A DNA stretch of 64,000 nt from NCBI RefSeq assembly GCF_902833045.1, contig NZ_CADFDU010000001.1, positions 885,927 to 949,926 on the forward strand, written 5' to 3'. This DNA is from Burkholderia sp. BCC0322 (GTDB taxonomy: Bacteria > Pseudomonadota > Gammaproteobacteria > Burkholderiales > Burkholderiaceae). Below the pieces are notes generated by a model. The model saw only the letters and a program-made list of their open reading frames with translations, made no database searches and had not been told where the DNA came from. Within the stretch, counting starts at the first letter, position 1, and every line of letters begins with the position of its first letter. This document shows, piece by piece, positions 1-64,000 of this stretch. Position numbers and translations under genes: made by a program.

Positions 1-40
1 TTCAATGATTCGACGTGGCTACGTGGGCGCACGGTTTCGC

Positions 41-1171
41 TCACCACCCGTAGAAGCGCGGCCACGTTTGCGCGTCGCCGTCGTCGCCGAGCGCCTGATA
101 CTCGGGATGTTGCGCACCGGTGGCACACGCGTGATTCGGCAGAATGCGCAGGCGGGTGCCGATCGGGAACCGTTGCGCGATGTCGGCGTCGGGTGAGCCC
201 ACGCACGACACGATCCCGTGCTCCTGGTTCGCGGCGCTCATCACGTAGTCGCCGAGCACGTCGCCGTGTTCGGTGCAGACCTGCCCGTAGCCGAAGTCGC
301 GCGCCTGACGCTGCGTGCCGCGGTCGCGGCTCATCGCCATCCAGCCCGCGTCGACGATTGCCCAGCCTTTCTCTTCCTGGTGCCCGATGACGGTGGTCAG
401 CACCGATAGTGCGATGTCGGACAGACCGCACACGCCGATGTTGTGCATCACGAGATCGAACATCACGTACACGCCGGCGCGCACCTCGGTCACGCCGTCG
501 AGGTGTTCCGCCGCGAGGGCAGTGGGTGTCGAACCGATGCTCACGACCGGGCAGGGCAGCCCGGCGGCCCGGAGGCGTTCCGCTGCCCGCACGGTGCGGC
601 TGCGTTCCTGCTCGGCGATTGCCGCCAGCGCTTCGGGCGTGTCGTATTCGTAGCTGGAGCCCGCATGCGCGAGCACCCCGCCGAGCACCATCCCGCCGTC
701 GACCAGCGCGCGGCCCACGTCGATCAGCAGGTCGGCGTCGCGCGGAATCCCCGAGCGGTGGCCGTCGACGTCGATCTCGATCCATACGTCGAAGCGCTCG
801 CCTTGCGCGCGCCCGAATTCGGCGATCGCGTGCGCGGCCGCCAGGCTGTCGGCGACCAGCTTCAGGTCGCAACCCTGCCGGCGCAGCGCGAGCGCCTGGC
901 CCAGCTTCGCGGGCACCATGCCGACTGCGTAGACGATGTCGCGGATACCGTGCGCGAAAAACTGTTCGGCTTCCTTGAGCGTCGACACCGTGATGCCCTG
1001 CGCGCCGGCCGCGAGCTGCGCATCGACGACGTGCGCGCATTTGGTGGTCTTGACGTGTGGCCGGAACCTGACGCCGAGCGCGTCCAGATGCGCCTGCATG
1101 CGGCCGATGTTGCGACGCATGCGGCCGACGTCGACCAGGGCGGCCGGGGTGTTGAGGGTTTGAAGATCCAC
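41..1171 (-). CDS. DSD1-family PLP enzyme (D-threonine aldolase / D-serine dehydratase-like)
   Basis: A 376-residue fold-type III PLP enzyme with an N-terminal alanine-racemase-like barrel. The motif RPHVKTTKCAH near residue 40 carries the lysine expected to bind PLP. The C-terminal stretch PNHACAT holds a His-x-Cys pair where this family binds its metal. From family knowledge, His-x-Cys resembles eukaryotic-type D-serine dehydratase, while D-threonine aldolases more often have His-x-Asp. The likely reaction is cleavage or deamination of a D-3-hydroxy-amino acid in the cytoplasm. The start is GTG with only a weak AGAGG upstream. The gene lies 128 bp downstream of a LysR regulator on the same strand. 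The exact substrate is not decidable from sequence. Confidence 0.85.
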   Translation of the reverse strand: MDLQTLNTPAALVDVGRMRRNIGRMQAHLDALGVRFRPHVKTTKCAHVVDAQLAAGAQGITVSTLKEAEQFFAHGIRDIVYAVGMVPAKLGQALALRRQGCDLKLVADSLAAAHAIAEFGRAQGERFDVWIEIDVDGHRSGIPRDADLLIDVGRALVDGGMVLGGVLAHAGSSYEYDTPEALAAIAEQERSRTVRAAERLRAAGLPCPVVSIGSTPTALAAEHLDGVTEVRAGVYVMFDLVMHNIGVCGLSDIALSVLTTVIGHQEEKGWAIVDAGWMAMSRDRGTQRQARDFGYGQVCTEHGDVLGDYVMSAANQEHGIVSCVGSPDADIAQRFPIGTRLRILPNHACATGAQHPEYQALGDDGDAQTWPRFYGW

Positions 1172-1251
1172 GATGCGTTGCCTCTGAGGGTTGCCGATGC
1201 GAACACTGTAGAGGCGTCGACGGGCGCCGTGTTTAACGCACGGCTAATCCG

Positions 1252-1262
1252 GCATTAAATGC
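1252..1262. promoter_or_regulatory. Possible LysR half-site, GCATTAAATGC
   Basis: An 11-bp palindrome GCATTAAATGC sits about 80 bp upstream of the DSD1-type gene. It shares GCATTAA with both arms of the larger palindrome in front of the neighbouring lysR gene (2237-2262). The shared half-site suggests the regulator acts on both promoters. This is inference from sequence similarity only. Confidence 0.35.
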
Positions 1263-1299
1263 GGTTTAATCGACCGGATCGCGCGGGCCGGGGCGCGGC

Positions 1300-2226
1300 T
1301 CATGCGTCGCCGCGCCATGGCGGGGGGCTCAGGAACCGCGTCGCGGCTTCGAGAAACACCCGTTGCCGCGCGGAACGGCCGGTGCGCGATGGCAGCAGCG
1401 CCGTCACCGGCGCGGGCGGCAGCCGCCAGTCGGGCAGTAACCGCACGAGCTTGCCGTTCGCCAGCAGCGGCGCGACGTCCCACTCGGAGCGTTCGAGGAT
1501 CCCGAGCCCGGCGAGCGCCCATTCCGTGATGACGGTGCCGTCGTTGGACGACAGCGCGCCGCTGACGCGGATCACGGTGGACCGTCGCGGCTCGTCCCTG
1601 GCGTTGCCGCCTGGCGAGAAGCGCCATCGCGGGATGTCCTCGTCGTTCTCGCGCAGGCACAGGCAGTCGTAGCGGGCCAGGTCGGACGGATGGTTCAGTT
1701 GCTTGATGCGACGTGCATAGGCCGGGCTCGCGCACAGAAAGCGCTCGTTGGGTGCGAGCGGATATCCGATCCACGACGACGACTTGAGGCTGCCGACATG
1801 GACGACCACGTCGGCGCCCGACGCACTGGTCAACGGGCTCTCCGACAGGTGGAGCGATATTTCCAGCTTCGGGTGCGCGCGTTGCACGTCGCGCACGATC
1901 CGCGCGACGTACTTTCTGCCGAAGCCGAGCGGGGCGACGACGCGCAGTGTGCCCCGGACGTCGCCGTGGTCGCCCGCAATGCTGACCGGCAGCGCCTCCA
2001 CGCGTTCGAGAATGTCGACGGCTTCCTGGTACAGCCGCTGCCCTTCGTCGGTCAACGCGATCCCTTTCGGCTGCCGCACGGCGAGCCGCGCGTTCAATCG
2101 CGTTTCCATCCGCTGCAGGCGAATCGTGACCGCGGGCGGCGTGAGATCTAGCAGCCGTGCGGCCGAGGCCAGCGAGCGCGACGTGCCGATCGCGCGTACG
2201 AGTCGAAGGTCGTCGAGGTCGAGCAT
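1300..2226 (-). CDS. LysR-family transcriptional regulator
   Basis: A 308-residue LysR-type regulator. The winged helix-turn-helix is at residues 1-60 (LRLVRAIGTSRSLASAARLL, then PPAVTIRLQRMETRLNARL), followed by a substrate-binding-like effector domain to the C-terminus. I chose ATG at 2226 (MLDLDDL) because AAGAGA lies 6 nt upstream and the HTH starts at once; a longer frame exists from 2274. It is encoded upstream of and collinear with the D-amino-acid PLP enzyme, its probable target. A perfect inverted repeat in its own leader points to autoregulation. The effector is unknown. Confidence 0.9.
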   Translation of the reverse strand: MLDLDDLRLVRAIGTSRSLASAARLLDLTPPAVTIRLQRMETRLNARLAVRQPKGIALTDEGQRLYQEAVDILERVEALPVSIAGDHGDVRGTLRVVAPLGFGRKYVARIVRDVQRAHPKLEISLHLSESPLTSASGADVVVHVGSLKSSSWIGYPLAPNERFLCASPAYARRIKQLNHPSDLARYDCLCLRENDEDIPRWRFSPGGNARDEPRRSTVIRVSGALSSNDGTVITEWALAGLGILERSEWDVAPLLANGKLVRLLPDWRLPPAPVTALLPSRTGRSARQRVFLEAATRFLSPPPWRGDA

Positions 2227-2236
2227 TTCATGTCTC

Positions 2237-2262
2237 TTAATGCTGGCGTTGCCGAGCATTAA
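2237..2262. promoter_or_regulatory. Inverted repeat TTAATGC-N12-GCATTAA, probable LysR operator
   Basis: Perfect 7-bp arms separated by 12 bp, just upstream of the chosen lysR start. The geometry and T...A outer bases match typical LysR boxes. The GCATTAA half-site recurs at 1252 in front of the downstream enzyme gene. Confidence 0.5.
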
Positions 2263-2423
2263 ACCGCACATCACGCCGCGAATCCATCGGCGCGGCTGCG
2301 GATCGCGGCAAATGCGTGCGATGACACGACCGTATGCGAGCCCGTGTCGGGCCCGACAGGTCGGCCTTTGTCACGCGACGAAAGCGCCGCGCATCGCGTC
2401 ACACCCGGCTGCACGCATTCCCG

Positions 2424-3338
2424 TCAAGCGTTCGGCCCGAAAATCAACGACCGGTGCGCACCGACTCCCGCCGCCACGCCCGACGCCGACGCGAACGTTG
2501 CATTGGTCATCAGGCTCGATGCGTCGCCGGCGGCAAACACGCCGGCGACGCTCGTCTGCTTCCACGCGTCGACGCGAATCGCGATGCCGAGCGGCCCTTC
2601 GTCGAATGCGCAACCGAGCTGCTGCGCGAGATCGCTTGCCATTACCGTGCGCGCGCCGACGAACAGCGCATCGATCGGCACGACCTGCCCGTCGGCTAGC
2701 CGCAATGCTTCGATACGCGGCGCATCGCCGACGATTGCCACGACCGGCGAGCGCTCGATACGCACGCCGCGCGCATCGAGCAACGCGGCCTCTTCGTCGT
2801 TCGCTTCGACCACGCCCTGCGTGAACCACGTCGTCGGGCCCCAGTCCGGAAGCAGGATCGCCTGATGCACGGACAGCGGATGCGTGGCGAGCACGCCGAG
2901 CCGCTGGCCGCTCACCTCGTACCCATGGCAATACGGGCAATGCAGCACGCTGACGCCCCAGCGCTCGGCAAGCCCCGGCAGGGCAGGCAGTTCGTCACGG
3001 ATGCCGGTCGCGAGAATCAGCCGGTCGGCGCTCGCACGGCGGCCGTCGGCCAGCGTCACGTGAAAGCGGCCGTGCGCATCGCGCCCGGCGCTGCGCACGT
3101 CGCCTGCGATCCGCTGGACGGTCGGATACGCGGCGAGTTGCGCGGCGGCTTCGTCGACGATCCGCGCGGGCGGCTTGCCGTCCTGCCCGAGAAAGCCGTG
3201 CGCATGCGCGGCAAAGCGGTTGCGCGGCCGGCCGGCGTCGACCACGAGCACACGGCGGCGCGCCCGCGCAAGCTGCATCGCGGCCGACAGCCCCGCGAAG
3301 CTGCCGCCGATCACGATCACTTCATGATGGTCATGCAT
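2424..3338 (-). CDS. Thioredoxin-reductase-like NAD(P)/FAD-dependent oxidoreductase
   Basis: A 304-residue flavoprotein of the low-molecular-weight thioredoxin reductase family. Residues 7-15 hold the FAD-binding GGSFAGLSA motif. A redox CPYC motif (HCPYCHGYE) lies near residue 135. A C-terminal FAAGDAS motif contacts FAD. The canonical NADPH Rossmann fingerprint is weak (GQRLGVLATHPLSVHQ), which is common in the TrxR-like subfamily that does not necessarily reduce thioredoxin. ATG at 3338 is preferred because AGGAGGGGAG lies upstream; GTG at 3341 is an alternative. It is divergent from an Rrf2 regulator, so redox or nitrosative control is plausible. Confidence 0.88.
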   Translation of the reverse strand: MHDHHEVIVIGGSFAGLSAAMQLARARRRVLVVDAGRPRNRFAAHAHGFLGQDGKPPARIVDEAAAQLAAYPTVQRIAGDVRSAGRDAHGRFHVTLADGRRASADRLILATGIRDELPALPGLAERWGVSVLHCPYCHGYEVSGQRLGVLATHPLSVHQAILLPDWGPTTWFTQGVVEANDEEAALLDARGVRIERSPVVAIVGDAPRIEALRLADGQVVPIDALFVGARTVMASDLAQQLGCAFDEGPLGIAIRVDAWKQTSVAGVFAAGDASSLMTNATFASASGVAAGVGAHRSLIFGPNA

Positions 3339-3409
3339 CACCCGCTCCCCTCCTGAATGTGCGTGAATGACGAACGTGCGCCGATGGCGGCCAATTCATG
3401 GAACACGAG

Positions 3410-3448
3410 AAGTTGCATGATAGGGCGATGGTATCATTCACGCAACTT
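3410..3448. promoter_or_regulatory. Nested inverted repeats in divergent promoter, probable Rrf2 operator
   Basis: Two pairs of arms are nested here: AAGTTGC (3410-3416) with GCAACTT (3442-3448), and ATGATA (3417-3422) with TATCAT (3432-3437). They lie between the TrxR-like gene and the rrf2-like gene, where both promoters must sit. The spacing is asymmetric by 4 bp on one side, so this may be two overlapping sites. Confidence 0.5.
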
Positions 3449-3478
3449 CAAAAGTTTCGAGAGAGGGGAGCACCGCCC

Positions 3479-3919
3479 GTGAGAACCGACAGTCGCTTGT
3501 CGCGCATGCTGCATGCGCTGATCCACCTGGACCAGGCTGACGGCCCGATGACGTCCGAAGCGATCGCGACGATGCTGTGCACGAACCCGGTGGTCGTGCG
3601 GCGCCTGCTCGGCGGCTTGCGCGAGCGTGGCTACGTGCAGTCGGAGAAGGGGCATGGCGGAGGGTGGGCGCTGAGTGTCGCGCTCGACGACATCACGCTG
3701 CTCGACGTCTATCGGGCGGTGGGCGAGCCGCCGCTGTTCTCTGATCTCGTGACCGACGACGAGGCCGGATGCCGGGTCGAGCAGGCCGTCAATGCGCACC
3801 TGTCGGCCACGCTGAAGGAGGCCGAGACGACGCTGCTCGCCCGCTTCGGCGACGTCACGCTCGGCATGCTGTCGCGCGAATTCGACGCGAAGGCGGCCCG
3901 GCGACGCAAGCCGCGCTGA
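3479..3919 (+). CDS. Rrf2-family transcriptional regulator
   Basis: A 146-residue Rrf2 protein. The N-terminal winged helix is clear (RLSRMLHALIHLDQ, then SEAIATMLCTNPVVVRRLL, then the wing KGHGGGWALS). I prefer GTG at 3479, preceded by GAGAGGGGAG. The longer frame from 3398 would run through the inverted-repeat operator and has no family similarity. Only one cysteine (GCRVEQ region, near residue 100) is visible, so an Fe-S cluster of the IscR/NsrR three-cysteine type is unlikely; it may sense oxidation through that residue. It probably represses itself and the divergent flavoprotein. Confidence 0.88.
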   Translation: MRTDSRLSRMLHALIHLDQADGPMTSEAIATMLCTNPVVVRRLLGGLRERGYVQSEKGHGGGWALSVALDDITLLDVYRAVGEPPLFSDLVTDDEAGCRVEQAVNAHLSATLKEAETTLLARFGDVTLGMLSREFDAKAARRRKPR

Positions 3920-4169
3920 CGCGCCGCAGCATGGCGGCCGGGGGCGGCCGACCTGCGATCGGGCACGACCGAAACCCGCGTGCCGCGACGGTCTGTCCCC
4001 CAACTTCTGCCCGGTTCGCCCGCCACAGGGCAAAATACGGGTTTTCCGCACCCGCGAGGGCGCGACCGAATCACGCGCCGGGCGGCGGCAGTGCGCAATC
4101 CGCACGCCGCCGCCGGGCGCCCAGGCAAGATCGCTCGCCATGTCGCGAGCCTAAAGGAGTCCAGACCCC

Positions 4170-4757
4170 ATGCCCGAATCCAACCTGTCCTTCTTCGGCC
4201 GGCTGTCGCTTGCCGTCGGCACGTTCTTCTCCGTGCTCGGCAACCGCGAGTTCGCGGCCGGCGTGCTGCGCGTGCGCGATGGCGCCCCGGCACCGGTCGC
4301 ACCGGCACCCGCTGCCGCCCCGGCCCCGGCGCCTGCCGCCGCGCCCGTGAAGGCGCCGGCGCCCGAGCTGCGCGAAGCGAGCCCGCAGGCCGCGCTGCAA
4401 CTGCTCGGCCTGCTGCAGCGCGATGCGCGCTTCATCGACTTCGTCGAGGAAGACATCGCCGGCTACGCGGACGCCGACATCGGCGCGGCCGCGCGCCTCG
4501 TGCACGACGGCTGCCGCGCCGCGCTGCGCGAACACTTCACGATCGTGCCGGTGCGCGACGAAGCCGAAGGCAGCCGCGTGACGCTGCCGGCCGGCTTTGA
4601 CGCAACGGCCGTGCGCGTGACGGGCAACGTGGTCGGTTCCGCGCCGTTCACGGGCACGGTCAGCCATCGCGGCTGGCGCGTGGCCGACGTGCGCCTGCCG
4701 AAGCTGACGGGCAGCCACGACGCCTCGGTCGTCGCACCGGCGGAGGTGGAACTGTGA
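4170..4757 (+). CDS. DUF2760 domain protein of the Hsp70 operon
   Basis: A 195-residue protein starting at ATG with AAAGGAG 10 nt upstream. The N-terminus (residues 5-35) is hydrophobic and amphipathic. A proline/alanine-rich linker follows at about residues 42-65. The DUF2760 domain starts near residue 72 (ASPQAALQLLGLLQRDARF) and runs to the end. The function is unknown, but the family is commonly found directly upstream of Hsp70-like genes, as here, where it overlaps the next gene by 4 nt (GTGA). The arrangement suggests a dedicated partner or cofactor of the two chaperone-like proteins. Confidence 0.85.
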   Translation: MPESNLSFFGRLSLAVGTFFSVLGNREFAAGVLRVRDGAPAPVAPAPAAAPAPAPAAAPVKAPAPELREASPQAALQLLGLLQRDARFIDFVEEDIAGYADADIGAAARLVHDGCRAALREHFTIVPVRDEAEGSRVTLPAGFDATAVRVTGNVVGSAPFTGTVSHRGWRVADVRLPKLTGSHDASVVAPAEVEL

Positions 4758-6595
4758 GCGATCCGCGCTATTCGATCGGCATCGATCTCGGTACGACCCA
4801 CTGCGCGCTGTCGTACGTCGACAGCGCCGCGAGCGACGGCGAAACCATCACACAGCAGGTGCTGCCGATTGCGCAGCTCACCGCGCCCGGCGCGCTGGAA
4901 TCGCGCGACCTGCTGCCGTCGTTCCTCTACCTGCCGCATGAAAGCGAACTCACGCAGGGCGACCTGACGCTGCCGTGGACGGCCTCGCGCGGCTTCGCGG
5001 TCGGCGAGATGGCGCGCACGCGCGGCGCCGGCACGCCGATCCGCCTCGTGTCGAGCGCGAAGAGCTGGCTGTGCCACCCGGGCGTCGACCGCCGCGCGGC
5101 GATCCTGCCGAGCGATGCGCCGCCGGAGGTGTCGCGCGTGTCGCCGCTGGAAAGCTCGATCCGCTACCTGACACACCTGCGCGAAGCGTGGGACCACGCG
5201 CATCCCGACGCGCCGTTCGCCGACCAGGACGTGACGGTCACGATCCCCGCATCGTTCGACCCGGCCGCACGCGAACTGACGGCCGAGGCCGCACGCGCCG
5301 CCGGCTACTCGCGCATGACGTTGCTCGAGGAGCCGCAGGCCGCGCTCTACAGCTGGATCCAGAAGAGCCAGGGTGGCTGGCGCAAGCAGGTGCAGGTCGG
5401 CGACCTGATCCTGTGCGTCGACGTCGGCGGCGGTACGACCGACCTGTCGCTGATCGCGGTGGTCGAGCGCGAAGGCAATCTCGAACTGCATCGCGTGGCG
5501 GTCGGCGAGCACATCCTGCTCGGCGGCGACAACATGGACCTCGCGCTTGCGCACGTGGTGGCCCGCAAGCTCGCGCAGCAGGGCACGCAGGCCGACCCGT
5601 GGCAACTGCGCGCGCTCACGTATGCGTGCCGTTCCGCGAAGGAAACGCTGCTGTCCGACCCGACGGCCGACGCAGTGCCGCTCGTCGTGCCGAGCCGCGG
5701 CTCGAAGCTGATCGGCGGGTCGATCCGCACGGAGCTCACACGCGCGGAACTCACGCAGACGATCCTCGAAGGCTTCTTCCCGCAGGTGGACGCAGCCGCG
5801 CGCCCGGTGAGCCGCGCGCGCGTCGGCCTGACGCAGCTCGGCCTGCCGTATGCGCAGGACGCGGGCATCACGCGCCATCTCGCGGCGTTCCTCGGCCGCC
5901 AGGTTGCGGCGCTCGACTCGCTCGAAGGCGTGCAGCGCACGCTGCCGCAGGGCGCGACGTTCCTGCATCCGACGGCCGTGCTGTTCAACGGCGGCGTGTT
6001 CAAGTCGACGCTGCTCACGCAGCGCGTGCTCGATACGCTCAACAGCTGGCTCGACGCCGAAGGCGCGCCGCCCGCGCGCCTGCTCGAAGGCGCGGATCTC
6101 GATCTCGCGGTCGCGCGTGGTGCCGCGTACTACGGCTACGTGAAACGCGGCCGTGGCGTGCGCATTCGCGGCGGCACGGCGCGCGCGTACTACGTCGCGA
6201 TCGAGTCGGCGATGCCTGCGGTGCCGGGGCTCGAACCGCCGGTGCAGGCGCTGTGCGTCGCGCCGTTCGGGATGGAGGAAGGCTCGGACGCGGCGCTGCC
6301 GCCGCAGGAGTTCGGCCTCGTCGTCGGCGAACCGGTGCAGTTCCGCTTCTTCGGCTCGTCGGTGCGCCGCCAGGACCAGGTCGGCACGCTGCTCGACTAC
6401 TGGTCGCCTGAAGAGCTGCAGGAACTGGAAGAAATCCAGGCGACGCTGCCCGCCGAAGGGCGCACCGTCGGCGAGGTCGTGCCAGTGAAGCTGCACGCGC
6501 GCGTGACCGAAGCCGGCACGCTCGAACTCGAGGCGATCCCGAGCGGCACGAACGAGCGCTGGAAGGTCGAGTTCGACGTGCGCGGCGCCGCCTGA
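4754..6595 (+). CDS. Hsp70-family protein, DnaK-like ATPase paralogue 1
   Basis: A 613-residue Hsp70-like protein. The N-terminal phosphate-1 motif IGIDLGTTHCALSYVD is at residues 8-23. The phosphate-2 motif CVDVGGGTTDLSLI is near residue 220, and an adenosine-region motif LFNGGVFKST is near residue 413. The C-terminal beta domain is shortened compared with DnaK, and no lid helices or EEVD-type tail are evident. GTG start, coupled to the upstream DUF2760 gene by a 4-nt overlap with GGAGGTGG as ribosome site. No DnaJ or GrpE gene is nearby, so it is probably a specialised Hsp70 rather than the housekeeping chaperone. Confidence 0.9.
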   Translation: MSDPRYSIGIDLGTTHCALSYVDSAASDGETITQQVLPIAQLTAPGALESRDLLPSFLYLPHESELTQGDLTLPWTASRGFAVGEMARTRGAGTPIRLVSSAKSWLCHPGVDRRAAILPSDAPPEVSRVSPLESSIRYLTHLREAWDHAHPDAPFADQDVTVTIPASFDPAARELTAEAARAAGYSRMTLLEEPQAALYSWIQKSQGGWRKQVQVGDLILCVDVGGGTTDLSLIAVVEREGNLELHRVAVGEHILLGGDNMDLALAHVVARKLAQQGTQADPWQLRALTYACRSAKETLLSDPTADAVPLVVPSRGSKLIGGSIRTELTRAELTQTILEGFFPQVDAAARPVSRARVGLTQLGLPYAQDAGITRHLAAFLGRQVAALDSLEGVQRTLPQGATFLHPTAVLFNGGVFKSTLLTQRVLDTLNSWLDAEGAPPARLLEGADLDLAVARGAAYYGYVKRGRGVRIRGGTARAYYVAIESAMPAVPGLEPPVQALCVAPFGMEEGSDAALPPQEFGLVVGEPVQFRFFGSSVRRQDQVGTLLDYWSPEELQELEEIQATLPAEGRTVGEVVPVKLHARVTEAGTLELEAIPSGTNERWKVEFDVRGAA

Positions 6596-6600
6596 GCGCG

Positions 6601-9402
6601 ATGAAGCGTTATACGGTCGGGATCGACCTCGGCACGAGCAATACGGTCGTCGCGTACGTCGAGGCCGGTTCCGACGCGATCCGCGTGTTCGACGTCGAGC
6701 AGCTGGTCGGCCCCGGCGCGGTGGCCGCGCAGCCGCTGCTGCCGTCGGTGCGCTATCACCCGGCGGCCGGCGAGCTCGCGGCGGACGCGTTGAGATTGCC
6801 GTGGCAGGCGGCCGGCACACGCGACGCGGCCACCCGTTCGGGCGGCGGCCGTGACGGCGGGTCAGCCGGTCGTGACAGCGGCGCGGGTGACGCGCTGCCG
6901 GCCGTGATCGGCCGCTACGCGCGCACGCTCGGCGCGCAGGTGCCGGGCCGGCTCGTCACGAGCGCGAAGAGCTGGCTGTCGCACGCGTCGGTCGACCGGC
7001 TCGCGGCGATCCTGCCGTGGGGCGCGGCCGACGGCGTCGACAAGGTGTCGCCGGTCGATGCGAGCGCGAGCTATCTCGCGCACGTGCGCGACGCGTGGGA
7101 CGCCCGTTTTCCCGATGCGCCGCTTGCGAAGCAGGACGTGATCCTGACGGTGCCCGCGTCGTTCGACGACGGCGCGCGCGCACTGACGGTCGAGGCCGCA
7201 CGGCGCGCGAAGCTGCCCGCGCTGCGGCTGCTGGAAGAGCCGCAGGCCGCGTTCTACGACTGGCTGTACGGCCAGCGCGACACGCTGCGCGACACGTTCG
7301 CCGCCGCGCGGCGCGTGCTGATCTGCGACGTCGGCGGCGGCACGACCGACCTCACGCTCGTCGATGTCGCGCCGGGCGACGACGGCGAGCCCACTTTCAC
7401 GCGCGTCGGCGTCGGCAACCACCTGATGCTCGGCGGTGACAACATGGATCTTGCGCTCGCGCGCCTGGTCGAGTCGCGGCTGACCGAGCCCGGCACGCGG
7501 CTGTCCGCCGCGAGCCTGTCGCAGCTCGTCGAGCGGTGCCGTGCCGCGAAGGAGCGGCTGCTCGGCGACGATGCACCCGAATCCGTCAACGTCACGCTGC
7601 TCGGCGCGGGCAGCAAGCTCGTCGGCGGCGCGCGTTCGGCCGAGCTGACGCGGCAGGAAGTCGAGCAGGTCGTCGTCGAAGGGTTCTTCCCGCAGGTCGA
7701 AGCCGGCGAGTTGCCGCGCCGTGCGCGCGCCGCGATCGTCGAATTCGGGCTGCCGTATGCGAGCGATGCGGCCGTCACGCGGCACGTCGCCGCGTTCCTG
7801 AACCGTCATGCCGAAGGCCCGCTGCCCGACACGCTGCTGCTCAACGGCGGCGTGTTCCGCGCGGGCGCGCTTGCCGGCCGTCTCGCGCAGACGCTCGGCG
7901 CGTGGCGTGGCGCGCCGCTCGACGTGCTGCACAACGCGCATCCGGATGTGGCGGTCGCGCGCGGTGCGGTGGCCTACGGGCTCGCGCGCGCCGGGCATGC
8001 GCCGCGCATCGGCGGGGGCTCCGCGCGCAGCTATTTCCTCGTGCTCGACGACGGTGCGGAAGGCGCCGCCGCGCGTGGCGTTTGCCTGCTGCCGCGCGGC
8101 GCGGAGGAGGGGTACGAGATCCGGCTCGACGATCGCACGTTCGCGCTGCAACTCGGGCAGCCGGTGCGTTTCCACCTCGTGTCGACGGTGGCCGACACCG
8201 CGTACCGGCCCGGCGACCTCGTCGATCTCGACGGCGGCGATTTCGTGCGGCTGCCGCCGATCGCGACGGTCGTCGAGCGGCGGGCGGGCAGCGATGCGCG
8301 CGAAACGCCGGTGAAGCTCACCGCGTCGCTGACCGAGGTCGGCACGCTCGAAATGCACTGCATCGCGACCGACGATGCGTCGCGCCGCTGGCGGCTCGAA
8401 TTCCAGTTGCGCGGCGACGCGCCTGCGCAGGGCGACGACGCTGCGCTCGCGCGGCATCCGCGTCTCGACCAGGCGATCGAATTGATCGAGCGCTCGTTCG
8501 GCAGCAAGGCCGCCGGCGTCACGCCGAAAGACACGCGCCGGCTGCGCGCGCAGCTCGAACAGGTGCTCGGCGCGCGCGAGGAGTGGGACGTTGCGCTCGC
8601 GCGCGAACTGTTCGATGCGCTGCTCGCGCGCGCGCGGCGGCGCCGGCGCTCGGCCGATCATGAACGGGCATGGCTGAACCTCGCCGGCTATTGCCTGCGT
8701 CCGGGGTTCGGGCATCCGCTCGATGCGTGGCGCATCGAGCAGCTGTGGCCGCTGTTCGACGACGGGATTCAGTATGTGACCGACGCCCAGGTGTGGTCCG
8801 AGTGGTGGACGTTGTGGCGGCGCGTGGCCGGTGGTCTCGACGACGATGCGCAGGCGCAGGTGCGCGACGCGATCGCGTTCCTCGAACCGACCGACGACAA
8901 GCGACGCAAGCTGCCGTTCGATCCGGGCAAGGTCGGGCCGGCCGACATGACGCGGCTGTCCGCGTCGCTCGAGCGGCTGCCCGTCGAGCGCAAGGTCGAA
9001 CTGGCCGGGCGGCTGATCGCGCAATTGCAGAAGCCGGCCGATCGTGCGCTGTGCGCGTGGGCGCTCGGGCGCATCGGCGCGCGGCGGCCGTTCTATGGCA
9101 GCGCGCACAGTGTCGTGCCGGCGGAAGTCGCCAAAGGCTGGCTCGATGCGCTGTTCGCGCTCGACTGGAAACAGGTCGAACCGGCCGCGTTCGCGGCGGC
9201 GCAGATCGCGCGGATGACCGGCGACCGTTCGCGCGACCTGCCGGACGAGACACGCGACGCGGTGATCAAGCGTCTGTCGGCCGCGAATGCGTCGGCGGCG
9301 TGGATCGACATGGTGCGCGAGGCAATCGCGTTCGACGAAGCCGACACGGTGCGCGTGTTCGGCGAAACGCTGCCGGCCGGGTTGAAGCTGCTGGCGGGGT
9401 GA
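6601..9402 (+). CDS. Hsp70-family protein with DUF3731 C-terminal extension, paralogue 2
   Basis: A 933-residue second Hsp70-like protein, 5 bp after its paralogue. Phosphate-1 GIDLGTSNTVVAYVE is at residues 6-20, phosphate-2 CDVGGGTTDLTLVDV near residue 242, and LLNGGVFRAG near residue 413. A Gly/Arg/Ser/Asp-rich low-complexity insert (residues 75-97) is absent from paralogue 1. From about residue 610 a helical region follows (LARHPRLDQAIELIERSFG onward) that matches the DUF3731/Hsp70-C-terminal type and has no counterpart in DnaK. No clear ribosome site is visible, so translation is probably coupled. The function is unknown; a DUF2760-Hsp70-Hsp70 complex is a reasonable model. Confidence 0.9.
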   Translation: MKRYTVGIDLGTSNTVVAYVEAGSDAIRVFDVEQLVGPGAVAAQPLLPSVRYHPAAGELAADALRLPWQAAGTRDAATRSGGGRDGGSAGRDSGAGDALPAVIGRYARTLGAQVPGRLVTSAKSWLSHASVDRLAAILPWGAADGVDKVSPVDASASYLAHVRDAWDARFPDAPLAKQDVILTVPASFDDGARALTVEAARRAKLPALRLLEEPQAAFYDWLYGQRDTLRDTFAAARRVLICDVGGGTTDLTLVDVAPGDDGEPTFTRVGVGNHLMLGGDNMDLALARLVESRLTEPGTRLSAASLSQLVERCRAAKERLLGDDAPESVNVTLLGAGSKLVGGARSAELTRQEVEQVVVEGFFPQVEAGELPRRARAAIVEFGLPYASDAAVTRHVAAFLNRHAEGPLPDTLLLNGGVFRAGALAGRLAQTLGAWRGAPLDVLHNAHPDVAVARGAVAYGLARAGHAPRIGGGSARSYFLVLDDGAEGAAARGVCLLPRGAEEGYEIRLDDRTFALQLGQPVRFHLVSTVADTAYRPGDLVDLDGGDFVRLPPIATVVERRAGSDARETPVKLTASLTEVGTLEMHCIATDDASRRWRLEFQLRGDAPAQGDDAALARHPRLDQAIELIERSFGSKAAGVTPKDTRRLRAQLEQVLGAREEWDVALARELFDALLARARRRRRSADHERAWLNLAGYCLRPGFGHPLDAWRIEQLWPLFDDGIQYVTDAQVWSEWWTLWRRVAGGLDDDAQAQVRDAIAFLEPTDDKRRKLPFDPGKVGPADMTRLSASLERLPVERKVELAGRLIAQLQKPADRALCAWALGRIGARRPFYGSAHSVVPAEVAKGWLDALFALDWKQVEPAAFAAAQIARMTGDRSRDLPDETRDAVIKRLSAANASAAWIDMVREAIAFDEADTVRVFGETLPAGLKLLAG

Positions 9403-9499
9403 ACGGTGCGGCGGGCTCCGGTATCGTTCGGATGCCGGAGCATTCCGCTGCGTTGACGATGCGGGCCGACGCTCGCCGATTCAATGCCCTTCGAACCAA

Positions 9500-9534
9500 A
9501 AACGGCTGCCGTTGCATCGCATCGGCAGCCGTTT
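9500..9534. terminator. Bidirectional terminator hairpin
   Basis: A perfect 12-bp stem, AAACGGCTGCCG (9500-9511) with CGGCAGCCGTTT (9523-9534), and an 11-nt loop. The A-rich and T-rich edges serve both strands. It separates the Hsp70 operon from the convergent citrulline/ornithine genes. Confidence 0.8.
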
Positions 9535-9554
9535 GCGCTTGGCGAGCCTGCGGG

Positions 9555-10556
9555 TCAGATGTGCGGCGTCGTCTCGCGCGGCAAGGCGGCCGATTCGACG
9601 GCGATCGTATCCGGCGCGGCCGCCCGCCGCGCGAGATGAATCCCCGCGAGCATGCAGCGCACCGATCCGCCGGCCAGTTCGATCGTCGGCACGTCGAGCG
9701 GCAGCAGCCGTGCGGAGTGCTCGATCGTCGCGCGCTGGTCGGGTGTGAGGCAATCGAACGCACGCCGCGACAGCGCAAGCACGCGCCCGTTGCTTCCCGA
9801 CAATTCCAGCGTATTGCCCGCGAAGTTCGCGATCTGCGATGCATCGAGCGCGATCACCGTGCGGCCCGTTTCGGTCAGCCGTTGCGCGATCTCGGCGCGA
9901 CGCCGGCCGTCGGCGATCAGGTCGAGGCCGACCATCGCGAACTCGGTCGCGACGCTCATCATCACGTTCGTGTGATAGATCGGCCGCCCGTCGGCATCGG
10001 CCGTATCGAAGCAGATCGGTTCGAAATTGAAATGCGTGCAGAAGCGTTCGAGCGCGACCGGATCGGCGCGGCGCGACCGCGCGGTGTACGCGATCCGCGC
10101 GACGTGGTCGAGCACCATCGCGCCGGTGCCTTCGAGGAACACGTCGTCGTATTCGAGGCCCGAGTAGTCGATCACGTCCTGCACGCGGTACTCGGCCTTC
10201 AGCATCTCGATCACATCCGCGCGCCGTTCGCGGCGGCGGTTCGGGCTGTGCATCGGATACAGCGCGACGTGGCCGCCCGGATGCGTCGAGAACCAGTTGT
10301 TCGGGAACACGGAGTCGGGCGTGTCGCGCTCGCCATGGTCGTCGAACACGTGCACGCGCACGCCTGCATCGGCGAGCGTCTGCGCGGCGGCCGTGACTTC
10401 GTCGCGTGCGGCGGCGGACACCGACGACGTGTCGGTCGAGCCGCCTTCGGCCGTGCGCTGGAACGCGTTGTCGGCCGCCGTCTGCGGGTTCGGCAGGAAG
10501 CCGTGCGGCCGGATCATCACGACGGCGGCCGGCGCCTGGATCGATACGAGATTCAT
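9555..10556 (-). CDS. ctlX: Citrulline-utilisation hydrolase, CtlX-type (amidinotransferase fold)
   Basis: A 333-residue protein of the arginine deiminase/amidinotransferase superfamily. FPNNWFSTHPGG (near residue 85) and the C-terminal GGSVRCML, whose cysteine is the expected nucleophile, are both present. In this family the pairing with ornithine cyclodeaminase indicates hydrolysis of citrulline to ornithine, CO2 and ammonia. The start is the ATG of MNLVSIQAP; a much longer open frame extends upstream through the next gene in another frame and is spurious. It is the second gene after ornithine cyclodeaminase, 62 bp apart. An arginine deiminase or dimethylarginine hydrolase is a less likely alternative. 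Confidence 0.8.
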   Translation of the reverse strand: MNLVSIQAPAAVVMIRPHGFLPNPQTAADNAFQRTAEGGSTDTSSVSAAARDEVTAAAQTLADAGVRVHVFDDHGERDTPDSVFPNNWFSTHPGGHVALYPMHSPNRRRERRADVIEMLKAEYRVQDVIDYSGLEYDDVFLEGTGAMVLDHVARIAYTARSRRADPVALERFCTHFNFEPICFDTADADGRPIYHTNVMMSVATEFAMVGLDLIADGRRRAEIAQRLTETGRTVIALDASQIANFAGNTLELSGSNGRVLALSRRAFDCLTPDQRATIEHSARLLPLDVPTIELAGGSVRCMLAGIHLARRAAAPDTIAVESAALPRETTPHI

Positions 10557-10618
10557 GGAAGGCGGGAGCGAAAGGCAACGGGCCGGGCGGCTTGGTACGC
10601 GCCGCCCGGGTGTGACGG

Positions 10619-11698
10619 TCAGCGCGCGAATGCGGCGACGGCTTCGGTCACGTACGCCGCGTGACCCTGCGCGATCGCGGCCGGGTCGTCGATCAGCGCG
10701 AACAGGTTCTTCGGGTCGACGGCGGGCGGAATCAATGCGATCTCGACACCCGCGTTGTGCCGTTGCGCGAGCGCATACAGGTAGCGCAGCGCCGAGTAAT
10801 CCTCGAGCGCGAAGCCGACCGAGTCGAACACCGTGACTTCGTCCGCGCGTTCGCGGCCGGTCGTCTCGCGTTGCAGCACGCGCCACAGCTCGGTGACGGG
10901 GAAGTCGGCCGGCATCTGCTGGATCTCGCCTTCGATGCGCGACTGCGGCTCGAATTCGACGAACACGCGGCCCGCTTGCAGCACGCCCGCTGCGAGTTCG
11001 GTCTTGCCCGGGCAATCGCCGCCCACGGCGTTCAGGTGCATGCCGGGCTCGATCATGTCGGTGGTGACGATCGTCGCGTACGCCTTGTCGGCGGTGACGG
11101 TCGTCACGATGTCGGCGCCACGCACGGCGTCGGCGGTCGACGCGGCGCGCACGACGCGCAGCGCCGGGTACGCGGCGAGGTTCTGCACGAGCTTGTCGGT
11201 CGCGCGCGGATCGACGTCGAACACGTGGATTTCGTCGATGCCGAGCAGCGTGTGGAACGCGATCGCCTGGAATTCGCTCTGCGCGCCGTTGCCGATCAGC
11301 GCCATCGTGCGCGAGTCGGGGCGCGCGAGGGCTTGTGCGGCGAGCACCGACGTGGCGGCCGTGCGCAGCGCGGTGGTCAGCGTGAGTTCGGCGAGCAGCA
11401 GCGGGTAGCCGGTATCGACTTCGGCGAGCGCGCCGAACGCCATCACCGTGTGCATCCCGCGCGCGGCGTTGACGGGGTGGCCGTTCACATACTTGAACGC
11501 GAACAGCGACGCGTTCGCGACGGGCATCAGTTCGATCACGCCGTCGCGCGAGTGGCACGCGACGCGCGGTGACTTGTCGAAGTCGGCCCATTGCAGGTAG
11601 TCGGCGTGCAGTGTGTCGACGAGTTCGCGGAGGAACGTCGTGACGCCGGTCCTGGCGATCAGTCGGGCGGTGGCGGGAACGTCGAGGAAGCGGGTCAT
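10619..11698 (-). CDS. Ornithine cyclodeaminase
   Basis: A 359-residue member of the ornithine cyclodeaminase/mu-crystallin family. The NAD-binding region ALIGNGAQSEFQAIA is near residue 135, followed by VFDVDPRATDKL, and substrate-binding VACHSRDGVIELMPVANA is near residue 45. The predicted reaction is NAD-dependent conversion of L-ornithine to L-proline plus ammonia. ATG at 11698 with GGAGAC upstream. It heads an operon with the CtlX-type hydrolase, giving a route citrulline to ornithine to proline. The 51-bp palindromic repeat block lies directly in its leader, and an AsnC/Lrp regulator is divergent. Confidence 0.92.
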   Translation of the reverse strand: MTRFLDVPATARLIARTGVTTFLRELVDTLHADYLQWADFDKSPRVACHSRDGVIELMPVANASLFAFKYVNGHPVNAARGMHTVMAFGALAEVDTGYPLLLAELTLTTALRTAATSVLAAQALARPDSRTMALIGNGAQSEFQAIAFHTLLGIDEIHVFDVDPRATDKLVQNLAAYPALRVVRAASTADAVRGADIVTTVTADKAYATIVTTDMIEPGMHLNAVGGDCPGKTELAAGVLQAGRVFVEFEPQSRIEGEIQQMPADFPVTELWRVLQRETTGRERADEVTVFDSVGFALEDYSALRYLYALAQRHNAGVEIALIPPAVDPKNLFALIDDPAAIAQGHAAYVTEAVAAFAR

Positions 11699-11712
11699 CA
11701 GTGTGTCTCCTG

Positions 11713-11960
11713 TCGACCCGAGTTAGCGCTTTAGCGCTTACTCGGGTCCCATGCCTTGTGCGGTCGACCCGAGTTGGCGCTTTAGCGCTTGCTCGGGTCC
11801 CATGCCTTGTGCGGTCGACCCGAGTTGGCGCTTGAGCGCTTGCTCGGGTCCCATGCCTTGTGCGGTCGATCCGAGTTGGCGCTTGAGCGCTTGCTCGGGT
11901 CCCATGCCTTGTGCGGTCGATCCGAGCTGGCGCTTGAGCGCCTATTCGAGTCCCATGCTT
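11713..11960. repeat. Five tandem 51-bp repeats, each a near-perfect 30-bp palindrome
   Basis: Units begin at 11713, 11764, 11815, 11866 and 11917. Each contains CCCGAGTTRGCGCT-TT-AGCGCTTRCTCGGG (two half motifs), so every copy can fold into a long hairpin, followed by a conserved spacer TCCCATGCCTTGTGCGG. The last copy is decayed. The period of 51 is a multiple of three, so both strands stay open and encode 17-residue peptide repeats; I regard those as by-products. The block sits between ornithine cyclodeaminase and the divergent regulator, 15 bp upstream of the former. There are no unique spacers, so this is not CRISPR. Confidence 0.9.
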
Positions 11961-12248
11961 CAAATACTCAGTGCCGGTCAGCGTGCCCCTGGCATTCCGG
12001 TCGACCGGGCGGTGCATCGGCGCGCGTCCCGGCTTCGCGGAAAGCGGCGGCGCGACATGTCCCGCCGGTCGATAGCGTCATTATTTCCGCGAGTCGAGCC
12101 AACAAAAAGGCGGCAAAAGTGGCAGATTTATCGATAGACTTGTCAAAATGCTGGCCAGATTTGGCAATTTGATCAATACCGGTTGGTCGGAACGCGCAGC
12201 CTCGGGCACGCTGGCAGCCGGTTTGCGTTCAACAAGGAAGCGCCACTC

Positions 12249-12680
12249 ATGATCACGCTCGACGACGTCGACCGGCAGCTCATCGCGCTGCTGCGCGACA
12301 ACGCGCGACTGCCGGTCGTCGCGCTGGCGAAGGAATTGCGCGTCGCGCGCGCGACCGTGCAGAACCGGCTGACGCGGCTGGAGAAGAACGGCGTGATCGT
12401 CGGCTATACGGTGCGGCTCAAGCCGGCGGCGGAACGGCACCGGATCCGCGCGCTGATGTCGATCGCCGTGCAGGGCAATCGCGGCGCGGAAGTGGTGAAG
12501 GTGCTGCGCGGCCATCCGAACGTCGCGTCGATCCACAGCACCAACGGGCGCTGGGATCTCGTCGCCGAGCTGCATGCCGATTCGCTCGAGCACTTCGATC
12601 GGGTGCTCGGCGCGATCCGGCTGATCGACGGGATCGCGAATACCGAGACGAGTATTTTGCTGTCGACGCACAAGGCGTGA
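12249..12680 (+). CDS. Lrp/AsnC-family transcriptional regulator
   Basis: A 143-residue AsnC/Lrp protein. The N-terminal HTH is ALAKELRVARATVQNRLTRL and the C-terminal RAM effector domain includes VASIHSTNGRWDLVAELHA. ATG at 12249 is preceded by AAGGAAG; an in-frame extension from 12183 lacks family similarity. It is divergent from ornithine cyclodeaminase/ctlX across the palindromic repeat block, so it probably controls that operon in response to an amino acid such as ornithine, proline or arginine. That link is inferred from gene order. Confidence 0.92.
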   Translation: MITLDDVDRQLIALLRDNARLPVVALAKELRVARATVQNRLTRLEKNGVIVGYTVRLKPAAERHRIRALMSIAVQGNRGAEVVKVLRGHPNVASIHSTNGRWDLVAELHADSLEHFDRVLGAIRLIDGIANTETSILLSTHKA

Positions 12681-13052
12681 CGCGGGTATCCCGGCGAGGC
12701 CGCGACGGCCGTACAAAAGGGTATGCCGATGCGAAGTTCGCGGGGCCGGGCGTCGATTCCGTTGCGATCGCAGCCATGACATACATGGCGTTTACCCGGG
12801 CCCGATTCCGTCGGAATGCAAGCCAGTCAACTTACGGAGAACGGGAATCGTTTCATCCGCCCGGGGCGTGGAATGTGCGGCGTACCGTCCGGCAACCGGG
12901 ATATTCAACCCTTCCGGTTTTCCATTTGGCTGGTTTCTCGGGAATTACACTAATCGGCGTCACCAAGTCAAAACTTTGGCCCGCTTCGACAGGTTTGACA
13001 TGCTAATCTGAAACGGAAAAAAATAACCGCAATAAATGACGGGGTTAGCAAG
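12681..13052. other. Intergenic region, 372 bp
   Basis: No coding signature on either strand. It is AT-richer near 12950-13040. TTGACA at 12995-13000 could be a -35 element for the following membrane methyltransferase gene, with an A/T-rich tract about 17 bp downstream; this is tentative. Confidence 0.4.
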
Positions 13053-13754
13053 ATGACACAGGCCACACAGGACGCAGGGGGGCGGGGAGCGTGTGCGCAG
13101 GGCACCCTGATGCCGCATGCTGCGGGTGCGGATGGGGCGTCGGAGCCAATCAATCTGGTCGAACTTGGCGCTCGCGTGTGTTCGGTGACCGTGCTGGGCG
13201 TATTTGCCTGTCTGACTTATATACCTTGGCGCCAGAATCCAGGCCGGATCACGCTGATCCTGCTGTTCGTCTCCGCGGCATTGACCGTTGGCTTGTCAGC
13301 ATTCGCGAAATTGCCGAAGCGGCGCGACTGGCATCCGGTCGCGGTGTTCTTTTCCCTCGGCGGCTCGTTCTACTGCCTCGCCTATCAACTGGACGCCAGT
13401 ACCCAACTGATTCCTGAGTGGGCCGGCGGAACCTTGCAGTTTTGCGGGATTGCGTGCCAGCTGTTCGCGAAGCTGTCACTGGGGCGCTCGTTCGGTCTGC
13501 TGCCCGCCAATCGCGGGGTCGTTTCGGTCGGTGCGTACCGGTTCGTGCGCCACCCGATCTATGCCGCCTACTTGTTGTCCGAAATCGGTTTCGTGCTCGC
13601 CAACTACAGCCCACGAAACGTGTTCATGATCACGAGCTGGATGCTGCTGCAGATCGGGCGGATCTGTCTCGAGGAAAGAGTGTTGTCGGAAGACCCGGAT
13701 TATCGCGCGTACAAGGAGAAGGTGCGGTACCGGCTGATTCCGGGCGTGTTTTGA
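13053..13754 (+). CDS. Isoprenylcysteine carboxyl methyltransferase (ICMT)/PEMT-like membrane protein
   Basis: A 233-residue integral membrane protein. Hydrophobic segments lie at about residues 44-60, 66-84, 96-112 and 150-180. The C-terminal motif RHPIYAAYLLSEIGF, followed by RICLEERVLSEDPDYRAYKE, is diagnostic of the ICMT/phospholipid-methyltransferase family, where these residues bind S-adenosylmethionine and the substrate. The bacterial substrate is unknown and could be a lipid or prenyl-type acceptor. The start is uncertain: ATG at 13053 has a weak ribosome site and an in-frame ATG exists at 13110. It stands alone. Confidence 0.85.
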   Translation: MTQATQDAGGRGACAQGTLMPHAAGADGASEPINLVELGARVCSVTVLGVFACLTYIPWRQNPGRITLILLFVSAALTVGLSAFAKLPKRRDWHPVAVFFSLGGSFYCLAYQLDASTQLIPEWAGGTLQFCGIACQLFAKLSLGRSFGLLPANRGVVSVGAYRFVRHPIYAAYLLSEIGFVLANYSPRNVFMITSWMLLQIGRICLEERVLSEDPDYRAYKEKVRYRLIPGVF

Positions 13755-13862
13755 CGCGAGGGCCGGGCGCCCGCCATGCGCGTCGCCGATGCGCACATGG
13801 GCGCGGCGTGCCGCGCCGCGATCGGGTCGATCCCGAGTAAAGGTGCAGGTACCGCCACATGG

Positions 13863-14456
13863 TCAGGCGCTGTCCGCCGGCTCCGGAAACACCGGCTCGC
13901 CCAGCGTCAGCATCAATCGGTTCGCCCACGCGAAGATCGCGACCGCGTGCGACAGGTCGAGAATCTCCTCATGCGTCAACCCTTCGGTTTCCAGCGCTGC
14001 AATATCGCTCGCATCGACCGTATCGGGCCGCTCCGTCAGCGCGATCGCATAGCGGACGATCGCGCGTTCGCGCGCCGTCGTGCCGGCCGTCGCCGGATCG
14101 TCGAACACCTGCTCGATCGCGTCGGTGCGTTTCGCGAGCTGGGTGAAGCGCTGAGCATGCACGGACGCGCAGTACACGCAGCCGTTCACGCGCGACACGG
14201 CCGTGCTCGCCAGCTCGCGCTCCGCGCGCGACAGCCCGCCGGGGCCGTACATGATCGCGTTGAATACGCCGGAACGCTGCCGCAGGATCTCGGGAAGATG
14301 GACGAGCAGCAGGTAATAGTCGGACGTCTTCGCTTGCGGGTGGCTCGCTTCGAGCACGGCGAGCTGATCGGGCGTCGCGGCATCGAGCGACACGGTGTCG
14401 AGCCAGGCACGCCAGCCGAGCGTGTCGGACGTGAAGCCGTGCGTGACCGTCGTCAT
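13863..14456 (-). CDS. AhpD-like alkylhydroperoxidase-domain protein (Avi_7169-like)
   Basis: A 197-residue peroxidase-related protein. The carboxymuconolactone-decarboxylase/AhpD active-site motif is NGCVYCASVHAQR (Cys-x-x-Cys-x-x-x-His) near residue 92, as in disulfide-dependent peroxide reductases. It is the last gene of a four-gene minus-strand operon and overlaps the preceding CMD-domain gene by 4 nt. The paired occurrence matches the Avi_7169/Avi_7170 protein families as I remember them. It likely removes peroxide or organic hydroperoxide generated by the flavin monooxygenase encoded upstream. Confidence 0.82.
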   Translation of the reverse strand: MTTVTHGFTSDTLGWRAWLDTVSLDAATPDQLAVLEASHPQAKTSDYYLLLVHLPEILRQRSGVFNAIMYGPGGLSRAERELASTAVSRVNGCVYCASVHAQRFTQLAKRTDAIEQVFDDPATAGTTARERAIVRYAIALTERPDTVDASDIAALETEGLTHEEILDLSHAVAIFAWANRLMLTLGEPVFPEPADSA

Positions 14457-14983
14457 GCGGCCTCCCTGGTGACGTGTGCCTGAAGCGCCCGCGCGGCAAC
14501 GGCAACCCGCAACTGATACGCGACGAATGCCACGAGCTGCGACAGCGCGACGATCGCGGGCGTCGTGAGCCCGGCCGACTTCAGCGCGTCGAGGTCGGAC
14601 GGGCGCGCATCGACGGGGGCGCGCGTCAGCAGGCGCGCATGCGCAAGGATCGCGCCGATGCGGCGGGGCAATGCGTCGAATGCATCGGCGTCTGCGCGTG
14701 CGATGTCGTCGGGCGTGCCGCCTGCGTCGATCAGTCGTGCGCGATAAGTGTCGGCCAATGCCTGCGCATTCGATTGGTGTGCGACATACCGTGCCGCGTG
14801 CAGTCTTTCGATCAATGCAAGATCGGGCAACGCGGGATCGAACAGCGCAGCTTCGCTCAGCCGCGTATGAAGCAGCACCTTGTCGCGCGCGTGGCGCAGC
14901 GCGGCGACGGCGTCGCCGGCACGCAGGCCGGCGATCGCGTCGATCGTGTCCGGCGCGGCGGCCGGCGGGATGGATTCAGTCAT
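14453..14983 (-). CDS. CMD-domain protein (Avi_7170-like)
   Basis: A 176-residue protein of the carboxymuconolactone-decarboxylase-like group. It lacks the CxxC motif of its neighbour: the corresponding region reads ARYVAHQSNAQALADTYR, with no cysteine, and the whole protein appears cysteine-free. It may therefore be a structural partner of the AhpD-like protein encoded next, with which it shares an ATGA overlap. It starts 45 bp after the flavin monooxygenase. Its biochemical role is unknown. Confidence 0.78.
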   Translation of the reverse strand: MTESIPPAAAPDTIDAIAGLRAGDAVAALRHARDKVLLHTRLSEAALFDPALPDLALIERLHAARYVAHQSNAQALADTYRARLIDAGGTPDDIARADADAFDALPRRIGAILAHARLLTRAPVDARPSDLDALKSAGLTTPAIVALSQLVAFVAYQLRVAVAARALQAHVTREAA

Positions 14984-15028
14984 CGTTTCGGGTTCCCTTC
15001 GTCGTCAATGTGATCGATGGACGCGCGC

Positions 15029-16462
15029 TCACGCGTCGGTGTCGTGCCATTCGTCGCCTTGCAGTTCTGCGTTCGCGTACGCGACGAGCGCGTCGTAGTG
15101 ACGATCGCGGTCCGCGTCGAACAGGCGGCTCGCAATCCCGCGCGCGAGCCGCCTGGCGCCCGCGCTGATGGCCGGGATATCGCCGGACAGCTTGCCGTGG
15201 CTCAGGCTCGCCGCATGGTTGAAGCAGTGGATCCGCGTGATGGCCGCACATGCGCCGGGCTCGCGCTCCTGGAACGCGAACGCGGGGCCGAGATCGGGCG
15301 ACTCGGCGAGCTCGTCGATCCACATGCCCGGCTCCGGTCGATAGCGATCCTTCCAGCGCCGAACCTGCGCGCCGAACGACGCGAATTCCGCGCGCGTCGT
15401 CCAGTCCGAATGAAAGCCGGTCGCGAAGATCAGGAAGTCGACCGTGTAGTGTCCGCGCGGCGTCGTCACGTCGAGCCCGTCCGCGTGTTCCGCGAGCGTC
15501 TCGATCGGGCTGCCCGCATGAAAATGCGCATGCGCGTGACGCGACACGCGCAGCACGCTGTCGCGCGGCGGCGGCGTCTGCGACGTCAGCGCGTAGTGCA
15601 TGAAGCGCCACTTCGTCGCGTCGTCGAGATCGGCGTAACCGTGCACGAGGCCCGGGCTGCCGATGCCCGTCAGCTTGTTGATGCGCGGAATGTCCGTGCG
15701 GCGAAAGAACAGGTCGACGCGCGCGGCGCCGGCCTCCAGCGCGGTGCCTGCATTGTCGAACGCGGATGCGCCCGCACCGACCACGCCGATGCGCTTGCCC
15801 GCGAGCGCCGCGAAATCGATCGGCTCCGACGAATGGGCCCAGCGCGTGCGCGGTGCGCGTTGCGCGACGGGCGGTACGTATGGTCCGCCGAGCCCGTCGC
15901 GGCCGGTGGCGAGTACCACGTGCCGCGCCAGCAGCGTCCGGGCTTCACCGTTGCCGTGCACGTCGAGCGCGAGCAGGCCGTCGTCGCGCGGGCGCAGCGC
16001 GACGAGCGTGGTGTCGTTGCATACCTGCAGGCCGAGCACGCGCCGGTACCAGCGCAGGTAGTCCATCCATTGCGTGCGGGGAATCTTGTGGAGCGCGTCC
16101 CACGCATCGCAGCCGTATTGCGCTTCGAACCAGGCACGGAACGTCAGCGCGGGCAGCCCGAGCGCGGGGCCCGCGAGCTGCTTCGGCGAGCGCAGCGTGT
16201 CCATCCGCGCGAACGTGACCCATGGGCCTTCGTAGCCGGCCGGCGCGCGGTCGATCACGCACTGGTTGTCGATGCCGAGCAGGCGTAGTTCGGCGGAGGC
16301 CGCGAGCCCGGCCATGCCGCCGCCGACGATCGCGACGTCGAGCACGCGTGTGCCGTCGGCCTCGCGCGGCGGCACCCACGACGGCGCGGGCAGGTCGAGC
16401 CAGCGCAGGTCCTGCGCGAGCCGGGCTTCGAGCGCGGGGAGTGCATCGGGCCGTGTCGTCAT
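15029..16462 (-). CDS. FAD/NAD(P)-dependent monooxygenase-like protein
   Basis: A 477-residue flavoprotein. FAD-binding AIVGGGMAGLAASAEL is at residues 44-59 and the NADPH-binding GVVGAGASAFDNAGTAL near residue 205. Downstream ATGRDGLGGPY and FATGFHSDW fit flavin-containing or Baeyer-Villiger-type monooxygenases. The canonical FxGxxxH fingerprint is replaced by WAHSSEPIDF, so the exact subclass is uncertain. It overlaps the upstream lysR by 4 nt and is followed by two CMD/AhpD-like genes. With the divergent ABC importer this points to oxidation of an imported N- or S-containing compound. Confidence 0.85.
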   Translation of the reverse strand: MTTRPDALPALEARLAQDLRWLDLPAPSWVPPREADGTRVLDVAIVGGGMAGLAASAELRLLGIDNQCVIDRAPAGYEGPWVTFARMDTLRSPKQLAGPALGLPALTFRAWFEAQYGCDAWDALHKIPRTQWMDYLRWYRRVLGLQVCNDTTLVALRPRDDGLLALDVHGNGEARTLLARHVVLATGRDGLGGPYVPPVAQRAPRTRWAHSSEPIDFAALAGKRIGVVGAGASAFDNAGTALEAGAARVDLFFRRTDIPRINKLTGIGSPGLVHGYADLDDATKWRFMHYALTSQTPPPRDSVLRVSRHAHAHFHAGSPIETLAEHADGLDVTTPRGHYTVDFLIFATGFHSDWTTRAEFASFGAQVRRWKDRYRPEPGMWIDELAESPDLGPAFAFQEREPGACAAITRIHCFNHAASLSHGKLSGDIPAISAGARRLARGIASRLFDADRDRHYDALVAYANAELQGDEWHDTDA

Positions 16463-17475
16463 GCGGCCTCCGGGCGGGTACGGCGTGCGCGCGTCGTGCG
16501 GGTTGCGCCGCGCGGCGCGCGTTCGGCACGCAGCCGGTCACCGCGCAGCAACGCGTCGTGCGCGGCGGCGTCGTGAAAGATCACGTCGTCGAGCAGCGCG
16601 CGCGTCGTACGGTGCAGTGCGTCGAGCAGCGCATCGACGGCGGACGTGCGGGCCTTGCCGGCCGGCGTCGCGACACCGAACGCGAACGGGATGTCGACGT
16701 CGAGCGGGCGTGCGACGACGCCGTCCACCGGCAGCGCGACGCCCGTCGCCGGATCGACGATGCCGATCCCGATGCCCGCACGCGCGGCCATCACCGCATT
16801 CAGCGACGCGTTGGTTTCGATGAATACTCGCGCGTCGACCCGCGCGGCCGCGAATGCCGCATCGATCCGCTGGCGCAACCGGTGCCGGTTCGCGACCGTC
16901 ACGATGCGGCGGCGTGCGAGATCGCGCAGCGCGATGCGTGGCTGCGCCGCGAGCGGATCGCCGGCAGGCAGTACGGCAACGCACGGCGTCTGCGCGATCC
17001 AGTGCACGTCGAGCCCCGCATGCGCCATCGGCAGCGTGACGACGCCGACATCGGCCGTGCCGGCCAGCACCTCGTGCACGACATGCTCGGCCGATTCGCT
17101 GCGCAACTGGTAGTGGGGCGCCTGCGCGCCGTCGGGCAGCGCGGCGAGCGCGGCCGGCACGAGCGTGGCCGCGAGCGAAGGCGTTGCCGCGATGCGTACG
17201 GGTTCGGCGGTTTCGTCGCCGAGCGCCCGTGCGCGCGCCTCGATCGCACGCAGGCCGACCAGCGAGCGTTCGACTTCCTCGTAGAGCAGGAACGCGCGCC
17301 GCGTCGGCGTGACGCGCGGGCCGTGGCGGTCGAACAGCGCGTAGCCGAGATCGGCTTCGAGCTCCTGGATCTGCCGCGTGACGGCCGGCTGCGAGCGGCC
17401 GAGCAGTTCGCCCGCGCCGGTCACGCTGCCGGCCGACATGACCGCGGAAAAGGCTTCGAGTTGATGCAGCTCCAT
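16459..17475 (-). CDS. LysR-family regulator of the monooxygenase operon
   Basis: A 338-residue LysR protein starting MELHQLEAFSAVMSAGSV; the ATG at 17475 has GGAAGG upstream. HTH residues 18-40 (TGAGELLGRSQPAVTRQIQELE) are clear. A long Arg/Ala/Thr-rich C-terminal tail of about 30 residues goes beyond the usual LysR length. It is the first gene of its own operon, overlapping the monooxygenase by 4 nt, which is unusual because LysR genes are normally divergent from their targets. It lies back to back with the ABC transporter at 17831, so the shared intergenic region is the likely control point. Confidence 0.9.
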   Translation of the reverse strand: MELHQLEAFSAVMSAGSVTGAGELLGRSQPAVTRQIQELEADLGYALFDRHGPRVTPTRRAFLLYEEVERSLVGLRAIEARARALGDETAEPVRIAATPSLAATLVPAALAALPDGAQAPHYQLRSESAEHVVHEVLAGTADVGVVTLPMAHAGLDVHWIAQTPCVAVLPAGDPLAAQPRIALRDLARRRIVTVANRHRLRQRIDAAFAAARVDARVFIETNASLNAVMAARAGIGIGIVDPATGVALPVDGVVARPLDVDIPFAFGVATPAGKARTSAVDALLDALHRTTRALLDDVIFHDAAAHDALLRGDRLRAERAPRGATRTTRARRTRPEAA

Positions 17476-17830
17476 GACACCTTCCGATGATGCGATTTGC
17501 GCATTGTAGGAGTGTGAGCATGCGTGATTCATATAATCATTCTTGCTATCGACAGCGCGAAAACTGCGAACGGCCCGATCGTTGCGATGGCCGGTGGTGC
17601 GCGCGCGTGCGTCGGCTGCGACGGGTGACGAGAGCGAAACGCCAATCGAATCAACGTGATGCGATGCATGCCGACGCGTCGGGCGATGCGGGGCATGCAG
17701 GCGGGCGTTCGCGAGCCCCCACCCGTTCGCGCCGCGCGCGATATCGATATGCGCAAAACTTCGTTGGATCGCCCTGACCCGGATGGTTACATGCCCTCAC
17801 TCTTTTCGACTGACTGAAGCTGGGGGACGC

Positions 17831-19024
17831 ATGAACGTTTCGGGGAACGACGCACGCGGTGCATGGCGACGCGTGCTGGGCACGGTGGCGGCGCTTGCTG
17901 CCGCATGGGGCTTGTCGACGGGCGGCGCGCTCGCGGCGGGCGTGTCGGGCGAGCCGGTGGTGATCGGCGTGAGCGGGCCGCTCACGGGCCAGGACGCGCA
18001 GTACGGCGAACAATGGAAGCGCGGCTTCGATCTCGCGCTCGACGAGATCAACGGCAGCGGCGGCATTCACGGCCGGCCGCTCGCAGTCGACTTCCAGGAC
18101 AGCCGCAGCGACCCGCGCCAGGCCGTGGCGATCGCGCAGAAGTTCGTCGCCGATCCGCGCATCGCGATCGAGCTGGGCGACTTCTCCAGCGCGACGTCGA
18201 TGGCCGCGTCGCCGATCTACCAGCGCGGGCAACTGATCCAGTTCGGCTTCACGAACTCGCATCCGGACTTCACGAAGGGCGGCGACTATCTGTGGAGCAC
18301 CGCGCTGAGTCAGGCCGAGGAGCAGCCGCTGCTCGCGCGCTACGCGGTGAAGGAGCTCGGCTTCAAGCGGATCGCGGTGCTGTACCTGAACACCGACTGG
18401 GGCCGTACCAGCAAGGACATTTTCGCGAAGGCGGTGGCCGGGCTCGGCGCGCAGGTCGTCGCGGCCGAAGGCTATCAGCCGACGGAGAAGGATTTCCGCT
18501 CGACGCTCGTGCGGATCGGCGCATCGAAGCCCGATTCGATCGTGCTGATCTCGTACTACGCGGACGGCGCGCAGATCGTGCGGCAGGCGCGCACGTCCGG
18601 CGTCACGCTGCCGATCGCGGCGGTCGGCTCCGTGTATTCGCCGAAATTCCTCGAGCTGGGCGGCGCGGCCGTCGACGGCGTCTATACGGAATCGAACTTC
18701 TTCCCGGCCGAGCCGCGCCCCGAGGTGCAGGCGTTCGTGCAGCGCTATCGCGCGAAATTCCACGCCGATCCCGATTCGTTCGTTGCGCGCGCATACGACG
18801 CGCTGATCCTGTCGGCCGAGGTGCTGCGCCGCTACGGCACGACGCGCCAGGCCGCGCACGACGGCTTCGCGAAAATCAGCGACGTGCCGAGCGTGATCTT
18901 CGGCAAGGTGCGCTTCGATCCGCAGACGCGCCGCGTCGCGGGCGCACGCACCGTCTATCTCGTCGTGAAGCAGGGGCAGTGGGCGCTGTGGGACGGCGCG
19001 AAACCGCAGCTCGCCGCACGCTGA
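17831..19024 (+). CDS. ABC transporter substrate-binding protein (branched-chain amino acid / amide type)
   Basis: A 397-residue periplasmic binding protein of the Leu/Ile/Val-binding type. An N-terminal signal peptide ends around ALAAG (residue 37), and [20 protein letters not shown] begins the mature lobe. ATG at 17831 with GGGGA upstream; an extended frame from 17783 adds no signal-like sequence. Co-transcribed with permease and two ATPase genes. The binding pocket cannot be read by eye, so the ligand is open: amino acid, amide, urea or an aromatic acid. Confidence 0.9.
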
Positions 19025-19058
19025 ACCTGAACCGAATGCACGTGACGGACGCATCGTG

Positions 19059-20870
19059 ATGGCTTCCTGGCTCGACTACACGCTCAACGGCCTCATCGTC
19101 GGCAACATCTACGCGCTGCTCGCGGTCGGGCTCGCGCTGATCTTCGGCGTGTCGCACCTGATCAACTTCGCGCACGGCTCGGTCTACATGGCCGGCGCGT
19201 TCATCGGCTGGCTGTGCCTGACGCGCTTCGGGCTGCCGCTGCCGGTCGCGCTCGCCGCGGTCGTGGTCGGCTGCGGCGCGCTCGGCGTCGCAATCGAGCG
19301 GATCGGACTGCGGCCGCTGCGCCACGCGGCGCGCATCGCACCGCTGCTCGCGACGATCGGCATCAGCTTCATCCTCGACCAGCTCGCGCAGCTCGCGTTC
19401 GGCGCGGACCCGCGCGCGGTGCCGACGCCGCTGCCGGACTGGCATCTGCGGATCGCCGGCGCGACGCTCGGCTCGCTCGACCTGCTGATCGCGGGCATCG
19501 GCATCGCGGCGGCCGCGCTGCTGTACGGCTTCCTGCGCTTCACGCGGCTCGGCTGGGCCGTGCGTGCGACCGCGCAGGATCGCGACGCGGCACTGCAGAT
19601 GGGGGTCGACGTCGACCGCGTGAACCAGGCCGTGTTCGCGATTGCGTGCGCGCTCGGCGGCGTGAGCGGGCTGCTGGTCGGCATGTACTACAACAGCATC
19701 GATCCGGCGATGGGCTTCCAGGCGACACTGAAGGGCGTGGTCGCACTGCTGATCGGCGGGCTCGGCAACGTGCCGGGCGCGATCGCGGGCAGCCTGCTGC
19801 TCGGGCTCGTCGAAAGCTACGGCGTCGCGCTGTTCGGCACCAGCTATCGCGACCTGTTCGCGTTCGGGCTGCTGATCGTGTTCCTCGTATGGCGGCCGAA
19901 CGGGCTGTTCAGTGCGAACCGCGCGCTGCCGCCCGAGCCGATGACCGGCACCTTCCTCGCGGCCGCGAAGGCCGTGCGCGTGCCGCGCCCGGTACTCGTC
20001 GTGCTGGTCGCACTGGCGGCCGTGCTGCCGTGGCTCGGCGCGTCGCCGTACGTGCTGCAGACGCTGACCAACGCGTGGCTGTACGGGCTGCTCGCGCTGA
20101 GCCTCACGCTGGTCGCGGGCACGGTCGGGCAGATCTCGCTCGGTCACGCGGCGCTGCTCGTGATCGGCGCGTATGCGTCGGCGCTGCTGTCGTCGGATCT
20201 CGGCTGGTCGCCGGCCGTGACGATCCCGTGCGCGGGCGTCATCACGGCCGTGCTCGGCACGCTGCTCGTCTATCCGGCATTCCGGCTGCGCGGGCACTAC
20301 GTGTCGATCGCGACGCTCGGCATCGGCGAAGTGGTGAGCCTCGTGATCCTGAACTGGGACGGCCTCACGCGCGGCCCGCTCGGCATCACCGGCATCGCAC
20401 CGCTGCCGTGGGCGACGACCGCGCGTGCCGCGTACTGGTTCACGTTCGCGGTGCTCGTCGGGTTCGCGCTCGTGCAGGTGCGGCTGCTGCGCTCGCATCT
20501 CGGCCGCACGCTGCGCGCGGTGCGCGAGGACGAGGTCGCCGCGCGTGCGCACGGTATCGCGCCGAACCGCTACAAGGCGATCGCGTTCGCGGTCGGCGGC
20601 GTCGCGGCCGGTGTGAGCGGCGGGATCGCCGCGCATCTGTACAGCTACATCAATCACCAGACCTTCGATTCGCAGGTGTCGATCCTCGCGCTGACGATGG
20701 TGATCCTCGGCGGGCTCGGCAACGTGCTCGGCGGCATCGCCGGCGCGATCGCGCTGATCGGGCTGCCCGAGCTGTTCCGCTGGGCGGCCGACTACCGGAT
20801 GCTGATCTACGGCCTCGTGCTGCTGCTGCTCGTCCGGTTCCGGCCGCAGGGCCTGCTCGGCACGGTGTAA
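19059..20870 (+). CDS. Fused LivH-LivM-type ABC transporter permease
   Basis: A 603-residue membrane protein combining both permease halves. The LivH-like half covers residues 1-280 ([20 protein letters not shown], and [18 protein letters not shown] as the ATPase-contact loop). The LivM-like half covers 305-603 ([20 protein letters not shown], and [16 protein letters not shown] as the second contact loop). Separate genes are more common, so this is a natural fusion. GTG at 19056 directly precedes the chosen ATG. Confidence 0.93.
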
Positions 20871-20881
20871 GGAGGAACACG

Positions 20882-21739
20882 ATGACCCCCCATCGACCCC
20901 TGCTCGACGTGCAGGGCCTGACGCGCCGCTTCGACGGCGTGACCGCGCTCGACGGCGCGAGCCTGTCACTCGCCGACGGTGAACTGCTGAGCGTGATCGG
21001 GCCGAACGGCGCGGGCAAGTCGACGCTGTTCAACCTGATCGCGGGCGCCGACCGGCCCGATGCCGGCCGCGTGACGTTCGACGGCCGCGACATCACGGGC
21101 ACGGCGCCCGAACGCCTGGCGGCGCTCGGCATCGCGCGCACGTTCCAGCACGGCCGCGTGTTCGGCAACCTGAGCGTGCTCGACAACGTGCTGATCGGCG
21201 CGCATGCGCGGTTGCGCGCGGCGCGGCCGGGCTGGCCCGCGCTCGGCGCGGCGGCCGAGGTGCTGCGCGCGCTCGTGCGGCCCGCGGCCGTGCGGCGCGA
21301 GGAAGCCGCGCTGCGCGACGAGGCGCGCGCGATCGTCGCCGGGTTCGGCGAGCGGCTCACGCCGCGCATCGATCATCCGGCGCACAGCCTGTCGTATGCG
21401 AACCGGCGGCGCGTGGAGATCGGCCGCGCGCTCGCGCTGCATCCGCGCCTGCTGCTGCTCGACGAACCGACGGCCGGGATGAACGAGACGGAGACGGCCG
21501 AGATGCTGCAACTGATCCAGTCGCTGAAGGCGCGCGGCCTGACGATCCTGCTGATCGAGCACAAGCTCGAACTCGTGATGCGCGTGTCCGACCGCGTGAT
21601 GGTGCTCGACAACGGCGTGAAGATCGCCGAAGGCGCGCCACGCGACGTGCGGCACGATCCGCGCGTGATCGAGGCGTACCTCGGCCGTCGCCATGCGGGC
21701 GGCGCACCGGCCGGCCGCGCGGCACAGGCGGCCGCATGA
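20882..21739 (+). CDS. LivG-type ABC transporter ATP-binding protein
   Basis: A 285-residue ATPase. Walker A GPNGAGKST is near residue 40, the signature region LSYANRRRVEIGRAL is near 172, and Walker B LLLLDEPTAGM near 195. The signature LSYAN departs from the usual LSGGQ, which is normal for LivG proteins. ATG at 20882 with GGAGG upstream, 11 bp after the permease gene. It energises uptake together with the LivF-type subunit encoded next, with which it overlaps by 4 nt. Confidence 0.93.
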   Translation: MTPHRPLLDVQGLTRRFDGVTALDGASLSLADGELLSVIGPNGAGKSTLFNLIAGADRPDAGRVTFDGRDITGTAPERLAALGIARTFQHGRVFGNLSVLDNVLIGAHARLRAARPGWPALGAAAEVLRALVRPAAVRREEAALRDEARAIVAGFGERLTPRIDHPAHSLSYANRRRVEIGRALALHPRLLLLDEPTAGMNETETAEMLQLIQSLKARGLTILLIEHKLELVMRVSDRVMVLDNGVKIAEGAPRDVRHDPRVIEAYLGRRHAGGAPAGRAAQAAA

Positions 21740-22500
21740 CCGCACTTTCTTCAGGGCTCCACACGACCATGACCGACGCGTTGCTGACACTCGAACACCT
21801 CGACACGTTCTACGGGCCGGTGCAGGTGCATTTCGACGTGAACTTCGAGGTTGGTCGCGGGCAGATCGTCAGCCTGCTCGGCGGCAACGCGAGCGGCAAG
21901 TCGACGACGATGAAACTGATTCTCGGGTTGATGCGGCCGCGCCGCGGCGTCGTGCGCTTCGACGGCGACGACGTCACGGCGCTCGCGACGCCGCAGCGCG
22001 TGCGGCGCGGGATCGCGGCCGTGCCCGAGGCGCGGCGGCTGTTCGGCGACATGAGCGTGCGCGAGAACCTGCTGATGGGCGCGTACACGCGTGGCGACCG
22101 CACGGCGGTGGCGCACGACTACGAGCGCGTGCTCGACCTGTTTCCGCGGGTGCGCGAGCGGCTGACGCAGCGAGCGGGCACGCTGTCGGGCGGCGAGCAG
22201 CAGATGCTCGCGATGGCGCGGGCGCTGATGGCGCGACCGAAGCTGATCTGCATGGACGAGCCGACGATGGGGCTGTCGCCGCTGTACGTCGACAAGGTGC
22301 TCGAACTGATCGATGCGATCAATAAGCAGGGCGTGACGGTGTTCATGGTCGAGCAGAACGCGAGCCTCGCGCTGGAGATCGCGCATTACGGGTATGTGTT
22401 GCAGACGGGACGCGTCGTGCTCGAAGGGCCCGCGAAGACGCTGCTCGACGACGAGCGCGTGCGCGATGCGTATCTCGGCGGGGAGGCCGTAGCGGCGTAG
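21736..22500 (+). CDS. LivF-type ABC transporter ATP-binding protein
   Basis: A 254-residue ATPase with Walker A GGNASGKST (residues 49-57), signature LSGGEQQMLAMARAL, and Walker B LICMDEPTMGL. ATG at 21736 overlaps the LivG stop (ATGA); an alternative in-frame ATG at 21769 would remove 11 residues before the conserved core. It is the last gene of the transporter operon. Confidence 0.92.
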   Translation: MTALSSGLHTTMTDALLTLEHLDTFYGPVQVHFDVNFEVGRGQIVSLLGGNASGKSTTMKLILGLMRPRRGVVRFDGDDVTALATPQRVRRGIAAVPEARRLFGDMSVRENLLMGAYTRGDRTAVAHDYERVLDLFPRVRERLTQRAGTLSGGEQQMLAMARALMARPKLICMDEPTMGLSPLYVDKVLELIDAINKQGVTVFMVEQNASLALEIAHYGYVLQTGRVVLEGPAKTLLDDERVRDAYLGGEAVAA

Positions 22501-22574
22501 TGAGTGTGACGTTTCCGATATTCGGCGTAAATTGACGTTCTCCTGAACTCGAACGCCACGGGGGCTAGCGCGCC

Positions 22575-23021
22575 ATGTTGACTTACTCCATTCAGAAGGT
22601 CGGCCACGATTTCGAGCAACTGGATCCGCAGGGGGCGACGGATTACCCGTCGTTCATGCAGGCATTCGATGCATTCCCGTGGGCGGCGCAGCATGCCGAA
22701 TGGGACGATACGCAGGAAGGCCCGTTGCCGGCTCTCGTGCTGCAGCATGCCGACGATCAGCGGGAGTTGTGGGTGACCGCGTTGAGCGATGCGCATGCGG
22801 GCGGCTTCCAGCTGAATGCCGTATCCATGCGGATGAAGAAGGGGCTGTTCGGGATCGGCAAGGGCAAGCTGGAGCGGCATGTCGACACGATCGACGTCGA
22901 CACGCGCGCGGACGTCGATACGTTGTGCCGGCTGTTTTGCGATCGTCAGTACGACGAGCTGGACCGGGTGGTCGCGCGGCACGTGGAGCGTAACCGCTTC
23001 GATGACGACAGCGACGATTGA
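22575..23021 (+). CDS. Conserved hypothetical protein, 148 aa
   Basis: A soluble acidic protein with no signal peptide or transmembrane segment and no motif I recognise. The frame has normal Burkholderia codon bias (G/C third positions). The C-terminus is Asp-rich (NRFDDDSDD). The ribosome site before ATG 22575 is weak. It stands between the ABC operon and the convergent two-component system, with only 25 bp to the latter. Confidence 0.65.
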   Translation: MLTYSIQKVGHDFEQLDPQGATDYPSFMQAFDAFPWAAQHAEWDDTQEGPLPALVLQHADDQRELWVTALSDAHAGGFQLNAVSMRMKKGLFGIGKGKLERHVDTIDVDTRADVDTLCRLFCDRQYDELDRVVARHVERNRFDDDSDD

Positions 23022-23046
23022 GTGCCTGCTGCGCAGGTCCGCAGGC

Positions 23047-24468
23047 TCATGCGTTTTCCGCGCCGATTCCCGCCGCGCGCGGAAACGTCAACACCACCGC
23101 GAACCCGCCCGCATCGGGGAACGCAAACCCGACGCGCCCGCCGTGTGCCTTCATCACTTCCTGCACGATCGCGAGCCCGAGGCCCGACCCGGTGCGCCGT
23201 TCGCTGCCATCCGGTGCGATCCGCACGAACGGCTGCAGCGCGACATCCCAGTGCTCGCGCGGAATCCCGCGACCGTTGTCGGTGACGGTCAGCGTCACGG
23301 CATCGCCGGCGTTGCCCTGCGTCGCGACCGAGACGACGATATCGTCCGCGTGACCGTGCAGCAACGCGTTGTGCAGCACGTTCGACAGCGCTTCCTGCAG
23401 GCTGATCGCGTCGCCGTCGATCCAGGCGATCGGCGCGTCGCTTGCGAACGCGACGGCCACATCGCGCTCGCCCGCGAGCGGAATCGTGCGGCCGAGCACG
23501 ACCTTCGCGAGCGCGACGAGTTCGACGGGTTGCAGCGGCACGGCCTCGGTGCGATGGATCACCATCGCATGGTTGAGCAGCTGGCCGGTAAGCCGCCCGA
23601 CGTCCGAGCAGGTCGCGCGCAACGCGTCGAGCCGCGCCGCATGGCGCGCGGGATCGGCTTCGCCGTCGAGCAGCTCGATCTGCGCGTCGAGCCGCGCGAG
23701 CGGCGTGCGCATCTGGTGCGCGGCATCCGCGATGAAGCGCTGCATCGCGTTGATGCGCTCGGCCAGGCGGTGTATCAACCCGTTGATCGAGCCGATGATC
23801 GCATCGATCTCGCTCGGCGTATCGACGGCCACCGGCCGCAGGTCGGCCGGGTCGCGCGCGGCGATGATCGCGCCGATCTGCGCGAGCGGGCGCAGGCCGC
23901 GCCGGATCGCGAGGCCGCTCGCGCCGATCGCGAGTACGCTCATCAGCAGGATCAGCGTCCAGACCTTGATGCTCATGTCGTTCGTGAGCTGCTGGCGCGC
24001 GTTGGTGGTTTGCGCAACGGTCACGAGCGCCCAGCCGGGCGTGCTTTCCTCGGGCATGTAGCGCGCGATGGTCGCGGTGCGGATCCGGTGGCCCTGGTAC
24101 ATGCCGTTCGCGAACGCGGGGCCCTGTTTCGCGGCGGCGAGCGTCGCGGGGCTCGCGAGATCGTTGTAGCCGGCCACGACGATGCCGCGCGAATCGACCA
24201 CCTTGTAGTAGACGAGGTCGTAGCGCGACAGCGTCGACAGCGCGGCCACCGGCGGATTCAGCGCGAGCACGCCGCCTTGTACGTAGAGGTTTTCCGCGAC
24301 CTGGATCGATGCGCCCGCAAGCAACTGGTCGTACGCGCGTTCGGCCGCGACGCCCGCGTAGTAGCGCGCGATCGCCGCGAGCGCGAGCGCGCCGGTCGCG
24401 ACGACGAGCGCGATGAAGAGCAGCGTGCGCCCGAACAGCGTCTTCGGGAACCAGTCAATGCGCCGCAA
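23047..24468 (-). CDS. TctE/QseC-like sensor histidine kinase
   Basis: A 473-residue membrane sensor kinase. Transmembrane segments are at about residues 13-35 and 170-190, flanking a periplasmic sensor of the two-component-sensor N-terminal type. A HAMP-like linker follows (RRGLRPLAQIGAII). The H-box is DAAHQMRTPLARLDAQIELL and the ATP-binding G2 box GSGLGLAIVQEV. It is encoded after and overlapping its response regulator by 14 nt. TctDE-like systems typically respond to carboxylates and act on nearby transporters, so the divergent binding-protein and MFS genes are candidate targets. Confidence 0.9.
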   Translation of the reverse strand: MRRIDWFPKTLFGRTLLFIALVVATGALALAAIARYYAGVAAERAYDQLLAGASIQVAENLYVQGGVLALNPPVAALSTLSRYDLVYYKVVDSRGIVVAGYNDLASPATLAAAKQGPAFANGMYQGHRIRTATIARYMPEESTPGWALVTVAQTTNARQQLTNDMSIKVWTLILLMSVLAIGASGLAIRRGLRPLAQIGAIIAARDPADLRPVAVDTPSEIDAIIGSINGLIHRLAERINAMQRFIADAAHQMRTPLARLDAQIELLDGEADPARHAARLDALRATCSDVGRLTGQLLNHAMVIHRTEAVPLQPVELVALAKVVLGRTIPLAGERDVAVAFASDAPIAWIDGDAISLQEALSNVLHNALLHGHADDIVVSVATQGNAGDAVTLTVTDNGRGIPREHWDVALQPFVRIAPDGSERRTGSGLGLAIVQEVMKAHGGRVGFAFPDAGGFAVVLTFPRAAGIGAENA

Positions 24469-25120
24469 TCTGGTACCCCATCCCGCGCGCGGTACGGATC
24501 TCGACCGAGCTGCCCTGCAGCTTCTTGCGCACGCGTGTCACGTACTGCTCGACCGCGTTCGCGGTCGGCTCGTTGCCGAAGCTGAACAGCTGGTTCAGCA
24601 GCTCGTCCTTCGAGAAGATCCGCTGCGGGCGGCTCGCGAGGATTTCGAGCAGCGCGAATTCCTGGCGCGACAGCGACAGCGGCTGGCCGTCGAGTTCCGC
24701 GAGGCGGCTGCTACGGTCGATCACGAGGCCGCCGAGTGTCAGCACGTCGTTCGCATGGCCGCTGTTGCGGCGCAGGAGCGCCTGCACGCGGGCGTCGAGC
24801 TCGCGATAATCGAACGGTTTCACCAGGTAGTCGTCGGCGCCGAGGCCGAGGCCGCTCACGCGGTCGTCGATCGCCGAGCGCGCGGTGACGAGCAGCACGG
24901 GCGTCGTGCTGCCCGATGCGCGCAGGTGGCGCAGCACCGTGAAGCCGTCCATGCCGGGCAGGTTCGCGTCGAGCACGACGAGATCGAAGCGCTCGACGCG
25001 CAGCAGCCCGTGCGCGGTCGCGCCGTCGGTTTCCAGATCGACGGCATGGCCGAGCCGCGCCAGGCGGCTGCGGATCGCCGCGCCGATTTCGGCATCGTCC
25101 TCCACGACGAGAATGCGCAT
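24455..25120 (-). CDS. OmpR-family response regulator (TctD-like)
   Basis: A 221-residue response regulator. The receiver domain has acidic residues at 8-9, phospho-acceptor Asp51 (LVVLDANLPGMDGF) and Lys in the LVKPFDY loop. The C-terminal winged helix includes LSLSRQEFALLEILASRPQR and YVTRVRKKL. It is first in the operon with the sensor kinase and divergent from the 31-codon ORF and binding protein. It likely controls that divergent promoter. Confidence 0.92.
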   Translation of the reverse strand: MRILVVEDDAEIGAAIRSRLARLGHAVDLETDGATAHGLLRVERFDLVVLDANLPGMDGFTVLRHLRASGSTTPVLLVTARSAIDDRVSGLGLGADDYLVKPFDYRELDARVQALLRRNSGHANDVLTLGGLVIDRSSRLAELDGQPLSLSRQEFALLEILASRPQRIFSKDELLNQLFSFGNEPTANAVEQYVTRVRKKLQGSSVEIRTARGMGYQIAAH

Positions 25121-25266
25121 GGTGCCGTTTCGCAGGTGGGTGGGTTAGGGGTTTTCCCGAGGCCGGGATGTCAGCATTTTCTCAGACTCGGTCGATAACC
25201 TGTGTCGAGCCGGATGCAGCACGCAAGGACGGCATTAATACCAGAAATATTCAAGGAGACGGCAAC

Positions 25267-25362
25267 ATGCAGCATGTCATGGGCGCGACGAACGCGGGGC
25301 GTGGCGCGACGCGGGCCTTCGCGTGGCCGTTTGCCGTCCGCCGCACGGCGGCGCGCGCATGA
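25267..25362 (+). CDS. 31-residue ORF translationally coupled to the binding-protein gene
   Basis: ATG at 25267 follows a strong AAGGAGAC ribosome site (25254-25261). The stop TGA (25360-25362) overlaps the ATG of the next gene at 25359, giving an ATGA junction. The peptide begins MQHVMGATNAGRGATRAF and is Arg/Ala-rich. The downstream gene has no ribosome site of its own, so this ORF probably serves to deliver ribosomes, or is a leader peptide. Whether the peptide itself has a function is unknown. Confidence 0.55.
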   Translation: MQHVMGATNAGRGATRAFAWPFAVRRTAARA

Positions 25363-26375
25363 CGACGTCGCCGCGCCGCCGCGCAGTGATCGCCGCCGGG
25401 CTCGGCATGCTGACCGCGCCGGCGCTCGTGCGCGCGAAGCCGCGCACGGTGCGGATTTCCAAAGGCTATGGCGTGCTGTACCTGCCGCTGCTCGTGATGG
25501 AGAAGCAGCGGCTGTTCGAGCGGCACGCGGCGCGCCACGGCGTGCGCGACGTCGCGGTCGACTGGGTGCTGCTCGATGGCGGCAATTCCGTCAACGACGC
25601 GATGATGGCCGGCACGCTCGATTTCGCGGGCGCCGGCGCGCCGGGTTTCATCGAGCTGTGGGCGCGGGCGCGCGGCATTCCGAACGTCGAGGTGATCGGC
25701 ATCAGCGGGCTGTCGACCACGTCGCTGTCGCTGAACGCGAACCGGCCGGGCCTGACGTCGCTGCGCGACTTCACGCCGTCCGACCGGATCGCGGTGCCGG
25801 GCATCCGCACGTCGCTGTCGGCGGTCGTGCTGCAGATGGTCGCGAGCCGGCAACTCGGCCCGAAGCATTTCGCGCAGCTTGATGCGATCACCGTGAACCT
25901 GCCGCATCCGCAGGCGATGCAGGCGCTGATTCGCCGCGAGAACGGCGTCACCGCGCACTTCACGTCGCCGCCGTTCTCGACGCTCGAGCTGCGGCAGCCG
26001 GGCATTCACCGCGTCGTGAATTCGGTCGACGTGCTCGGGCCGATGACGCTCGACGTCGTGTTCGCGCCGAAACGGCTCGTCGATACGGCGCCCGCGCTGG
26101 CCGTCGCGTTTCTCGGCGCGCTCGACGAAGCGAACCGCCTGATCGTGCAGGACCCGCGCGCGGCGGCCGCGCTCTACGCGGCATCGTCGGGCGTCGGCGT
26201 GTCGCACGACGACGTGATGCGGATGCTCGCCGCGCCGGACACGCGCTTCTCGGTGCTGCCGAACCAGTTGATGGACTACGTCGAATTCCTGTACCTGGCC
26301 GGCACGATCAAGGCCAAGCCGCGCGCGTGGCACGAGATGTTCGCGCCGATGCTCGACGACTACCGGTCGGGCTGA
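25359..26375 (+). CDS. NMT1/THI5-type ABC substrate-binding protein
   Basis: A 338-residue periplasmic binding protein of the nitrate/taurine/sulfonate family. An N-terminal twin-arginine-like start (RRRAVIAAGLGMLTAPALVRA) forms the signal peptide. The core includes YGVLYLPLLVMEKQRLFE and MAGTLDFAGAGAPGF. ATG at 25359 overlaps the stop of a small upstream ORF. No cognate permease or ATPase lies next to it; the following gene is an MFS transporter instead, so it is an orphan binding protein or uses components elsewhere. The ligand is unknown. Confidence 0.85.
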   Translation: MTTSPRRRAVIAAGLGMLTAPALVRAKPRTVRISKGYGVLYLPLLVMEKQRLFERHAARHGVRDVAVDWVLLDGGNSVNDAMMAGTLDFAGAGAPGFIELWARARGIPNVEVIGISGLSTTSLSLNANRPGLTSLRDFTPSDRIAVPGIRTSLSAVVLQMVASRQLGPKHFAQLDAITVNLPHPQAMQALIRRENGVTAHFTSPPFSTLELRQPGIHRVVNSVDVLGPMTLDVVFAPKRLVDTAPALAVAFLGALDEANRLIVQDPRAAAALYAASSGVGVSHDDVMRMLAAPDTRFSVLPNQLMDYVEFLYLAGTIKAKPRAWHEMFAPMLDDYRSG

Positions 26376-26486
26376 TACCGCCGCTGCCTTTCATCGAAAC
26401 CCGTCGCGCCCGTGCCAGCGTCGCGCGCGACGCCGATTCAACCGATATGCAACCGCAATACAACCGATTCACGCAAGGAGCCTGAA

Positions 26487-27797
26487 GTGAACGCTACCGA
26501 CACCCTGGACCCCGCGTCCGCCGAAGAACAGCGCATCATGTCGAAGATGTCGCGGCGCCTGATGCCCATCCTCGTCGTGATGTTCCTGATCGCGTTCATC
26601 GACCGGCAGAACGTCGGGTTCGCGAAGCTGCAGATGGTGCACAGCCTCGGGATGACGGAAGCCGCGTTCGGGCTCGCGTCGTCGCTGTTCTTCATTGGCT
26701 ACCTGCTGTTCGAGGTGCCGAGCACGCTCGCGCTGCATCGCTACGGCGCGCGCGTGTGGCTGGCGCGGATCATGCTGACGTGGGGGCTCATCACGGTGCT
26801 GATGGGCTTCACGACGTCGATGCCCGCGTTCTGCGCGCTGCGCTTCGTGCTCGGTATCGCCGAAGCCGGCTTCTATCCCGGCGTGATTTACTACCTGACG
26901 CTGTGGTTTCCGCAGAGCTATCGCGCGAAGGTGCTCGGCATCTTTACGCTCGGCAGCGCGCTCGCGAACATGCTCGGCTCGCTGGTCGGCGGCGTGCTGC
27001 TGAGCCTGAACGGCGTATGGGGGCTCGCGGGCTGGCAGTGGGTGTTCGTGGCGACGGGCATCCCGGCGGTGATCGTCGCGATCGTCGTGTTTCGCGTGCT
27101 GCCCGCATCGGTGCGCGACGCGCGTTTCCTCGACGAGCGCGAGAAGCAGATCGTCGAGGCCGCGCTCGAACGCGAGAAGCCCGCGAAGGCCGAGCACGGC
27201 CAGCCGTGGAAGGCGCTGCTCGATCCGCGCGTGATGCTGTTCGCGGCGACCTACATGCTGATGTCGACGTCGCTGTACGGCGTGACGTACTGGCTGCCGA
27301 CGCTCGTGAAGTCGTTCGGCGTGTCGAGCAGCACGAACGGCTTCCTGAGCATGCTGCCGTGGGCGCTCGCCGTGTTGCTGCTGCTGTGGCTGCCGGCGAA
27401 GCTGCGCCGCGCGAAGAGCATCCTGCGCACGATCGCGATCGTCGCGGCGCTTGGCGCGCTTGGCTTCCTGCTGAGCCTCGTGTTGCCGTCGACGCCGCTG
27501 CGCTTCATCGCACTGGTGCTCGGCGGTGCGTGCATCCCGTTGCTGTATCCGTGCTTCTGGTCGATGCCGCCGCGCTATTTCACCGGCGCGCGGGCGGCGG
27601 CGAGCGTCGCGGCGATCAACTCGATCGGCAACCTCGGCGGCTTCTTCAGCCAGAACCTGATGCCGTTTGCCGGCAAGGTGACGGGCACCGCGTTCGGGCC
27701 GATGATCGTGCCGATCGTGTGTCTCGCGCTGCTCGGGATCGGTGCGCTGGTCGCGTGGACGCGGTCGGAGCGGGGGATGGTGGCGGCGCGGGTGTGA
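26487..27797 (+). CDS. MFS transporter, anion:cation symporter (ACS) type
   Basis: A 436-residue, twelve-helix major facilitator. The first helix region LMPILVVMFLIAFIDRQNVGFAKL and the motif FEVPSTLALHRYGARVWLAR are typical of the ACS family, which imports organic anions such as hexuronates, phthalates, tartrate or 4-hydroxyphenylacetate-like acids. GTG at 26487 is chosen because AAGGAG lies 6 nt upstream; a frame from 26412 lacks that. It follows the NMT1-type binding protein by about 110 bp and may be under the divergent TctDE-like system. Confidence 0.9.
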   Translation: MNATDTLDPASAEEQRIMSKMSRRLMPILVVMFLIAFIDRQNVGFAKLQMVHSLGMTEAAFGLASSLFFIGYLLFEVPSTLALHRYGARVWLARIMLTWGLITVLMGFTTSMPAFCALRFVLGIAEAGFYPGVIYYLTLWFPQSYRAKVLGIFTLGSALANMLGSLVGGVLLSLNGVWGLAGWQWVFVATGIPAVIVAIVVFRVLPASVRDARFLDEREKQIVEAALEREKPAKAEHGQPWKALLDPRVMLFAATYMLMSTSLYGVTYWLPTLVKSFGVSSSTNGFLSMLPWALAVLLLLWLPAKLRRAKSILRTIAIVAALGALGFLLSLVLPSTPLRFIALVLGGACIPLLYPCFWSMPPRYFTGARAAASVAAINSIGNLGGFFSQNLMPFAGKVTGTAFGPMIVPIVCLALLGIGALVAWTRSERGMVAARV

Positions 27798-27809
27798 CGG
27801 CGCGCGGCG

Positions 27810-28490
27810 TCACCGCATCGTCACGTGGTTTCCAACGACCCTGAAGTTGGTCGATACGTGCGCGTTGTTCGACAGCAGGTACTTGAGCGCGTCGATGTCC
27901 GGCGCGGTCGTGGAGAAGCGGTTCCCGCCGTCGAACATGAAATCCCACGTGACGATGCCGCGACTGTATTCGGGCATGTCCACGCGGATCTCCTTCAGCG
28001 ATGCAAGCGGATACGCGCGCTCGTGCCAGTCGAACAGGTGCCGCACGTAGAGGTGATCGGGCGTGACGATCTCGTAGCGCCGCAGGAACGGTATCGCGAC
28101 GACGAAGAGCACGACAGTCGTGATCAGCCACGATCGGACCGCACGCCACACGATGGCCCGTGACGCACGGCCGCGCGGCTTGGTGCGGTAGCGCCGGTAT
28201 GCCGACGGTACGATCAGCCAGACGGCGAACCACCACGCGATCGCGATGAACCCGAGCGGCACGTTCATGAACGGCACCGAAAACGCGCCGACGAAGCTCG
28301 TCGGAAAATCCAGGAGCCGCGCGGTCGACACGAACCCGAGCCCGATGTAGCTGCCGGCCGGATGCGGGATGAACACGGCCGTCGTCAGGGCCTGCAGCGC
28401 GAGCAGGATGGGCCAGCACAGCAGCGATACGGCAAGCCAGCCGGCTGGCACCGCACAGGAGATGAGGACGTAGCTGCGGAGTGTTTTCAT
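27810..28490 (-). CDS. Hypothetical membrane protein
   Basis: A 226-residue protein starting MKTLRSYVLISCAVPAGWLA; upstream in-frame codons to 28790 look non-coding. About four hydrophobic segments (residues 5-40, 55-75, 80-100, 118-140) are followed by a soluble domain of about 85 residues (YEIVTPDHLYVRHLFDWHER onward). No family recognised. It is convergent with the MFS gene, 12 bp apart. The 271 bp between it and the upstream histidine-kinase gene show nothing recognisable. Confidence 0.6.
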   Translation of the reverse strand: MKTLRSYVLISCAVPAGWLAVSLLCWPILLALQALTTAVFIPHPAGSYIGLGFVSTARLLDFPTSFVGAFSVPFMNVPLGFIAIAWWFAVWLIVPSAYRRYRTKPRGRASRAIVWRAVRSWLITTVVLFVVAIPFLRRYEIVTPDHLYVRHLFDWHERAYPLASLKEIRVDMPEYSRGIVTWDFMFDGGNRFSTTAPDIDALKYLLSNNAHVSTNFRVVGNHVTMR

Positions 28491-28761
28491 CGTGGCGAAG
28501 GGGAATGCGATCCGCTGGCGCACGGGCGCGCAAGGACGCGGGACGGTGATGGCGAAGGATTGTAGCGCCACGCCGTTGCCGTCGCCGGGCGTAGCGCGCG
28601 GGGATGGGCGGGTGGGGCGGAGGTATTTCACGAGCCGGGGGTGCGAACGACCGACGCTTCCCGATCCTGGCCGCTGGCCATCGACGCGAAGACGATTACC
28701 ACTGACGACCGGCTGGCGGCGGGGCATCGCGGCACCCGCCGGCGCCATCGCGTTGTCGCTT

Positions 28762-30552
28762 CTACCCGCGCGGCCCCCCAACCCCGCCATGCGCGACCGT
28801 CACCTGTGCAGGTGACAGCGGAATCTCCACCTCGACCGTCGTCCCTTCGCCGAGCGTCGTCGTGATCCGCAGCGTGCCGCCGACGAGGTACGCGCGCTCG
28901 CGTAACCCCACCAGCCCGAACGATCCCGCCTTGCGCGGCACACCGGGATCGAATCCCGCGCCGTCGTCGCGAATCGTCAGCGCGATCGCGTCGTCCGCGT
29001 ACACGAGGTCGATGTCCGCATGCGACGCGGCCGCGTGCCGCGCGATGTTGGCGAGCGCTTCCTGCGCGATGCGGAACACGGCCGTCGCATACGGCTCGTC
29101 GAGCTGCAGCTCGGGCGGATCGACGTGCAGCTCGCATGCAATCCCGTGACGCTGCCGGAAATCCTCCGCGAGCCATTGCATCGCGGCGGCGAAGCCGAGA
29201 TCGTCGAGCATCAGCGGGCGCAGGTCCGATGCGATGCGCCGCGTCGCGGCCACCGCGCCGCGCGCCATCGTGTGCATCGCCGCGATCTTGCGCGCCAGCG
29301 GCGCGTCGTCCTGCGGCACTTGGTTGATCAGCCATTCGAGCTCATTCTTCAGCGTCGCGAGCGTCTGCGCGAGTTCGTCGTGCAGCTCGCGCGCGATGCG
29401 GCGCTGCTCGGCTTCGCGCGCGCTCGCGCTGATCGAGGCGATCTCGCGCAGCTCCTCGCGCGACACCTGCAGCGCCCGCTCGGCGCGCACGCGCTCCTCG
29501 ACCTCGCGTCGCAGGTCGCGGTTCGACGCGCTCAGTTGCGCGGTGCGCGCGGCGACGCGCTGTTCGAGCCGTTCGTTCGCGTCGTTCAGCTGCGCGCTCT
29601 TCTGCACGACGAGCAGATGCTGGTAGCGCGCGCCGGCCAGCGCGCGCACCGTCTGCGCATGCAGCCGGCCGTTCTCGAACAGCATCGCGAACAACACGAC
29701 GCCGGACGCGACGAGGCCGTACGCGCGTCCCGCGTAGAAACCGAGGTCGTAGCGCCCGTGATTGAGCATCGACGACAGCGCGATGTCGAACAGCCACGCT
29801 ACGAGCGTCGTCATCACCCACAGGTCGAGCACGGAATGGCGCCGCCGCCGTTGCCACATCAGCATCAGCGCCACCAGGTTCAGCCCCCAGACGATCGTGA
29901 TCGCGTTCGTCATCTTCGCGGCCATCCGGTTGCCGTTCATGATGCGCGGCAGCAGGTCGTGGCCGGCCGTCGCGAGCAGCGCGAGCGCGACCGTCGCGCC
30001 GGCCGCGGCCACGATGCACAGCACGATGGGAATCGCCGCGCGGCGCTGCGGCGCCGCGATCGGGCCGGCCGCGCGCGACGTCGCGCGCAGCAGCGCGTAC
30101 GCGGCGACCGCCAGCGGAAAGCCGCTGTGCCAGAACAGGTACAGCCAGGCGGTGGTCTGGTCGCGGGCGCCGAGCAGGCCGGTCGGCGCGAACAGCCCTG
30201 GAAAGGTCAGCATGTGAGTGCCGGCCATGAAGCCCGTGAACAGGTAGCCGCCCGCGAGCACGAGCAGCGGTTTCTCGCGCAGGATTGCGTACTGGCCGAG
30301 CAGGAGGCCGGCCGTCACCATGTCGTTGACGACGATCGCCGACTGGTACACGGGGATGAACGCCCAGCCCGGCGCAAGCGGCCTGCCCGCGAACGGCGCG
30401 AGCGCGGCGAAGATCACGGCGGATACGAGCACGGTCGCGAGCGCGAGCCGCCGTTCGCGCCGGCCCGGTGGCAGCGACGACATGAACAGGCGCGACGCGT
30501 CCGGATCGTCGTCGTCCGGGAGCAAGGGCGGGACGGGGACGGCGGCCGTCAT
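28762..30552 (-). CDS. MASE4-domain sensor histidine kinase (NarL/DesK-type)
   Basis: A 596-residue kinase. The N-terminal integral-membrane MASE4-like sensor spans about residues 30-290 (LAPGWAFIPVYQSAIVVNDM, GGYLFTGFMAGTHMLTFPG). A coiled-coil linker follows (NERLEQRVAARTAQLSASNR, residues 320-370), then HisKA_3 dimerisation with RRIARELHDELAQTLATLKN and an HATPase domain containing DDGAGFD and GSFGLVGLRERA. It overlaps its response-regulator gene by 4 nt and is encoded downstream of it. The signal is unknown; MASE4 domains are thought to sense membrane-associated cues. Confidence 0.9.
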   Translation of the reverse strand: MTAAVPVPPLLPDDDDPDASRLFMSSLPPGRRERRLALATVLVSAVIFAALAPFAGRPLAPGWAFIPVYQSAIVVNDMVTAGLLLGQYAILREKPLLVLAGGYLFTGFMAGTHMLTFPGLFAPTGLLGARDQTTAWLYLFWHSGFPLAVAAYALLRATSRAAGPIAAPQRRAAIPIVLCIVAAAGATVALALLATAGHDLLPRIMNGNRMAAKMTNAITIVWGLNLVALMLMWQRRRRHSVLDLWVMTTLVAWLFDIALSSMLNHGRYDLGFYAGRAYGLVASGVVLFAMLFENGRLHAQTVRALAGARYQHLLVVQKSAQLNDANERLEQRVAARTAQLSASNRDLRREVEERVRAERALQVSREELREIASISASAREAEQRRIARELHDELAQTLATLKNELEWLINQVPQDDAPLARKIAAMHTMARGAVAATRRIASDLRPLMLDDLGFAAAMQWLAEDFRQRHGIACELHVDPPELQLDEPYATAVFRIAQEALANIARHAAASHADIDLVYADDAIALTIRDDGAGFDPGVPRKAGSFGLVGLRERAYLVGGTLRITTTLGEGTTVEVEIPLSPAQVTVAHGGVGGPRG

Positions 30553-31193
30553 GCGTCGCCGCCGGGGTCGAGGTCGTGGCGCACCGCGTAGCGGACCAGC
30601 GCGGCTTCGTGCGGCAGGTCCATCTTCTCGAGGATCCGTGTCTTGTACGTGCTGACCGTCTTCGCGCTCAGCGTGAGTTCGGTCGCGATCTGCGTGACGG
30701 TCTGGCCCGAGACGATGCGGCGCATCACGTCGAGCTCGCGCGCGGACAGCCGTTCGTGCGGCAGCGTCGCGGCCGGCGTGCGCAGCGTGAGCGCGAGGCT
30801 TTCGGCCGCCGACGGGCTCACGTAGACGCCGCCCGCCGCCACCTTGCCGACCGCCTCGACGAGCTCGGCGGCCGCGCTGTCCTTCGTCAGGAAGCCGGTT
30901 GCGCCGGCCTTGAACGCGCGCGCCGCGTACTGCGCCTCCGCATGCATCGTCAGCACGAGCGTGCGCAGCGACGGCGCGTGGTGCTTCACCAGCCGGATCA
31001 GCTCGATGCCGGTCGGCGCGGGCATCGACAGGTCGAGCAGCAGCACGTCGGCGTTGCCGCGCTCGACCAGCGCAAGCGTGGCCGAGCCGTCGCTTGCCTC
31101 GCCGACGATCTCGAAACCGCCGGCTCTTTCCAGGATGTAACGCAGTCCGTCCCGCATGACTGCGTGATCGTCAGCCAGAATTACCCTGATCAT
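30549..31193 (-). CDS. NarL/LuxR-type response regulator
   Basis: A 214-residue regulator. The receiver domain has DD at 8-9, phospho-acceptor Asp54 (LLLDLSMPAPTG) and a TKD-containing loop in place of the usual KP. The C-terminal LuxR helix-turn-helix is LSARELDVMRRIVSGQTV and AKTVSTYKTRILEKM. It is first gene of the pair with the MASE4 kinase. Targets are not evident nearby. Confidence 0.92.
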   Translation of the reverse strand: MIRVILADDHAVMRDGLRYILERAGGFEIVGEASDGSATLALVERGNADVLLLDLSMPAPTGIELIRLVKHHAPSLRTLVLTMHAEAQYAARAFKAGATGFLTKDSAAAELVEAVGKVAAGGVYVSPSAAESLALTLRTPAATLPHERLSARELDVMRRIVSGQTVTQIATELTLSAKTVSTYKTRILEKMDLPHEAALVRYAVRHDLDPGGDA

Positions 31194-31514
31194 CTAGCGA
31201 TCCTCTTCGGGATGACGCAGCGCACTGCTGTCCGGTGGTCGCCGCGGCTGTTCTTCTGATCAATATATTCCGCCGAATCCGAAAACGGTACACATCCGGG
31301 AAATTTTCGAGATAGAGGATCGCGGAATGTGCACGGAAACGAAATAATCGCGGGGAAAAGGTACGGGACGGAGCGGGTATGAATCAGGGTATTCCCTGGT
31401 GGCTGCGGCGGCCGGAACAGGCCGGCGCCGCGTGTCGCGAGCCTCCCCGCGAACCGTCCCGATTCGGGACTAAACTGGTGCCCGATGCCATCCCACCACC
31501 CGAGGAGCCACGTG
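31194..31514. other. Intergenic region, 321 bp
   Basis: No coding signature. It is AT-rich at 31255-31370 (for example TGATCAATATATTCCGCCG), which fits the promoter of the leftward NarL-type operon. GAGGAGCCAC at 31501-31510 is the ribosome site of the following gene. Confidence 0.45.
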
Positions 31515-31967
31515 ATGATCGATCTTGCCGATATCCTGCCGTCCGCGCTGCCCGCCGCCGTCGCATGGGCCGAAGCCGAAGCGGCGCGCGGGATCGCGCA
31601 GGGCGCGCCGCTGACGCCGGCGCAAGCCGACGACGCGCGCACGGTGGGCGTCGCGCAGCCGGAGCGGATCCGCGTGGTGATCGTCGATCGGATGCCGTTT
31701 CCCGAGGTGCCATCGCTGGCCGCGATCGCCCGCGACTCGGGGCTGCTGTCGCCGGGGACGATCGGGCTCACGCTCGGCCATGCGGTGTACGTGCTGCGCG
31801 GGCAGGACACGCGCCGCCTGCTGACCCACGAATTCCGCCACGTGCATCAGTACGAGGCCGCCGGCTCGATCGGCGCGTTTCTTGCGCGCTATCTGCAGGA
31901 GATCGCGACGGTCGGCTACCACGACGCGCCGCTCGAGGCCGACGCGCGGCAGCACGAGTTCGATTGA
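31515..31967 (+). CDS. Small HExxH-motif protein, putative metallopeptidase
   Basis: A 150-residue protein with LLTHEFRHVHQYEAAGS near residue 97, an HExxH zinc-protease motif, followed about 25 residues later by EADARQHE, which could provide a third ligand. The rest is helical without signal peptide. The family is not recognised beyond this motif, and a non-catalytic role is possible. ATG at 31515 (GTG at 31512 also possible) after GAGGAG. It is followed 102 bp later by the DedA/LssY-like gene. Confidence 0.65.
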   Translation: MIDLADILPSALPAAVAWAEAEAARGIAQGAPLTPAQADDARTVGVAQPERIRVVIVDRMPFPEVPSLAAIARDSGLLSPGTIGLTLGHAVYVLRGQDTRRLLTHEFRHVHQYEAAGSIGAFLARYLQEIATVGYHDAPLEADARQHEFD

Positions 31968-32069
31968 TCCGTCACGCCGGCGCGACCGCGCGCACCGTCC
32001 GATGAACGTTCCCCCTGCCAGCGCCGGCCCGGTGTTCGCACGCCGGGGCGCCCCGCCGAGACACGCGCG

Positions 32070-34088
32070 ATGAGCGACACGATCCACGCGTGGATCGGCG
32101 CGATCGGCGCGCATCCGCTGCTCGTGCTCGCGATCGTGTTCGTGGCGGCCTGCGCCGAGGCGATCGCACTGATCGGCACGGTCGTGCCGGCCGGCGCCGT
32201 GATGTTCGCGGCCGGCGCGCTGATCGGCGCGGGCGCGCTCGACGGCTGGGCGACCATCGGTGTCGCGGCGGTCGGCGCCGTGATCGGCGACGGGATCAGC
32301 TACGAACTCGGGCGGCGCTACCGCGGCGTGATCCGCCATGCGTGGACGCGCTTCGGCTATGCGGCCGCCTACGCGCGCGGCGAGGAGTTCGTGCTGCGTC
32401 ACGGCATGAAGAGCATCGTGCTCGCGCGTTTTCTTGCGCCGGTTCGCGCGGTCGTGCCGGTCGTCGTCGGCTGCGCGACGCTGCCGCGCCGGTCGTTCTA
32501 TCCGGTCAACGTCATCTCGGCGCTCATCTGGGCGCCCGTGCACGTCGCGCCGGGCATCCTGTTCGGGGCGTCGGCCACGCTGGCCGCGGCGATCAGCGTG
32601 CGGGTCGCCGTGATCCTGCTGGTCGTCGCGGCGCTGGTCGCGCTCGTGTGGATCGGCGTGCGCGTCGCATTGCAGCGCGGCTGGCCGCTGCTGCGCCGTG
32701 CGCTCGTCGAAGGCGTGCACGCCTGCGCGCGCCGCTGGCCGCGGTTCGGCGCGCGGCTGCACGACGCGATCGCATACGTGCGCGGCCTGCCGGGCGCGGT
32801 GCCGGTGCTCGCGCTGCTGTTCGTCGGCTGCGTGTGGCTGTTCGCGGGCCTCGTGCAGGATGTCGTCGCGAACGATCCGCTGATGCACGCGGACATCGCG
32901 CTGTATGCGTTCCTGCAGAACCTGCGCACGCCACCGGTGGACGCCACGATGCGCGCGCTGGCCGTCCTGCACGGGCACGATACGGGGCTGATCGTTGCGG
33001 CCGCGTTTCTCGTCTGGCTGATGATCCATCGCTGCTGGCTGACGGCCGCGTGGTGGCTCGTGACGGTCGGCGTTGCCGTCGTGCTCGTGCCGGTGTTCGG
33101 CGCGGGGATCCCCGGCGCGACGCCCGCGAGCCTGCCGCCCGGCGCGCTGCACGTGCCGCTGCCCGATGCCGACGCGGCGTTCGCGATTCTCGCGAGCAGC
33201 GGCCTCGGCTGGGTGCTGACGCGCGACCGGCCCGCGCGATGGCGGGTTCCGGTCGTGACGGCGGTGGTGCTGTGGATCGTGCTCGGCGGCTTCGCGCGGC
33301 TGTATGTCGGCGACACGTGGCTGTCTGGCCTGCTGGGCGGCTGGAGCCTCGGGCTCGCCTGGTTCGCGCTGCTGGCCGGCGCCTACGCGTACTGGCGCGT
33401 GCGCGAGCACGTGCAGCCGAGGGGCGCGCTCGTCGCGGTGACGGTGGTGCTCGCGACGGCCGGCGTATGGACGGTTCCTGCGCAATGGCAGCTCGACCGC
33501 GCGTCGCGCCCGCATGCCGGCGACGTGGTCGCGATGACCGTCGACCAGTGGCTGCGCGGCGGGTGGCAGCGCGTGCCGATGCGGCGCACCGAGATCGGCG
33601 GCGACCGCGAGGAATATCTGCCGCTGCAATGGAGCGCGACGTCGGACACGCTCGACCGGCATCTCGCGCAGGCCGGCTGGCAGCGCGCGACGCCGTGGTC
33701 GCCGGCCACCGCGCTGCGCTGGCTGTTGCCGCAGGCGCCGGCCGATGCGCTGCCGGTGCTGCCGCGCTACACGCATGGCGAAAGCACGCGCCGCGTGTTC
33801 GTCCGTGTCGATCCGGGGCAGCCGGAAAGCCGCCTCGTGTTGCGGCTGTGGCGTTATCCGTACGTGCTGCAGGACGCGCTCGGCACGCGGCCGCTGTGGT
33901 ACGGCGCGCTGTATCGCGAGACGCTGCGCCGGCCCGCGCGGCTGATGACGATCGTGCGCTCGACGACGATCGACGACGCGGCGACGATTGCGCAGGCGCT
34001 GTCGATCGAGCCGACGATCGAGCGTCCGCCGGCGGGGATGACGAACGCGCCGGTGGCGATGCTGCTGGTGTGGATGGTTCGGCCGTGA
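32070..34088 (+). CDS. DedA - PAP2-like - LssY C-terminal domain membrane protein
   Basis: A 672-residue three-part protein. Residues 1-200 are a DedA/SNARE-associated domain (ALIGTVVPAGAVMFAAGALI, ARFLAPVRAVVPVVVG). Residues 240-450 form a PAP2-like membrane domain. Residues 475-672 match the LssY C-terminal soluble domain (DRHLAQAGWQRATPW onward). In the PAP2 part the phosphatase signature is lost: the PSGH position reads PDAD (VPLPDADAAF), and SRxYxGxHxxxD reads ARLYVGDTWLSG, so the catalytic His, Ser/Gly and Asp are absent. Lipid phosphatase activity is therefore unlikely. A role in membrane lipid handling or flipping through the DedA domain remains possible. Confidence 0.85.
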   Translation: MSDTIHAWIGAIGAHPLLVLAIVFVAACAEAIALIGTVVPAGAVMFAAGALIGAGALDGWATIGVAAVGAVIGDGISYELGRRYRGVIRHAWTRFGYAAAYARGEEFVLRHGMKSIVLARFLAPVRAVVPVVVGCATLPRRSFYPVNVISALIWAPVHVAPGILFGASATLAAAISVRVAVILLVVAALVALVWIGVRVALQRGWPLLRRALVEGVHACARRWPRFGARLHDAIAYVRGLPGAVPVLALLFVGCVWLFAGLVQDVVANDPLMHADIALYAFLQNLRTPPVDATMRALAVLHGHDTGLIVAAAFLVWLMIHRCWLTAAWWLVTVGVAVVLVPVFGAGIPGATPASLPPGALHVPLPDADAAFAILASSGLGWVLTRDRPARWRVPVVTAVVLWIVLGGFARLYVGDTWLSGLLGGWSLGLAWFALLAGAYAYWRVREHVQPRGALVAVTVVLATAGVWTVPAQWQLDRASRPHAGDVVAMTVDQWLRGGWQRVPMRRTEIGGDREEYLPLQWSATSDTLDRHLAQAGWQRATPWSPATALRWLLPQAPADALPVLPRYTHGESTRRVFVRVDPGQPESRLVLRLWRYPYVLQDALGTRPLWYGALYRETLRRPARLMTIVRSTTIDDAATIAQALSIEPTIERPPAGMTNAPVAMLLVWMVRP

Positions 34089-34112
34089 GGGCGCAGGCGG
34101 GCGGTGTGCCGC

Positions 34113-34442
34113 TTACGGGTGTGCGGGCTGCGCGGGGACGACGGACAGGCGCAGGCCGACCGTCTTGAGTACCGCGAGCAGGGTTTTCAGCGTCGGGTTG
34201 CCGTTGGGCGACAGCGTGCGATACAGCGATTCGCGGCTGATGCCGGCTTCGGCCGCGACGGCGCCGAGCCCGCCGTACGCTTCCGCGACCGTGCGTAGCG
34301 CGAGCAGGCCGGCCGCGCGGTTGTCGGGATCGTCGAGCGACTCCATTGCGACGCGCAGATAGGCCACCGCGAGTTCGCGATCGGCGCCGAGTTCGGCGAC
34401 TTCCGCATCGTGGTGCGATACCGCGCCTTTGAGTGTGGTCAC
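34113..34442 (-). CDS. Addiction-module antidote (HigA/XRE-like antitoxin)
   Basis: A 109-residue antitoxin. The C-terminal HTH is GLGAVAAEAGISRESLYRTLS followed by GNPTLKTLLAVLKTVGLRLS, typical of antidotes paired with RelE/HigB-like toxins. GTG start at 34442 with GGAGG upstream; it overlaps the toxin stop by 4 nt, so the toxin gene comes first. It should bind the toxin and repress the operon at the palindrome at 34771-34790. Confidence 0.85.
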   Translation of the reverse strand: MTTLKGAVSHHDAEVAELGADRELAVAYLRVAMESLDDPDNRAAGLLALRTVAEAYGGLGAVAAEAGISRESLYRTLSPNGNPTLKTLLAVLKTVGLRLSVVPAQPAHP

Positions 34443-34771
34443 ATTTGCCTCCGTTTCCAGTTCGACCCGTGTTCCTTTGCGCGCCTGATGTCGTCGGCTT
34501 GACTGCTCTTGCTGCCACCGGACAGCAGCAGTACCAGTGCGCCGCCGTGCCGGCCGAAGTACACGCGATAGCCGGCGCCGACAGGGATGCGCAGTTCGAT
34601 CACGCCTTCGCCGACAGGCTCGCAATCGCCGAAGTTGCCCGTCTGCACGCGGCGCAGGCGTTCGCGAATCCGCGCCTGGGCGAGCTTGTCGCGCACGGCG
34701 TTCAGCCATTCGGTGAAGGCCTCGCGACCGTCGTCGCGCTGATAGCGAAGCAGTTCGAACTTGGATAGCGT
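34439..34771 (-). CDS. RelE/HigB-like toxin with missing canonical start codon
   Basis: The toxin core is clear (RIRERLRRVQTGNFGDC, GVIELRIPVGAGYRVYFGR, VLLLSGGSKSSQADDI). These proteins act as ribosome-dependent mRNA interferases or relatives. The reading frame extends upstream of the first GTG (34696) with family-like sequence KFELLRYQRDDGREAFTEWL back to 34771, but contains no ATG, GTG or TTG there. ACG at 34769-34771 stands where ATG would be expected. Either translation starts at a rare codon, at CTG, or only a truncated 85-residue product is made. The toxin may be silenced while the antitoxin is kept. Confidence 0.7.
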   Translation of the reverse strand, partial: TLSKFELLRYQRDDGREAFTEWLNAVRDKLAQARIRERLRRVQTGNFGDCEPVGEGVIELRIPVGAGYRVYFGRHGGALVLLLSGGSKSSQADDIRRAKEHGSNWKRRQM

Positions 34772-34790
34772 TGTAACTTAAAAGCTACAA
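34771..34790. promoter_or_regulatory. Operator palindrome of the toxin-antitoxin pair
   Basis: TTGTAACTTAAAAGCTACAA is a 20-bp palindrome with one mismatch, immediately upstream of the toxin frame. Its position and symmetry fit an autoregulatory antitoxin site and a promoter overlap (AT-rich core). Confidence 0.55.
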
Positions 34791-35113
34791 AGAGGGTGGA
34801 GGGAACGAGGCGACCATGCGGCCGGCAACAGGCGGTGTGAACGGGGTGCGATGCACGCGTTGCCGGTCGTCGGATCGAGACGGCGTGCAACGCAGCGGCG
34901 CCGCGGCCGGAGCGCATGCAGCGCCTTCGTGGTTCGGGGTTTCAGGCAGCGAAGCCGGCTTCCCGGACGACGATCATTCTTTCATCCGGTGCGTACGGTG
35001 GCGATTCGGCCGAATGGCCGGTGTCGATGGCGCGAAGACGGGGCACGCGCCGGGTGCCCGATCGGGGAAGCCGCGAACCACGGCCCCGACCGCGGCGCGT
35101 GACGGCTTCATCG
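34791..35113. other. Non-coding or decayed region, 323 bp
   Basis: Long open frames cross this stretch on both strands, but none shows recognisable protein sequence. It lies between the toxin-antitoxin operator and two truncated genes and is probably residual DNA from a rearrangement. Confidence 0.4.
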
Positions 35114-35305
35114 TCATGCCGTCACCGCCACCCGCTCCGCCGCAAACCCCGCCAGTGTCCGCAACGCATCCCGCGCCGACCGCAGGTAAAACGCCTGCAG
35201 ATGAAACACATGCCAGCGCGCCGCATGAATCTCCAGCTTGCACGGCACGCCGCAAGCCTGCGCATGACGGGCCAGCCGCTGCGCATCCGACAGCAGCACC
35301 TCGTG
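35114..35305 (-). pseudogene. C-terminal remnant of an alpha/beta hydrolase (esterase/lipase)
   Basis: About 63 residues matching the C-terminal end of hormone-sensitive-lipase-like esterases: HEVLLSDAQRLARHAQACG, then LEIHAARWHVFHLQAFYLR. The histidine in WHVFH corresponds to the catalytic-triad His of the family. The nucleophile elbow and the rest of the N-terminal three quarters are missing. The fragment ends at a natural stop (35114-35116) and abuts an AraC remnant on the other strand. Confidence 0.7.
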
Positions 35306-35361
35306 GTGGGCACGTCGGAGATGGTGCGCCAATACCTGACCGCGACGCCCGGTCCGCGCCG

Positions 35362-35640
35362 TTCTCGCTTGAGGACATGGCGCGGCTGATGAACACGAGC
35401 CCGCGCACGCTCAAGCGCCGGCTGCAGGAAGAGGGCACGACGTTCCGGGCGCTGCTCGCGCAGGCGCGCGGCGCGATGGCCGAGACGTTGCTCGGCGACG
35501 CGGGCCTGTCGCTCGCGGACGTGGCGGAGCGGCTCGGCTTCAGCGATCTGTCGAGCTTCTCGCAGGCGTTCAAGCGCTGGTACGGCGTGCCGCCGGGCGC
35601 GTATCGCAGCGCGGCGCAACGGGGCAGCGGCCGTTCCTGA
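35362..35640 (+). pseudogene. C-terminal remnant of an AraC-family regulator
   Basis: A 92-residue AraC DNA-binding domain (FSLEDMARLMNTSPRTLKRR, and LADVAERLGFSDLSSFSQAF) with its natural stop but without the effector domain. A linker-like stretch MVRQYLTATPG lies just upstream in another frame, suggesting a frameshift as well as truncation. It could conceivably be expressed as a DNA-binding stub from an upstream start. AraC regulators and esterases of this type are often divergent neighbours, so one deletion may have removed both 5' ends. Confidence 0.7.
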
Positions 35641-35695
35641 ATCACGGTACGATCGCTGGCATTGCCGCCGGCATGCCAATCACGAGAGACTCCGC

Positions 35696-36205
35696 ATGAT
35701 CACCATCCGCCCGATGACCGACGACGATTTCCCGCGCTTCTGGCCGACGTACCGCGCCATCGTCGCCGCTCAGGAAACCTATGCATTCGATTCAACGCCG
35801 ACACAGGAAGCGGCGCGCGCACTGTGGCTCGACGCGCCGCTCTGCACGTGGATCGCCGAAGAGGACGGCGTCGTGCTCGGTTCGTACTATCTGAAGGCGA
35901 ACGCAGCCGGCCCCGGCAATCACGTGAGCAATTGCGGATACATGGTGAGCGAGCGTGCGCGCGGCCGCGGCGTCGCGCGCCTGATGTGCGAGCACTCGCA
36001 GCAGGTTGCACGCGAGCGCGGTTTCCTCGCGATGCAGTTCAACTCGGTCGTCTCGACGAACGAGGTGGCGGTCGCGCTGTGGCAGAAGCTGGGATTTGAA
36101 ATCGTCGGCCGCCTGCCGCGCGCACATCGTCACGCGCGGCTCGGCTTCGTCGACAGCCTCGTGATGTACAAGTGGCTCGGCGACACGGCGGCCGCCGAAG
36201 CCTGA
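35696..36205 (+). CDS. GNAT N-acetyltransferase
   Basis: A 169-residue GCN5-related acetyltransferase. The acetyl-CoA binding motif is VSERARGRGVARLMCEHSQ (Q/R-x-x-G-x-G/A), near residues 84-102, and the C-terminal motif B is NEVAVALWQKLGFEIVGRLP. ATG at 35696; no strong ribosome site. Stands alone and is convergent with the M29-like gene 16 bp away. The substrate is unknown. Confidence 0.88.
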   Translation: MITIRPMTDDDFPRFWPTYRAIVAAQETYAFDSTPTQEAARALWLDAPLCTWIAEEDGVVLGSYYLKANAAGPGNHVSNCGYMVSERARGRGVARLMCEHSQQVARERGFLAMQFNSVVSTNEVAVALWQKLGFEIVGRLPRAHRHARLGFVDSLVMYKWLGDTAAAEA

Positions 36206-36221
36206 GCACGCAGCCGCTTCG

Positions 36222-37175
36222 TCAGACGGCGAACGCGCCGTCGAACACGATCCGGTCGTCGAGCGCGAGCGTGCCGCGCGCGAAGATCAGGTCGAGATGG
36301 TGGCTGCCGTTCTCGCCGCCGCCGAGCCCGAGGTGCAGGCCCGGATGGCGTTCCTCGAACCCCGCGTTGCGGCCGTACAGCCCGCGAATCCCGAGGTTCG
36401 TGCCGATGCCGAATTCCTCGATCCGCCGGTGATTCGCATGCCGGTCGAGATAGGTCGAGAAATCGCGCCGGAAGCCTTCGTTGTCGGTGTCGAACCCGAC
36501 GATCGTGCTGTTCTCGACCTGCAGTGTGGCCAGTCGTTCGGCCACCTTGTACTTGATCGCGAACGGCACGGTGCCGAGAAACGTGCCGCTGAAGACGATC
36601 GAGCCGTTGAGATCGGTGACGTGGGTCGCGATCTCGCCGGGCACGACGTCGAGGTTGCCCATGCCGTCCACGCTTGTCCATTTCTGGTCCGGCGCGAGCG
36701 AGCCCGTCAGCGTGTTGCCGGCTTCGTCGATGAAGCGGATCTGCGAGGCGCGCGCGGCCGCGTCGATCAGCCGGCCGTTGCGCGCCGCGATGTCGTCGAG
36801 CGATTCGGCGAACGCCTCGTCGAGATGCGGGCCGTAATCCTTGAACAGTACCGACTTGCTCCAGTGCTCGACGATCGCAGGCCGGATCGCGGCGAGGAAC
36901 GGCGGCCCGCTCGGCGATGGCGTCGGCAGGCACGACGAGTCGTACAGCAGCACGAACAGATCGGCGCGATCGAGCGCGGCGGCGATCTCGGCGGGTGGGG
37001 TGCTTTCGAGGCAGAGCGTGGTCGCGTCGAGCGAATCGGGCAGGGCGGAAAACGCGCGCAACGCGATGTCGCGGTTGCGGGTGTCATGGCCGACCAGCAG
37101 TTTTCCCGACTCGCCGCGCGCCAGCTTGTCGCGCAGCGCGGGGTGGAAGCCCAGCGCGCGGTGCAGGTTCAGCAT
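36222..37175 (-). CDS. M29/NicX-superfamily metalloenzyme (aminopeptidase-like)
   Basis: A 317-residue protein resembling M29 aminopeptidases and NicX-type ring-cleaving dioxygenases. Family landmarks in order: MGNLDVVPGEIATHVTDLNG (metal-ligand Glu), RRIEEFGIGTNLGIRGLYG (second Glu), GLHLGLGGGENG (His) and HHLDLIFARG (His-x-Asp). All likely metal ligands appear present, so it should be active. ATG at 37175 with GGAGAC upstream. It is the second gene after a 40-residue peptide, 58 bp away, with a perfect hairpin between them. That context suggests it acts on or binds the peptide, but a catabolic dioxygenase-like role cannot be excluded. Confidence 0.7.
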   Translation of the reverse strand: MLNLHRALGFHPALRDKLARGESGKLLVGHDTRNRDIALRAFSALPDSLDATTLCLESTPPAEIAAALDRADLFVLLYDSSCLPTPSPSGPPFLAAIRPAIVEHWSKSVLFKDYGPHLDEAFAESLDDIAARNGRLIDAAARASQIRFIDEAGNTLTGSLAPDQKWTSVDGMGNLDVVPGEIATHVTDLNGSIVFSGTFLGTVPFAIKYKVAERLATLQVENSTIVGFDTDNEGFRRDFSTYLDRHANHRRIEEFGIGTNLGIRGLYGRNAGFEERHPGLHLGLGGGENGSHHLDLIFARGTLALDDRIVFDGAFAV

Positions 37176-37192
37176 GCGTGTCTCCGGAAGCG

Positions 37193-37216
37193 GCGGAAGG
37201 GCCGAGGCCCTTCCGC
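37193..37216 (-). terminator. Perfect 11-bp hairpin between peptide and M29-like genes
   Basis: GCGGAAGGGCC (37193-37203) and GGCCCTTCCGC (37206-37216) pair with a 2-nt GA spacer. No T-run follows in the leftward direction. It most likely acts as an attenuator or mRNA-stabilising stem that lets the peptide be made in excess over the enzyme. Confidence 0.6.
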
Positions 37217-37233
37217 GAGAACGGGTGGCCCGC

Positions 37234-37356
37234 TCAGACCGGCCAGAGCGCGGTGCCGAACGGCACCACGGCGTCCTCGACCATCATGTCGACGGCCTCG
37301 GGGTGCGTGTCTTCCTGCATCCAGTCAAGCAATTCGATCTGCTGGGTGTCCTGCAT
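37234..37356 (-). CDS. 40-residue acidic peptide, candidate RiPP precursor
   Basis: ATG at 37356 with AGGAG 7 nt upstream, a 40-codon frame, then TGA. The first 30 residues are acidic and leader-like (MQDTQQIELLDWMQEDTH, then PEAVDMMVEDAVV), and the last ten form a hydrophobic tail, VPFGTALWPV, with one Trp. No transmembrane segment. It is followed by an attenuator-like hairpin and the M29-like gene. The layout of a short leader-core peptide, a hairpin and a tailoring or protease gene is typical of ribosomally made peptides, but no known RiPP class is recognised. Confidence 0.6.
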   Translation of the reverse strand: MQDTQQIELLDWMQEDTHPEAVDMMVEDAVVPFGTALWPV

Positions 37357-37746
37357 GTCAATTCTCCTGTGGTGAACATGAGCGTTTCAACATGAAATCG
37401 CGGCTAAAAAGTTGCCACTCCTCATCACGCATTTCGTGAATGCGCGGCGAGTGGCGTTGATATTAGTCTGATGAATTTACGAATGCAATGCGTTGCAAGG
37501 TTTTTAGCTAAGACGTGCTAAACACAGGAGGTTTGCGGCCCGCGTGCCGTAAAACACGGCTAAAGCGGATAAAGGATTCGATGTCATTTTCTCGATGACC
37601 GGAATCGGAATCGACGCATTGCATTCGGCGATTTTTCATCGGGAATTCGAATGGCATCGAGCGCCGCGATCGAGGTCGTTCGAGGGGGGCATGCGGGCGC
37701 ACGCGTCGCCGGTCATCGGCGGCGCGTCGGCGGCCCGATGACCGCA
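37357..37746. other. AT-rich intergenic region, 390 bp
   Basis: Markedly lower GC than its surroundings at 37375-37600. No coding signature. It carries the promoter of the leftward peptide/M29 unit: the stretch near 37450-37530 (GATATTAGTCTGATGAATTT and GTTTTTAGCTAAGACG) is promoter-like. The low GC could reflect acquisition or simply a strong promoter region. Confidence 0.45.
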
Positions 37747-38202
37747 TCAACCGAGCAGCGCCTTGCCGAGCGGCTTGACCGGCTCGGACCGCAGCACCAG
37801 CGACGTCGTGACCGCGCCGAAGCGGGCAATCGCATCGATGAGGGTTTCCAGTTGTCCCGGTGTCGGCACCAGGACCTTCAGCAGGAAGCAATCCTCGCCG
37901 GTCATCCGATGGACCTCGATGACGTGCGGCATCTCGGCGAACGCGCGCAGCGCGGGCTGGATGTGTTCGTGCGTCGTCTTCAACCGGATGATGGCCATCA
38001 TCCCCAACCCCAGCGCGGCCGGGTCGATTCGTGCGCCGTAGCCCGCGATGATGCCGCGCTCTTCCAGCCGCTTGACGCGCTCCGACGTGGCCGGTTGCGA
38101 CAGCCCGATGCGCCGGCCCACTTCGGACAGCGGCATCCGCGCATTTTCCTGCAGCGCCTCGAGGATCGAAAGATCCAGGCGATCGAGCGCTTCGTTCGAC
38201 AT
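37747..38202 (-). CDS. Lrp/AsnC-family transcriptional regulator
   Basis: A 151-residue AsnC/Lrp regulator. The HTH is MPLSEVGRRIGLSQPATSER and the RAM domain follows, with VIEVHRMTGEDCFLLKVLV. ATG at 38202. Divergent from a small alpha/beta hydrolase gene, 117 bp apart, which is a plausible target. Confidence 0.92.
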   Translation of the reverse strand: MSNEALDRLDLSILEALQENARMPLSEVGRRIGLSQPATSERVKRLEERGIIAGYGARIDPAALGLGMMAIIRLKTTHEHIQPALRAFAEMPHVIEVHRMTGEDCFLLKVLVPTPGQLETLIDAIARFGAVTTSLVLRSEPVKPLGKALLG

Positions 38203-38319
38203 GTCCGCTTTCCCGCTCCGTTAATTCATCGGCATATTGTCTCAATATCCGATGATTTGCCATTCCCGGCCGGTTTCCGGCAGGCCAGACTGCGAGCTCG
38301 CTCATTCATGGAGACGGAG

Positions 38320-38865
38320 ATGGACCAGACGATCGTGATCGTGCCGGGGATCGGCAACTCGGGACCGGATCATTGGCAGAGCCGTTGGGAGGCCGCACTT
38401 CCGGGCCCCATCCGCCTGGCGCCTGCGTCATGGGATGCGCCCGACCTGCGTGACTGGATGGCCGCGCTCGATGAAGCCGTTGCGCAAGCCGCGACGCCGC
38501 CGGTGTTGATCTGTCATTCGCTGGGTTGTCTGCTGTTCGCGCACTGGCATGCGGCGTCGACACGCGTCGTGCGCGCCGCGTGGCTCGTTGCGGTGCCCGA
38601 TCCGGGCGGCCCGCGTTTTCCGGCCGCGGCCAGTGCGTTCGCGGAACTACCGGGCGGCGATTTCGGCGGCTTGCCGGTGCTGGCGATCGCCAGTTCGGAC
38701 GACGGGTACGACCCATGCGGGCGCGGCATGGCGTGGGCAAGCGAGCGTGGTGCGACGCCGTTGCTGCTCGGCCCGCGCGGCCATCTGAATACGGAGGCGG
38801 GACTGGCGGAATGGGCCGAGGGACGCGCGTTGTTCACCGCTTTCATGGCGGGGTTGCGAGGGTAG
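38320..38865 (+). CDS. RBBP9/YdeN-family alpha/beta hydrolase
   Basis: A 181-residue compact serine hydrolase. The N-terminal VPGIGNSGPDHWQSRWE is the family signature. The nucleophile elbow is ICHSLGCLLFAHW with Ser near residue 70, and the catalytic His is in PRGHLNTEAGL. ATG at 38320 is preceded by GGAGACGG; the overlapping ATG at 38308 is less likely. Divergent from the AsnC regulator. Confidence 0.88.
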   Translation: MDQTIVIVPGIGNSGPDHWQSRWEAALPGPIRLAPASWDAPDLRDWMAALDEAVAQAATPPVLICHSLGCLLFAHWHAASTRVVRAAWLVAVPDPGGPRFPAAASAFAELPGGDFGGLPVLAIASSDDGYDPCGRGMAWASERGATPLLLGPRGHLNTEAGLAEWAEGRALFTAFMAGLRG

Positions 38866-39091
38866 CGCGGGCAAGGGGCCGACGCGCGCGCGCGAGGGCC
38901 CGCGGTGGGCGATGCATCGACGATCCGGCTGCCGCGGCCGGGTTCCTGTCGCCAACGCATGCCGGTATGCGACGGCTCAAGTATGATCGTTCGACAGAAT
39001 CGGAAGCCTCGACAGTCGGGATTGCCGCGTGCGGAACACCGGTTTCGCCGAGTCGACTTGCCGCGGCTTCGAACGACAAAGGAGACATGCG

Positions 39092-40360
39092 ATGCGCGCA
39101 GCGCCGCAACCGGAGCAGGTGGGGCCGCCGCAGCCGGACACCGGCGCGACCGGTACCTACCCTGACCGCGACCCCGATCGCATCGCCGCGTGGCGGCTCG
39201 CGATCGGCCTGTCGCTCGGCAGCGCGATCGCGCTCGGCCTCGCGCGCTTTTCGTATGCGCTGCTGCTGCCGCCGATGAAGGCCGATCTCGGCTGGACGTT
39301 CGCGCAGGCCGGCGCGCTGAACACGGCGAACGCGGCCGGCTACCTGGTCGGTGCACTCGCGTTTCCGTTGCTGTCGCGGCGCTGGCGCGCGGGCACGCTG
39401 CTGGCGGCGGGATGCGTGCTGACCGCGTTGCTGATGGCAGCATGCGGGCTCACGTCCGGCATGCACGCGCTGCTCGTGCAGCGGCTCGCGACCGGCGTCG
39501 GCAGCGCGCTGATCTTCATCAGCGGCGGCGTGCTGGCCGCGCGGCTCGCGTCGGCGTCGCCGCGCGATGCGGGGTTGCTGCTCGGGCTCTACTACGGCGG
39601 CACGGGTTGGGGCATCGTCGCATCGTCACTGCTCGTGCCGGCCGCGCTGACGCAGGGCGTACATGGCTGGCAGCCGGCGTGGTTCGCGCTCGCGTTCGCG
39701 TGCGTGCTGTTCTCGGCGGTGGCCGTGTCGGCCGCACGCCGCATCGAGCGCGCGCACGCGGCACCGGCCGTGTCGCGTGACGGCACGGCACCGGCCGCGA
39801 CCGCGAGCCCCGTACGCTTCGCACCCGCACTGGCCGGCTACGGCCTGTTCGGCGTCGGCTATATCGGCTACATGACGTTCATCGTCGCGCTGCTGCGCGG
39901 CGCGGGGATGAGCGGCACGGTGGTCGCCGCGTTCTACGTGATGCTTGGCGTCGCGACCGTCGTGTCGGCGCGGCTGTGGTCGGGGCTGCTCGACCGGATG
40001 CGCGGCGGCCAGGCGCTCGCCGTGCTCAACGCGCTGCTCGGCATCGCGACGCTGATGCCGGCGATGTTCGTGCATCCGGTGGCCGCGTTCGCGTCGGGTG
40101 TGCTGTTCGGCGCGACGTTCCTGTCGGCCGTCGCGTCGACGACGGCCTTCGTGCGCCACAACCTGCCGCCCGGCGGCTGGGCAAAAGGGATCAGCGCGTT
40201 CACGACGGTCTTCGCCTTCGGGCAGATCGCGGGGCCGGTCGCGATCGGCTGGGTGTCGGACAGCGCGGGGCTCGCGCGCGGGCTCGTGTATTCGGCGTTG
40301 ACGCTGTTCGCGGGCGCCGCGCTGGCGGCCGGGCAGCGCGCGTTGCGGGCTGCCGCGTAA
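39092..40360 (+). CDS. YbfB/YjiJ-family MFS transporter
   Basis: A 422-residue twelve-helix transporter. The first helix LAIGLSLGSAIALGLARFSY followed by ALLLPPMKADLGWTFAQAG matches the YbfB/YjiJ family. ATG at 39092 with AAAGGAG upstream. Substrates are unknown. Preceded by 226 bp without a gene. Confidence 0.88.
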   Translation: MRAAPQPEQVGPPQPDTGATGTYPDRDPDRIAAWRLAIGLSLGSAIALGLARFSYALLLPPMKADLGWTFAQAGALNTANAAGYLVGALAFPLLSRRWRAGTLLAAGCVLTALLMAACGLTSGMHALLVQRLATGVGSALIFISGGVLAARLASASPRDAGLLLGLYYGGTGWGIVASSLLVPAALTQGVHGWQPAWFALAFACVLFSAVAVSAARRIERAHAAPAVSRDGTAPAATASPVRFAPALAGYGLFGVGYIGYMTFIVALLRGAGMSGTVVAAFYVMLGVATVVSARLWSGLLDRMRGGQALAVLNALLGIATLMPAMFVHPVAAFASGVLFGATFLSAVASTTAFVRHNLPPGGWAKGISAFTTVFAFGQIAGPVAIGWVSDSAGLARGLVYSALTLFAGAALAAGQRALRAAA

Positions 40361-40380
40361 TCACGCGCGACACGCGCCAT

Positions 40381-40578
40381 TCACCGCACGCAGGCCGTGC
40401 GCGACACGCGATGAAACGCGCGGCTGAAGTAGATCAGGCTGTCGCCGTCGTCGCGCACGCGGATCGACGTCGCCTCGATGAACATCACCGAATGCGAGCC
40501 GACTTCTTTCAAGTCGGCGATCGTGCCCTGCAGGCTCGCGAGCGCATCGCGCAGCACCGGCACGTCCTGGTCGCCACG
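40381..40578 (-). pseudogene. C-terminal remnant of a flavin reductase
   Basis: About 63 residues with VPVLRDALASLQGTIADL, VGSHSVMFIEATSIRV and DSLIYFSRAFHRVS, the C-terminal half of FMN/FAD reductases that feed two-component monooxygenases. The N-terminal flavin-binding half is missing, and a stop lies in frame about 20 codons upstream. It immediately follows the convergent MFS gene. Confidence 0.75.
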
Positions 40579-40715
40579 ACACTAGCCGCCCGGTTCAGTA
40601 GCGCTGCAGGTGTCCTGCCGCCACGTGGCCGAAATCCGCAAGGCCCGGCCGCACACGATCAGGGCAGCCCGACCAGTCGCGGCGCGCCAATCGCACCGAC
40701 TCTCGATCCGTGGCA

Positions 40716-41237
40716 TCAGCGACGGTAGATGAACTCCAGATCGGTCGCGTCACCGACCTTGAATTGGTACGTGCCGACCCGCTCGAACCCGGCCTTCTCG
40801 TAGAAGGCGATGGCTTTCGCGTTGCCGGACCACACGCCAAGCCATACCGGGCCGGGGCGCTCCGTTGCCAGATAGTCCAGTGCGGCGTCGAACAAGGCGC
40901 GCCCGGCGCCGGTCCCTTGCGTCCCCCGCCGAAGGTAGATCTGATGGATCTCCCCCGAACCGTCCGTCACTTCCGGGTGAGGAAGCTTGCACGGCCCCGC
41001 GTGCGCATACCCCACCAACTGGCCGTCGTCGTTTTCGGCGACCCACGTGCGGCACTGGGGATCGTTGAGCTGGCCCGCGATCGTTTCCACCGAGTAGGCT
41101 TGGGCCTCATAAGTGGCCAGATCGTGCGGCGGGTAGTCGATGCCGAATCCGTCATGCAGAAAGGTTTCGCGAAACGTGTCGCGCTTCAATTCGGCAAGCG
41201 GGATGGCATCGGACGGTGTGGCAACGCGGATCAGCAT
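40716..41237 (-). CDS. GNAT N-acetyltransferase
   Basis: A 173-residue acetyltransferase. The acetyl-CoA motif YLRRGTQGTGAGRALFDAAL is near residue 100, and GNAKAIAFYEKAGFERVG is motif B. Start ATG at 41237. It resembles ribosomal-protein or small-molecule acetyltransferases; the acceptor is unknown. Confidence 0.9.
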   Translation of the reverse strand: MLIRVATPSDAIPLAELKRDTFRETFLHDGFGIDYPPHDLATYEAQAYSVETIAGQLNDPQCRTWVAENDDGQLVGYAHAGPCKLPHPEVTDGSGEIHQIYLRRGTQGTGAGRALFDAALDYLATERPGPVWLGVWSGNAKAIAFYEKAGFERVGTYQFKVGDATDLEFIYRR

Positions 41238-41280
41238 GGGCGGCGGCTCGGTTCGTGGGTCGGGCAGGCAGGCAGTTTAT

Positions 41281-41326
41281 CCCGGGTGACAAGAAGCTTG
41301 CGAGCGCCTGGATGGCCGGCGTGCGC
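41281..41326 (-). pseudogene. Possible fragment of an amino-acid ABC binding protein
   Basis: The minus strand reads RTPAIQALASF, similar to RTPINQALASLI in the decayed binding-protein gene at 41907. It could be a second copy or scar of a duplicated region. The match is very short, so this is tentative. Confidence 0.25.
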
Positions 41327-41444
41327 GACGTGTGACGGGCTGTTGCGCGCGACCGTGATTCGCCGCACTGAAATCATGCCGATGCCGATGGTTGGCCGCC
41401 GACGGACATGCTAGGATTTCCGGCAAACAACTTCGGAGACTGCC

Positions 41445-41828
41445 ATGCCGTTCATCTGCGAAAACGTTGAATGCCGTGCCGTGCTGGCTCGCGGGCAGGT
41501 CAGGCCCCGTCAGGAGGACGCGGGGTGGTGCTTCTACTGCCCGGACTGCAACACCAGGAACGAGCTGATGCATGTCGACATGGTCGGCGGCGCGGTCGAG
41601 CTGATTCAGCCGGAGCGAGCGAGCCCTCCGCACAAGGTGGTTGCAACGGCCCGACCGCTGGAAGATGGCAGGTACGCGGCGCAGTTGAGCGTTCAGCGGG
41701 CGCTCACCGTGAAGGGAACGTATGCGGCTGAAGAACACTGGGATCAGCTCGGTGTATTCGGCGACGCGCAAGAGGCCGTCGAGCACGCGAGGTCTTTTGC
41801 AACCGACCTGTTGCAGCGAGCGGCGTAG
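41445..41828 (+). CDS. Hypothetical protein with N-terminal zinc-ribbon-like cysteines
   Basis: A 127-residue protein. Cysteines at CENVEC (residues 5-10) and CFYCPDC (residues 29-35) could form a zinc ribbon. The C-terminal half is soluble with no recognised domain. ATG at 41445. A strong hairpin terminator follows at 41852. Confidence 0.65.
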   Translation: MPFICENVECRAVLARGQVRPRQEDAGWCFYCPDCNTRNELMHVDMVGGAVELIQPERASPPHKVVATARPLEDGRYAAQLSVQRALTVKGTYAAEEHWDQLGVFGDAQEAVEHARSFATDLLQRAA

Positions 41829-41851
41829 TCGATTTCATTCGGTCAACGAAG

Positions 41852-41885
41852 AAGAGGCGTCGCGCATTCGTGCGTGACGCCTCTT
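41852..41885. terminator. Bidirectional terminator hairpin
   Basis: AAGAGGCGTC (41852-41861) pairs perfectly with GACGCCTCTT (41876-41885), extended inward by GCGCA/TGCGT. It ends the zinc-ribbon gene and lies just beyond the stop of the decayed binding-protein gene on the other strand. Confidence 0.8.
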
Positions 41886-41906
41886 GGCGTTGTCCGTTCG
41901 TGTCCG

Positions 41907-42110
41907 TCAGTTGCGGATATCGAACGAGAAATACTGCTTCGAGATTCGCTGGTACGCCGCTGTCCTGGATCAGGCTCGCAAGCGCCTGGTTGATCGGCGT
42001 GCGCAGCGCGTCGTCATCCTAGCGCACGCCGATCGCCGAGCCCACGACGAGCGTTTACGGGCCATGCAGCGGCGGCCCCGCGAATTCGAAGTTCGCCCCC
42101 TTCGCGGTTT
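41907..42110 (-). pseudogene. Decayed C-terminus of a polar amino-acid ABC binding protein
   Basis: The minus strand reads, in pieces, AKGANFEFAGPPLHGP, stop, TLVVGSAIGVR, stop, DDALRTPINQALASLIQDSG, then after a frameshift YQRISKQYFSFDIRN and a natural stop. These are the C-terminal landmarks of histidine/lysine-type periplasmic binding proteins. Two in-frame stops and one frameshift mean it is not functional. The upstream part is gone, replaced by the XRE gene at 42111. Confidence 0.8.
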
Positions 42111-42971
42111 TCAGGCAGCCGGCGCCTGCAGTTCACGCGCCTGCTCGCGGGCCGCGACGAGCGCCCGGATGCGCTCACGATCAGCCGGCGTCGCAGGCGT
42201 GAAGATCACGAGGCTCAGGTCGGGGCGGCCCGTGACCGAGAACGCCGAGTATTCGAGCGCGATCCGGCCGGCCTGCGGATGGCGGATTTCCTTCGTGCCT
42301 TCGTCGTGCGTGCGGATAGCGTGGTCGCGCCACATCGTGTCGAATTCGGCGCTCGTCGCGCGCATCTCGTCGACGAATGCCTGCACGGCCCGCGTTGCGC
42401 CGCCGCGCGCGATATCCGCGCGAAACGCGCCCACCGCGAAGCGCGCGACGCGTTCCCAGTTCGGCTGCGCGTCGCGCACGCCGTCGTCGATGAAGATCAG
42501 CCGCAGGATGTTGCGCGCAGGTGGCGGCAGCGTCGCATAGTCGGTCAGCGTCGCGGCCGCCGCGACGTTCCACGCAACGACGTCCCAGGTCGCCGTGCGC
42601 ACGATCGCGGGGCTCGCATCGAGCGAATCGAGCACGTGCTGCAGGCGCGGCGTCACGTTGGCCGGTGCGTGATAGCGCACCTCGGGCGGATGGCCGACGC
42701 CGATCAGGAACAGGTGTTCGCGTTCGGCGTCGTTCAGCAGCAGCGCGCGGGCCAGCCGGTCGAGCACGTCGGCCGACGGCGCACCGCCGCGGCCCTGCTC
42801 GAGCCACGTGTACCACGCGGTGCTCACGTGTGCGCGCTGCGCGACTTCCTCGCGCCGCAGGCCCGGCGTGCGTCGGCGCGTGGCCGGCAGACCGAGCGCC
42901 GCCGGGTCGAGTTTCTCGCGGCGGTCACGCAGGTACGCGCCGAGCAGGTTGTCGGGGGCGTCGGCCATCAC
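42111..42971 (-). CDS. XRE-family regulator with MmyB-like ligand-binding domain
   Basis: A 286-residue regulator. The N-terminal HTH is [20 protein letters not shown] and the C-terminal domain of the MmyB type begins near residue 110 ([20 protein letters not shown]). Such proteins are usually divergent from a short-chain dehydrogenase that they repress, exactly as here with the gene at 43067. The ligand is unknown. Confidence 0.92.
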
Positions 42972-43066
42972 ATCCTGTTAGTTCGTTTACCGGTAAACCG
43001 TCACGGCTTCACCGCGAGCGGCCATCGGCAGATAGTAAGCCTCCATTTCATCCGGAGGTGCTGAAC

Positions 43067-43960
43067 ATGCGTGTCTTTGTTACGGGAGCGTCGGGATTCG
43101 TCGGCTCGGCCGTCGTCGCCGAACTCGTGGCCGCCGGGCACTCGGTGCTCGGGCTTGCGCGGTCCGATGCGGCCGCGGCGGCGGTGGCCGCCGCCGGCGC
43201 GGACGTCCATCGCGGGTCGCTGGAGGATCTCGACAGCCTGACCCGGGGCGCCGAGGCCGCCGATGCGGTGATCCATACGGGATTCAATCACGATTTCTCG
43301 CGCTTCGCGCAGAACTGCGAACTCGACCGGAGCGCGATCGAGACGATCGGCGCGGTGCTCGCGGGCTCGGCGCGGCCGCTCGTCGTCACGTCGGGCCTCG
43401 CGCTCGTCGCGCCCGGCCGCGCGGCGACGGAGGACGATCCGCACGTGCCGGTATCGGCGAATTATCCGCGTGCGTCCGAGGCGACCGCGGTCGCGCTCGA
43501 GGCGCGCGGCGTGCACGCGTCGGTCGTCCGCCTGCCGCCGTCCGTGCACGGTGACGGCGATCACGGTTTCGTGCCGCGCCTGATTGCGTTCGCGAAGGAG
43601 AAGGGGGTATCGGCCTATCTCGGCGACGGCGGCAACCGCTGGCCGGCCGTGCACCGGCTCGATGCGGCGCGCGTCTATCGGCTCGCGATCGAACGCGGCG
43701 CGGCCGGCGCGCGCTATCACGCGGTCGACGATACCGGCGTGCGGTTCCGGGACATCGCGGAAGTGATCGGCCGGCGGTTGAACGTGCCGGTCGTCGCGAA
43801 AACGGCGGCTGAAGCCGGCGAACACTTCGGCTGGTTCGCGATGTTCGCGGGACTGGATGCGCCGGCAACGAGCGAGCGCACGCGTGCATTGCTCGACTGG
43901 GCGCCGACGCAGCCGGGGCTGCTGGCCGATATCGACCGGCCGCGGTATTTCGAAAGCTGA
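43067..43960 (+). CDS. NAD-dependent epimerase/SDR-family oxidoreductase
   Basis: A 297-residue extended short-chain dehydrogenase. The N-terminal Rossmann motif is [16 protein letters not shown]. The expected active-site Tyr-x-x-x-Lys is replaced by [12 protein letters not shown] (Tyr present, Lys replaced by Glu), so activity may be altered or use another residue. ATG at 43067 with GGAGGTG upstream. Divergent from the XRE/MmyB regulator. Confidence 0.88.
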
Positions 43961-44015
43961 GCGGGCGGCGGGTGTGCCGTCGCTTTCAAGCGGCGGCCGT
44001 CCGTCAGGCCGCGCG

Positions 44016-45395
44016 TCATTCGACCGGATGCAGATCCTGCAGCAACGTCGGCACGAGCTCCGACACGGTCGGGTGGATGTGCATCGCGCGGCTGATCGTC
44101 GTGTACGGCGCGCCGGCGGCCATCACGTCGAGCATCCCGTGCACGACCTCGTCGCCCGTCACGCCGAGGATCGACGCGCCGAGGATCGCGTGGCTGTCCG
44201 CGTCGACGATCACCTTCATGAAACCCTGGCTCTCGCCTTTTTCCACGGCCCGGCCGACGCGCGTCATCGGGCGCGTGCCGACAAGCAGCCGGCGGCCCGT
44301 CTGCTTCGCTTCCGCGAGCGTCATGCCGACGCGGCCGAGCGGCGGATCGATATACATCGCGTACGCCGTGATGCGGTCGGACACCTTGCGCGGATCGCCG
44401 TCGAGCAGGTTGGCCGCGACGATCTCGTAGTCGTTGTACGCGGTGTGCGTGAACGCGCCGCGACCGTTGCAGTCGCCGAGCGCCCAGATGCCGGGCACGT
44501 TCGTGCGCAACTGCTCGTCGACCTCGATATAGCCGCGCGCGTCGGTCGCGACGCCCGCCCGGTCGAGCCCGAGATCGTCGGTGTTCGGCACGCGTCCGAC
44601 CGCAAGCAGCAGGTGCGAGCCCGCGACCTCGCGGCCGCCGCCCTCGCAGTCGAGGCCGACCGCAATGCCGTTGCCGTCGCGCCGTGCGCTCAGGCAGGTC
44701 GCATCGAGCTGCACGTCGATCCCTTCGTTGGCGAGAATCTCGAGCACGGCCTGCGACACGTCCTCGTCCTCGCGGCGGATCAGGCGCGGGCCCTTCTCGA
44801 CGACCGTGACTTTCGACCCGAAGCGGCGGTACATCTGGCCGAATTCGAGCCCGACATAGCTGCCGCCGACGATCACGAGATGGTCGGGCAGGAAGTCGAC
44901 GTCCATCATCGTCGAGTTGGTCAGGTACGGCACCGTGTCGAGGCCCGGCATGGCCGGTATCTGCGCGCGCCCGCCGACGTTGATGAAGATGCGCTCCGCT
45001 TCGAGCACCTCGTCGCCCACGCGCACCGCATCGGCGCGCTCGAATCGGGCGTGACCCTGAAACACGGTCGTGTTCGCGAGGCCGCGTACCCATTGCTCGA
45101 CGCCTTGGTTGGAGTTGCCGGAGATCTGGTCCTTGCGCGCCTTCACGGCTTTCATGTCGACGGTGACGGGGCCGCCGACCGACACGCCGTATTCGCCTGC
45201 GCGCCGCGCGAGGTGCGCGGCGTATGCGCTCGCGATCAGCGTCTTGGTCGGGATGCAGCCGGTGTTCACGCAGGTGCCGCCGAAGCGGCCGCGCTCGATG
45301 ATCGCGACTTTCATGCCGGCGGCGGACAGTCGCGCGGCGAGTGGCGGCCCGGCCTGCCCGGTGCCGATGACGATCGCGTCGAAGTGTTGCGTCAT
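44016..45395 (-). CDS. Pyridine nucleotide-disulfide oxidoreductase (mercuric reductase-like)
   Basis: A 459-residue flavoprotein. FAD-binding IGTGQAGPPLAARL is at residues 10-23. The redox-active disulfide is GGTCVNTGCIPTKTL at residues 39-53, NAD-binding VGGSYVGLEFGQMY is near 177, and the dimerisation domain ends with HIHPTVSELVPTLL. The usual His-x-x-x-x-Glu catalytic pair is HIHPTVSE. The N-terminal heavy-metal-binding domain and C-terminal vicinal cysteines of true mercuric reductase are absent, so a broader disulfide reductase or dehydrogenase role is more likely. ATG at 45395 with AGGAGGA upstream. Confidence 0.9.
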   Translation of the reverse strand: MTQHFDAIVIGTGQAGPPLAARLSAAGMKVAIIERGRFGGTCVNTGCIPTKTLIASAYAAHLARRAGEYGVSVGGPVTVDMKAVKARKDQISGNSNQGVEQWVRGLANTTVFQGHARFERADAVRVGDEVLEAERIFINVGGRAQIPAMPGLDTVPYLTNSTMMDVDFLPDHLVIVGGSYVGLEFGQMYRRFGSKVTVVEKGPRLIRREDEDVSQAVLEILANEGIDVQLDATCLSARRDGNGIAVGLDCEGGGREVAGSHLLLAVGRVPNTDDLGLDRAGVATDARGYIEVDEQLRTNVPGIWALGDCNGRGAFTHTAYNDYEIVAANLLDGDPRKVSDRITAYAMYIDPPLGRVGMTLAEAKQTGRRLLVGTRPMTRVGRAVEKGESQGFMKVIVDADSHAILGASILGVTGDEVVHGMLDVMAAGAPYTTISRAMHIHPTVSELVPTLLQDLHPVE

Positions 45396-45573
45396 GACGT
45401 CCTCCTGTGCAGGTGCAGCGAGGGAGCGCGTGCGGGCGAGCCGCGTGCGAGGCCGTCGCACGGCCGTGCGACGGCGAGCGCTTATGGTAGCCCTGTTGGC
45501 GTGCGCCCGCGAGTGCGGGCGGGGCGGGAGAAGCGAGGCCTGACCGGGTCCGGCCGTGTTCGCGCCGGCCGCG

Positions 45574-46152
45574 TCAGTCCTTGCGTTGCCACTGACTGAA
45601 CGACACCGGCCGGTGCGCGTCGGCGCGCGTGACGGTGACGCGATCGGGCTGGTCGTCGAGCGGAAACGATTCGGTGACGACCTGGTTCGAAAATAACCAC
45701 CCGTGCGTATGCGGGTCATAGCGGAACGTCACGTAGTCGCTCCAGTGCTGCCCGCACGCGACGAAGTTCTGCACGGTGAAAAAGCGGCCTTTTACGGCAA
45801 AGCCGCTGTCGGCGGCCTCTTCGGGATCGAACGGGTCGCACTGGCCGCCTTCGTCCGCGCGCAGCACGACCTGGTCGTTGCGCGCGACGAGCCGGAACGC
45901 GTGATCCGGTTGCTCCTCGAAGATCAGCAGCGGCCGCGGCGACGGCTGCTCGCGCGTATCGACCGCCCGATGCACGACGACGAGGAAGCTGTGCCGCCCA
46001 TTGTCGAGATCCGGCCCGGTATGCGCGAGCAGCGGCTGGTAGCCGGGCGGCAACTGCGCGGCGATCGACTGGGGCAGGTCGCCGGCGCGGGCGTCGAGCG
46101 ACAGCGCGGCAAGCAGCGGGAGGAGCACGAAGGGCAGGCGGGAAACGCGCAT
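45574..46152 (-). CDS. Putative secreted/periplasmic protein
   Basis: A 192-residue protein with a signal peptide (RLPFVLLPLLAALSLDARAG, cleavage near residue 24). The remainder is soluble, with two cysteines (GQCDPF, VACGQHW) that may form a disulfide. Function not recognised. The 178 bp between it and the preceding flavoprotein gene hold nothing recognisable. Confidence 0.7.
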   Translation of the reverse strand: MRVSRLPFVLLPLLAALSLDARAGDLPQSIAAQLPPGYQPLLAHTGPDLDNGRHSFLVVVHRAVDTREQPSPRPLLIFEEQPDHAFRLVARNDQVVLRADEGGQCDPFDPEEAADSGFAVKGRFFTVQNFVACGQHWSDYVTFRYDPHTHGWLFSNQVVTESFPLDDQPDRVTVTRADAHRPVSFSQWQRKD

Positions 46153-46201
46153 GGCGGGGTGTCCGGTCGAAAGGAGGTAAGCGCTGCCGATGGCGTGGCG
46201 G

Positions 46202-46666
46202 CTACAGGTCCCGCCCGAGAAACTCGGTGCCCGGCACCGGATTGAACGCGACGGGCGGCGCGGGCGTGAAGCCGAGCGACGCATACAGTTTCCGGGCCGC
46301 GACGAACTCGGGCAGCACGTCGAGGCACATGCGCGCATAGCCGGCCGCCTTCGCATCGCGCAGCAGCCGTTCGACGAGCCGGCGGCCGACGTTCAGCCCG
46401 CGCGCTTCGGGGCGCACGTAGACGCGTTTCATCTCGCACGTCGTGTCGTCGATCTCGCGAAACGCCGCGCAGCCCACCGCGCGCCCGCCTTGCCATGCGA
46501 GCAGCAGTTGCCCACGCGGCGCCGCGTACTTGCCGGGCAGCGCGGCGATCTCGGACGCGTAGTCCTGGAAGTCGAGGCTGACGGTCGGGCTGGCGATGGT
46601 CTCGCGGAAGATCGCGTCGACGACGCGGGCGTCGTCGGGATAGCGGGCGGGGCGGATCTCGATCAT
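46202..46666 (-). CDS. GNAT N-acetyltransferase
   Basis: A 154-residue acetyltransferase. Acetyl-CoA motif VYVRPEARGLNVGRRLVERL and motif B EFVAARKLYASLGFTPAPP. The start is the ATG at 46666 (MIEIRPARYPDDAR); a longer frame from 46726 is not supported. Divergent from a LysE-type exporter, 148 bp away. Confidence 0.9.
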   Translation of the reverse strand: MIEIRPARYPDDARVVDAIFRETIASPTVSLDFQDYASEIAALPGKYAAPRGQLLLAWQGGRAVGCAAFREIDDTTCEMKRVYVRPEARGLNVGRRLVERLLRDAKAAGYARMCLDVLPEFVAARKLYASLGFTPAPPVAFNPVPGTEFLGRDL

Positions 46667-46814
46667 GGGGGGCGCGAATGACGGGAAACAGGGCCAGCAT
46701 AGCAGCGCGAGGCGGCTTTCGGCCATGCGCGAAGCGTGCCAGAATCAGCGCTTCGGCCGTTGGAAACGACCCGCAGGCGCCGGCGATTCGGCGTCGCTCA
46801 CCAAGGAGACTTCG

Positions 46815-47453
46815 ATGACTGCATCGGCTGCCGTACTCGCCATCCTGGCTGCGCTGTTTCTCGGCGCGATGATTCCGGGTCCGAGCTTCGTCCTGGTTGC
46901 GCGCAATTCGATCGGGTTGTCGCGCCGCGACGGGCTGGCCACCGCGCTCGGCATGGGCATCGGCGGCATTGTGTTCGGCGGGGTCGCGCTGGCCGGGCTC
47001 TATACGCTGCTGCAGGCCGTCGAATGGTTGTACGTGGGCCTCAAGCTGGCGGGCGGCGCGTACCTGATCTACATGGCGTCGAAGATCTGGCGCGGCGCCG
47101 ACCGGCCGATCGCGATGGACGATCCGCAGGCGATCGCCGGCGGCAGCGCGCGCAAGTCGTTCTGGACGGGCCTCACGACCCAGCTCAGCAACCCGAAGAC
47201 GGCGATCTGGTACGGCAGCATCTTCGCGGCGCTGCTCCCGCAGCATCCGCCGCTGTGGTGCTACCTGGCGCTGCCGCCGCTCGTGTTCGGCGTCGAGTTC
47301 GGCTGGTACACGATCGTCGCGCTGTGCTTTTCCACGCGCCGGCCGCGCGAACTCTACCTGCGCGCGAAGAAGTGGGTCGATCGCGTTGCTGCCGGCGCGA
47401 TCACGCTGCTCGGGCTGCGACTGATCCTGAATGCACCGAAAGCGGGCATCTGA
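46815..47453 (+). CDS. LysE-family translocator (RhtB-like amino-acid exporter)
   Basis: A 212-residue, six-helix membrane protein. The N-terminus has the family motif GAMIPGPSFVLVARNSIG. TGLTTQLSNPKTAIWYGSIF is the conserved cytoplasmic loop. ATG at 46815 with AAGGAG upstream. It probably exports an amino acid or related compound. Confidence 0.92.
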   Translation: MTASAAVLAILAALFLGAMIPGPSFVLVARNSIGLSRRDGLATALGMGIGGIVFGGVALAGLYTLLQAVEWLYVGLKLAGGAYLIYMASKIWRGADRPIAMDDPQAIAGGSARKSFWTGLTTQLSNPKTAIWYGSIFAALLPQHPPLWCYLALPPLVFGVEFGWYTIVALCFSTRRPRELYLRAKKWVDRVAAGAITLLGLRLILNAPKAGI

Positions 47454-47479
47454 CCGCTTCCATTCCCGATCTGCATCGC

Positions 47480-47513
47480 CCGGCGGCCGGCCATTCCCTT
47501 GGCTGGCCGCCGG
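47480..47513. terminator. GC-rich bidirectional hairpin
   Basis: CCGGCGGCCGGCC (47480-47492) pairs with GGCTGGCCGCCGG (47501-47513), with one G-T wobble and an 8-nt loop, between the convergent lysE-like and DUF1444 genes. Confidence 0.7.
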
Positions 47514-47540
47514 CGCGCACCGCGCGAACGCGCCTCGGCA

Positions 47541-48752
47541 TCAGGCTTCGCTGAACCGCGCCAGCAACGCCGCGAACCGCGTGTCATCAGGAAACACCTT
47601 CACTTCATACCGCACCGGCTGATGCCCGGTGGCCGTCATCAGGTCGCCGCACGTGTGCAGCAGCTCGGCCATCGGCACGTAGGCGGACTGCCCCGTCGAC
47701 GCGCGATGGAGCGCGACGATGTCCGTCTCGGGCAGCAGCGTATGCACGCCGTCGCTCCACACGCCGACGCTGAACAGGCTGCCGTCCTGGCGCTTGTACA
47801 CCGAGTAGGTCGCCACGAAGATGTCGGTGCCGTCGCGTTCGTGCGTGTCGTTGAGCAGCATCCGCTGATCCTGGTAGTCGCCCGCGCGCTCGCCGATGCG
47901 CAGCGCGTGCAGCTTCGCTTCGAGCCCTTCCGGCACGAAGCGCCGCCAGGCGGTGCCGTCCCAGCGCAGCATCAGCGGCGGCAGCGGGCGCGGCTGCGCC
48001 TGCGCCTGTTCGGCGAGGTCGACCATCGCCGCGAGCCCGGCCGGATTGCGATCGCCGGTGAGCAGCAGCACCGCGCGGTTCGGCGCCATCACGACCGGCG
48101 CGCCGGCGATCGGCTGACGGTGGAGCAGGTCGGTGAGCAGCAGCCGCGCTGCGTCGTAGGAATCGTCGAATTGCGACAGGAAGACCCCGTTCGGCAGCGC
48201 GGCCCACGGCTTCGACGATTCGGCCCGCAGGTTGTCGATCGCGATGTCGCAGGCTTCGTCGAACGACACGCCCCATTGGTCGAGCGTCGCGGTCGGCAGG
48301 CGCGCGATGTTGAACTCGCCGTCGTACGCGATGCCGATCTCGATGTTCTCGCACAGCGGCCGGAACGCGAGCGCCGTGATGCCGGGCCGCCCGGCCAGTT
48401 GCAGCTCGGCCACGCAGCGCTCGGTCGCGCTGCGGATCACGGGGCGCAGCTTCGCGCGCGCCACGGCGAAATCCTTGGGGATTTCGTGTTGCATCATCGC
48501 GCTCGCCTGCCGCTTCAGCACGGTGTCCCGCTCGGACGGCTTCGCGGCCGCGTAGTCGCGGAACAGGTTGTGCAGGTTGATGATGTTCGACGGGGCATCC
48601 GACTGGACGAGACAGCCCTTCTCGTCCTCGTGGCGCCAGGTGCGTGTGTCGCCCGACGCGCGCAGCGCGGCGATCAGGCGTTCGGCGAAGGCCTGCGGGG
48701 TCGGCGGTTTGCCGAAACGGTCGCGCAGGCGCGTGACGAGATTGGCAAGCAT
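47541..48752 (-). CDS. DUF1444-family protein
   Basis: A 403-residue soluble protein starting MLANLVTRLRDRFGKPPTPQ; the open frame continues far upstream through the GGCAAG repeat tract, but the family starts here. Landmarks include FAVARAKLRPVIRSATE and YDGEFNIARLPTATLDQWGV. The function of the family is unknown. No ribosome site stands out. The promoter must lie in the region that contains the hexanucleotide repeat, shared with the divergent DUF3348 operon. Confidence 0.8.
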   Translation of the reverse strand: MLANLVTRLRDRFGKPPTPQAFAERLIAALRASGDTRTWRHEDEKGCLVQSDAPSNIINLHNLFRDYAAAKPSERDTVLKRQASAMMQHEIPKDFAVARAKLRPVIRSATERCVAELQLAGRPGITALAFRPLCENIEIGIAYDGEFNIARLPTATLDQWGVSFDEACDIAIDNLRAESSKPWAALPNGVFLSQFDDSYDAARLLLTDLLHRQPIAGAPVVMAPNRAVLLLTGDRNPAGLAAMVDLAEQAQAQPRPLPPLMLRWDGTAWRRFVPEGLEAKLHALRIGERAGDYQDQRMLLNDTHERDGTDIFVATYSVYKRQDGSLFSVGVWSDGVHTLLPETDIVALHRASTGQSAYVPMAELLHTCGDLMTATGHQPVRYEVKVFPDDTRFAALLARFSEA

Positions 48753-49205
48753 CGTGTGCGGTCGGGCCGGGCCCGTCTGTTGTCGTCGTGGGTCGGTGGC
48801 GCCCGGTCTCGGCGGCGCAGCCCGCGGCCGGCACGCGTGGCTCGACGGGTGCTGCGATGGTAGCGCAACGCGACAGGTATCGTCGGACGATATTCGAAAC
48901 CTGCTGGCGACACGGCTGAAGGCAAGGACGAGGGCAAGGGCAAGGACGAGGGCAAGGGCAAGGGCAAGGGCAAGGGCAAGGGCAAGGGCAAGGACGAGGG
49001 CAAGGGCAAGGGCAAGGGCAAGGGCAAGGGCAAGGGCAAGGGCGCGGCGGGACCGTCGCCGCAGCAGTCCCCGGTCGCCCGCCAGGCCTTGCGCGGCGGG
49101 CGTTCGCGTGTGCCGCATGCCGCGCCGAACGGCGCCACCTCCCCGATTCTGGCGGCCGACGTCCCGGCGACGTGTAAACTGCTGCCTTTTTTGACGGTTT
49201 GCAGC
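48753..49205. other. Divergent promoter region, 453 bp
   Basis: Contains the 120-bp hexanucleotide repeat and otherwise no recognised gene. Long frames on both strands run through the repeat but carry only low-complexity sequence. Near the DUF3348 start, TGTAAACTGCTGCCTTTTTT is promoter-like. Confidence 0.45.
48921..49040. repeat. Hexanucleotide microsatellite, 20 units of GGCAAG/GACGAG
   Basis: Twenty consecutive 6-bp units, 17 GGCAAG and 3 GACGAG at positions 2, 5 and 13 of the array. The tract is purine-rich on the plus strand, codes Gly-Lys in one frame and Leu-Pro in a reverse frame, and lies between the starts of the DUF1444 gene and the DUF3348 operon. Such arrays change length by slippage. 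Confidence 0.95.
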
Positions 49206-49985
49206 ATGGTGCAAGCATCTCCGCGCCCGGCGCTGAGCGGCCCGGCGCTCGTCCGGCTGCTCGCGCGCCTGGCTGATGCCGACGTCGCGGAATCCCGGCA
49301 GACGCTGTCCGACCGGCTGAGCCAGTGGCTCGGCTGGACCGACGCGATCACGTTGTCGTCCGCGCTGAACGCGAGCCCGCCCGGCGTCGCGGCCGGCGTG
49401 CGCGGCTACGACGCGGAGCGCGACTGCGCACGTGTGCGCCACGAGCTCGCGCAGGCGATCACGGCTACCAACCGGCCGCGAGCACGGCGCCGGCCCGGCG
49501 ATCCGCCGCCGCCGGCCGCCGACACGGCCGATTTCGCGGATTTCCGCCAGCGTTATCTGTCCCTGCAGCAGGACATGGAAACGGCGATCGGCCAGCTGCG
49601 CGGCCGCCTGCGGGTCGCGGTCGCCGCGCGCTCGGCCGGGATGGCGCGGCTCGCGACGCTCGACGCGATCATGGAGCGCGTGCTCGGCGCGCGCGAGCGC
49701 AGCCTGCTGTCGGCCATCCCCGCGCTGCTCGCCACGCGTTTCGGGCGGCTGCGCGACGCGGAGCGGCAGGCGCTGGCAGACGCCGAATCCGCGGCCGCGG
49801 CCACGGCCACAGCCGCCCCGGCCGATGACGGCGCGGTGGTGGCCGAGGGCGCGGCCGTCGCGGCGATCGTGCCCGGCGCATGGCTCGATACGTTTCGCGA
49901 CGAGATGCAAGGCATCCTGCTTGCCGAACTCGAAGTCCGGTTTCAAACGGTAGACGGGCTGCTCGCGGCCCTTCGCACCAGCTAA
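49206..49985 (+). CDS. DUF3348 domain protein
   Basis: A 259-residue soluble protein. The N-terminus is SGPALVRLLARLADADVAES, and the middle has a coiled region, DFADFRQRYLSLQQDMETAI. ATG at 49206 is preferred over the frame that continues upstream. It is first in the operon with DUF802, OmpA/MotB-like and DUF2894 genes, 10 bp before DUF802. The function is unknown; conserved gene order suggests a cytoplasmic accessory to the membrane complex. Confidence 0.82.
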   Translation: MVQASPRPALSGPALVRLLARLADADVAESRQTLSDRLSQWLGWTDAITLSSALNASPPGVAAGVRGYDAERDCARVRHELAQAITATNRPRARRRPGDPPPPAADTADFADFRQRYLSLQQDMETAIGQLRGRLRVAVAARSAGMARLATLDAIMERVLGARERSLLSAIPALLATRFGRLRDAERQALADAESAAAATATAAPADDGAVVAEGAAVAAIVPGAWLDTFRDEMQGILLAELEVRFQTVDGLLAALRTS

Positions 49986-49995
49986 TCAACACGCT

Positions 49996-52900
49996 ATGTC
50001 CAGAATTCGCCTTGATCTCGTTGTCTTCGTCGTCGGTCTGCTCGCTGTGGGCTGGATCGGCGTCGGCTATGTCGCGTCGAACCCGCTGGCGTCGGCCGTT
50101 ACGCTGCTGATCGCCGCGTGCTACGTCGCCGGCGCGTGGGAACTGCTGCGCTACCGGCAGGCCACCGCCACGCTGTCGCGCGCGGTCGCCGGCTTGACCG
50201 AGCCGCCCGCGAAGCTCGACGCGTGGCTCGACACGCTGCACCCGGGCCTGCGCGGCGCCGTGCGCGCGCGGGTCGAAGGCGCGCGCGTCGCGCTGCCGGG
50301 CCCGTCGCTCACGCCTTACCTCGTCGGGCTGCTCGTGCTGCTCGGCATGCTCGGCACGCTGCTCGGGATGGTCGTCACGCTGAAGGGCACCGGCGCCGCG
50401 CTCGAAAGCGCGACCGATCTCGACGCGATCCGCGCGTCGTTGATCGCGCCGGTGAAGGGTCTCGGGTTCGCGTTCGGCACGTCGATCGCCGGCGTCGCGA
50501 CGTCGGCGATGCTCGGGCTGCTGTCCGCGCTCGCGCGCCGCGAGCGGATCGATGCGGCCCAGCAGCTCGACGCGAAGATCGCGACGACGTTGCGCGTGCA
50601 TTCTTCCGCGCACCAGCGCGACGAGTCGTTCCGGCTGCTGCAGCGCCAGGCCGACGTGATGCCGGCGCTGGTCGACCGGTTGCAGACGATGATGACGACG
50701 CTCGAGGCACGCAGCGTCGCGCTGCACGATCGCCAGATCGAAAGCCAGCAGGCGTTTTTCGACCGAACCGAGCGCGCGTATGCGGGCCTCGCGTCGAATG
50801 TCGGCGATGCGCTGAAGGAAAGCGCCGCCGAAAGCGCGCGCGTGGCCGGCGCCGCGCTGCAGCCGGTCGTCGCCGCGACGATGACGGGGCTCGCGCAGGA
50901 GATGGCCGCGCTGCGCGATACCGTGACGGGTGCCGTGCAGCGTCAGCTCGACGGGCTGACGGACGGCTTCGAGAAGACCACCGGCAACGTGACGGCCGTC
51001 TGGAACCGCGCGCTCGACGAACAGCGTCGCGCGGGCGACGCCGTCGCGCAGCAACTGCAGACGACGCTCGGCCAGTTCACCGACACGTTCGCGCAGCGTT
51101 CGACGGATCTGCTCGACGGCGTGGCGACGCGCCTCGAATCGACGGAAAGCCGCCTGTCGGACGCATGGCGCGATGCGCTGTCGCGCCAGGAGCAGGTCGG
51201 CGAGACGCTGGCCGCGCAGCATGCGCGCGCGCTGGGCGAGGCCGCCGCGACGTTCGAGCGCCATTCGGGCGCGACGCTCGCCGCGATGCGCGAGTCGCAC
51301 GCGGGGCTGCAGACCGACCTGGCGGCGCGCGACGAACAGCGTCTTGCCGCGTGGAACGATTCGCTGGCCGCGATGGCCGCGAAGCTCGGCGACGAATGGC
51401 AGCGCGCGGGCGTGCACAGTGCCGGCCGTCAGCAGGAAATCTGCGACGCGCTCGCACAAACGACGCGCGACCTCGCCATGCAGGCGTCGACGTTCGAACA
51501 ACGCTCGAACGAACTGCTGTCGACGATTCGCGATTCGCACACGGGGCTGCAGACGCAACTGGCGGCGCGTGACGAAGCACGCCTGTCGGCCTGGAACGCC
51601 TCGCTGGCCGAGATGGCCGCGAAGCTCGGCGACGAATGGCAGCGCGCGGGCGTGCACAGCGCGGGCCGCCAGCAGGAAATCTGCGATGCACTCGCACAAA
51701 CGACGCGTGACCTCGCCACGCAGGCGTCGACGTTCGAACAACGCTCGAACGAACTGCTGTCGACGATCCGCGATTCGCACACGGGGCTGCAGACGCAACT
51801 CGCCGCACGCGACGAACAGCGCCTGTCCGCGTGGAACGACTCGCTGGCGGCAATGGCCGCGAAGCTCGGCGACGAATGGCAGCGCGCGGGCGTGCATAGT
51901 GCGGGCCGTCAGCAGGAAATCTGCGATGCGCTCGCACAAACGACGCGCGATCTGACCACGCAGGCGTCGACGTTCGAACAACGCTCGAACGAACTGCTGT
52001 CGACGATCCGCGATTCGCATGTCGGCTTGCAGACGCAACTCGCCGCGCGTGACGAAGCACGCCTCACCGCATGGAGCGAGTCGCTGGCCGCGATGGCCGC
52101 GAAGCTCGGTGACGAATGGCAGCGCGCGGGCGTGCATAGCGCGGGCCGCCAGCAGGAAATCTGCGATGCACTCGCACAAACGACGCGTGACCTCGCCACG
52201 CAGGCGTCGACGTTCGAACAACGCTCGAACGAATTGCTGTCGACGATCCGCGATTCGCACACGGGCCTGCAGACGCAACTCGCCGCGCGTGACGAAGCAC
52301 GCCTCGCCGCATGGAACGACTCGCTCGCCGCGATGGCGGCCGCGCTGCGTGACGAATGGGCGCAAATGAGCGCGCAGGCCGCGACGCGCCAGCAGGACAT
52401 CTGCGACACGCTGGCCCGCACCGCGAACGACATCACCGCGCAGGCGCAGGTGCATGCGAGCGACACGATCAACGAGATCGCGCGCCTCGTGCAGGCTGCA
52501 TCGGAGGCGCCGAAGGCCGCGGCCGACGTCGTCGCCGAGCTGCGCCAGCGCCTGTCCGACAGCCTGGTGCACGATACCGCGATGCTTGAGGAACGCAGCC
52601 GCCTGCTCGCGACGCTCGAAACGCTGCTCGGTGCGGTCAACCACGCGTCGACCGAACAGCGCACCGCGATCGACGCACTCGTCAGCACGTCGGCGGACCT
52701 GCTCGACCGCGTCGGCGCGCGCTTCAACGACACCGTCGATGCCGAGACGCGCAAGCTCGACTCGGTGGCCGCACAGGTCACGGCAGGCGCTGTCGAGGTC
52801 GCGAGCCTCGGCGATGCGTTCGGGATGGCCGTGCAGGTATTCGGCGAGTCGAACGACAAGCTGCTGACCCATCTGCAACGCATCGAGGCCGCGCTCGAGA

Positions 52901-53043
52901 AATCGCTCGCGCGCAGCGACGAGCAGCTCGAGTATTACGTCGCGCAGGCGCGCGAGGTGATCGACCTGAGCATGATGTCGCAGAAGCAGATCGTCGAAGA
53001 CCTGCAGCAGCTCGCCGGCCGGCGGGCGAGCGTCGGAGCGTAA
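49996..53043 (+). CDS. DUF802 protein, MotA/TolQ/ZorA-like channel with long coiled-coil tail
   Basis: A 1015-residue protein. Four hydrophobic segments are at about residues 10-28, 32-52, 106-128 and 150-175. The third and fourth resemble MotA/TolQ/ExbB proton-channel helices: LLVLLGMLGTLLGMVVTL, then after IRASLIAPVKGLGFAFGTSI a further helix. From about residue 190 to the end it is an Ala/Gln/Arg-rich helical coiled coil, including four near-identical 80-residue repeats (residues 456-775). No stop or frame break. Paired with the MotB-like gene 4 bp downstream. Its likely role is the stator-like half of an inner-membrane ion-driven complex with a long cytoplasmic tail. Confidence 0.8.
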   Translation: MSRIRLDLVVFVVGLLAVGWIGVGYVASNPLASAVTLLIAACYVAGAWELLRYRQATATLSRAVAGLTEPPAKLDAWLDTLHPGLRGAVRARVEGARVALPGPSLTPYLVGLLVLLGMLGTLLGMVVTLKGTGAALESATDLDAIRASLIAPVKGLGFAFGTSIAGVATSAMLGLLSALARRERIDAAQQLDAKIATTLRVHSSAHQRDESFRLLQRQADVMPALVDRLQTMMTTLEARSVALHDRQIESQQAFFDRTERAYAGLASNVGDALKESAAESARVAGAALQPVVAATMTGLAQEMAALRDTVTGAVQRQLDGLTDGFEKTTGNVTAVWNRALDEQRRAGDAVAQQLQTTLGQFTDTFAQRSTDLLDGVATRLESTESRLSDAWRDALSRQEQVGETLAAQHARALGEAAATFERHSGATLAAMRESHAGLQTDLAARDEQRLAAWNDSLAAMAAKLGDEWQRAGVHSAGRQQEICDALAQTTRDLAMQASTFEQRSNELLSTIRDSHTGLQTQLAARDEARLSAWNASLAEMAAKLGDEWQRAGVHSAGRQQEICDALAQTTRDLATQASTFEQRSNELLSTIRDSHTGLQTQLAARDEQRLSAWNDSLAAMAAKLGDEWQRAGVHSAGRQQEICDALAQTTRDLTTQASTFEQRSNELLSTIRDSHVGLQTQLAARDEARLTAWSESLAAMAAKLGDEWQRAGVHSAGRQQEICDALAQTTRDLATQASTFEQRSNELLSTIRDSHTGLQTQLAARDEARLAAWNDSLAAMAAALRDEWAQMSAQAATRQQDICDTLARTANDITAQAQVHASDTINEIARLVQAASEAPKAAADVVAELRQRLSDSLVHDTAMLEERSRLLATLETLLGAVNHASTEQRTAIDALVSTSADLLDRVGARFNDTVDAETRKLDSVAAQVTAGAVEVASLGDAFGMAVQVFGESNDKLLTHLQRIEAALEKSLARSDEQLEYYVAQAREVIDLSMMSQKQIVEDLQQLAGRRASVGA
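51361..52320 (+). repeat. Four tandem 240-bp repeats inside the DUF802 gene
   Basis: Units start at 51361, 51601, 51841 and 52081, with a degenerate fifth from 52321 and a partial one before. Each encodes 80 residues beginning SLAAMAAKLGDEWQRAGVHS and containing GRQQEICDALAQTTRDLA and STFEQRSNELLSTIRDSH. Nucleotide identity between units is very high, so the copies are recent or homogenised. Confidence 0.95.
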
Positions 53044-53046
53044 CGC

Positions 53047-53691
53047 ATGCATGACGAAATCGACGGCGGCGCGTCCTCCGCGCCGGTGTGGCCCGCGTTC
53101 GCCGACCTGATGTCGGTGCTGCTCGGCGCGTTCGTGCTGATCCTCGTCGGCGTGATCGGCATGCAGCTTCAGCTCACGTCGAAGCTCGAGGAAGCCGTGC
53201 GCGCGCGGCAGCTCGAAGCGCAGCAGCGCAAGTCGCTCGAGCAGGCGCTCGCCGGGCCGCTCGCGGCTGGCCGCGTGACGTTCGTGAACGGCCGCATCGG
53301 CATCAGCGGCAATGTGCTGTTTGCGCTGAACTCGGACCAGTTGCAGCCCGCGGGCCGCGACCTGCTGAAGACGCTGGCCGCGCCGCTGGGCGCTTACCTG
53401 AAGACGCGCGACGAGATCCTGATGGTCAGTGGCTTCGCCGACGACCAGCAGGTGCATGCGGGCAACCGCCTGTTCGCGGACAACTGGGAGCTGTCGGCCA
53501 AGCGCGCGTTGACGGTCACGCGTGCGCTGATCGACGCCGGCGTACCGGCGTCGTCGGTGTTCGCGGCCGCGTTCGGTTCCGAGCAGCCGGTCAGCTCGAA
53601 TGCGGACGACGAAGGCCGCGCGAAGAACCGCCGCGTGGAGATCGCGCCGGTGCCGCGCAAGTCCGCGTCGAACGGAGGGAAGGCGCAGTGA
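53047..53691 (+). CDS. OmpA/MotB-like (ZorB-like) peptidoglycan-binding protein
   Basis: A 214-residue protein with one transmembrane helix (residues 17-40) in WPAFADLMSVLLGAFVLILV. Asp20 lies at the start of the helix, as in the proton-binding Asp of MotB. A short coiled linker follows, and the C-terminal OmpA peptidoglycan-binding domain includes NWELSAKRALTVTRALIDAG and DEGRAKNRRVEIAP. It is the expected partner of the DUF802 channel protein, anchoring it to the cell wall. It overlaps the next gene by 4 nt. Confidence 0.85.
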   Translation: MHDEIDGGASSAPVWPAFADLMSVLLGAFVLILVGVIGMQLQLTSKLEEAVRARQLEAQQRKSLEQALAGPLAAGRVTFVNGRIGISGNVLFALNSDQLQPAGRDLLKTLAAPLGAYLKTRDEILMVSGFADDQQVHAGNRLFADNWELSAKRALTVTRALIDAGVPASSVFAAAFGSEQPVSSNADDEGRAKNRRVEIAPVPRKSASNGGKAQ

Positions 53692-54329
53692 CCGGTGACG
53701 CGACACACGTCCGAGCGATGCTCGACGCATGGCGCGAGCAGGGTGCCGACCGGCTCGATCCGGTGCGCTTTCACCGGATCGACGCGCTCGAACGGCGTGC
53801 GGCCGCGCTCGAAGGCGACGCACGCGCGTTGCTCGACGCGCGTCTGGCGACGTTGCTCGAAGGCTTCGCGGAAGTTGTCGCGCGCGCCGATGAAACGGCA
53901 GCCGCGAGCGGCGCGGCGGATGCGCCCGCGCGCGGCGCGCTGGCGGAACTCGTCGAGCGGCTCGCGCGCGGCGCGCTGGCGGAACTCGTCGAGCGGCTCG
54001 CGCGCGACGCGCAGGCCGACCGGCGCGGGCTCGATCCCGAACTGGTCGACTACTTCCGCTCGCTGTGGTCGAAAGTCCGCACGGAACAGCAGTACCGTCA
54101 GTCGCTCGACCAGGTTCCGCGCAACGCGGGGCCGCTCAATTCGAACAGTCTCGTGCACCGGTCGCTCGCGACGATGCGCGAGTTGTCGCCGGCTTATCTG
54201 CAGCAGTTCCTGTCGTATGTCGACGCGCTCGCGTGGCTCGAGGATCTCGCCGGCGGCGGCGCGCAGCCCGAGAAGGAAGCGCCGCGCGCGAAGGCGGTGA
54301 AGAAGGTCGCGCGGAGCAGGAGCCGCTAG
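53688..54329 (+). CDS. DUF2894 domain protein
   Basis: A 213-residue cytoplasmic protein starting GTG at 53688 (GTGA overlap with the OmpA gene). The N-terminal helix is MLDAWREQGADRLDPVRFHR and the C-terminal core is DYFRSLWSKVRTEQQYRQSL. An in-frame duplication RGALAELVERLA occurs twice in tandem (residues about 81-104). It ends in a basic tail. Function unknown; last gene of the four-gene operon. Confidence 0.82.
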   Translation: MTGDATHVRAMLDAWREQGADRLDPVRFHRIDALERRAAALEGDARALLDARLATLLEGFAEVVARADETAAASGAADAPARGALAELVERLARGALAELVERLARDAQADRRGLDPELVDYFRSLWSKVRTEQQYRQSLDQVPRNAGPLNSNSLVHRSLATMRELSPAYLQQFLSYVDALAWLEDLAGGGAQPEKEAPRAKAVKKVARSRSR

Positions 54330-54362
54330 CCCGCCACCTCGTGCGGCGGCGGTCCGGACTCG

Positions 54363-54866
54363 CTACATCGACACCAGGCCCGATGTCGTCGCGTTCCGAT
54401 ACCGGGCCGCGCTGATGAACTTCGAAAAGCGCTCGCACCAGATCACGACCGACGTGTACTGCGCGGGATTCACGTCGGCGGGAAGCGGCACGACGAAGTT
54501 GCCGAATGTCTTCAGGTCGGCCACGCGCGCGGCGCGCGCCTTGATCGCGAGGAACGACGCGCGGGTATCGACGAATTCCGGCACGAGATAGATCTTGTAA
54601 TCCGGCCCCGGCGCGATGTCGCCCTCGAAGGCGATCGACGAGTCGGTGATGGTCAGCTTGCCGTCGGCCCAGTGCAGCGCGTCACTGCCCGGCAGGCCGC
54701 GTTCGAAACGGCCGGTATGACGCGCGTTTTCGGCGGCCACCTGCAGTTCGACGGCGCTTGCGCCTTCCGATGCCGTCAGGATCGGAAGGACGTAGATGCC
54801 CGCGGCGAATGCCACGAGCCCCGTCGCGAAATGCGACGCGATCAGTATCCAGATTCTGGTTTTCAT
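54363..54866 (-). CDS. DM13-domain protein
   Basis: A 167-residue protein with an N-terminal membrane anchor (IWILIASHFATGLVAFAAGI) and a DM13-like domain (GKLTITDSSIAFEGDIAPGP then DYKIYLVPEFVD). DM13 domains are proposed electron-transfer or redox modules with a conserved cysteine; here a single Cys is seen in VVIWCERFSKF. The ATG at 54866 is chosen; ATG 54878 would add four residues. Convergent with the DUF2894 gene. Confidence 0.8.
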   Translation of the reverse strand: MKTRIWILIASHFATGLVAFAAGIYVLPILTASEGASAVELQVAAENARHTGRFERGLPGSDALHWADGKLTITDSSIAFEGDIAPGPDYKIYLVPEFVDTRASFLAIKARAARVADLKTFGNFVVPLPADVNPAQYTSVVIWCERFSKFISAARYRNATTSGLVSM

Positions 54867-55106
54867 GTCGGACCCCATGAGCGGAAACGGAGGGTGGCGC
54901 AGGGCCACGCCCCGGTAGTCGCGCGGGTCGGCAAAATCTGACACCAGGCCGGCATTTATTTGCGTATGCCGTATACACGGGGCAGGGCGCCCGGCAGCCG
55001 CATGGCGACACGATGTCGAAAATTTTCCGCCGGCGCGTGTCATCTTTGCGCTCGCGGGGCGACTCACTCTCCGTCGACAACGTCGTCGACGCTCAGGAGA
55101 GATCAG

Positions 55107-55418
55107 ATGAACAAGCTTGCCCTGTATGTTCTCGCGACGGTTGCCGCGACTGCTTCCATTTCCGTTTCCGCATGGGCCGCGCCGGAGTCCACCGTGACGC
55201 GCGCGGACGTCACGGCCGAATTGGCCGCCGTGCGCGCGGCCGGCTACCGTCAGACCGGCGAAGATCCGCACTATCCGGTACGCCTCGCCGAAGTGCTGAC
55301 GAAGATCGGTTCGACTGGCCCGTCGACGGCCGATACGAGCGGATACGGGACGATGTCGCCGACCGCGAGCGAATCGGGCTCGGTTGCCCGCGATCTGTCG
55401 ATCTATCGTGGACGATGA
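55107..55418 (+). CDS. DUF4148 small secreted protein
   Basis: A 103-residue protein with a signal peptide (LALYVLATVAATASISVSAW, cleavage after about residue 24) and a short mature domain with LTRADVTAELA-like sequence (VTRADVTAELAAVRAAGYRQ) typical of DUF4148, abundant in Burkholderia. ATG at 55107 with CAGGAGAG upstream. Followed by a hairpin at 55433. Confidence 0.88.
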   Translation: MNKLALYVLATVAATASISVSAWAAPESTVTRADVTAELAAVRAAGYRQTGEDPHYPVRLAEVLTKIGSTGPSTADTSGYGTMSPTASESGSVARDLSIYRGR

Positions 55419-55432
55419 GCCGGGCCGGACAT

Positions 55433-55452
55433 GACGCCTGTCGACGGGCGTC
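55433..55452 (+). terminator. Hairpin terminator after the DUF4148 gene
   Basis: GACGCCTG-TCGA-CGGGCGTC forms an 8-bp stem with one wobble pair and a TCGA loop, followed by TTGTCCAATTATT. Confidence 0.6.
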
Positions 55453-55497
55453 TTGTCCAATTATTCCGGACTGCGATGTGTTTTAGGCTGCGTGACG

Positions 55498-56058
55498 TCA
55501 GCGCGACGACTCGCCTTTCGAAATTGCCGCGCGCAACGCGTGCAACGCATCAACCAGCGCGGATGCGAACGGCGGATGCGTGGCGATGCCCGCCGCGTCG
55601 AGTTGACTGCCGAGCACCGGCAGCGTGATCGACGCGCGTTCGACAATGTGCGCCGACATCACTGCCAGCGTTTCCCGCAGCGCCGCGTCCGCATGCGTCG
55701 CGCGCGGCGACGCATTCAGCACCGCGACCGGTTTGTATACGAACGCTTCGCATCCCACGACCCAGTCCAGCGCATTCTTCATGACGCCCGTCACGCCGTG
55801 TGCGTATTCGGGGCTCGCGATCAGCACGCCGTCGGCCGCGTTCAGGCGCTCGATCAGGTCGCGCACGGCGGCAGGCGACGGGTATTCGGCATCAGGATTG
55901 AACAGCGGAAATTCGCCGAGACGATCGAAGCGCACGATGCGCATGCCGCTCGGCGCGACGAGCGCGGCCGCATCGAGCAGCGCGGCGTTGTACGACTGCG
56001 CGCGGAGGCTGCCGCACAGCGCGACGATGTTGATGTGACGGGTGGGATCGGTAGCCAT
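55498..56058 (-). CDS. NADPH-dependent FMN reductase
   Basis: A 186-residue flavodoxin-fold reductase. The FMN phosphate loop is CGSLRAQSYNAALLDAA and the second FMN-contact motif SPEYAHGVTGVMKNALDW. ATG at 56058; a frame from 56097 is not supported. It may act on quinones, chromate or azo compounds. The distinction within this family is not visible. Confidence 0.9.
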   Translation of the reverse strand: MATDPTRHINIVALCGSLRAQSYNAALLDAAALVAPSGMRIVRFDRLGEFPLFNPDAEYPSPAAVRDLIERLNAADGVLIASPEYAHGVTGVMKNALDWVVGCEAFVYKPVAVLNASPRATHADAALRETLAVMSAHIVERASITLPVLGSQLDAAGIATHPPFASALVDALHALRAAISKGESSR

Positions 56059-56198
56059 CGGTGAGTATTCGGGACGCGATGCGTGGAGCGGACGCATTAT
56101 CGCACCGGCGCGTGATTGCCGCGGGATCGGATCGCAAGCGCTAGAATCGCGGCATCGATTTTGTCGGCCCTGGGAATTCTTTGACGAATGGTTCGCTC

Positions 56199-56723
56199 AT
56201 GACGCGCTGGAGTTATCTGACAAGTGTTGCCGTCACGGTGCTGATGAGCGCTTGCGCCGGCCCTTCTTCCAAACATGACGAGGTCTTGCGCCCGCCGGGC
56301 GATCCGGAGGTGCAGGCCGTTCTCGCGGAGATTGCCGGTTCCGCGAATCATCCAGTCTGTGATCCGGCGCATTTGAAAATGGAGATCGCAGAGGCCACCC
56401 GGATGGTCCAGCAGCAGCGTAACCTGGACGCATTCGACCAATCCGAGCGTCTTGCAGCGTCGTTTGCATTTTGCGGACCGCAAAGAAAGTGGGAATTGGC
56501 CACGACGTCGGAATTCGTGGGGGGGCAACTTGCCGTCGCTGTCCTGATGCAGTCGAGATTGCCGGAGCAGCAGCGAAATCACGACGCAATCGAGCGGGAT
56601 ATGCGCCGGGCCGGCATGCTCTTGCAATACGCGCGCCAGTCTCCGGGCGATCGATCGGAGGCCGAGCAGGATTGGCGGATTCTTGAACGCGGCCGCCAGG
56701 CGCTTCAGCGCGCGAATCCGTAA
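56199..56723 (+). CDS. Putative lipoprotein
   Basis: A 174-residue protein with a lipobox LMSAC at about residues 14-18 (signal VAVTVLMSAC), predicting lipidation on Cys. The mature part is helical, Gln/Arg-rich, with two further cysteines. Family not recognised. Base composition is lower in GC than the neighbours, with some rarer codons, which may indicate acquisition. Confidence 0.65.
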   Translation: MTRWSYLTSVAVTVLMSACAGPSSKHDEVLRPPGDPEVQAVLAEIAGSANHPVCDPAHLKMEIAEATRMVQQQRNLDAFDQSERLAASFAFCGPQRKWELATTSEFVGGQLAVAVLMQSRLPEQQRNHDAIERDMRRAGMLLQYARQSPGDRSEAEQDWRILERGRQALQRANP

Positions 56724-56884
56724 CGCGCCCCGGCGAAGATGCGGGATGGCCGTTTTCCATGGATGCGGGGGCGTCGGGTCGCGCGTATTCCGGCATGTCC
56801 GGCGCGCACCGGTCTCCTGTAAAACGTGAAGAGCAGCCGTCGCGATCGATGTTTGGCAATGCCAACGGGATACGACAGTACCCG

Positions 56885-57475
56885 CTATCGCGTCGATCCC
56901 GTTGCCATGTCGGTCATTCCGACCGCAAGCGCGAATGCTTCGAGGTTCCATCGCGTGCCGAGCATCAGCCGCCGCGTATGCAGCGCGCCGTGTACGTCGT
57001 CGGCGATGGTTTCGCCAAGATAACGCAGCGCACGCCCTTCGATATCGACGAAGCCGTGCCGGTAGTCCTGCGCGAGCGCCGTCCACAACTGCGCAGCGCC
57101 GACCGACTGGCGCGCGCCGCTGATCAGGCACAGGCCCGCGTCGAGCGCCCAGCGATACAACGTCGTCGCGAGGCCCTTGCGCTGCGCTGAGCCGCGCAGC
57201 CGCGTATGCGGCGCGCGCAGGTAGCGGTCGGCGCGGCGCGGGATTTCGGGCAGGCGGTTGAACACCGTATAGCCGGCGAGCTGGCGCGCGGCCGGATCTT
57301 CGACATACAGGAAGTACTCGCCGTCCGCCTCGCGGTGGCGGACGATCAGGCCGGAGCGGCCGAGCGCGACGGCCGGCAGGCCGTGCAGGCGATGGCCTGG
57401 CTGGTGCAGACGCGCGTAGAGCGTGTCGAGTTCATCGTCGATGTCGTGCTGGGAATGCTGTACGTCGATACGCAT
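56885..57475 (-). CDS. GNAT-type N-acyltransferase-like protein
   Basis: A 196-residue protein with GNAT-like central sequence (LYVEDPAARQLAGYTVFNRL, then RGSAQRKGLATTLYRWALD with the acyl-CoA loop QRKGLA). N- and C-terminal parts are less typical; the second half resembles proteins annotated as N-acetyltransferases in Burkholderia. ATG at 57475. The acceptor is unknown. Confidence 0.7.
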   Translation of the reverse strand: MRIDVQHSQHDIDDELDTLYARLHQPGHRLHGLPAVALGRSGLIVRHREADGEYFLYVEDPAARQLAGYTVFNRLPEIPRRADRYLRAPHTRLRGSAQRKGLATTLYRWALDAGLCLISGARQSVGAAQLWTALAQDYRHGFVDIEGRALRYLGETIADDVHGALHTRRLMLGTRWNLEAFALAVGMTDMATGSTR

Positions 57476-57580
57476 GGCAAAGGTCGCCCGTCCCGGGCGG
57501 TCCGAGAAAGTGGTTCATCGCAGAAGGGGAAGGGAATGGCTGCGGCCCCCGGGCTCGGCGAAGCGAGCCGGGGCCGCGAA

Positions 57581-57667
57581 TCAGCTGGGGATGTGCTGGA
57601 AACCGGCGGCGATCGCGGCGAGGCCCGCGATGCAGAGTGCGAACAGGATCAGGACTTTTTGGATCAC
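57581..57667 (-). CDS. 28-residue single-span membrane peptide
   Basis: GTG at 57667 with AGGAGAG 5 nt upstream. The peptide is a single hydrophobic helix, MIQKVLILFALCIAGLAAIA plus AGFQHIPS. Its size and good ribosome site fit the small membrane proteins that often modulate transporters or stress responses. No partner is evident; it is 105 bp upstream of the acyltransferase gene. Confidence 0.55.
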   Translation of the reverse strand: MIQKVLILFALCIAGLAAIAAGFQHIPS

Positions 57668-58607
57668 GTCTCTCTCCTCATGAATGCGCGGCGCCGACGG
57701 GCGGCATCGCGGAGACGGTGAGCGGCGGGCACGGCCCGCACGGCCGTCGTGCGGGACGACGGTCGAAGGTCCGGGCGGCAGCGCGCGGGTCGGGCGCCGG
57801 AGAGCACGCGGACGGGCAGCACCATACGCGACGTGATTCGGGAGGGCAATCGGACTAGGGGAGAAAAGCGACGAATCGCGGGGATTCGGGGTGTTTCGCG
57901 ACGATTGGTCGCAAGGGGGAGCGCAAATTCGCCCGCGCGAGCAGGAAGTGCGTTCCGGCATCACACGCGTGCTTTTGTTGCGTGCTCACGACAATGCAGT
58001 CGCTACATCGATTCGGCCGCGAAACGTCTCGCTCAAACGCCCGTTGTTTGGCGAGATTGTCAATAAGGAATGTGAACGATCAATTCGGGATAGGAGGAAT
58101 GGAGAGGGCAGCCCTCCGGGATGAAGTGAGAAAACCCCGCGTTTGATTGACGATGACAAAGCGCGGATATGCCCGATTTCCGCTTGTTTGAACGGCTTCG
58201 TCATCGAGCGATTGATGTGGTGCCGATCACGGGACGGCTACGGATATCGAATTATCTCAAATATCGGGGGCGTTTTTAAAATAGATTCCAATTGTTGAAT
58301 AGTGGTGGGGAATTGCGAGCCATTTTGATCAGCACACGACTCTGAAGCGCGAGAAACCGAGGCGTACCTACCCGGAAAGTCGATTGCGGCCATTCCGGAG
58401 CGACGCGACTTTATCAATTCCTGACAATGTACTGACAAATGTTTCGATATATTTCGGCGGGAGAGACCAATCAAGTTCGCTACGACCTGAGTGACGAAAA
58501 GGCGGGGAAATTCGGGTGCGTCGATCCCGGCGTTGCCAACCTCTTCGTTACCTGTCGCGGCGTTCCAAACTTATTCGCCTGGTGCGTAAAAGCGCGCCCG
58601 CCGTACC
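57668..58607. other. AT-richer non-coding region, 940 bp
   Basis: GC content falls well below the genome level from about 58140 to 58440 (for example GAATTATCTCAAATATCGGG). Short open frames are present without recognisable protein. No tRNA or integrase is visible. It must contain the promoter of the downstream exoprotein gene. Confidence 0.5.
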
Positions 58608-61600
58608 ATGAACAAGAACCAATATCGTCTGGTATTCAGCCGCGTACGTGGCATGTTGATCGCAGTCGCAGAGACGGCCAGCTCGTCGGGGAACCCAAGC
58701 CGTGGAGAAGCCGTCCACGTTGCACAGCCGCCGCGCGTAGGGGTGAGGTTCGCGCTGCGCCACGCGGCGTTTGCGGTGCTGCTTGCGGCGGGCGTGGCGC
58801 CACGCTGGGTGCAGGCACAGGTGGTGGGCGCAGGGGCGAATGCACCGTCGGTCGTGCAGACTCCGAACGGTTTGCCACAGGTCAATATCAACAAGCCTAG
58901 CGGGGCCGGTGTTTCGCTGAATACCTATTCCCAGTTCGACGTTCAGAAACCCGGCGTGATCGTAAACAACTCGCCGGTGATGACGAACACGCAGCAGGCC
59001 GGCTATATCAACGGCAACCCGAATTTTGGCGCACACGATGCAGCCAGAATCATCATCAATCAAGTCAACAGCAACAACCCTTCGCAATTGAGGGGGTATG
59101 TCGAGATCGCCGGCCAGCGGGCCGAGATGATTATTTCGAACCCGTCTGGTCTGGTGGTCGATGGTGGCGGCTTCATCAACACGTCGCGCGCCATTCTCAC
59201 GACCGGAACCCCCAATCTGAATGCGGACGGATCGCTGGCCGGTTTCAACACGACGCGCGGCCTCATTACGGTGCAAGGCGCCGGCCTGAATGCGAAGAAT
59301 GTCGACCAGGTGGATCTGATTGCCAGGGCCGTTCAAACCAATGCGGCCATTTACGCGAACAACCTGAACGTGGTGGCCGGCGCGAATCAGGTTAATCACG
59401 ACACGCTTCAGGCGACCCGAATTCAGGGTGAAGGCGCCGCGCCGGCCGTCGCAATCGATGTCGGTCAATTGGGCGGCATGTACAGCAACCGGATTTTCCT
59501 GGTCGGCACCGAGGGCGGTGTCGGGGTTCGGAACGCCGGCACGATCGCTGCCGATGCGATGGGCCTGACGCTGACGACGGCCGGACGGCTGGTACAGTCC
59601 GGCAAGGTGAGCTCGCTCGGCAACGTCGTGGTATCGGCCGCGGGCGGGGTCGAGAACAGCGGCACGACCTATGGCCAGCAGTCTGTTGTACTGAATACCG
59701 GTGCCGACGTAGTGAACTCCGGTACGCTCGCCGCACAGCACAACGTGGGCGTGAATGCCGGTTCGCTGGATTCAACCGGTACACTCGGCGCGGGCGTGAA
59801 CAGCGACGGTGCCGTCACGCAAGCGGGGGACCTGCAACTTGCGACGACAGGCCAGCTGAATGCGACCGGCAAGAACATTGCGGGTGGCAACCTGTCGGCG
59901 ACGGGCCACGATGTGAATCTCGCCGGCAGCACGACGGCCGCGAACGGCAACCTGTCGCTGAACGCGACGGCCGGCGACGTGAACCTGTCGAACGCGACGA
60001 CGAGCGCGCAAGGCGCCATTCAGGCGAACGCATCGGGCACCGTGATCAACGATCACGGCCGCCTGTCGAGCGGCGGCAGCACGACGCTGACCGGTGGCAA
60101 TCTGTCGAACCAGAGTGGCAAGGTTTCATCGCAGAGGCCTCTGTCGGTCAACGTGGCTGGCCAGATCGCCAACCAGTCCGGCGAACTGGTATCCGAGAGC
60201 ACGGCGGACGTGCGTGGCGGCGCCATCGCGAACAATCAGGGCTCTCTCCAAAGCGCGGCCGGCATGACGGTGGCCGGCACGTCGCTGGACAACACGGCTG
60301 GGCGGATCACGTCGCTCAATGGCGACGGTTTGTCGGTGACGACGAGCGGCCAATTGACCAATGCGGCGGGGACCACCGCGAACGGTGCGCAAGGCGGTGT
60401 CATTGGCGGTAACGGCGATGTGTCGGTCCAGGGCGCAAACGTTGTCAATCGCGGTGCGATCACCTCCAACACGAATCTTCGGGTATCGGGCCAGTCGGTC
60501 GACAACGGCAGCGGTACGCTGCAGGCTGCGCAAAAGGTTGCTGTCGATGCGGGCGCGCGCCTGATCAACAACGGCGGCTCGATCGTCGGTCAGACGGCAA
60601 CGGTCAGTGGAACAACGCTCGACAACAGCGCGGGCACCGTGCAGGCGGGCCAGGTTTCGTTGAACGCGACCGACCTCGTGAATCACGGCGGCACGATTAC
60701 GCAGACCGGCGCCGGGGCGATGAACGTGAACGTGTCGGGCACGCTCGACAATTCCACCGGTGGCACGCTGCAAACCAACAGTACCGACCTGACGCTCGCG
60801 CCAACGGCAATCGTCAACGACGGCGGCACAATCACGCATGCCGGCAACGGGACGCTGACGCTCGGCGGTGGTACGGGGTCGGTGTCGAACGTCGGTGGCG
60901 CGATTGCCAGCAACGGGCGCGTGACCGCGCAAACCGGCACGCTGAACAACGCGTCGGGTTCGATCAGCGCGCAGAACGGACTGACGGCAACCGTCGACGG
61001 TACGCTGAACAACGCGAGCGGCAAGCTGTTGTCGAATACGGATCTGGGCGTCACCAGCAGTACGCTGGCGAACGACGGCGGCCAGATCGGCGCGAGCACG
61101 AACGCGACGATCCACACCGGTTCGATGACGAATCAGGGCGGTTCGATCGTCGGGCCGAACCTGTCGGTCACCGCCGATTCGACGCTGGACAACAGCGGCG
61201 GCAAGCTCGAAGCCAATCAGCTTGCGCTGACCGCCGCCAACCTCGTGAACCACGGCGGCACGATCACGCAGTATGGACCGTCGGCGATGGGGATGAACGT
61301 CAGCGGCACGCTCGACAACTCGGCTGCCGGCGTGATCCAGACCAACAGCACGGACTTGACGCTCACGCCGGCCGAGCTGAACAACGCGGGCGGCACCATT
61401 ACACACGCTGGTACGGGTGCTTTGACGATCACACCGGGCAATGGAGCCAGCGCGTTGAACAACGCGTCGGGCACCATCGTGACGAAGGGACAAGCCATCG
61501 TCAACGCGGCTACCTGGAACAACGCCGGCGGTATTCTCGCGGCGCAGCGCGGCATCCACGCGACCATTGCCGGCGACGTGAACAACGCACAGGGTCTGCT

Positions 61601-64000
61601 GCGATCCGACGCGTCGCTGTCGTTGAAGAACGGCGGTGCGCTGTCGAACCGCGGCGGGCATGTCCAGGCCGGGCAATCGACTGCGGGCGACACCAGCACG
61701 CTCGCCATTCAATCGGCCTCGATCGACAACGCGGACGGCGCCATCGTCGACCTCGGCGCGGGCAAGATGACGGTGCAAGGCGGCAGCCAAATTGCCAACA
61801 GCCACGCCGGCGGCGTATCGGGCATGGGGGCGATTACCGGCAACGGCGACGTGACGATCGGCGCAGCGTCGATCAGCAACACGCAAGGCGGCCAGCTCAG
61901 CGGCGCATCGCTTCGTGTCCAGGGCAACACCTTGGACAACAGTGGCGGCACTATCGGCAACGTCACGAATTCGAACGGCGACGTGAACGTCACGACGACC
62001 GGCGCGATCACGAATACGGGCGGTCAGATCAGCTCGACGCACGACTTGTCGGTCGCGGCTGCCACGCTGCAAGGCGGTGGCACATATAGCGCGACGCATG
62101 ACGCCAACGTGAACCTGCAGGGCGACTACACGGCGGCGGCCGACACGCAGTTCAACGTCGGTCACGATCTTGCCTTCACGTTACCCGGCACCTTCACGAA
62201 CAACGCGAACCTGCAGTCGGTCAACAACCTGAGCGTCAACGCGGGCAACATCGTCAACGTGGGCGCCCTGACTGCCGGCGGTCTGCTGCACACGCAGTCG
62301 ACCAACCTGACCAATACCGGCGCGCTCGTGGGCGCGAGCGTGTCGCTTAACGCGACGAATACGATCTCGAACCTCGGCCCGACCGCGTTGATTGGCGGTT
62401 CAGATAGCAACGGCACGCTCGAAATCCTCGCGCACGACATCGAAAACCGCGACGACACGACCGCGACCGATTCGATGGCGACGACAGCCATCTTCGGGAT
62501 GGGCAAGGTCGTGCTGGCTGGCGGGAAGGACGCAAGCGGCAACTACACGAACGCGGCGCTCGTCAACAATGTGTCGGCCCTGATCCAGTCGAGCGGCGAC
62601 ATGGAACTGCACGCGGACAAGGTGACGAGCACCCGCCGCGCGATGAAGACGTCCACCAGCCAGATCGATCCGGCATTGCTCGCGCAGTTCGGTATTCCGA
62701 TCAGCGGTCGCACGGGCCAGATCGGCGTGAAGGATCCGGACAGCATCGGCGGCGTCTATACCGAGCCGCCTCATGGCGGTCAGTGGAACAGCACGTATCA
62801 GTTCACGACCTACTACGCGGACAGCGCGACGGCGACGACCGTGACGGACATCAGCCCGGCCGCGCAGATCGTGTCGGGCGGCAAGATCGATGCGTCGTCG
62901 GTCGGCACGCTGCAAAACTACTGGAGCAACCTCGCGGCGGTCGGCGATATCAAGATGCCGGCCTACTACGACGCCGACGGCTGGGCGGCGTCCGGCCAGA
63001 AGCTGCCGGGCGTGTCGGTTTCCTACTCGGGCCAATATCACTACAACAACTACGACAACACGGAACACGACTGGCAATTGCCGTTCGGCAACGCGCCGTT
63101 CGTGACCGGTCGCCCGGGCGGTTACACGCAGGCGGCACCGGCCTCGATCAAGGATTACAAACTACCGAAATACGACTCGACGTTGAGTTCGAACGGCACG
63201 ATTTCGGGCACGGGTGTCAGCGTCAACAACGCGGCGGGCAACGCCTCGATTCCGTCGCTCGGCTTGCTGCCGGGGCAGTCGGTGCCGGGTCTCACCCCCA
63301 CCAACCTGAGCGGTAACGCGAGCGGCGCGAAATCGGGTGCGTCGGCCGTGCACGGTGGCCCGTCGGCGCCGGTCGATCCGATCATCGCCAGTGCAACGGC
63401 ATTGATCGTGCTGAACAACCTCACCATTCCGCAAGGCGGCTTGTTCAAGCCGACGACTGCGCCGAATGCGGGCTACGTGATCGAAACGAATCCGGCGTTC
63501 ACGAACCAGAAGAATTTCATTTCGAGCGACTACTTCTTCAGTCAGCTTGGCGTCGACCTGACTCATATCCCGAAGCGGCTCGGCGACGGTTTTTACGAGC
63601 AACAGCTCGTGCGCAACGAGATCACATCGCTGACCGGCAAGGCAGTGCTGGGGCCGTACACGGACCTGCAGACGATGTACCAGTCGTTGATGGCGGCCGG
63701 CGCGGATCTGTCGAAGTCGCTCGATCTGCCGATCGGAGCCAGCCTGTCGGCCGATCAGGTGTCGAAGCTGACCAGCAACGTGATCATGATGGAAACGCGG
63801 GTGGTCGACGGCCAGTCGGTGCTGGTGCCGGTTGTGTATCTCGCGAAGGCCAGTCAGCAGAACATCGATGGGCCGTTGATCAGCGCGACGAACATCGACT
63901 TCCAGAACGCGCAGTCGTTCACGAACAGCGGCACGATCAAGGCGGACAACGCGCTGGCGATCCAGGGTAAGCAGATCGACAACGCGTTCGGCGCGCTGCA
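58608..64000 (+). CDS. Two-partner-secretion exoprotein (TpsA/CdiA/FHA-like), partial at window edge
   Basis: Open from ATG at 58608 to the window end (1797 full codons; the 3' part is missing). It starts with an extended signal peptide region, MNKNQYRLVFSRVRGMLIAV, then an Ala-rich signal core (FAVLLAAGVAPRWVQAQ). The haemagglutination-activity TPS domain follows, with INQVNSNNPSQLRGYVEIAG and MIISNPSGLVVDGGGFINTS. A long beta-helix of FHA repeats (LNNASGSISAQNG, LDNSGGKLEANQL, LVNHGGTITQ) runs to about residue 1300, after which a non-repetitive segment starts. Exported by a TpsB/CdiB partner not seen in the window. The C-terminal toxin, if any, is beyond the edge. Confidence 0.9.
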   Translation, partial: MNKNQYRLVFSRVRGMLIAVAETASSSGNPSRGEAVHVAQPPRVGVRFALRHAAFAVLLAAGVAPRWVQAQVVGAGANAPSVVQTPNGLPQVNINKPSGAGVSLNTYSQFDVQKPGVIVNNSPVMTNTQQAGYINGNPNFGAHDAARIIINQVNSNNPSQLRGYVEIAGQRAEMIISNPSGLVVDGGGFINTSRAILTTGTPNLNADGSLAGFNTTRGLITVQGAGLNAKNVDQVDLIARAVQTNAAIYANNLNVVAGANQVNHDTLQATRIQGEGAAPAVAIDVGQLGGMYSNRIFLVGTEGGVGVRNAGTIAADAMGLTLTTAGRLVQSGKVSSLGNVVVSAAGGVENSGTTYGQQSVVLNTGADVVNSGTLAAQHNVGVNAGSLDSTGTLGAGVNSDGAVTQAGDLQLATTGQLNATGKNIAGGNLSATGHDVNLAGSTTAANGNLSLNATAGDVNLSNATTSAQGAIQANASGTVINDHGRLSSGGSTTLTGGNLSNQSGKVSSQRPLSVNVAGQIANQSGELVSESTADVRGGAIANNQGSLQSAAGMTVAGTSLDNTAGRITSLNGDGLSVTTSGQLTNAAGTTANGAQGGVIGGNGDVSVQGANVVNRGAITSNTNLRVSGQSVDNGSGTLQAAQKVAVDAGARLINNGGSIVGQTATVSGTTLDNSAGTVQAGQVSLNATDLVNHGGTITQTGAGAMNVNVSGTLDNSTGGTLQTNSTDLTLAPTAIVNDGGTITHAGNGTLTLGGGTGSVSNVGGAIASNGRVTAQTGTLNNASGSISAQNGLTATVDGTLNNASGKLLSNTDLGVTSSTLANDGGQIGASTNATIHTGSMTNQGGSIVGPNLSVTADSTLDNSGGKLEANQLALTAANLVNHGGTITQYGPSAMGMNVSGTLDNSAAGVIQTNSTDLTLTPAELNNAGGTITHAGTGALTITPGNGASALNNASGTIVTKGQAIVNAATWNNAGGILAAQRGIHATIAGDVNNAQGLLRSDASLSLKNGGALSNRGGHVQAGQSTAGDTSTLAIQSASIDNADGAIVDLGAGKMTVQGGSQIANSHAGGVSGMGAITGNGDVTIGAASISNTQGGQLSGASLRVQGNTLDNSGGTIGNVTNSNGDVNVTTTGAITNTGGQISSTHDLSVAAATLQGGGTYSATHDANVNLQGDYTAAADTQFNVGHDLAFTLPGTFTNNANLQSVNNLSVNAGNIVNVGALTAGGLLHTQSTNLTNTGALVGASVSLNATNTISNLGPTALIGGSDSNGTLEILAHDIENRDDTTATDSMATTAIFGMGKVVLAGGKDASGNYTNAALVNNVSALIQSSGDMELHADKVTSTRRAMKTSTSQIDPALLAQFGIPISGRTGQIGVKDPDSIGGVYTEPPHGGQWNSTYQFTTYYADSATATTVTDISPAAQIVSGGKIDASSVGTLQNYWSNLAAVGDIKMPAYYDADGWAASGQKLPGVSVSYSGQYHYNNYDNTEHDWQLPFGNAPFVTGRPGGYTQAAPASIKDYKLPKYDSTLSSNGTISGTGVSVNNAAGNASIPSLGLLPGQSVPGLTPTNLSGNASGAKSGASAVHGGPSAPVDPIIASATALIVLNNLTIPQGGLFKPTTAPNAGYVIETNPAFTNQKNFISSDYFFSQLGVDLTHIPKRLGDGFYEQQLVRNEITSLTGKAVLGPYTDLQTMYQSLMAAGADLSKSLDLPIGASLSADQVSKLTSNVIMMETRVVDGQSVLVPVVYLAKASQQNIDGPLISATNIDFQNAQSFTNSGTIKADNALAIQGKQIDNAFGAL

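Follow-up and report, generated by a model that had tools for sequence, protein, structure and literature searches.

The closest described relatives of the locus analysed here are the Zorya systems. For types I and II, the available text of Mariano et al. (2025, PMC11890865) reports a solved ZorA5:ZorB2 assembly, and describes as indispensable the ZorB aspartate, the binding of peptidoglycan and the tail of ZorA. Type III was named by Payne et al. (2021, PMC8565338) who, in the accessible part of their article, list 6,401 such loci and show that the type III operon of Stenotrophomonas nitritireducens lowers the plaquing of at least one phage when carried by E. coli. Zorya is also said, in the part of PMC13190303 that is available, to localise at phage injection sites, probably via envelope sensing. 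During phage infection of B. cenocepacia K56-2, changes in the Zorya I and III operons were confined to their first one or two genes, and Zorya does not figure in the authors' list of transcriptionally active systems, as far as the available text of PMC12584637 goes. We found in the literature no phage-defence data for Burkholderia type III systems and no publication describing how Zorya III carries out its effector step.

A Zorya type III operon

The sequence of the locus is that of a complete operon of Zorya type III, a system already named. The initial annotation of the window (the whole stretch of 64,000 nucleotides analysed) had described a DUF3348–DUF802–OmpA–DUF2894 operon and interpreted it as a motor of the MotAB/ZorAB type. 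The gene positions and the Pfam matches, which are far from chance levels, agree with the former statement, and the latter is supported, all four proteins fitting the PADLOC-DB type III profiles (Table 1). ZorA matches Pfam DUF802 (2.3e-26) and PADLOC ZorA3 (E = 0, 1573 bits), and the zorF product matches PF11445 (1.9e-57) and ZorF3 (8.1e-83). The MotB-like helix with Asp20 and the OmpA domain noticed earlier in the third gene are borne out by the matches of ZorB to PF00691 (OmpA, 2.5e-18) and ZorB3 (7.3e-114). All four genes lie on the + strand, with 10 bp between zorG and zorA, 3 bp between zorA and zorB, and an overlap of 4 bp between zorB and zorF. The names zorF and zorG are used here as in the PADLOC-DB profiles (DUF2894 = ZorF, DUF3348 = ZorG), which is the reverse of the usage in the available text of PMC8565338 and PMC11890865, where the DUF3348 protein is ZorF and the DUF2894 protein is ZorG.

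Table 1. Features of the Zorya type III locus (positions in the window)
Feature	Position	Strand	Description
GGCAAG hexamer array	48921-49043	.	20.5 copies; between divergent DUF1444-like gene and zorG
zorG (DUF3348)	49206-49985	+	259 aa; PF11828 1.2e-85; PADLOC ZorG3 3.9e-94
zorA (DUF802)	49996-53043	+	1015 aa; membrane motor domain, long rod, conserved tip
ZorA Thr121 codon	50356-50358	+	TM3, LGMLGT; invariant 31/31
ZorA Thr162-Ser163 codons	50479-50484	+	TM4, FGTS; invariant 31/31
ZorA rod 240-bp (80-residue) tandem repeats	51284-52337	+	Tandem Repeats Finder; 4.4 copies, 90% matches
ZorA conserved tip	52846-53040	+	last 65 residues, RSDEQLxYYVAQAREVIDLS; identity 0.67
zorB	53047-53691	+	214 aa; MotB-like helix and OmpA peptidoglycan-binding domain
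ZorB Asp20 codon	53104-53106	+	stretch WPAFADLMSVLL; invariant in 31/31 aligned relatives
zorF (DUF2894)	53688-54329	+	213 aa; GTG start overlaps zorB stop; basic C-terminal tail

ZorC, ZorD and ZorE had been reported as absent, and indeed none of them has a PADLOC match in the 10 neighbouring proteins tested, which are a subset of the open reading frames of the interval 41448–57475. The locus does not fit Zorya type I or type II, as ZorC and ZorD (type I) and ZorE (type II) are unmatched in the operon proteins and in these 10 neighbours. Nothing beyond Zorya is needed to account for the locus, because a gene set without ZorC, ZorD and ZorE is already named Zorya type III, and we rejected the idea of a new system since the type III profiles match all four genes. 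A defence island around the operon was also rejected, the 10 neighbours tested being without any PADLOC match. Upstream of the operon, the GGCAAG array is possibly a length-variable promoter region; of 70 other loci checked, 8 have arrays of different units in the 450 bp that precede zorG.

The four genes were found together in 70 of the 74 loci that we fetched around zorB matches, in the order G-A-B-F in 70/70 (one of which carries a split zorB), and the remaining four loci are cut by contig ends. The same order, on one strand, was observed in all of 40 further loci from 20 genera, where the presence of zorF is by choice, as these loci were selected by DUF2894 matches. The closest comparison genome has 21% of the window's 31-letter words in common with it. 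Purifying selection acts on all four genes and is strongest on the motor: the median dN/dS against 10 close relatives is 0.07 for ZorA residues 1–320 and 0.10 for ZorB, compared with 0.24 for ZorG and 0.23 for ZorF.

The ZorAB motor

ZorB Asp20 is presumed to be the ion-binding residue; in the solved type I ZorB structures 8vvn and 8qyd, it aligns within the stretches FSDLM and YADLM (weak matches for a 72-residue query, E 0.022 and 0.05, respectively). Conservation of this aspartate had been proposed as a check of the motor interpretation: in addition to its invariance among aligned relatives, 114 of the 115 loci, among which is the window, have the motif W..F.DLM, and in the remaining one, G026, zorB is split into two frames. 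The peptidoglycan-binding (OmpA) motif DNxELSxxRAxxV is present in 109 of the 115.

The four membrane helices of ZorA are read from sequence and homology. An alignment of the DUF802 helices with channel helices TM3 and TM4 had been suggested as a second check, and they do align with ZorA TM3–TM4. Compared with a profile of four ZorA1-like proteins, ZorA gave an hhalign probability of 96.2% (E 2.7e-9) over residues 112–221, and the ZorG control gave 0.1%. The same four sequences taken singly gave 0.9, 80.3, 34.8 and 91.2%; all four proteins score under the cut-off of the ZorA_1 model, which was passed in none of 185 genomes. The motifs FGTS and LGMLGT are present in 112/112 and 108/112 ZorA proteins, respectively. 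The LGMLGT stretch aligns with GVIGT of 8vvn chain C (a weak match, E 0.74), and Thr121 is likely to be the counterpart of the Ser/Thr of the ion ring. For type III, we infer a 5:2 ZorA:ZorB assembly.

The ZorA rod and tip

Two conserved parts of ZorA, the motor and the tip, are separated by a variable rod, the tail being about 800 residues long. Mean pairwise identity, calculated on 40 representatives that are less than 85% identical over the first 205 residues, is 0.76 in TM3–TM4, falls to 0.52, 0.39 and 0.30 along the rod, then rises to 0.49 and 0.58 before reaching the value given in Table 1 for the last 65 residues. The tip motif has exactly one match per genome in 20/20 Zorya III genomes, which were chosen as carriers. 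Short ZorA proteins of 690–702 residues (17/112) are found across different genera, families and orders, and 15 of them have no repeat above threshold, G364 and G074 being the two that pass. Tandem units are present in the rod of most of the longer proteins, and their length varies with the lineage: it is 80 residues in the window's clade, and 22, 29, 51, 62, 69, 73, 80, 87, 94, 98 or 131 residues outside this clade; some longer proteins, for example those of G942 and G797, have no repeat above threshold. Complete ZorA proteins of the window's clade differ by steps of 80 residues, being 1015, 935, 855 or 775 residues long in 35, 9, 4 and 1 cases (n = 49), and in 17, 4, 1 and 0 cases when only assemblies of at most seven contigs are considered (n = 22). 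Copy number changes often: it requires 12 parsimony steps in 39 genomes, a number close to that obtained with shuffled labels (mean 13.1, minimum 10).

The lengths of the repeated units appear to follow a rule. The 11 clear unit lengths all come close to an integral number of turns of a helix with 3.635 residues per turn, with a mean cosine of 0.93 that none of 20,000 random sets reached when the period was fitted between 3.58 and 3.675. Weak units of 33, 55 and 95 residues (identity 0.45–0.48) were kept outside this strict test and included in a second one, which also gave 0/20,000. Helix periodicity can bias the offsets of weak repeats towards whole turns, but the eight strongest units alone agree (mean cosine 0.96, 0/20,000 random sets). 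With the period fixed at 3.60 or 3.667 the whole-turn signal is weak (1,198 and 648 of 20,000, respectively). The value of 3.635 is within the rods' own range, because the hydrophobic periodicity of the 17 short rods (G364 and G074 included) peaks at 3.67–3.68 in their first part and at 3.58–3.59 in their second part. The plain reading of these unit lengths is that rod units are retained only where the bundle stays in register. The whole-turn rule would allow a shaft, for which phase matters, to be told cleanly from a tether, for which phase is irrelevant.

ZorF and ZorG

The AlphaFold2 model of ZorG (mean pLDDT 84.7) has eight helices, and that of ZorF (pLDDT 75.7, pTM 0.45) consists of helices and a low-confidence end. 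Searches with ZorF and ZorG gave no telling fold or sequence match and no known relatives, and no enzyme domain was detectable in either protein. ZorF has a core motif, NAGPLN, in 104/114 loci, and the net charge of its last 25 residues has a median of +6 and is at least +4 in 104/114 loci; these counts use open frames, the starts of which are possibly too early in some loci. A hint of KfrA_N (E 2.2e-4, 22.3 bits for a cut-off of 26.1) was present in only 5 of 30 relatives. The basic tail makes a contact between ZorF and DNA no more than plausible. ZorF and ZorG may work at the tip of ZorA, a possibility to which we give somewhat less than an even chance. The search for the effector step of Zorya III is narrowed to the near-invariant ZorA tip and to ZorF and ZorG.

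Distribution and inheritance

The distribution of the operon suggests that Zorya III is a fixed part of the genus. In 65 genomes, one per species, so that the counts apply to species and not to strains, zorB or zorG was found in 65/65 and both in 63/65. A strong ZorB match is present in 64 of them (missing from G015 and in two pieces in G026), as is DUF3348 (missing from G033, where the contig ends, partial in G045 and present in G015). For comparison, the same 65 genomes contain the type I restriction domain HSDR_N in 28 cases (27 above cut-off) and Cas1 in two. This distribution looks different from that described in the available text of PMC11890865, in which the occurrence of the three Zorya subtypes is said to differ from strain to strain, a pattern called 'typical of anti-phage systems', and we did not find in the open-licence literature any published statement that Zorya III is nearly universal in this genus.

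Beyond the genus, DUF2894 was found in 208 of 299 family genomes, belonging to 11 of 25 genera, in 17 of the 300 genomes of an order sample (16 above cut-off, 5 from the family) and in 8 of the 369 genomes of a class sample. Among 72,556 plasmid records only 27 carry it, all of them replicons of 0.37–3.5 Mb from Betaproteobacteria, 20 predicted to be non-mobilizable and 7 mobilizable. The 50,697 phage records searched do not contain it, and viral contigs yielded no confirmed relative. Near-universal presence in a genus combined with absence from phage records is unlike most defence systems, an observation that counts against a role in defence.

Distances between ZorAB proteins parallel those of rpoB, with a Spearman coefficient of 0.91 for 60 genomes chosen among 68 eligible ones, and of 0.71 inside the window's clade. 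The place of the operon is fixed only within this clade, where a LysE-type neighbour is present in 46 of 52 loci (four of the six misses are contig ends) and in 49 of 52 an FMN reductase gene or the 56885 gene lies downstream. Six neighbour genes were searched for, and none of them adjoins the operon in the remaining 22 loci, which have neighbours in common only within small groups. For the 11 same-genus genomes outside the clade, ZorAB is nearer to other genera in seven, equally distant in one and nearer to the clade in three, whereas rpoB places each of the 11 nearer to the window's clade. Furthermore, of the 34 rpoB clades with good support, 12 are in conflict with ZorAB clades that are also well supported. 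The operon has moved, because its neighbours differ outside the clade and because these rpoB clades conflict, and it must have been relocated or replaced at least once.

Possible functions of the motor

We propose, with a probability of about 0.65, that the locus encodes an anti-phage motor in which ZorAB is ion-driven and anchored to peptidoglycan, the rod is a spacer, and ZorF and ZorG are on the effector side. Five copies of ZorA and two of ZorB would very likely form a rotary motor in the inner membrane, fixed by ZorB to peptidoglycan. When the envelope is disturbed by a phage infecting the cell, ions would pass ZorB Asp20 and the ring of ZorA Thr121, Thr162 and Ser163, and would thereby turn or rearrange the long cytoplasmic five-helix rod. 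The rod would be a spacer of adjustable length, and ZorF, owing to its basic tail, would be the best candidate for contacting DNA. In this model, types I and II supply the flow of ions, the anchoring to peptidoglycan and the requirement for the tail, and the data presented here supply the shaft-and-tip layout; the positioning of ZorF and ZorG at the tip and the contact of ZorF with DNA are inferences. Phage defence may be the native task of the system in Burkholderia.

The Burkholderia motor could instead be a resident envelope machine, used for example in envelope-stress sensing or in the control of DNA entry, with phage protection as a by-product or as one job among several. We regard this as unlikely, although much of its distribution fits such a role: zorB or zorG is present in every sampled species of the genus compared with 28 of 65 for HsdR and two for Cas1, most family genomes carry DUF2894, distances track those of rpoB, the plasmids that carry DUF2894 are all large and mostly predicted to be non-mobilizable, and phage records are devoid of it. 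However, DUF2894 is patchy in the order and class samples, the operon has moved, and a type III operon protects E. coli (PMC8565338, available text). A triggered ion leak, in which ZorF and ZorG keep the motor shut and open it upon infection, leading to depolarisation and cell death, is quite improbable. The available text of PMC8565338 cites a proposal of abortive infection through a proton channel and suggests that ZorF and ZorG are regulators, and the lack of a detectable enzyme domain in these two proteins is in keeping with this idea; but type II has a separate nickase effector, ZorE (PMC11890865, available text), and an 800-residue rod ending in a conserved tip would presumably be superfluous for a leak.

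That the operon encodes an extra flagellar stator, or an energiser of the TolQR/ExbBD type, is extremely improbable. Homology of the channel and of the OmpA domain would fit either, but the NCBIfam MotB and MotD models are far below their cut-offs among the matches listed, 25 of 40 (82 bits for MotD, for a cut-off of 283), and among these same matches the sole model above its cut-off is PRK09040.1 'hypothetical protein' (386 versus 194 bits). Similarly, the match of ZorA to PF01618 (MotA_ExbB) is faint, 10.3 bits for a cut-off of 22.9, and 8 of 31 relatives match this family weakly, with E values up to 1 (best 0.012). A flagellar stator and a Tol/Ton system were rejected on these Pfam and NCBIfam scores. 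The four-gene set, which includes DUF3348 and DUF2894 and has type III profile scores of 1573 and 377 bits, also argues against both, and no Tol or Ton partner was found among the scanned genes.

A further reading, tentative and rather unlikely, combines the distribution with the properties of the rod. In Burkholderia and its sister genera, Zorya III would be a core envelope surveillance motor, standing and not optional as a defence system is, and the rod a modular shaft that keeps the five-helix bundle in register and the tip in its rotational phase with the motor, and passes torque or angle to ZorF and ZorG at the tip. The rod would change quickly but only by whole turns, and the selected property would be its length together with its phase. 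If the system is core in Burkholderia, tools that score Zorya III as acquired make the 'defence load' of such genomes look too high, and the native job of the motor becomes the question.

Comparison with known systems

The window system has in common with MotAB and PomAB the Asp-bearing MotB helix and the OmpA domain, and differs from them by its 800-residue cytoplasmic rod, its companion DUF genes and its scores below the MotB cut-offs. With TolQR and ExbBD it shares one ion-channel superfamily, the PF01618 matches being weak, and it differs from these systems by the presence of the rod and of the OmpA domain. Zorya I and II (PMC11890865; 8vvn, 8qyd) also have ZorA TM3–TM4, the ZorB aspartate, the OmpA domain and a long ZorA tail; here, ZorF and ZorG are in the operon, and ZorC and ZorD or ZorE are unmatched among the 10 neighbours tested. 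We found at the window locus no feature that distinguishes it from Zorya type III as defined by ZorA3, ZorB3, ZorF3 and ZorG3 of PADLOC-DB: the four genes, the profiles and the channel residues are the same. What our computational analysis adds to the known Zorya III is its genus-wide presence, the whole-turn units of the rod and the conserved tip of ZorA.

Region upstream of zorG

The intergenic stretch that separates zorG from the divergently oriented DUF1444-like gene contains an array of the hexamer GGCAAG (see the table). Eight of 70 other loci checked also have an array in the 450 bp preceding zorG, with units of 6, 7, 8 or 11 bp that differ in sequence from GGCAAG, so the region may be length-variable. 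Among 142 stretches of the window, none but the stretch carrying the GGCAAG array reached an equally high score.

Tandem repeats and neighbouring reading frames in the window
Feature	Position	Description
Putative Hsp70-like reading frames	4754-9402	adjacent pair
51-bp tandem array	11712-11958	4.8 copies, almost identical
DUF1444-like gene	47541-48752	divergent, adjoins the operon; Pfam 23.5 bits, slightly below the DUF1444 cut-off of 23.8 bits
GGCAAG hexamer array	48921-49043	20.5 copies
36-bp tandem repeat	53927-54016	2.5 copies, mid-zorF

Neighbouring genes and other loci

The DUF1444-like gene adjoins the operon in 20 of the 74 loci, and a search for a PADLOC match to its protein found none. 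The Hsp70-like label of the two frames listed in the table, which start with IGIDLGTTHCAL and VGIDLGTSNTVV, comes from a by-eye reading of these starts.

At locus L104, the operon locus of a genome of the same genus (G026) assembled in three contigs, zorB is broken into two frames, reflecting either a true lesion or a sequencing error. The actinobacterial control genome, Corynebacterium glutamicum, contains a match to the DUF2894 family above its cut-off. As for nomenclature, the names ZorF and ZorG are reversed between passages of PMC8565338 and PMC11890865 and the PADLOC-DB 2.0.0 profiles, whose naming is followed here.
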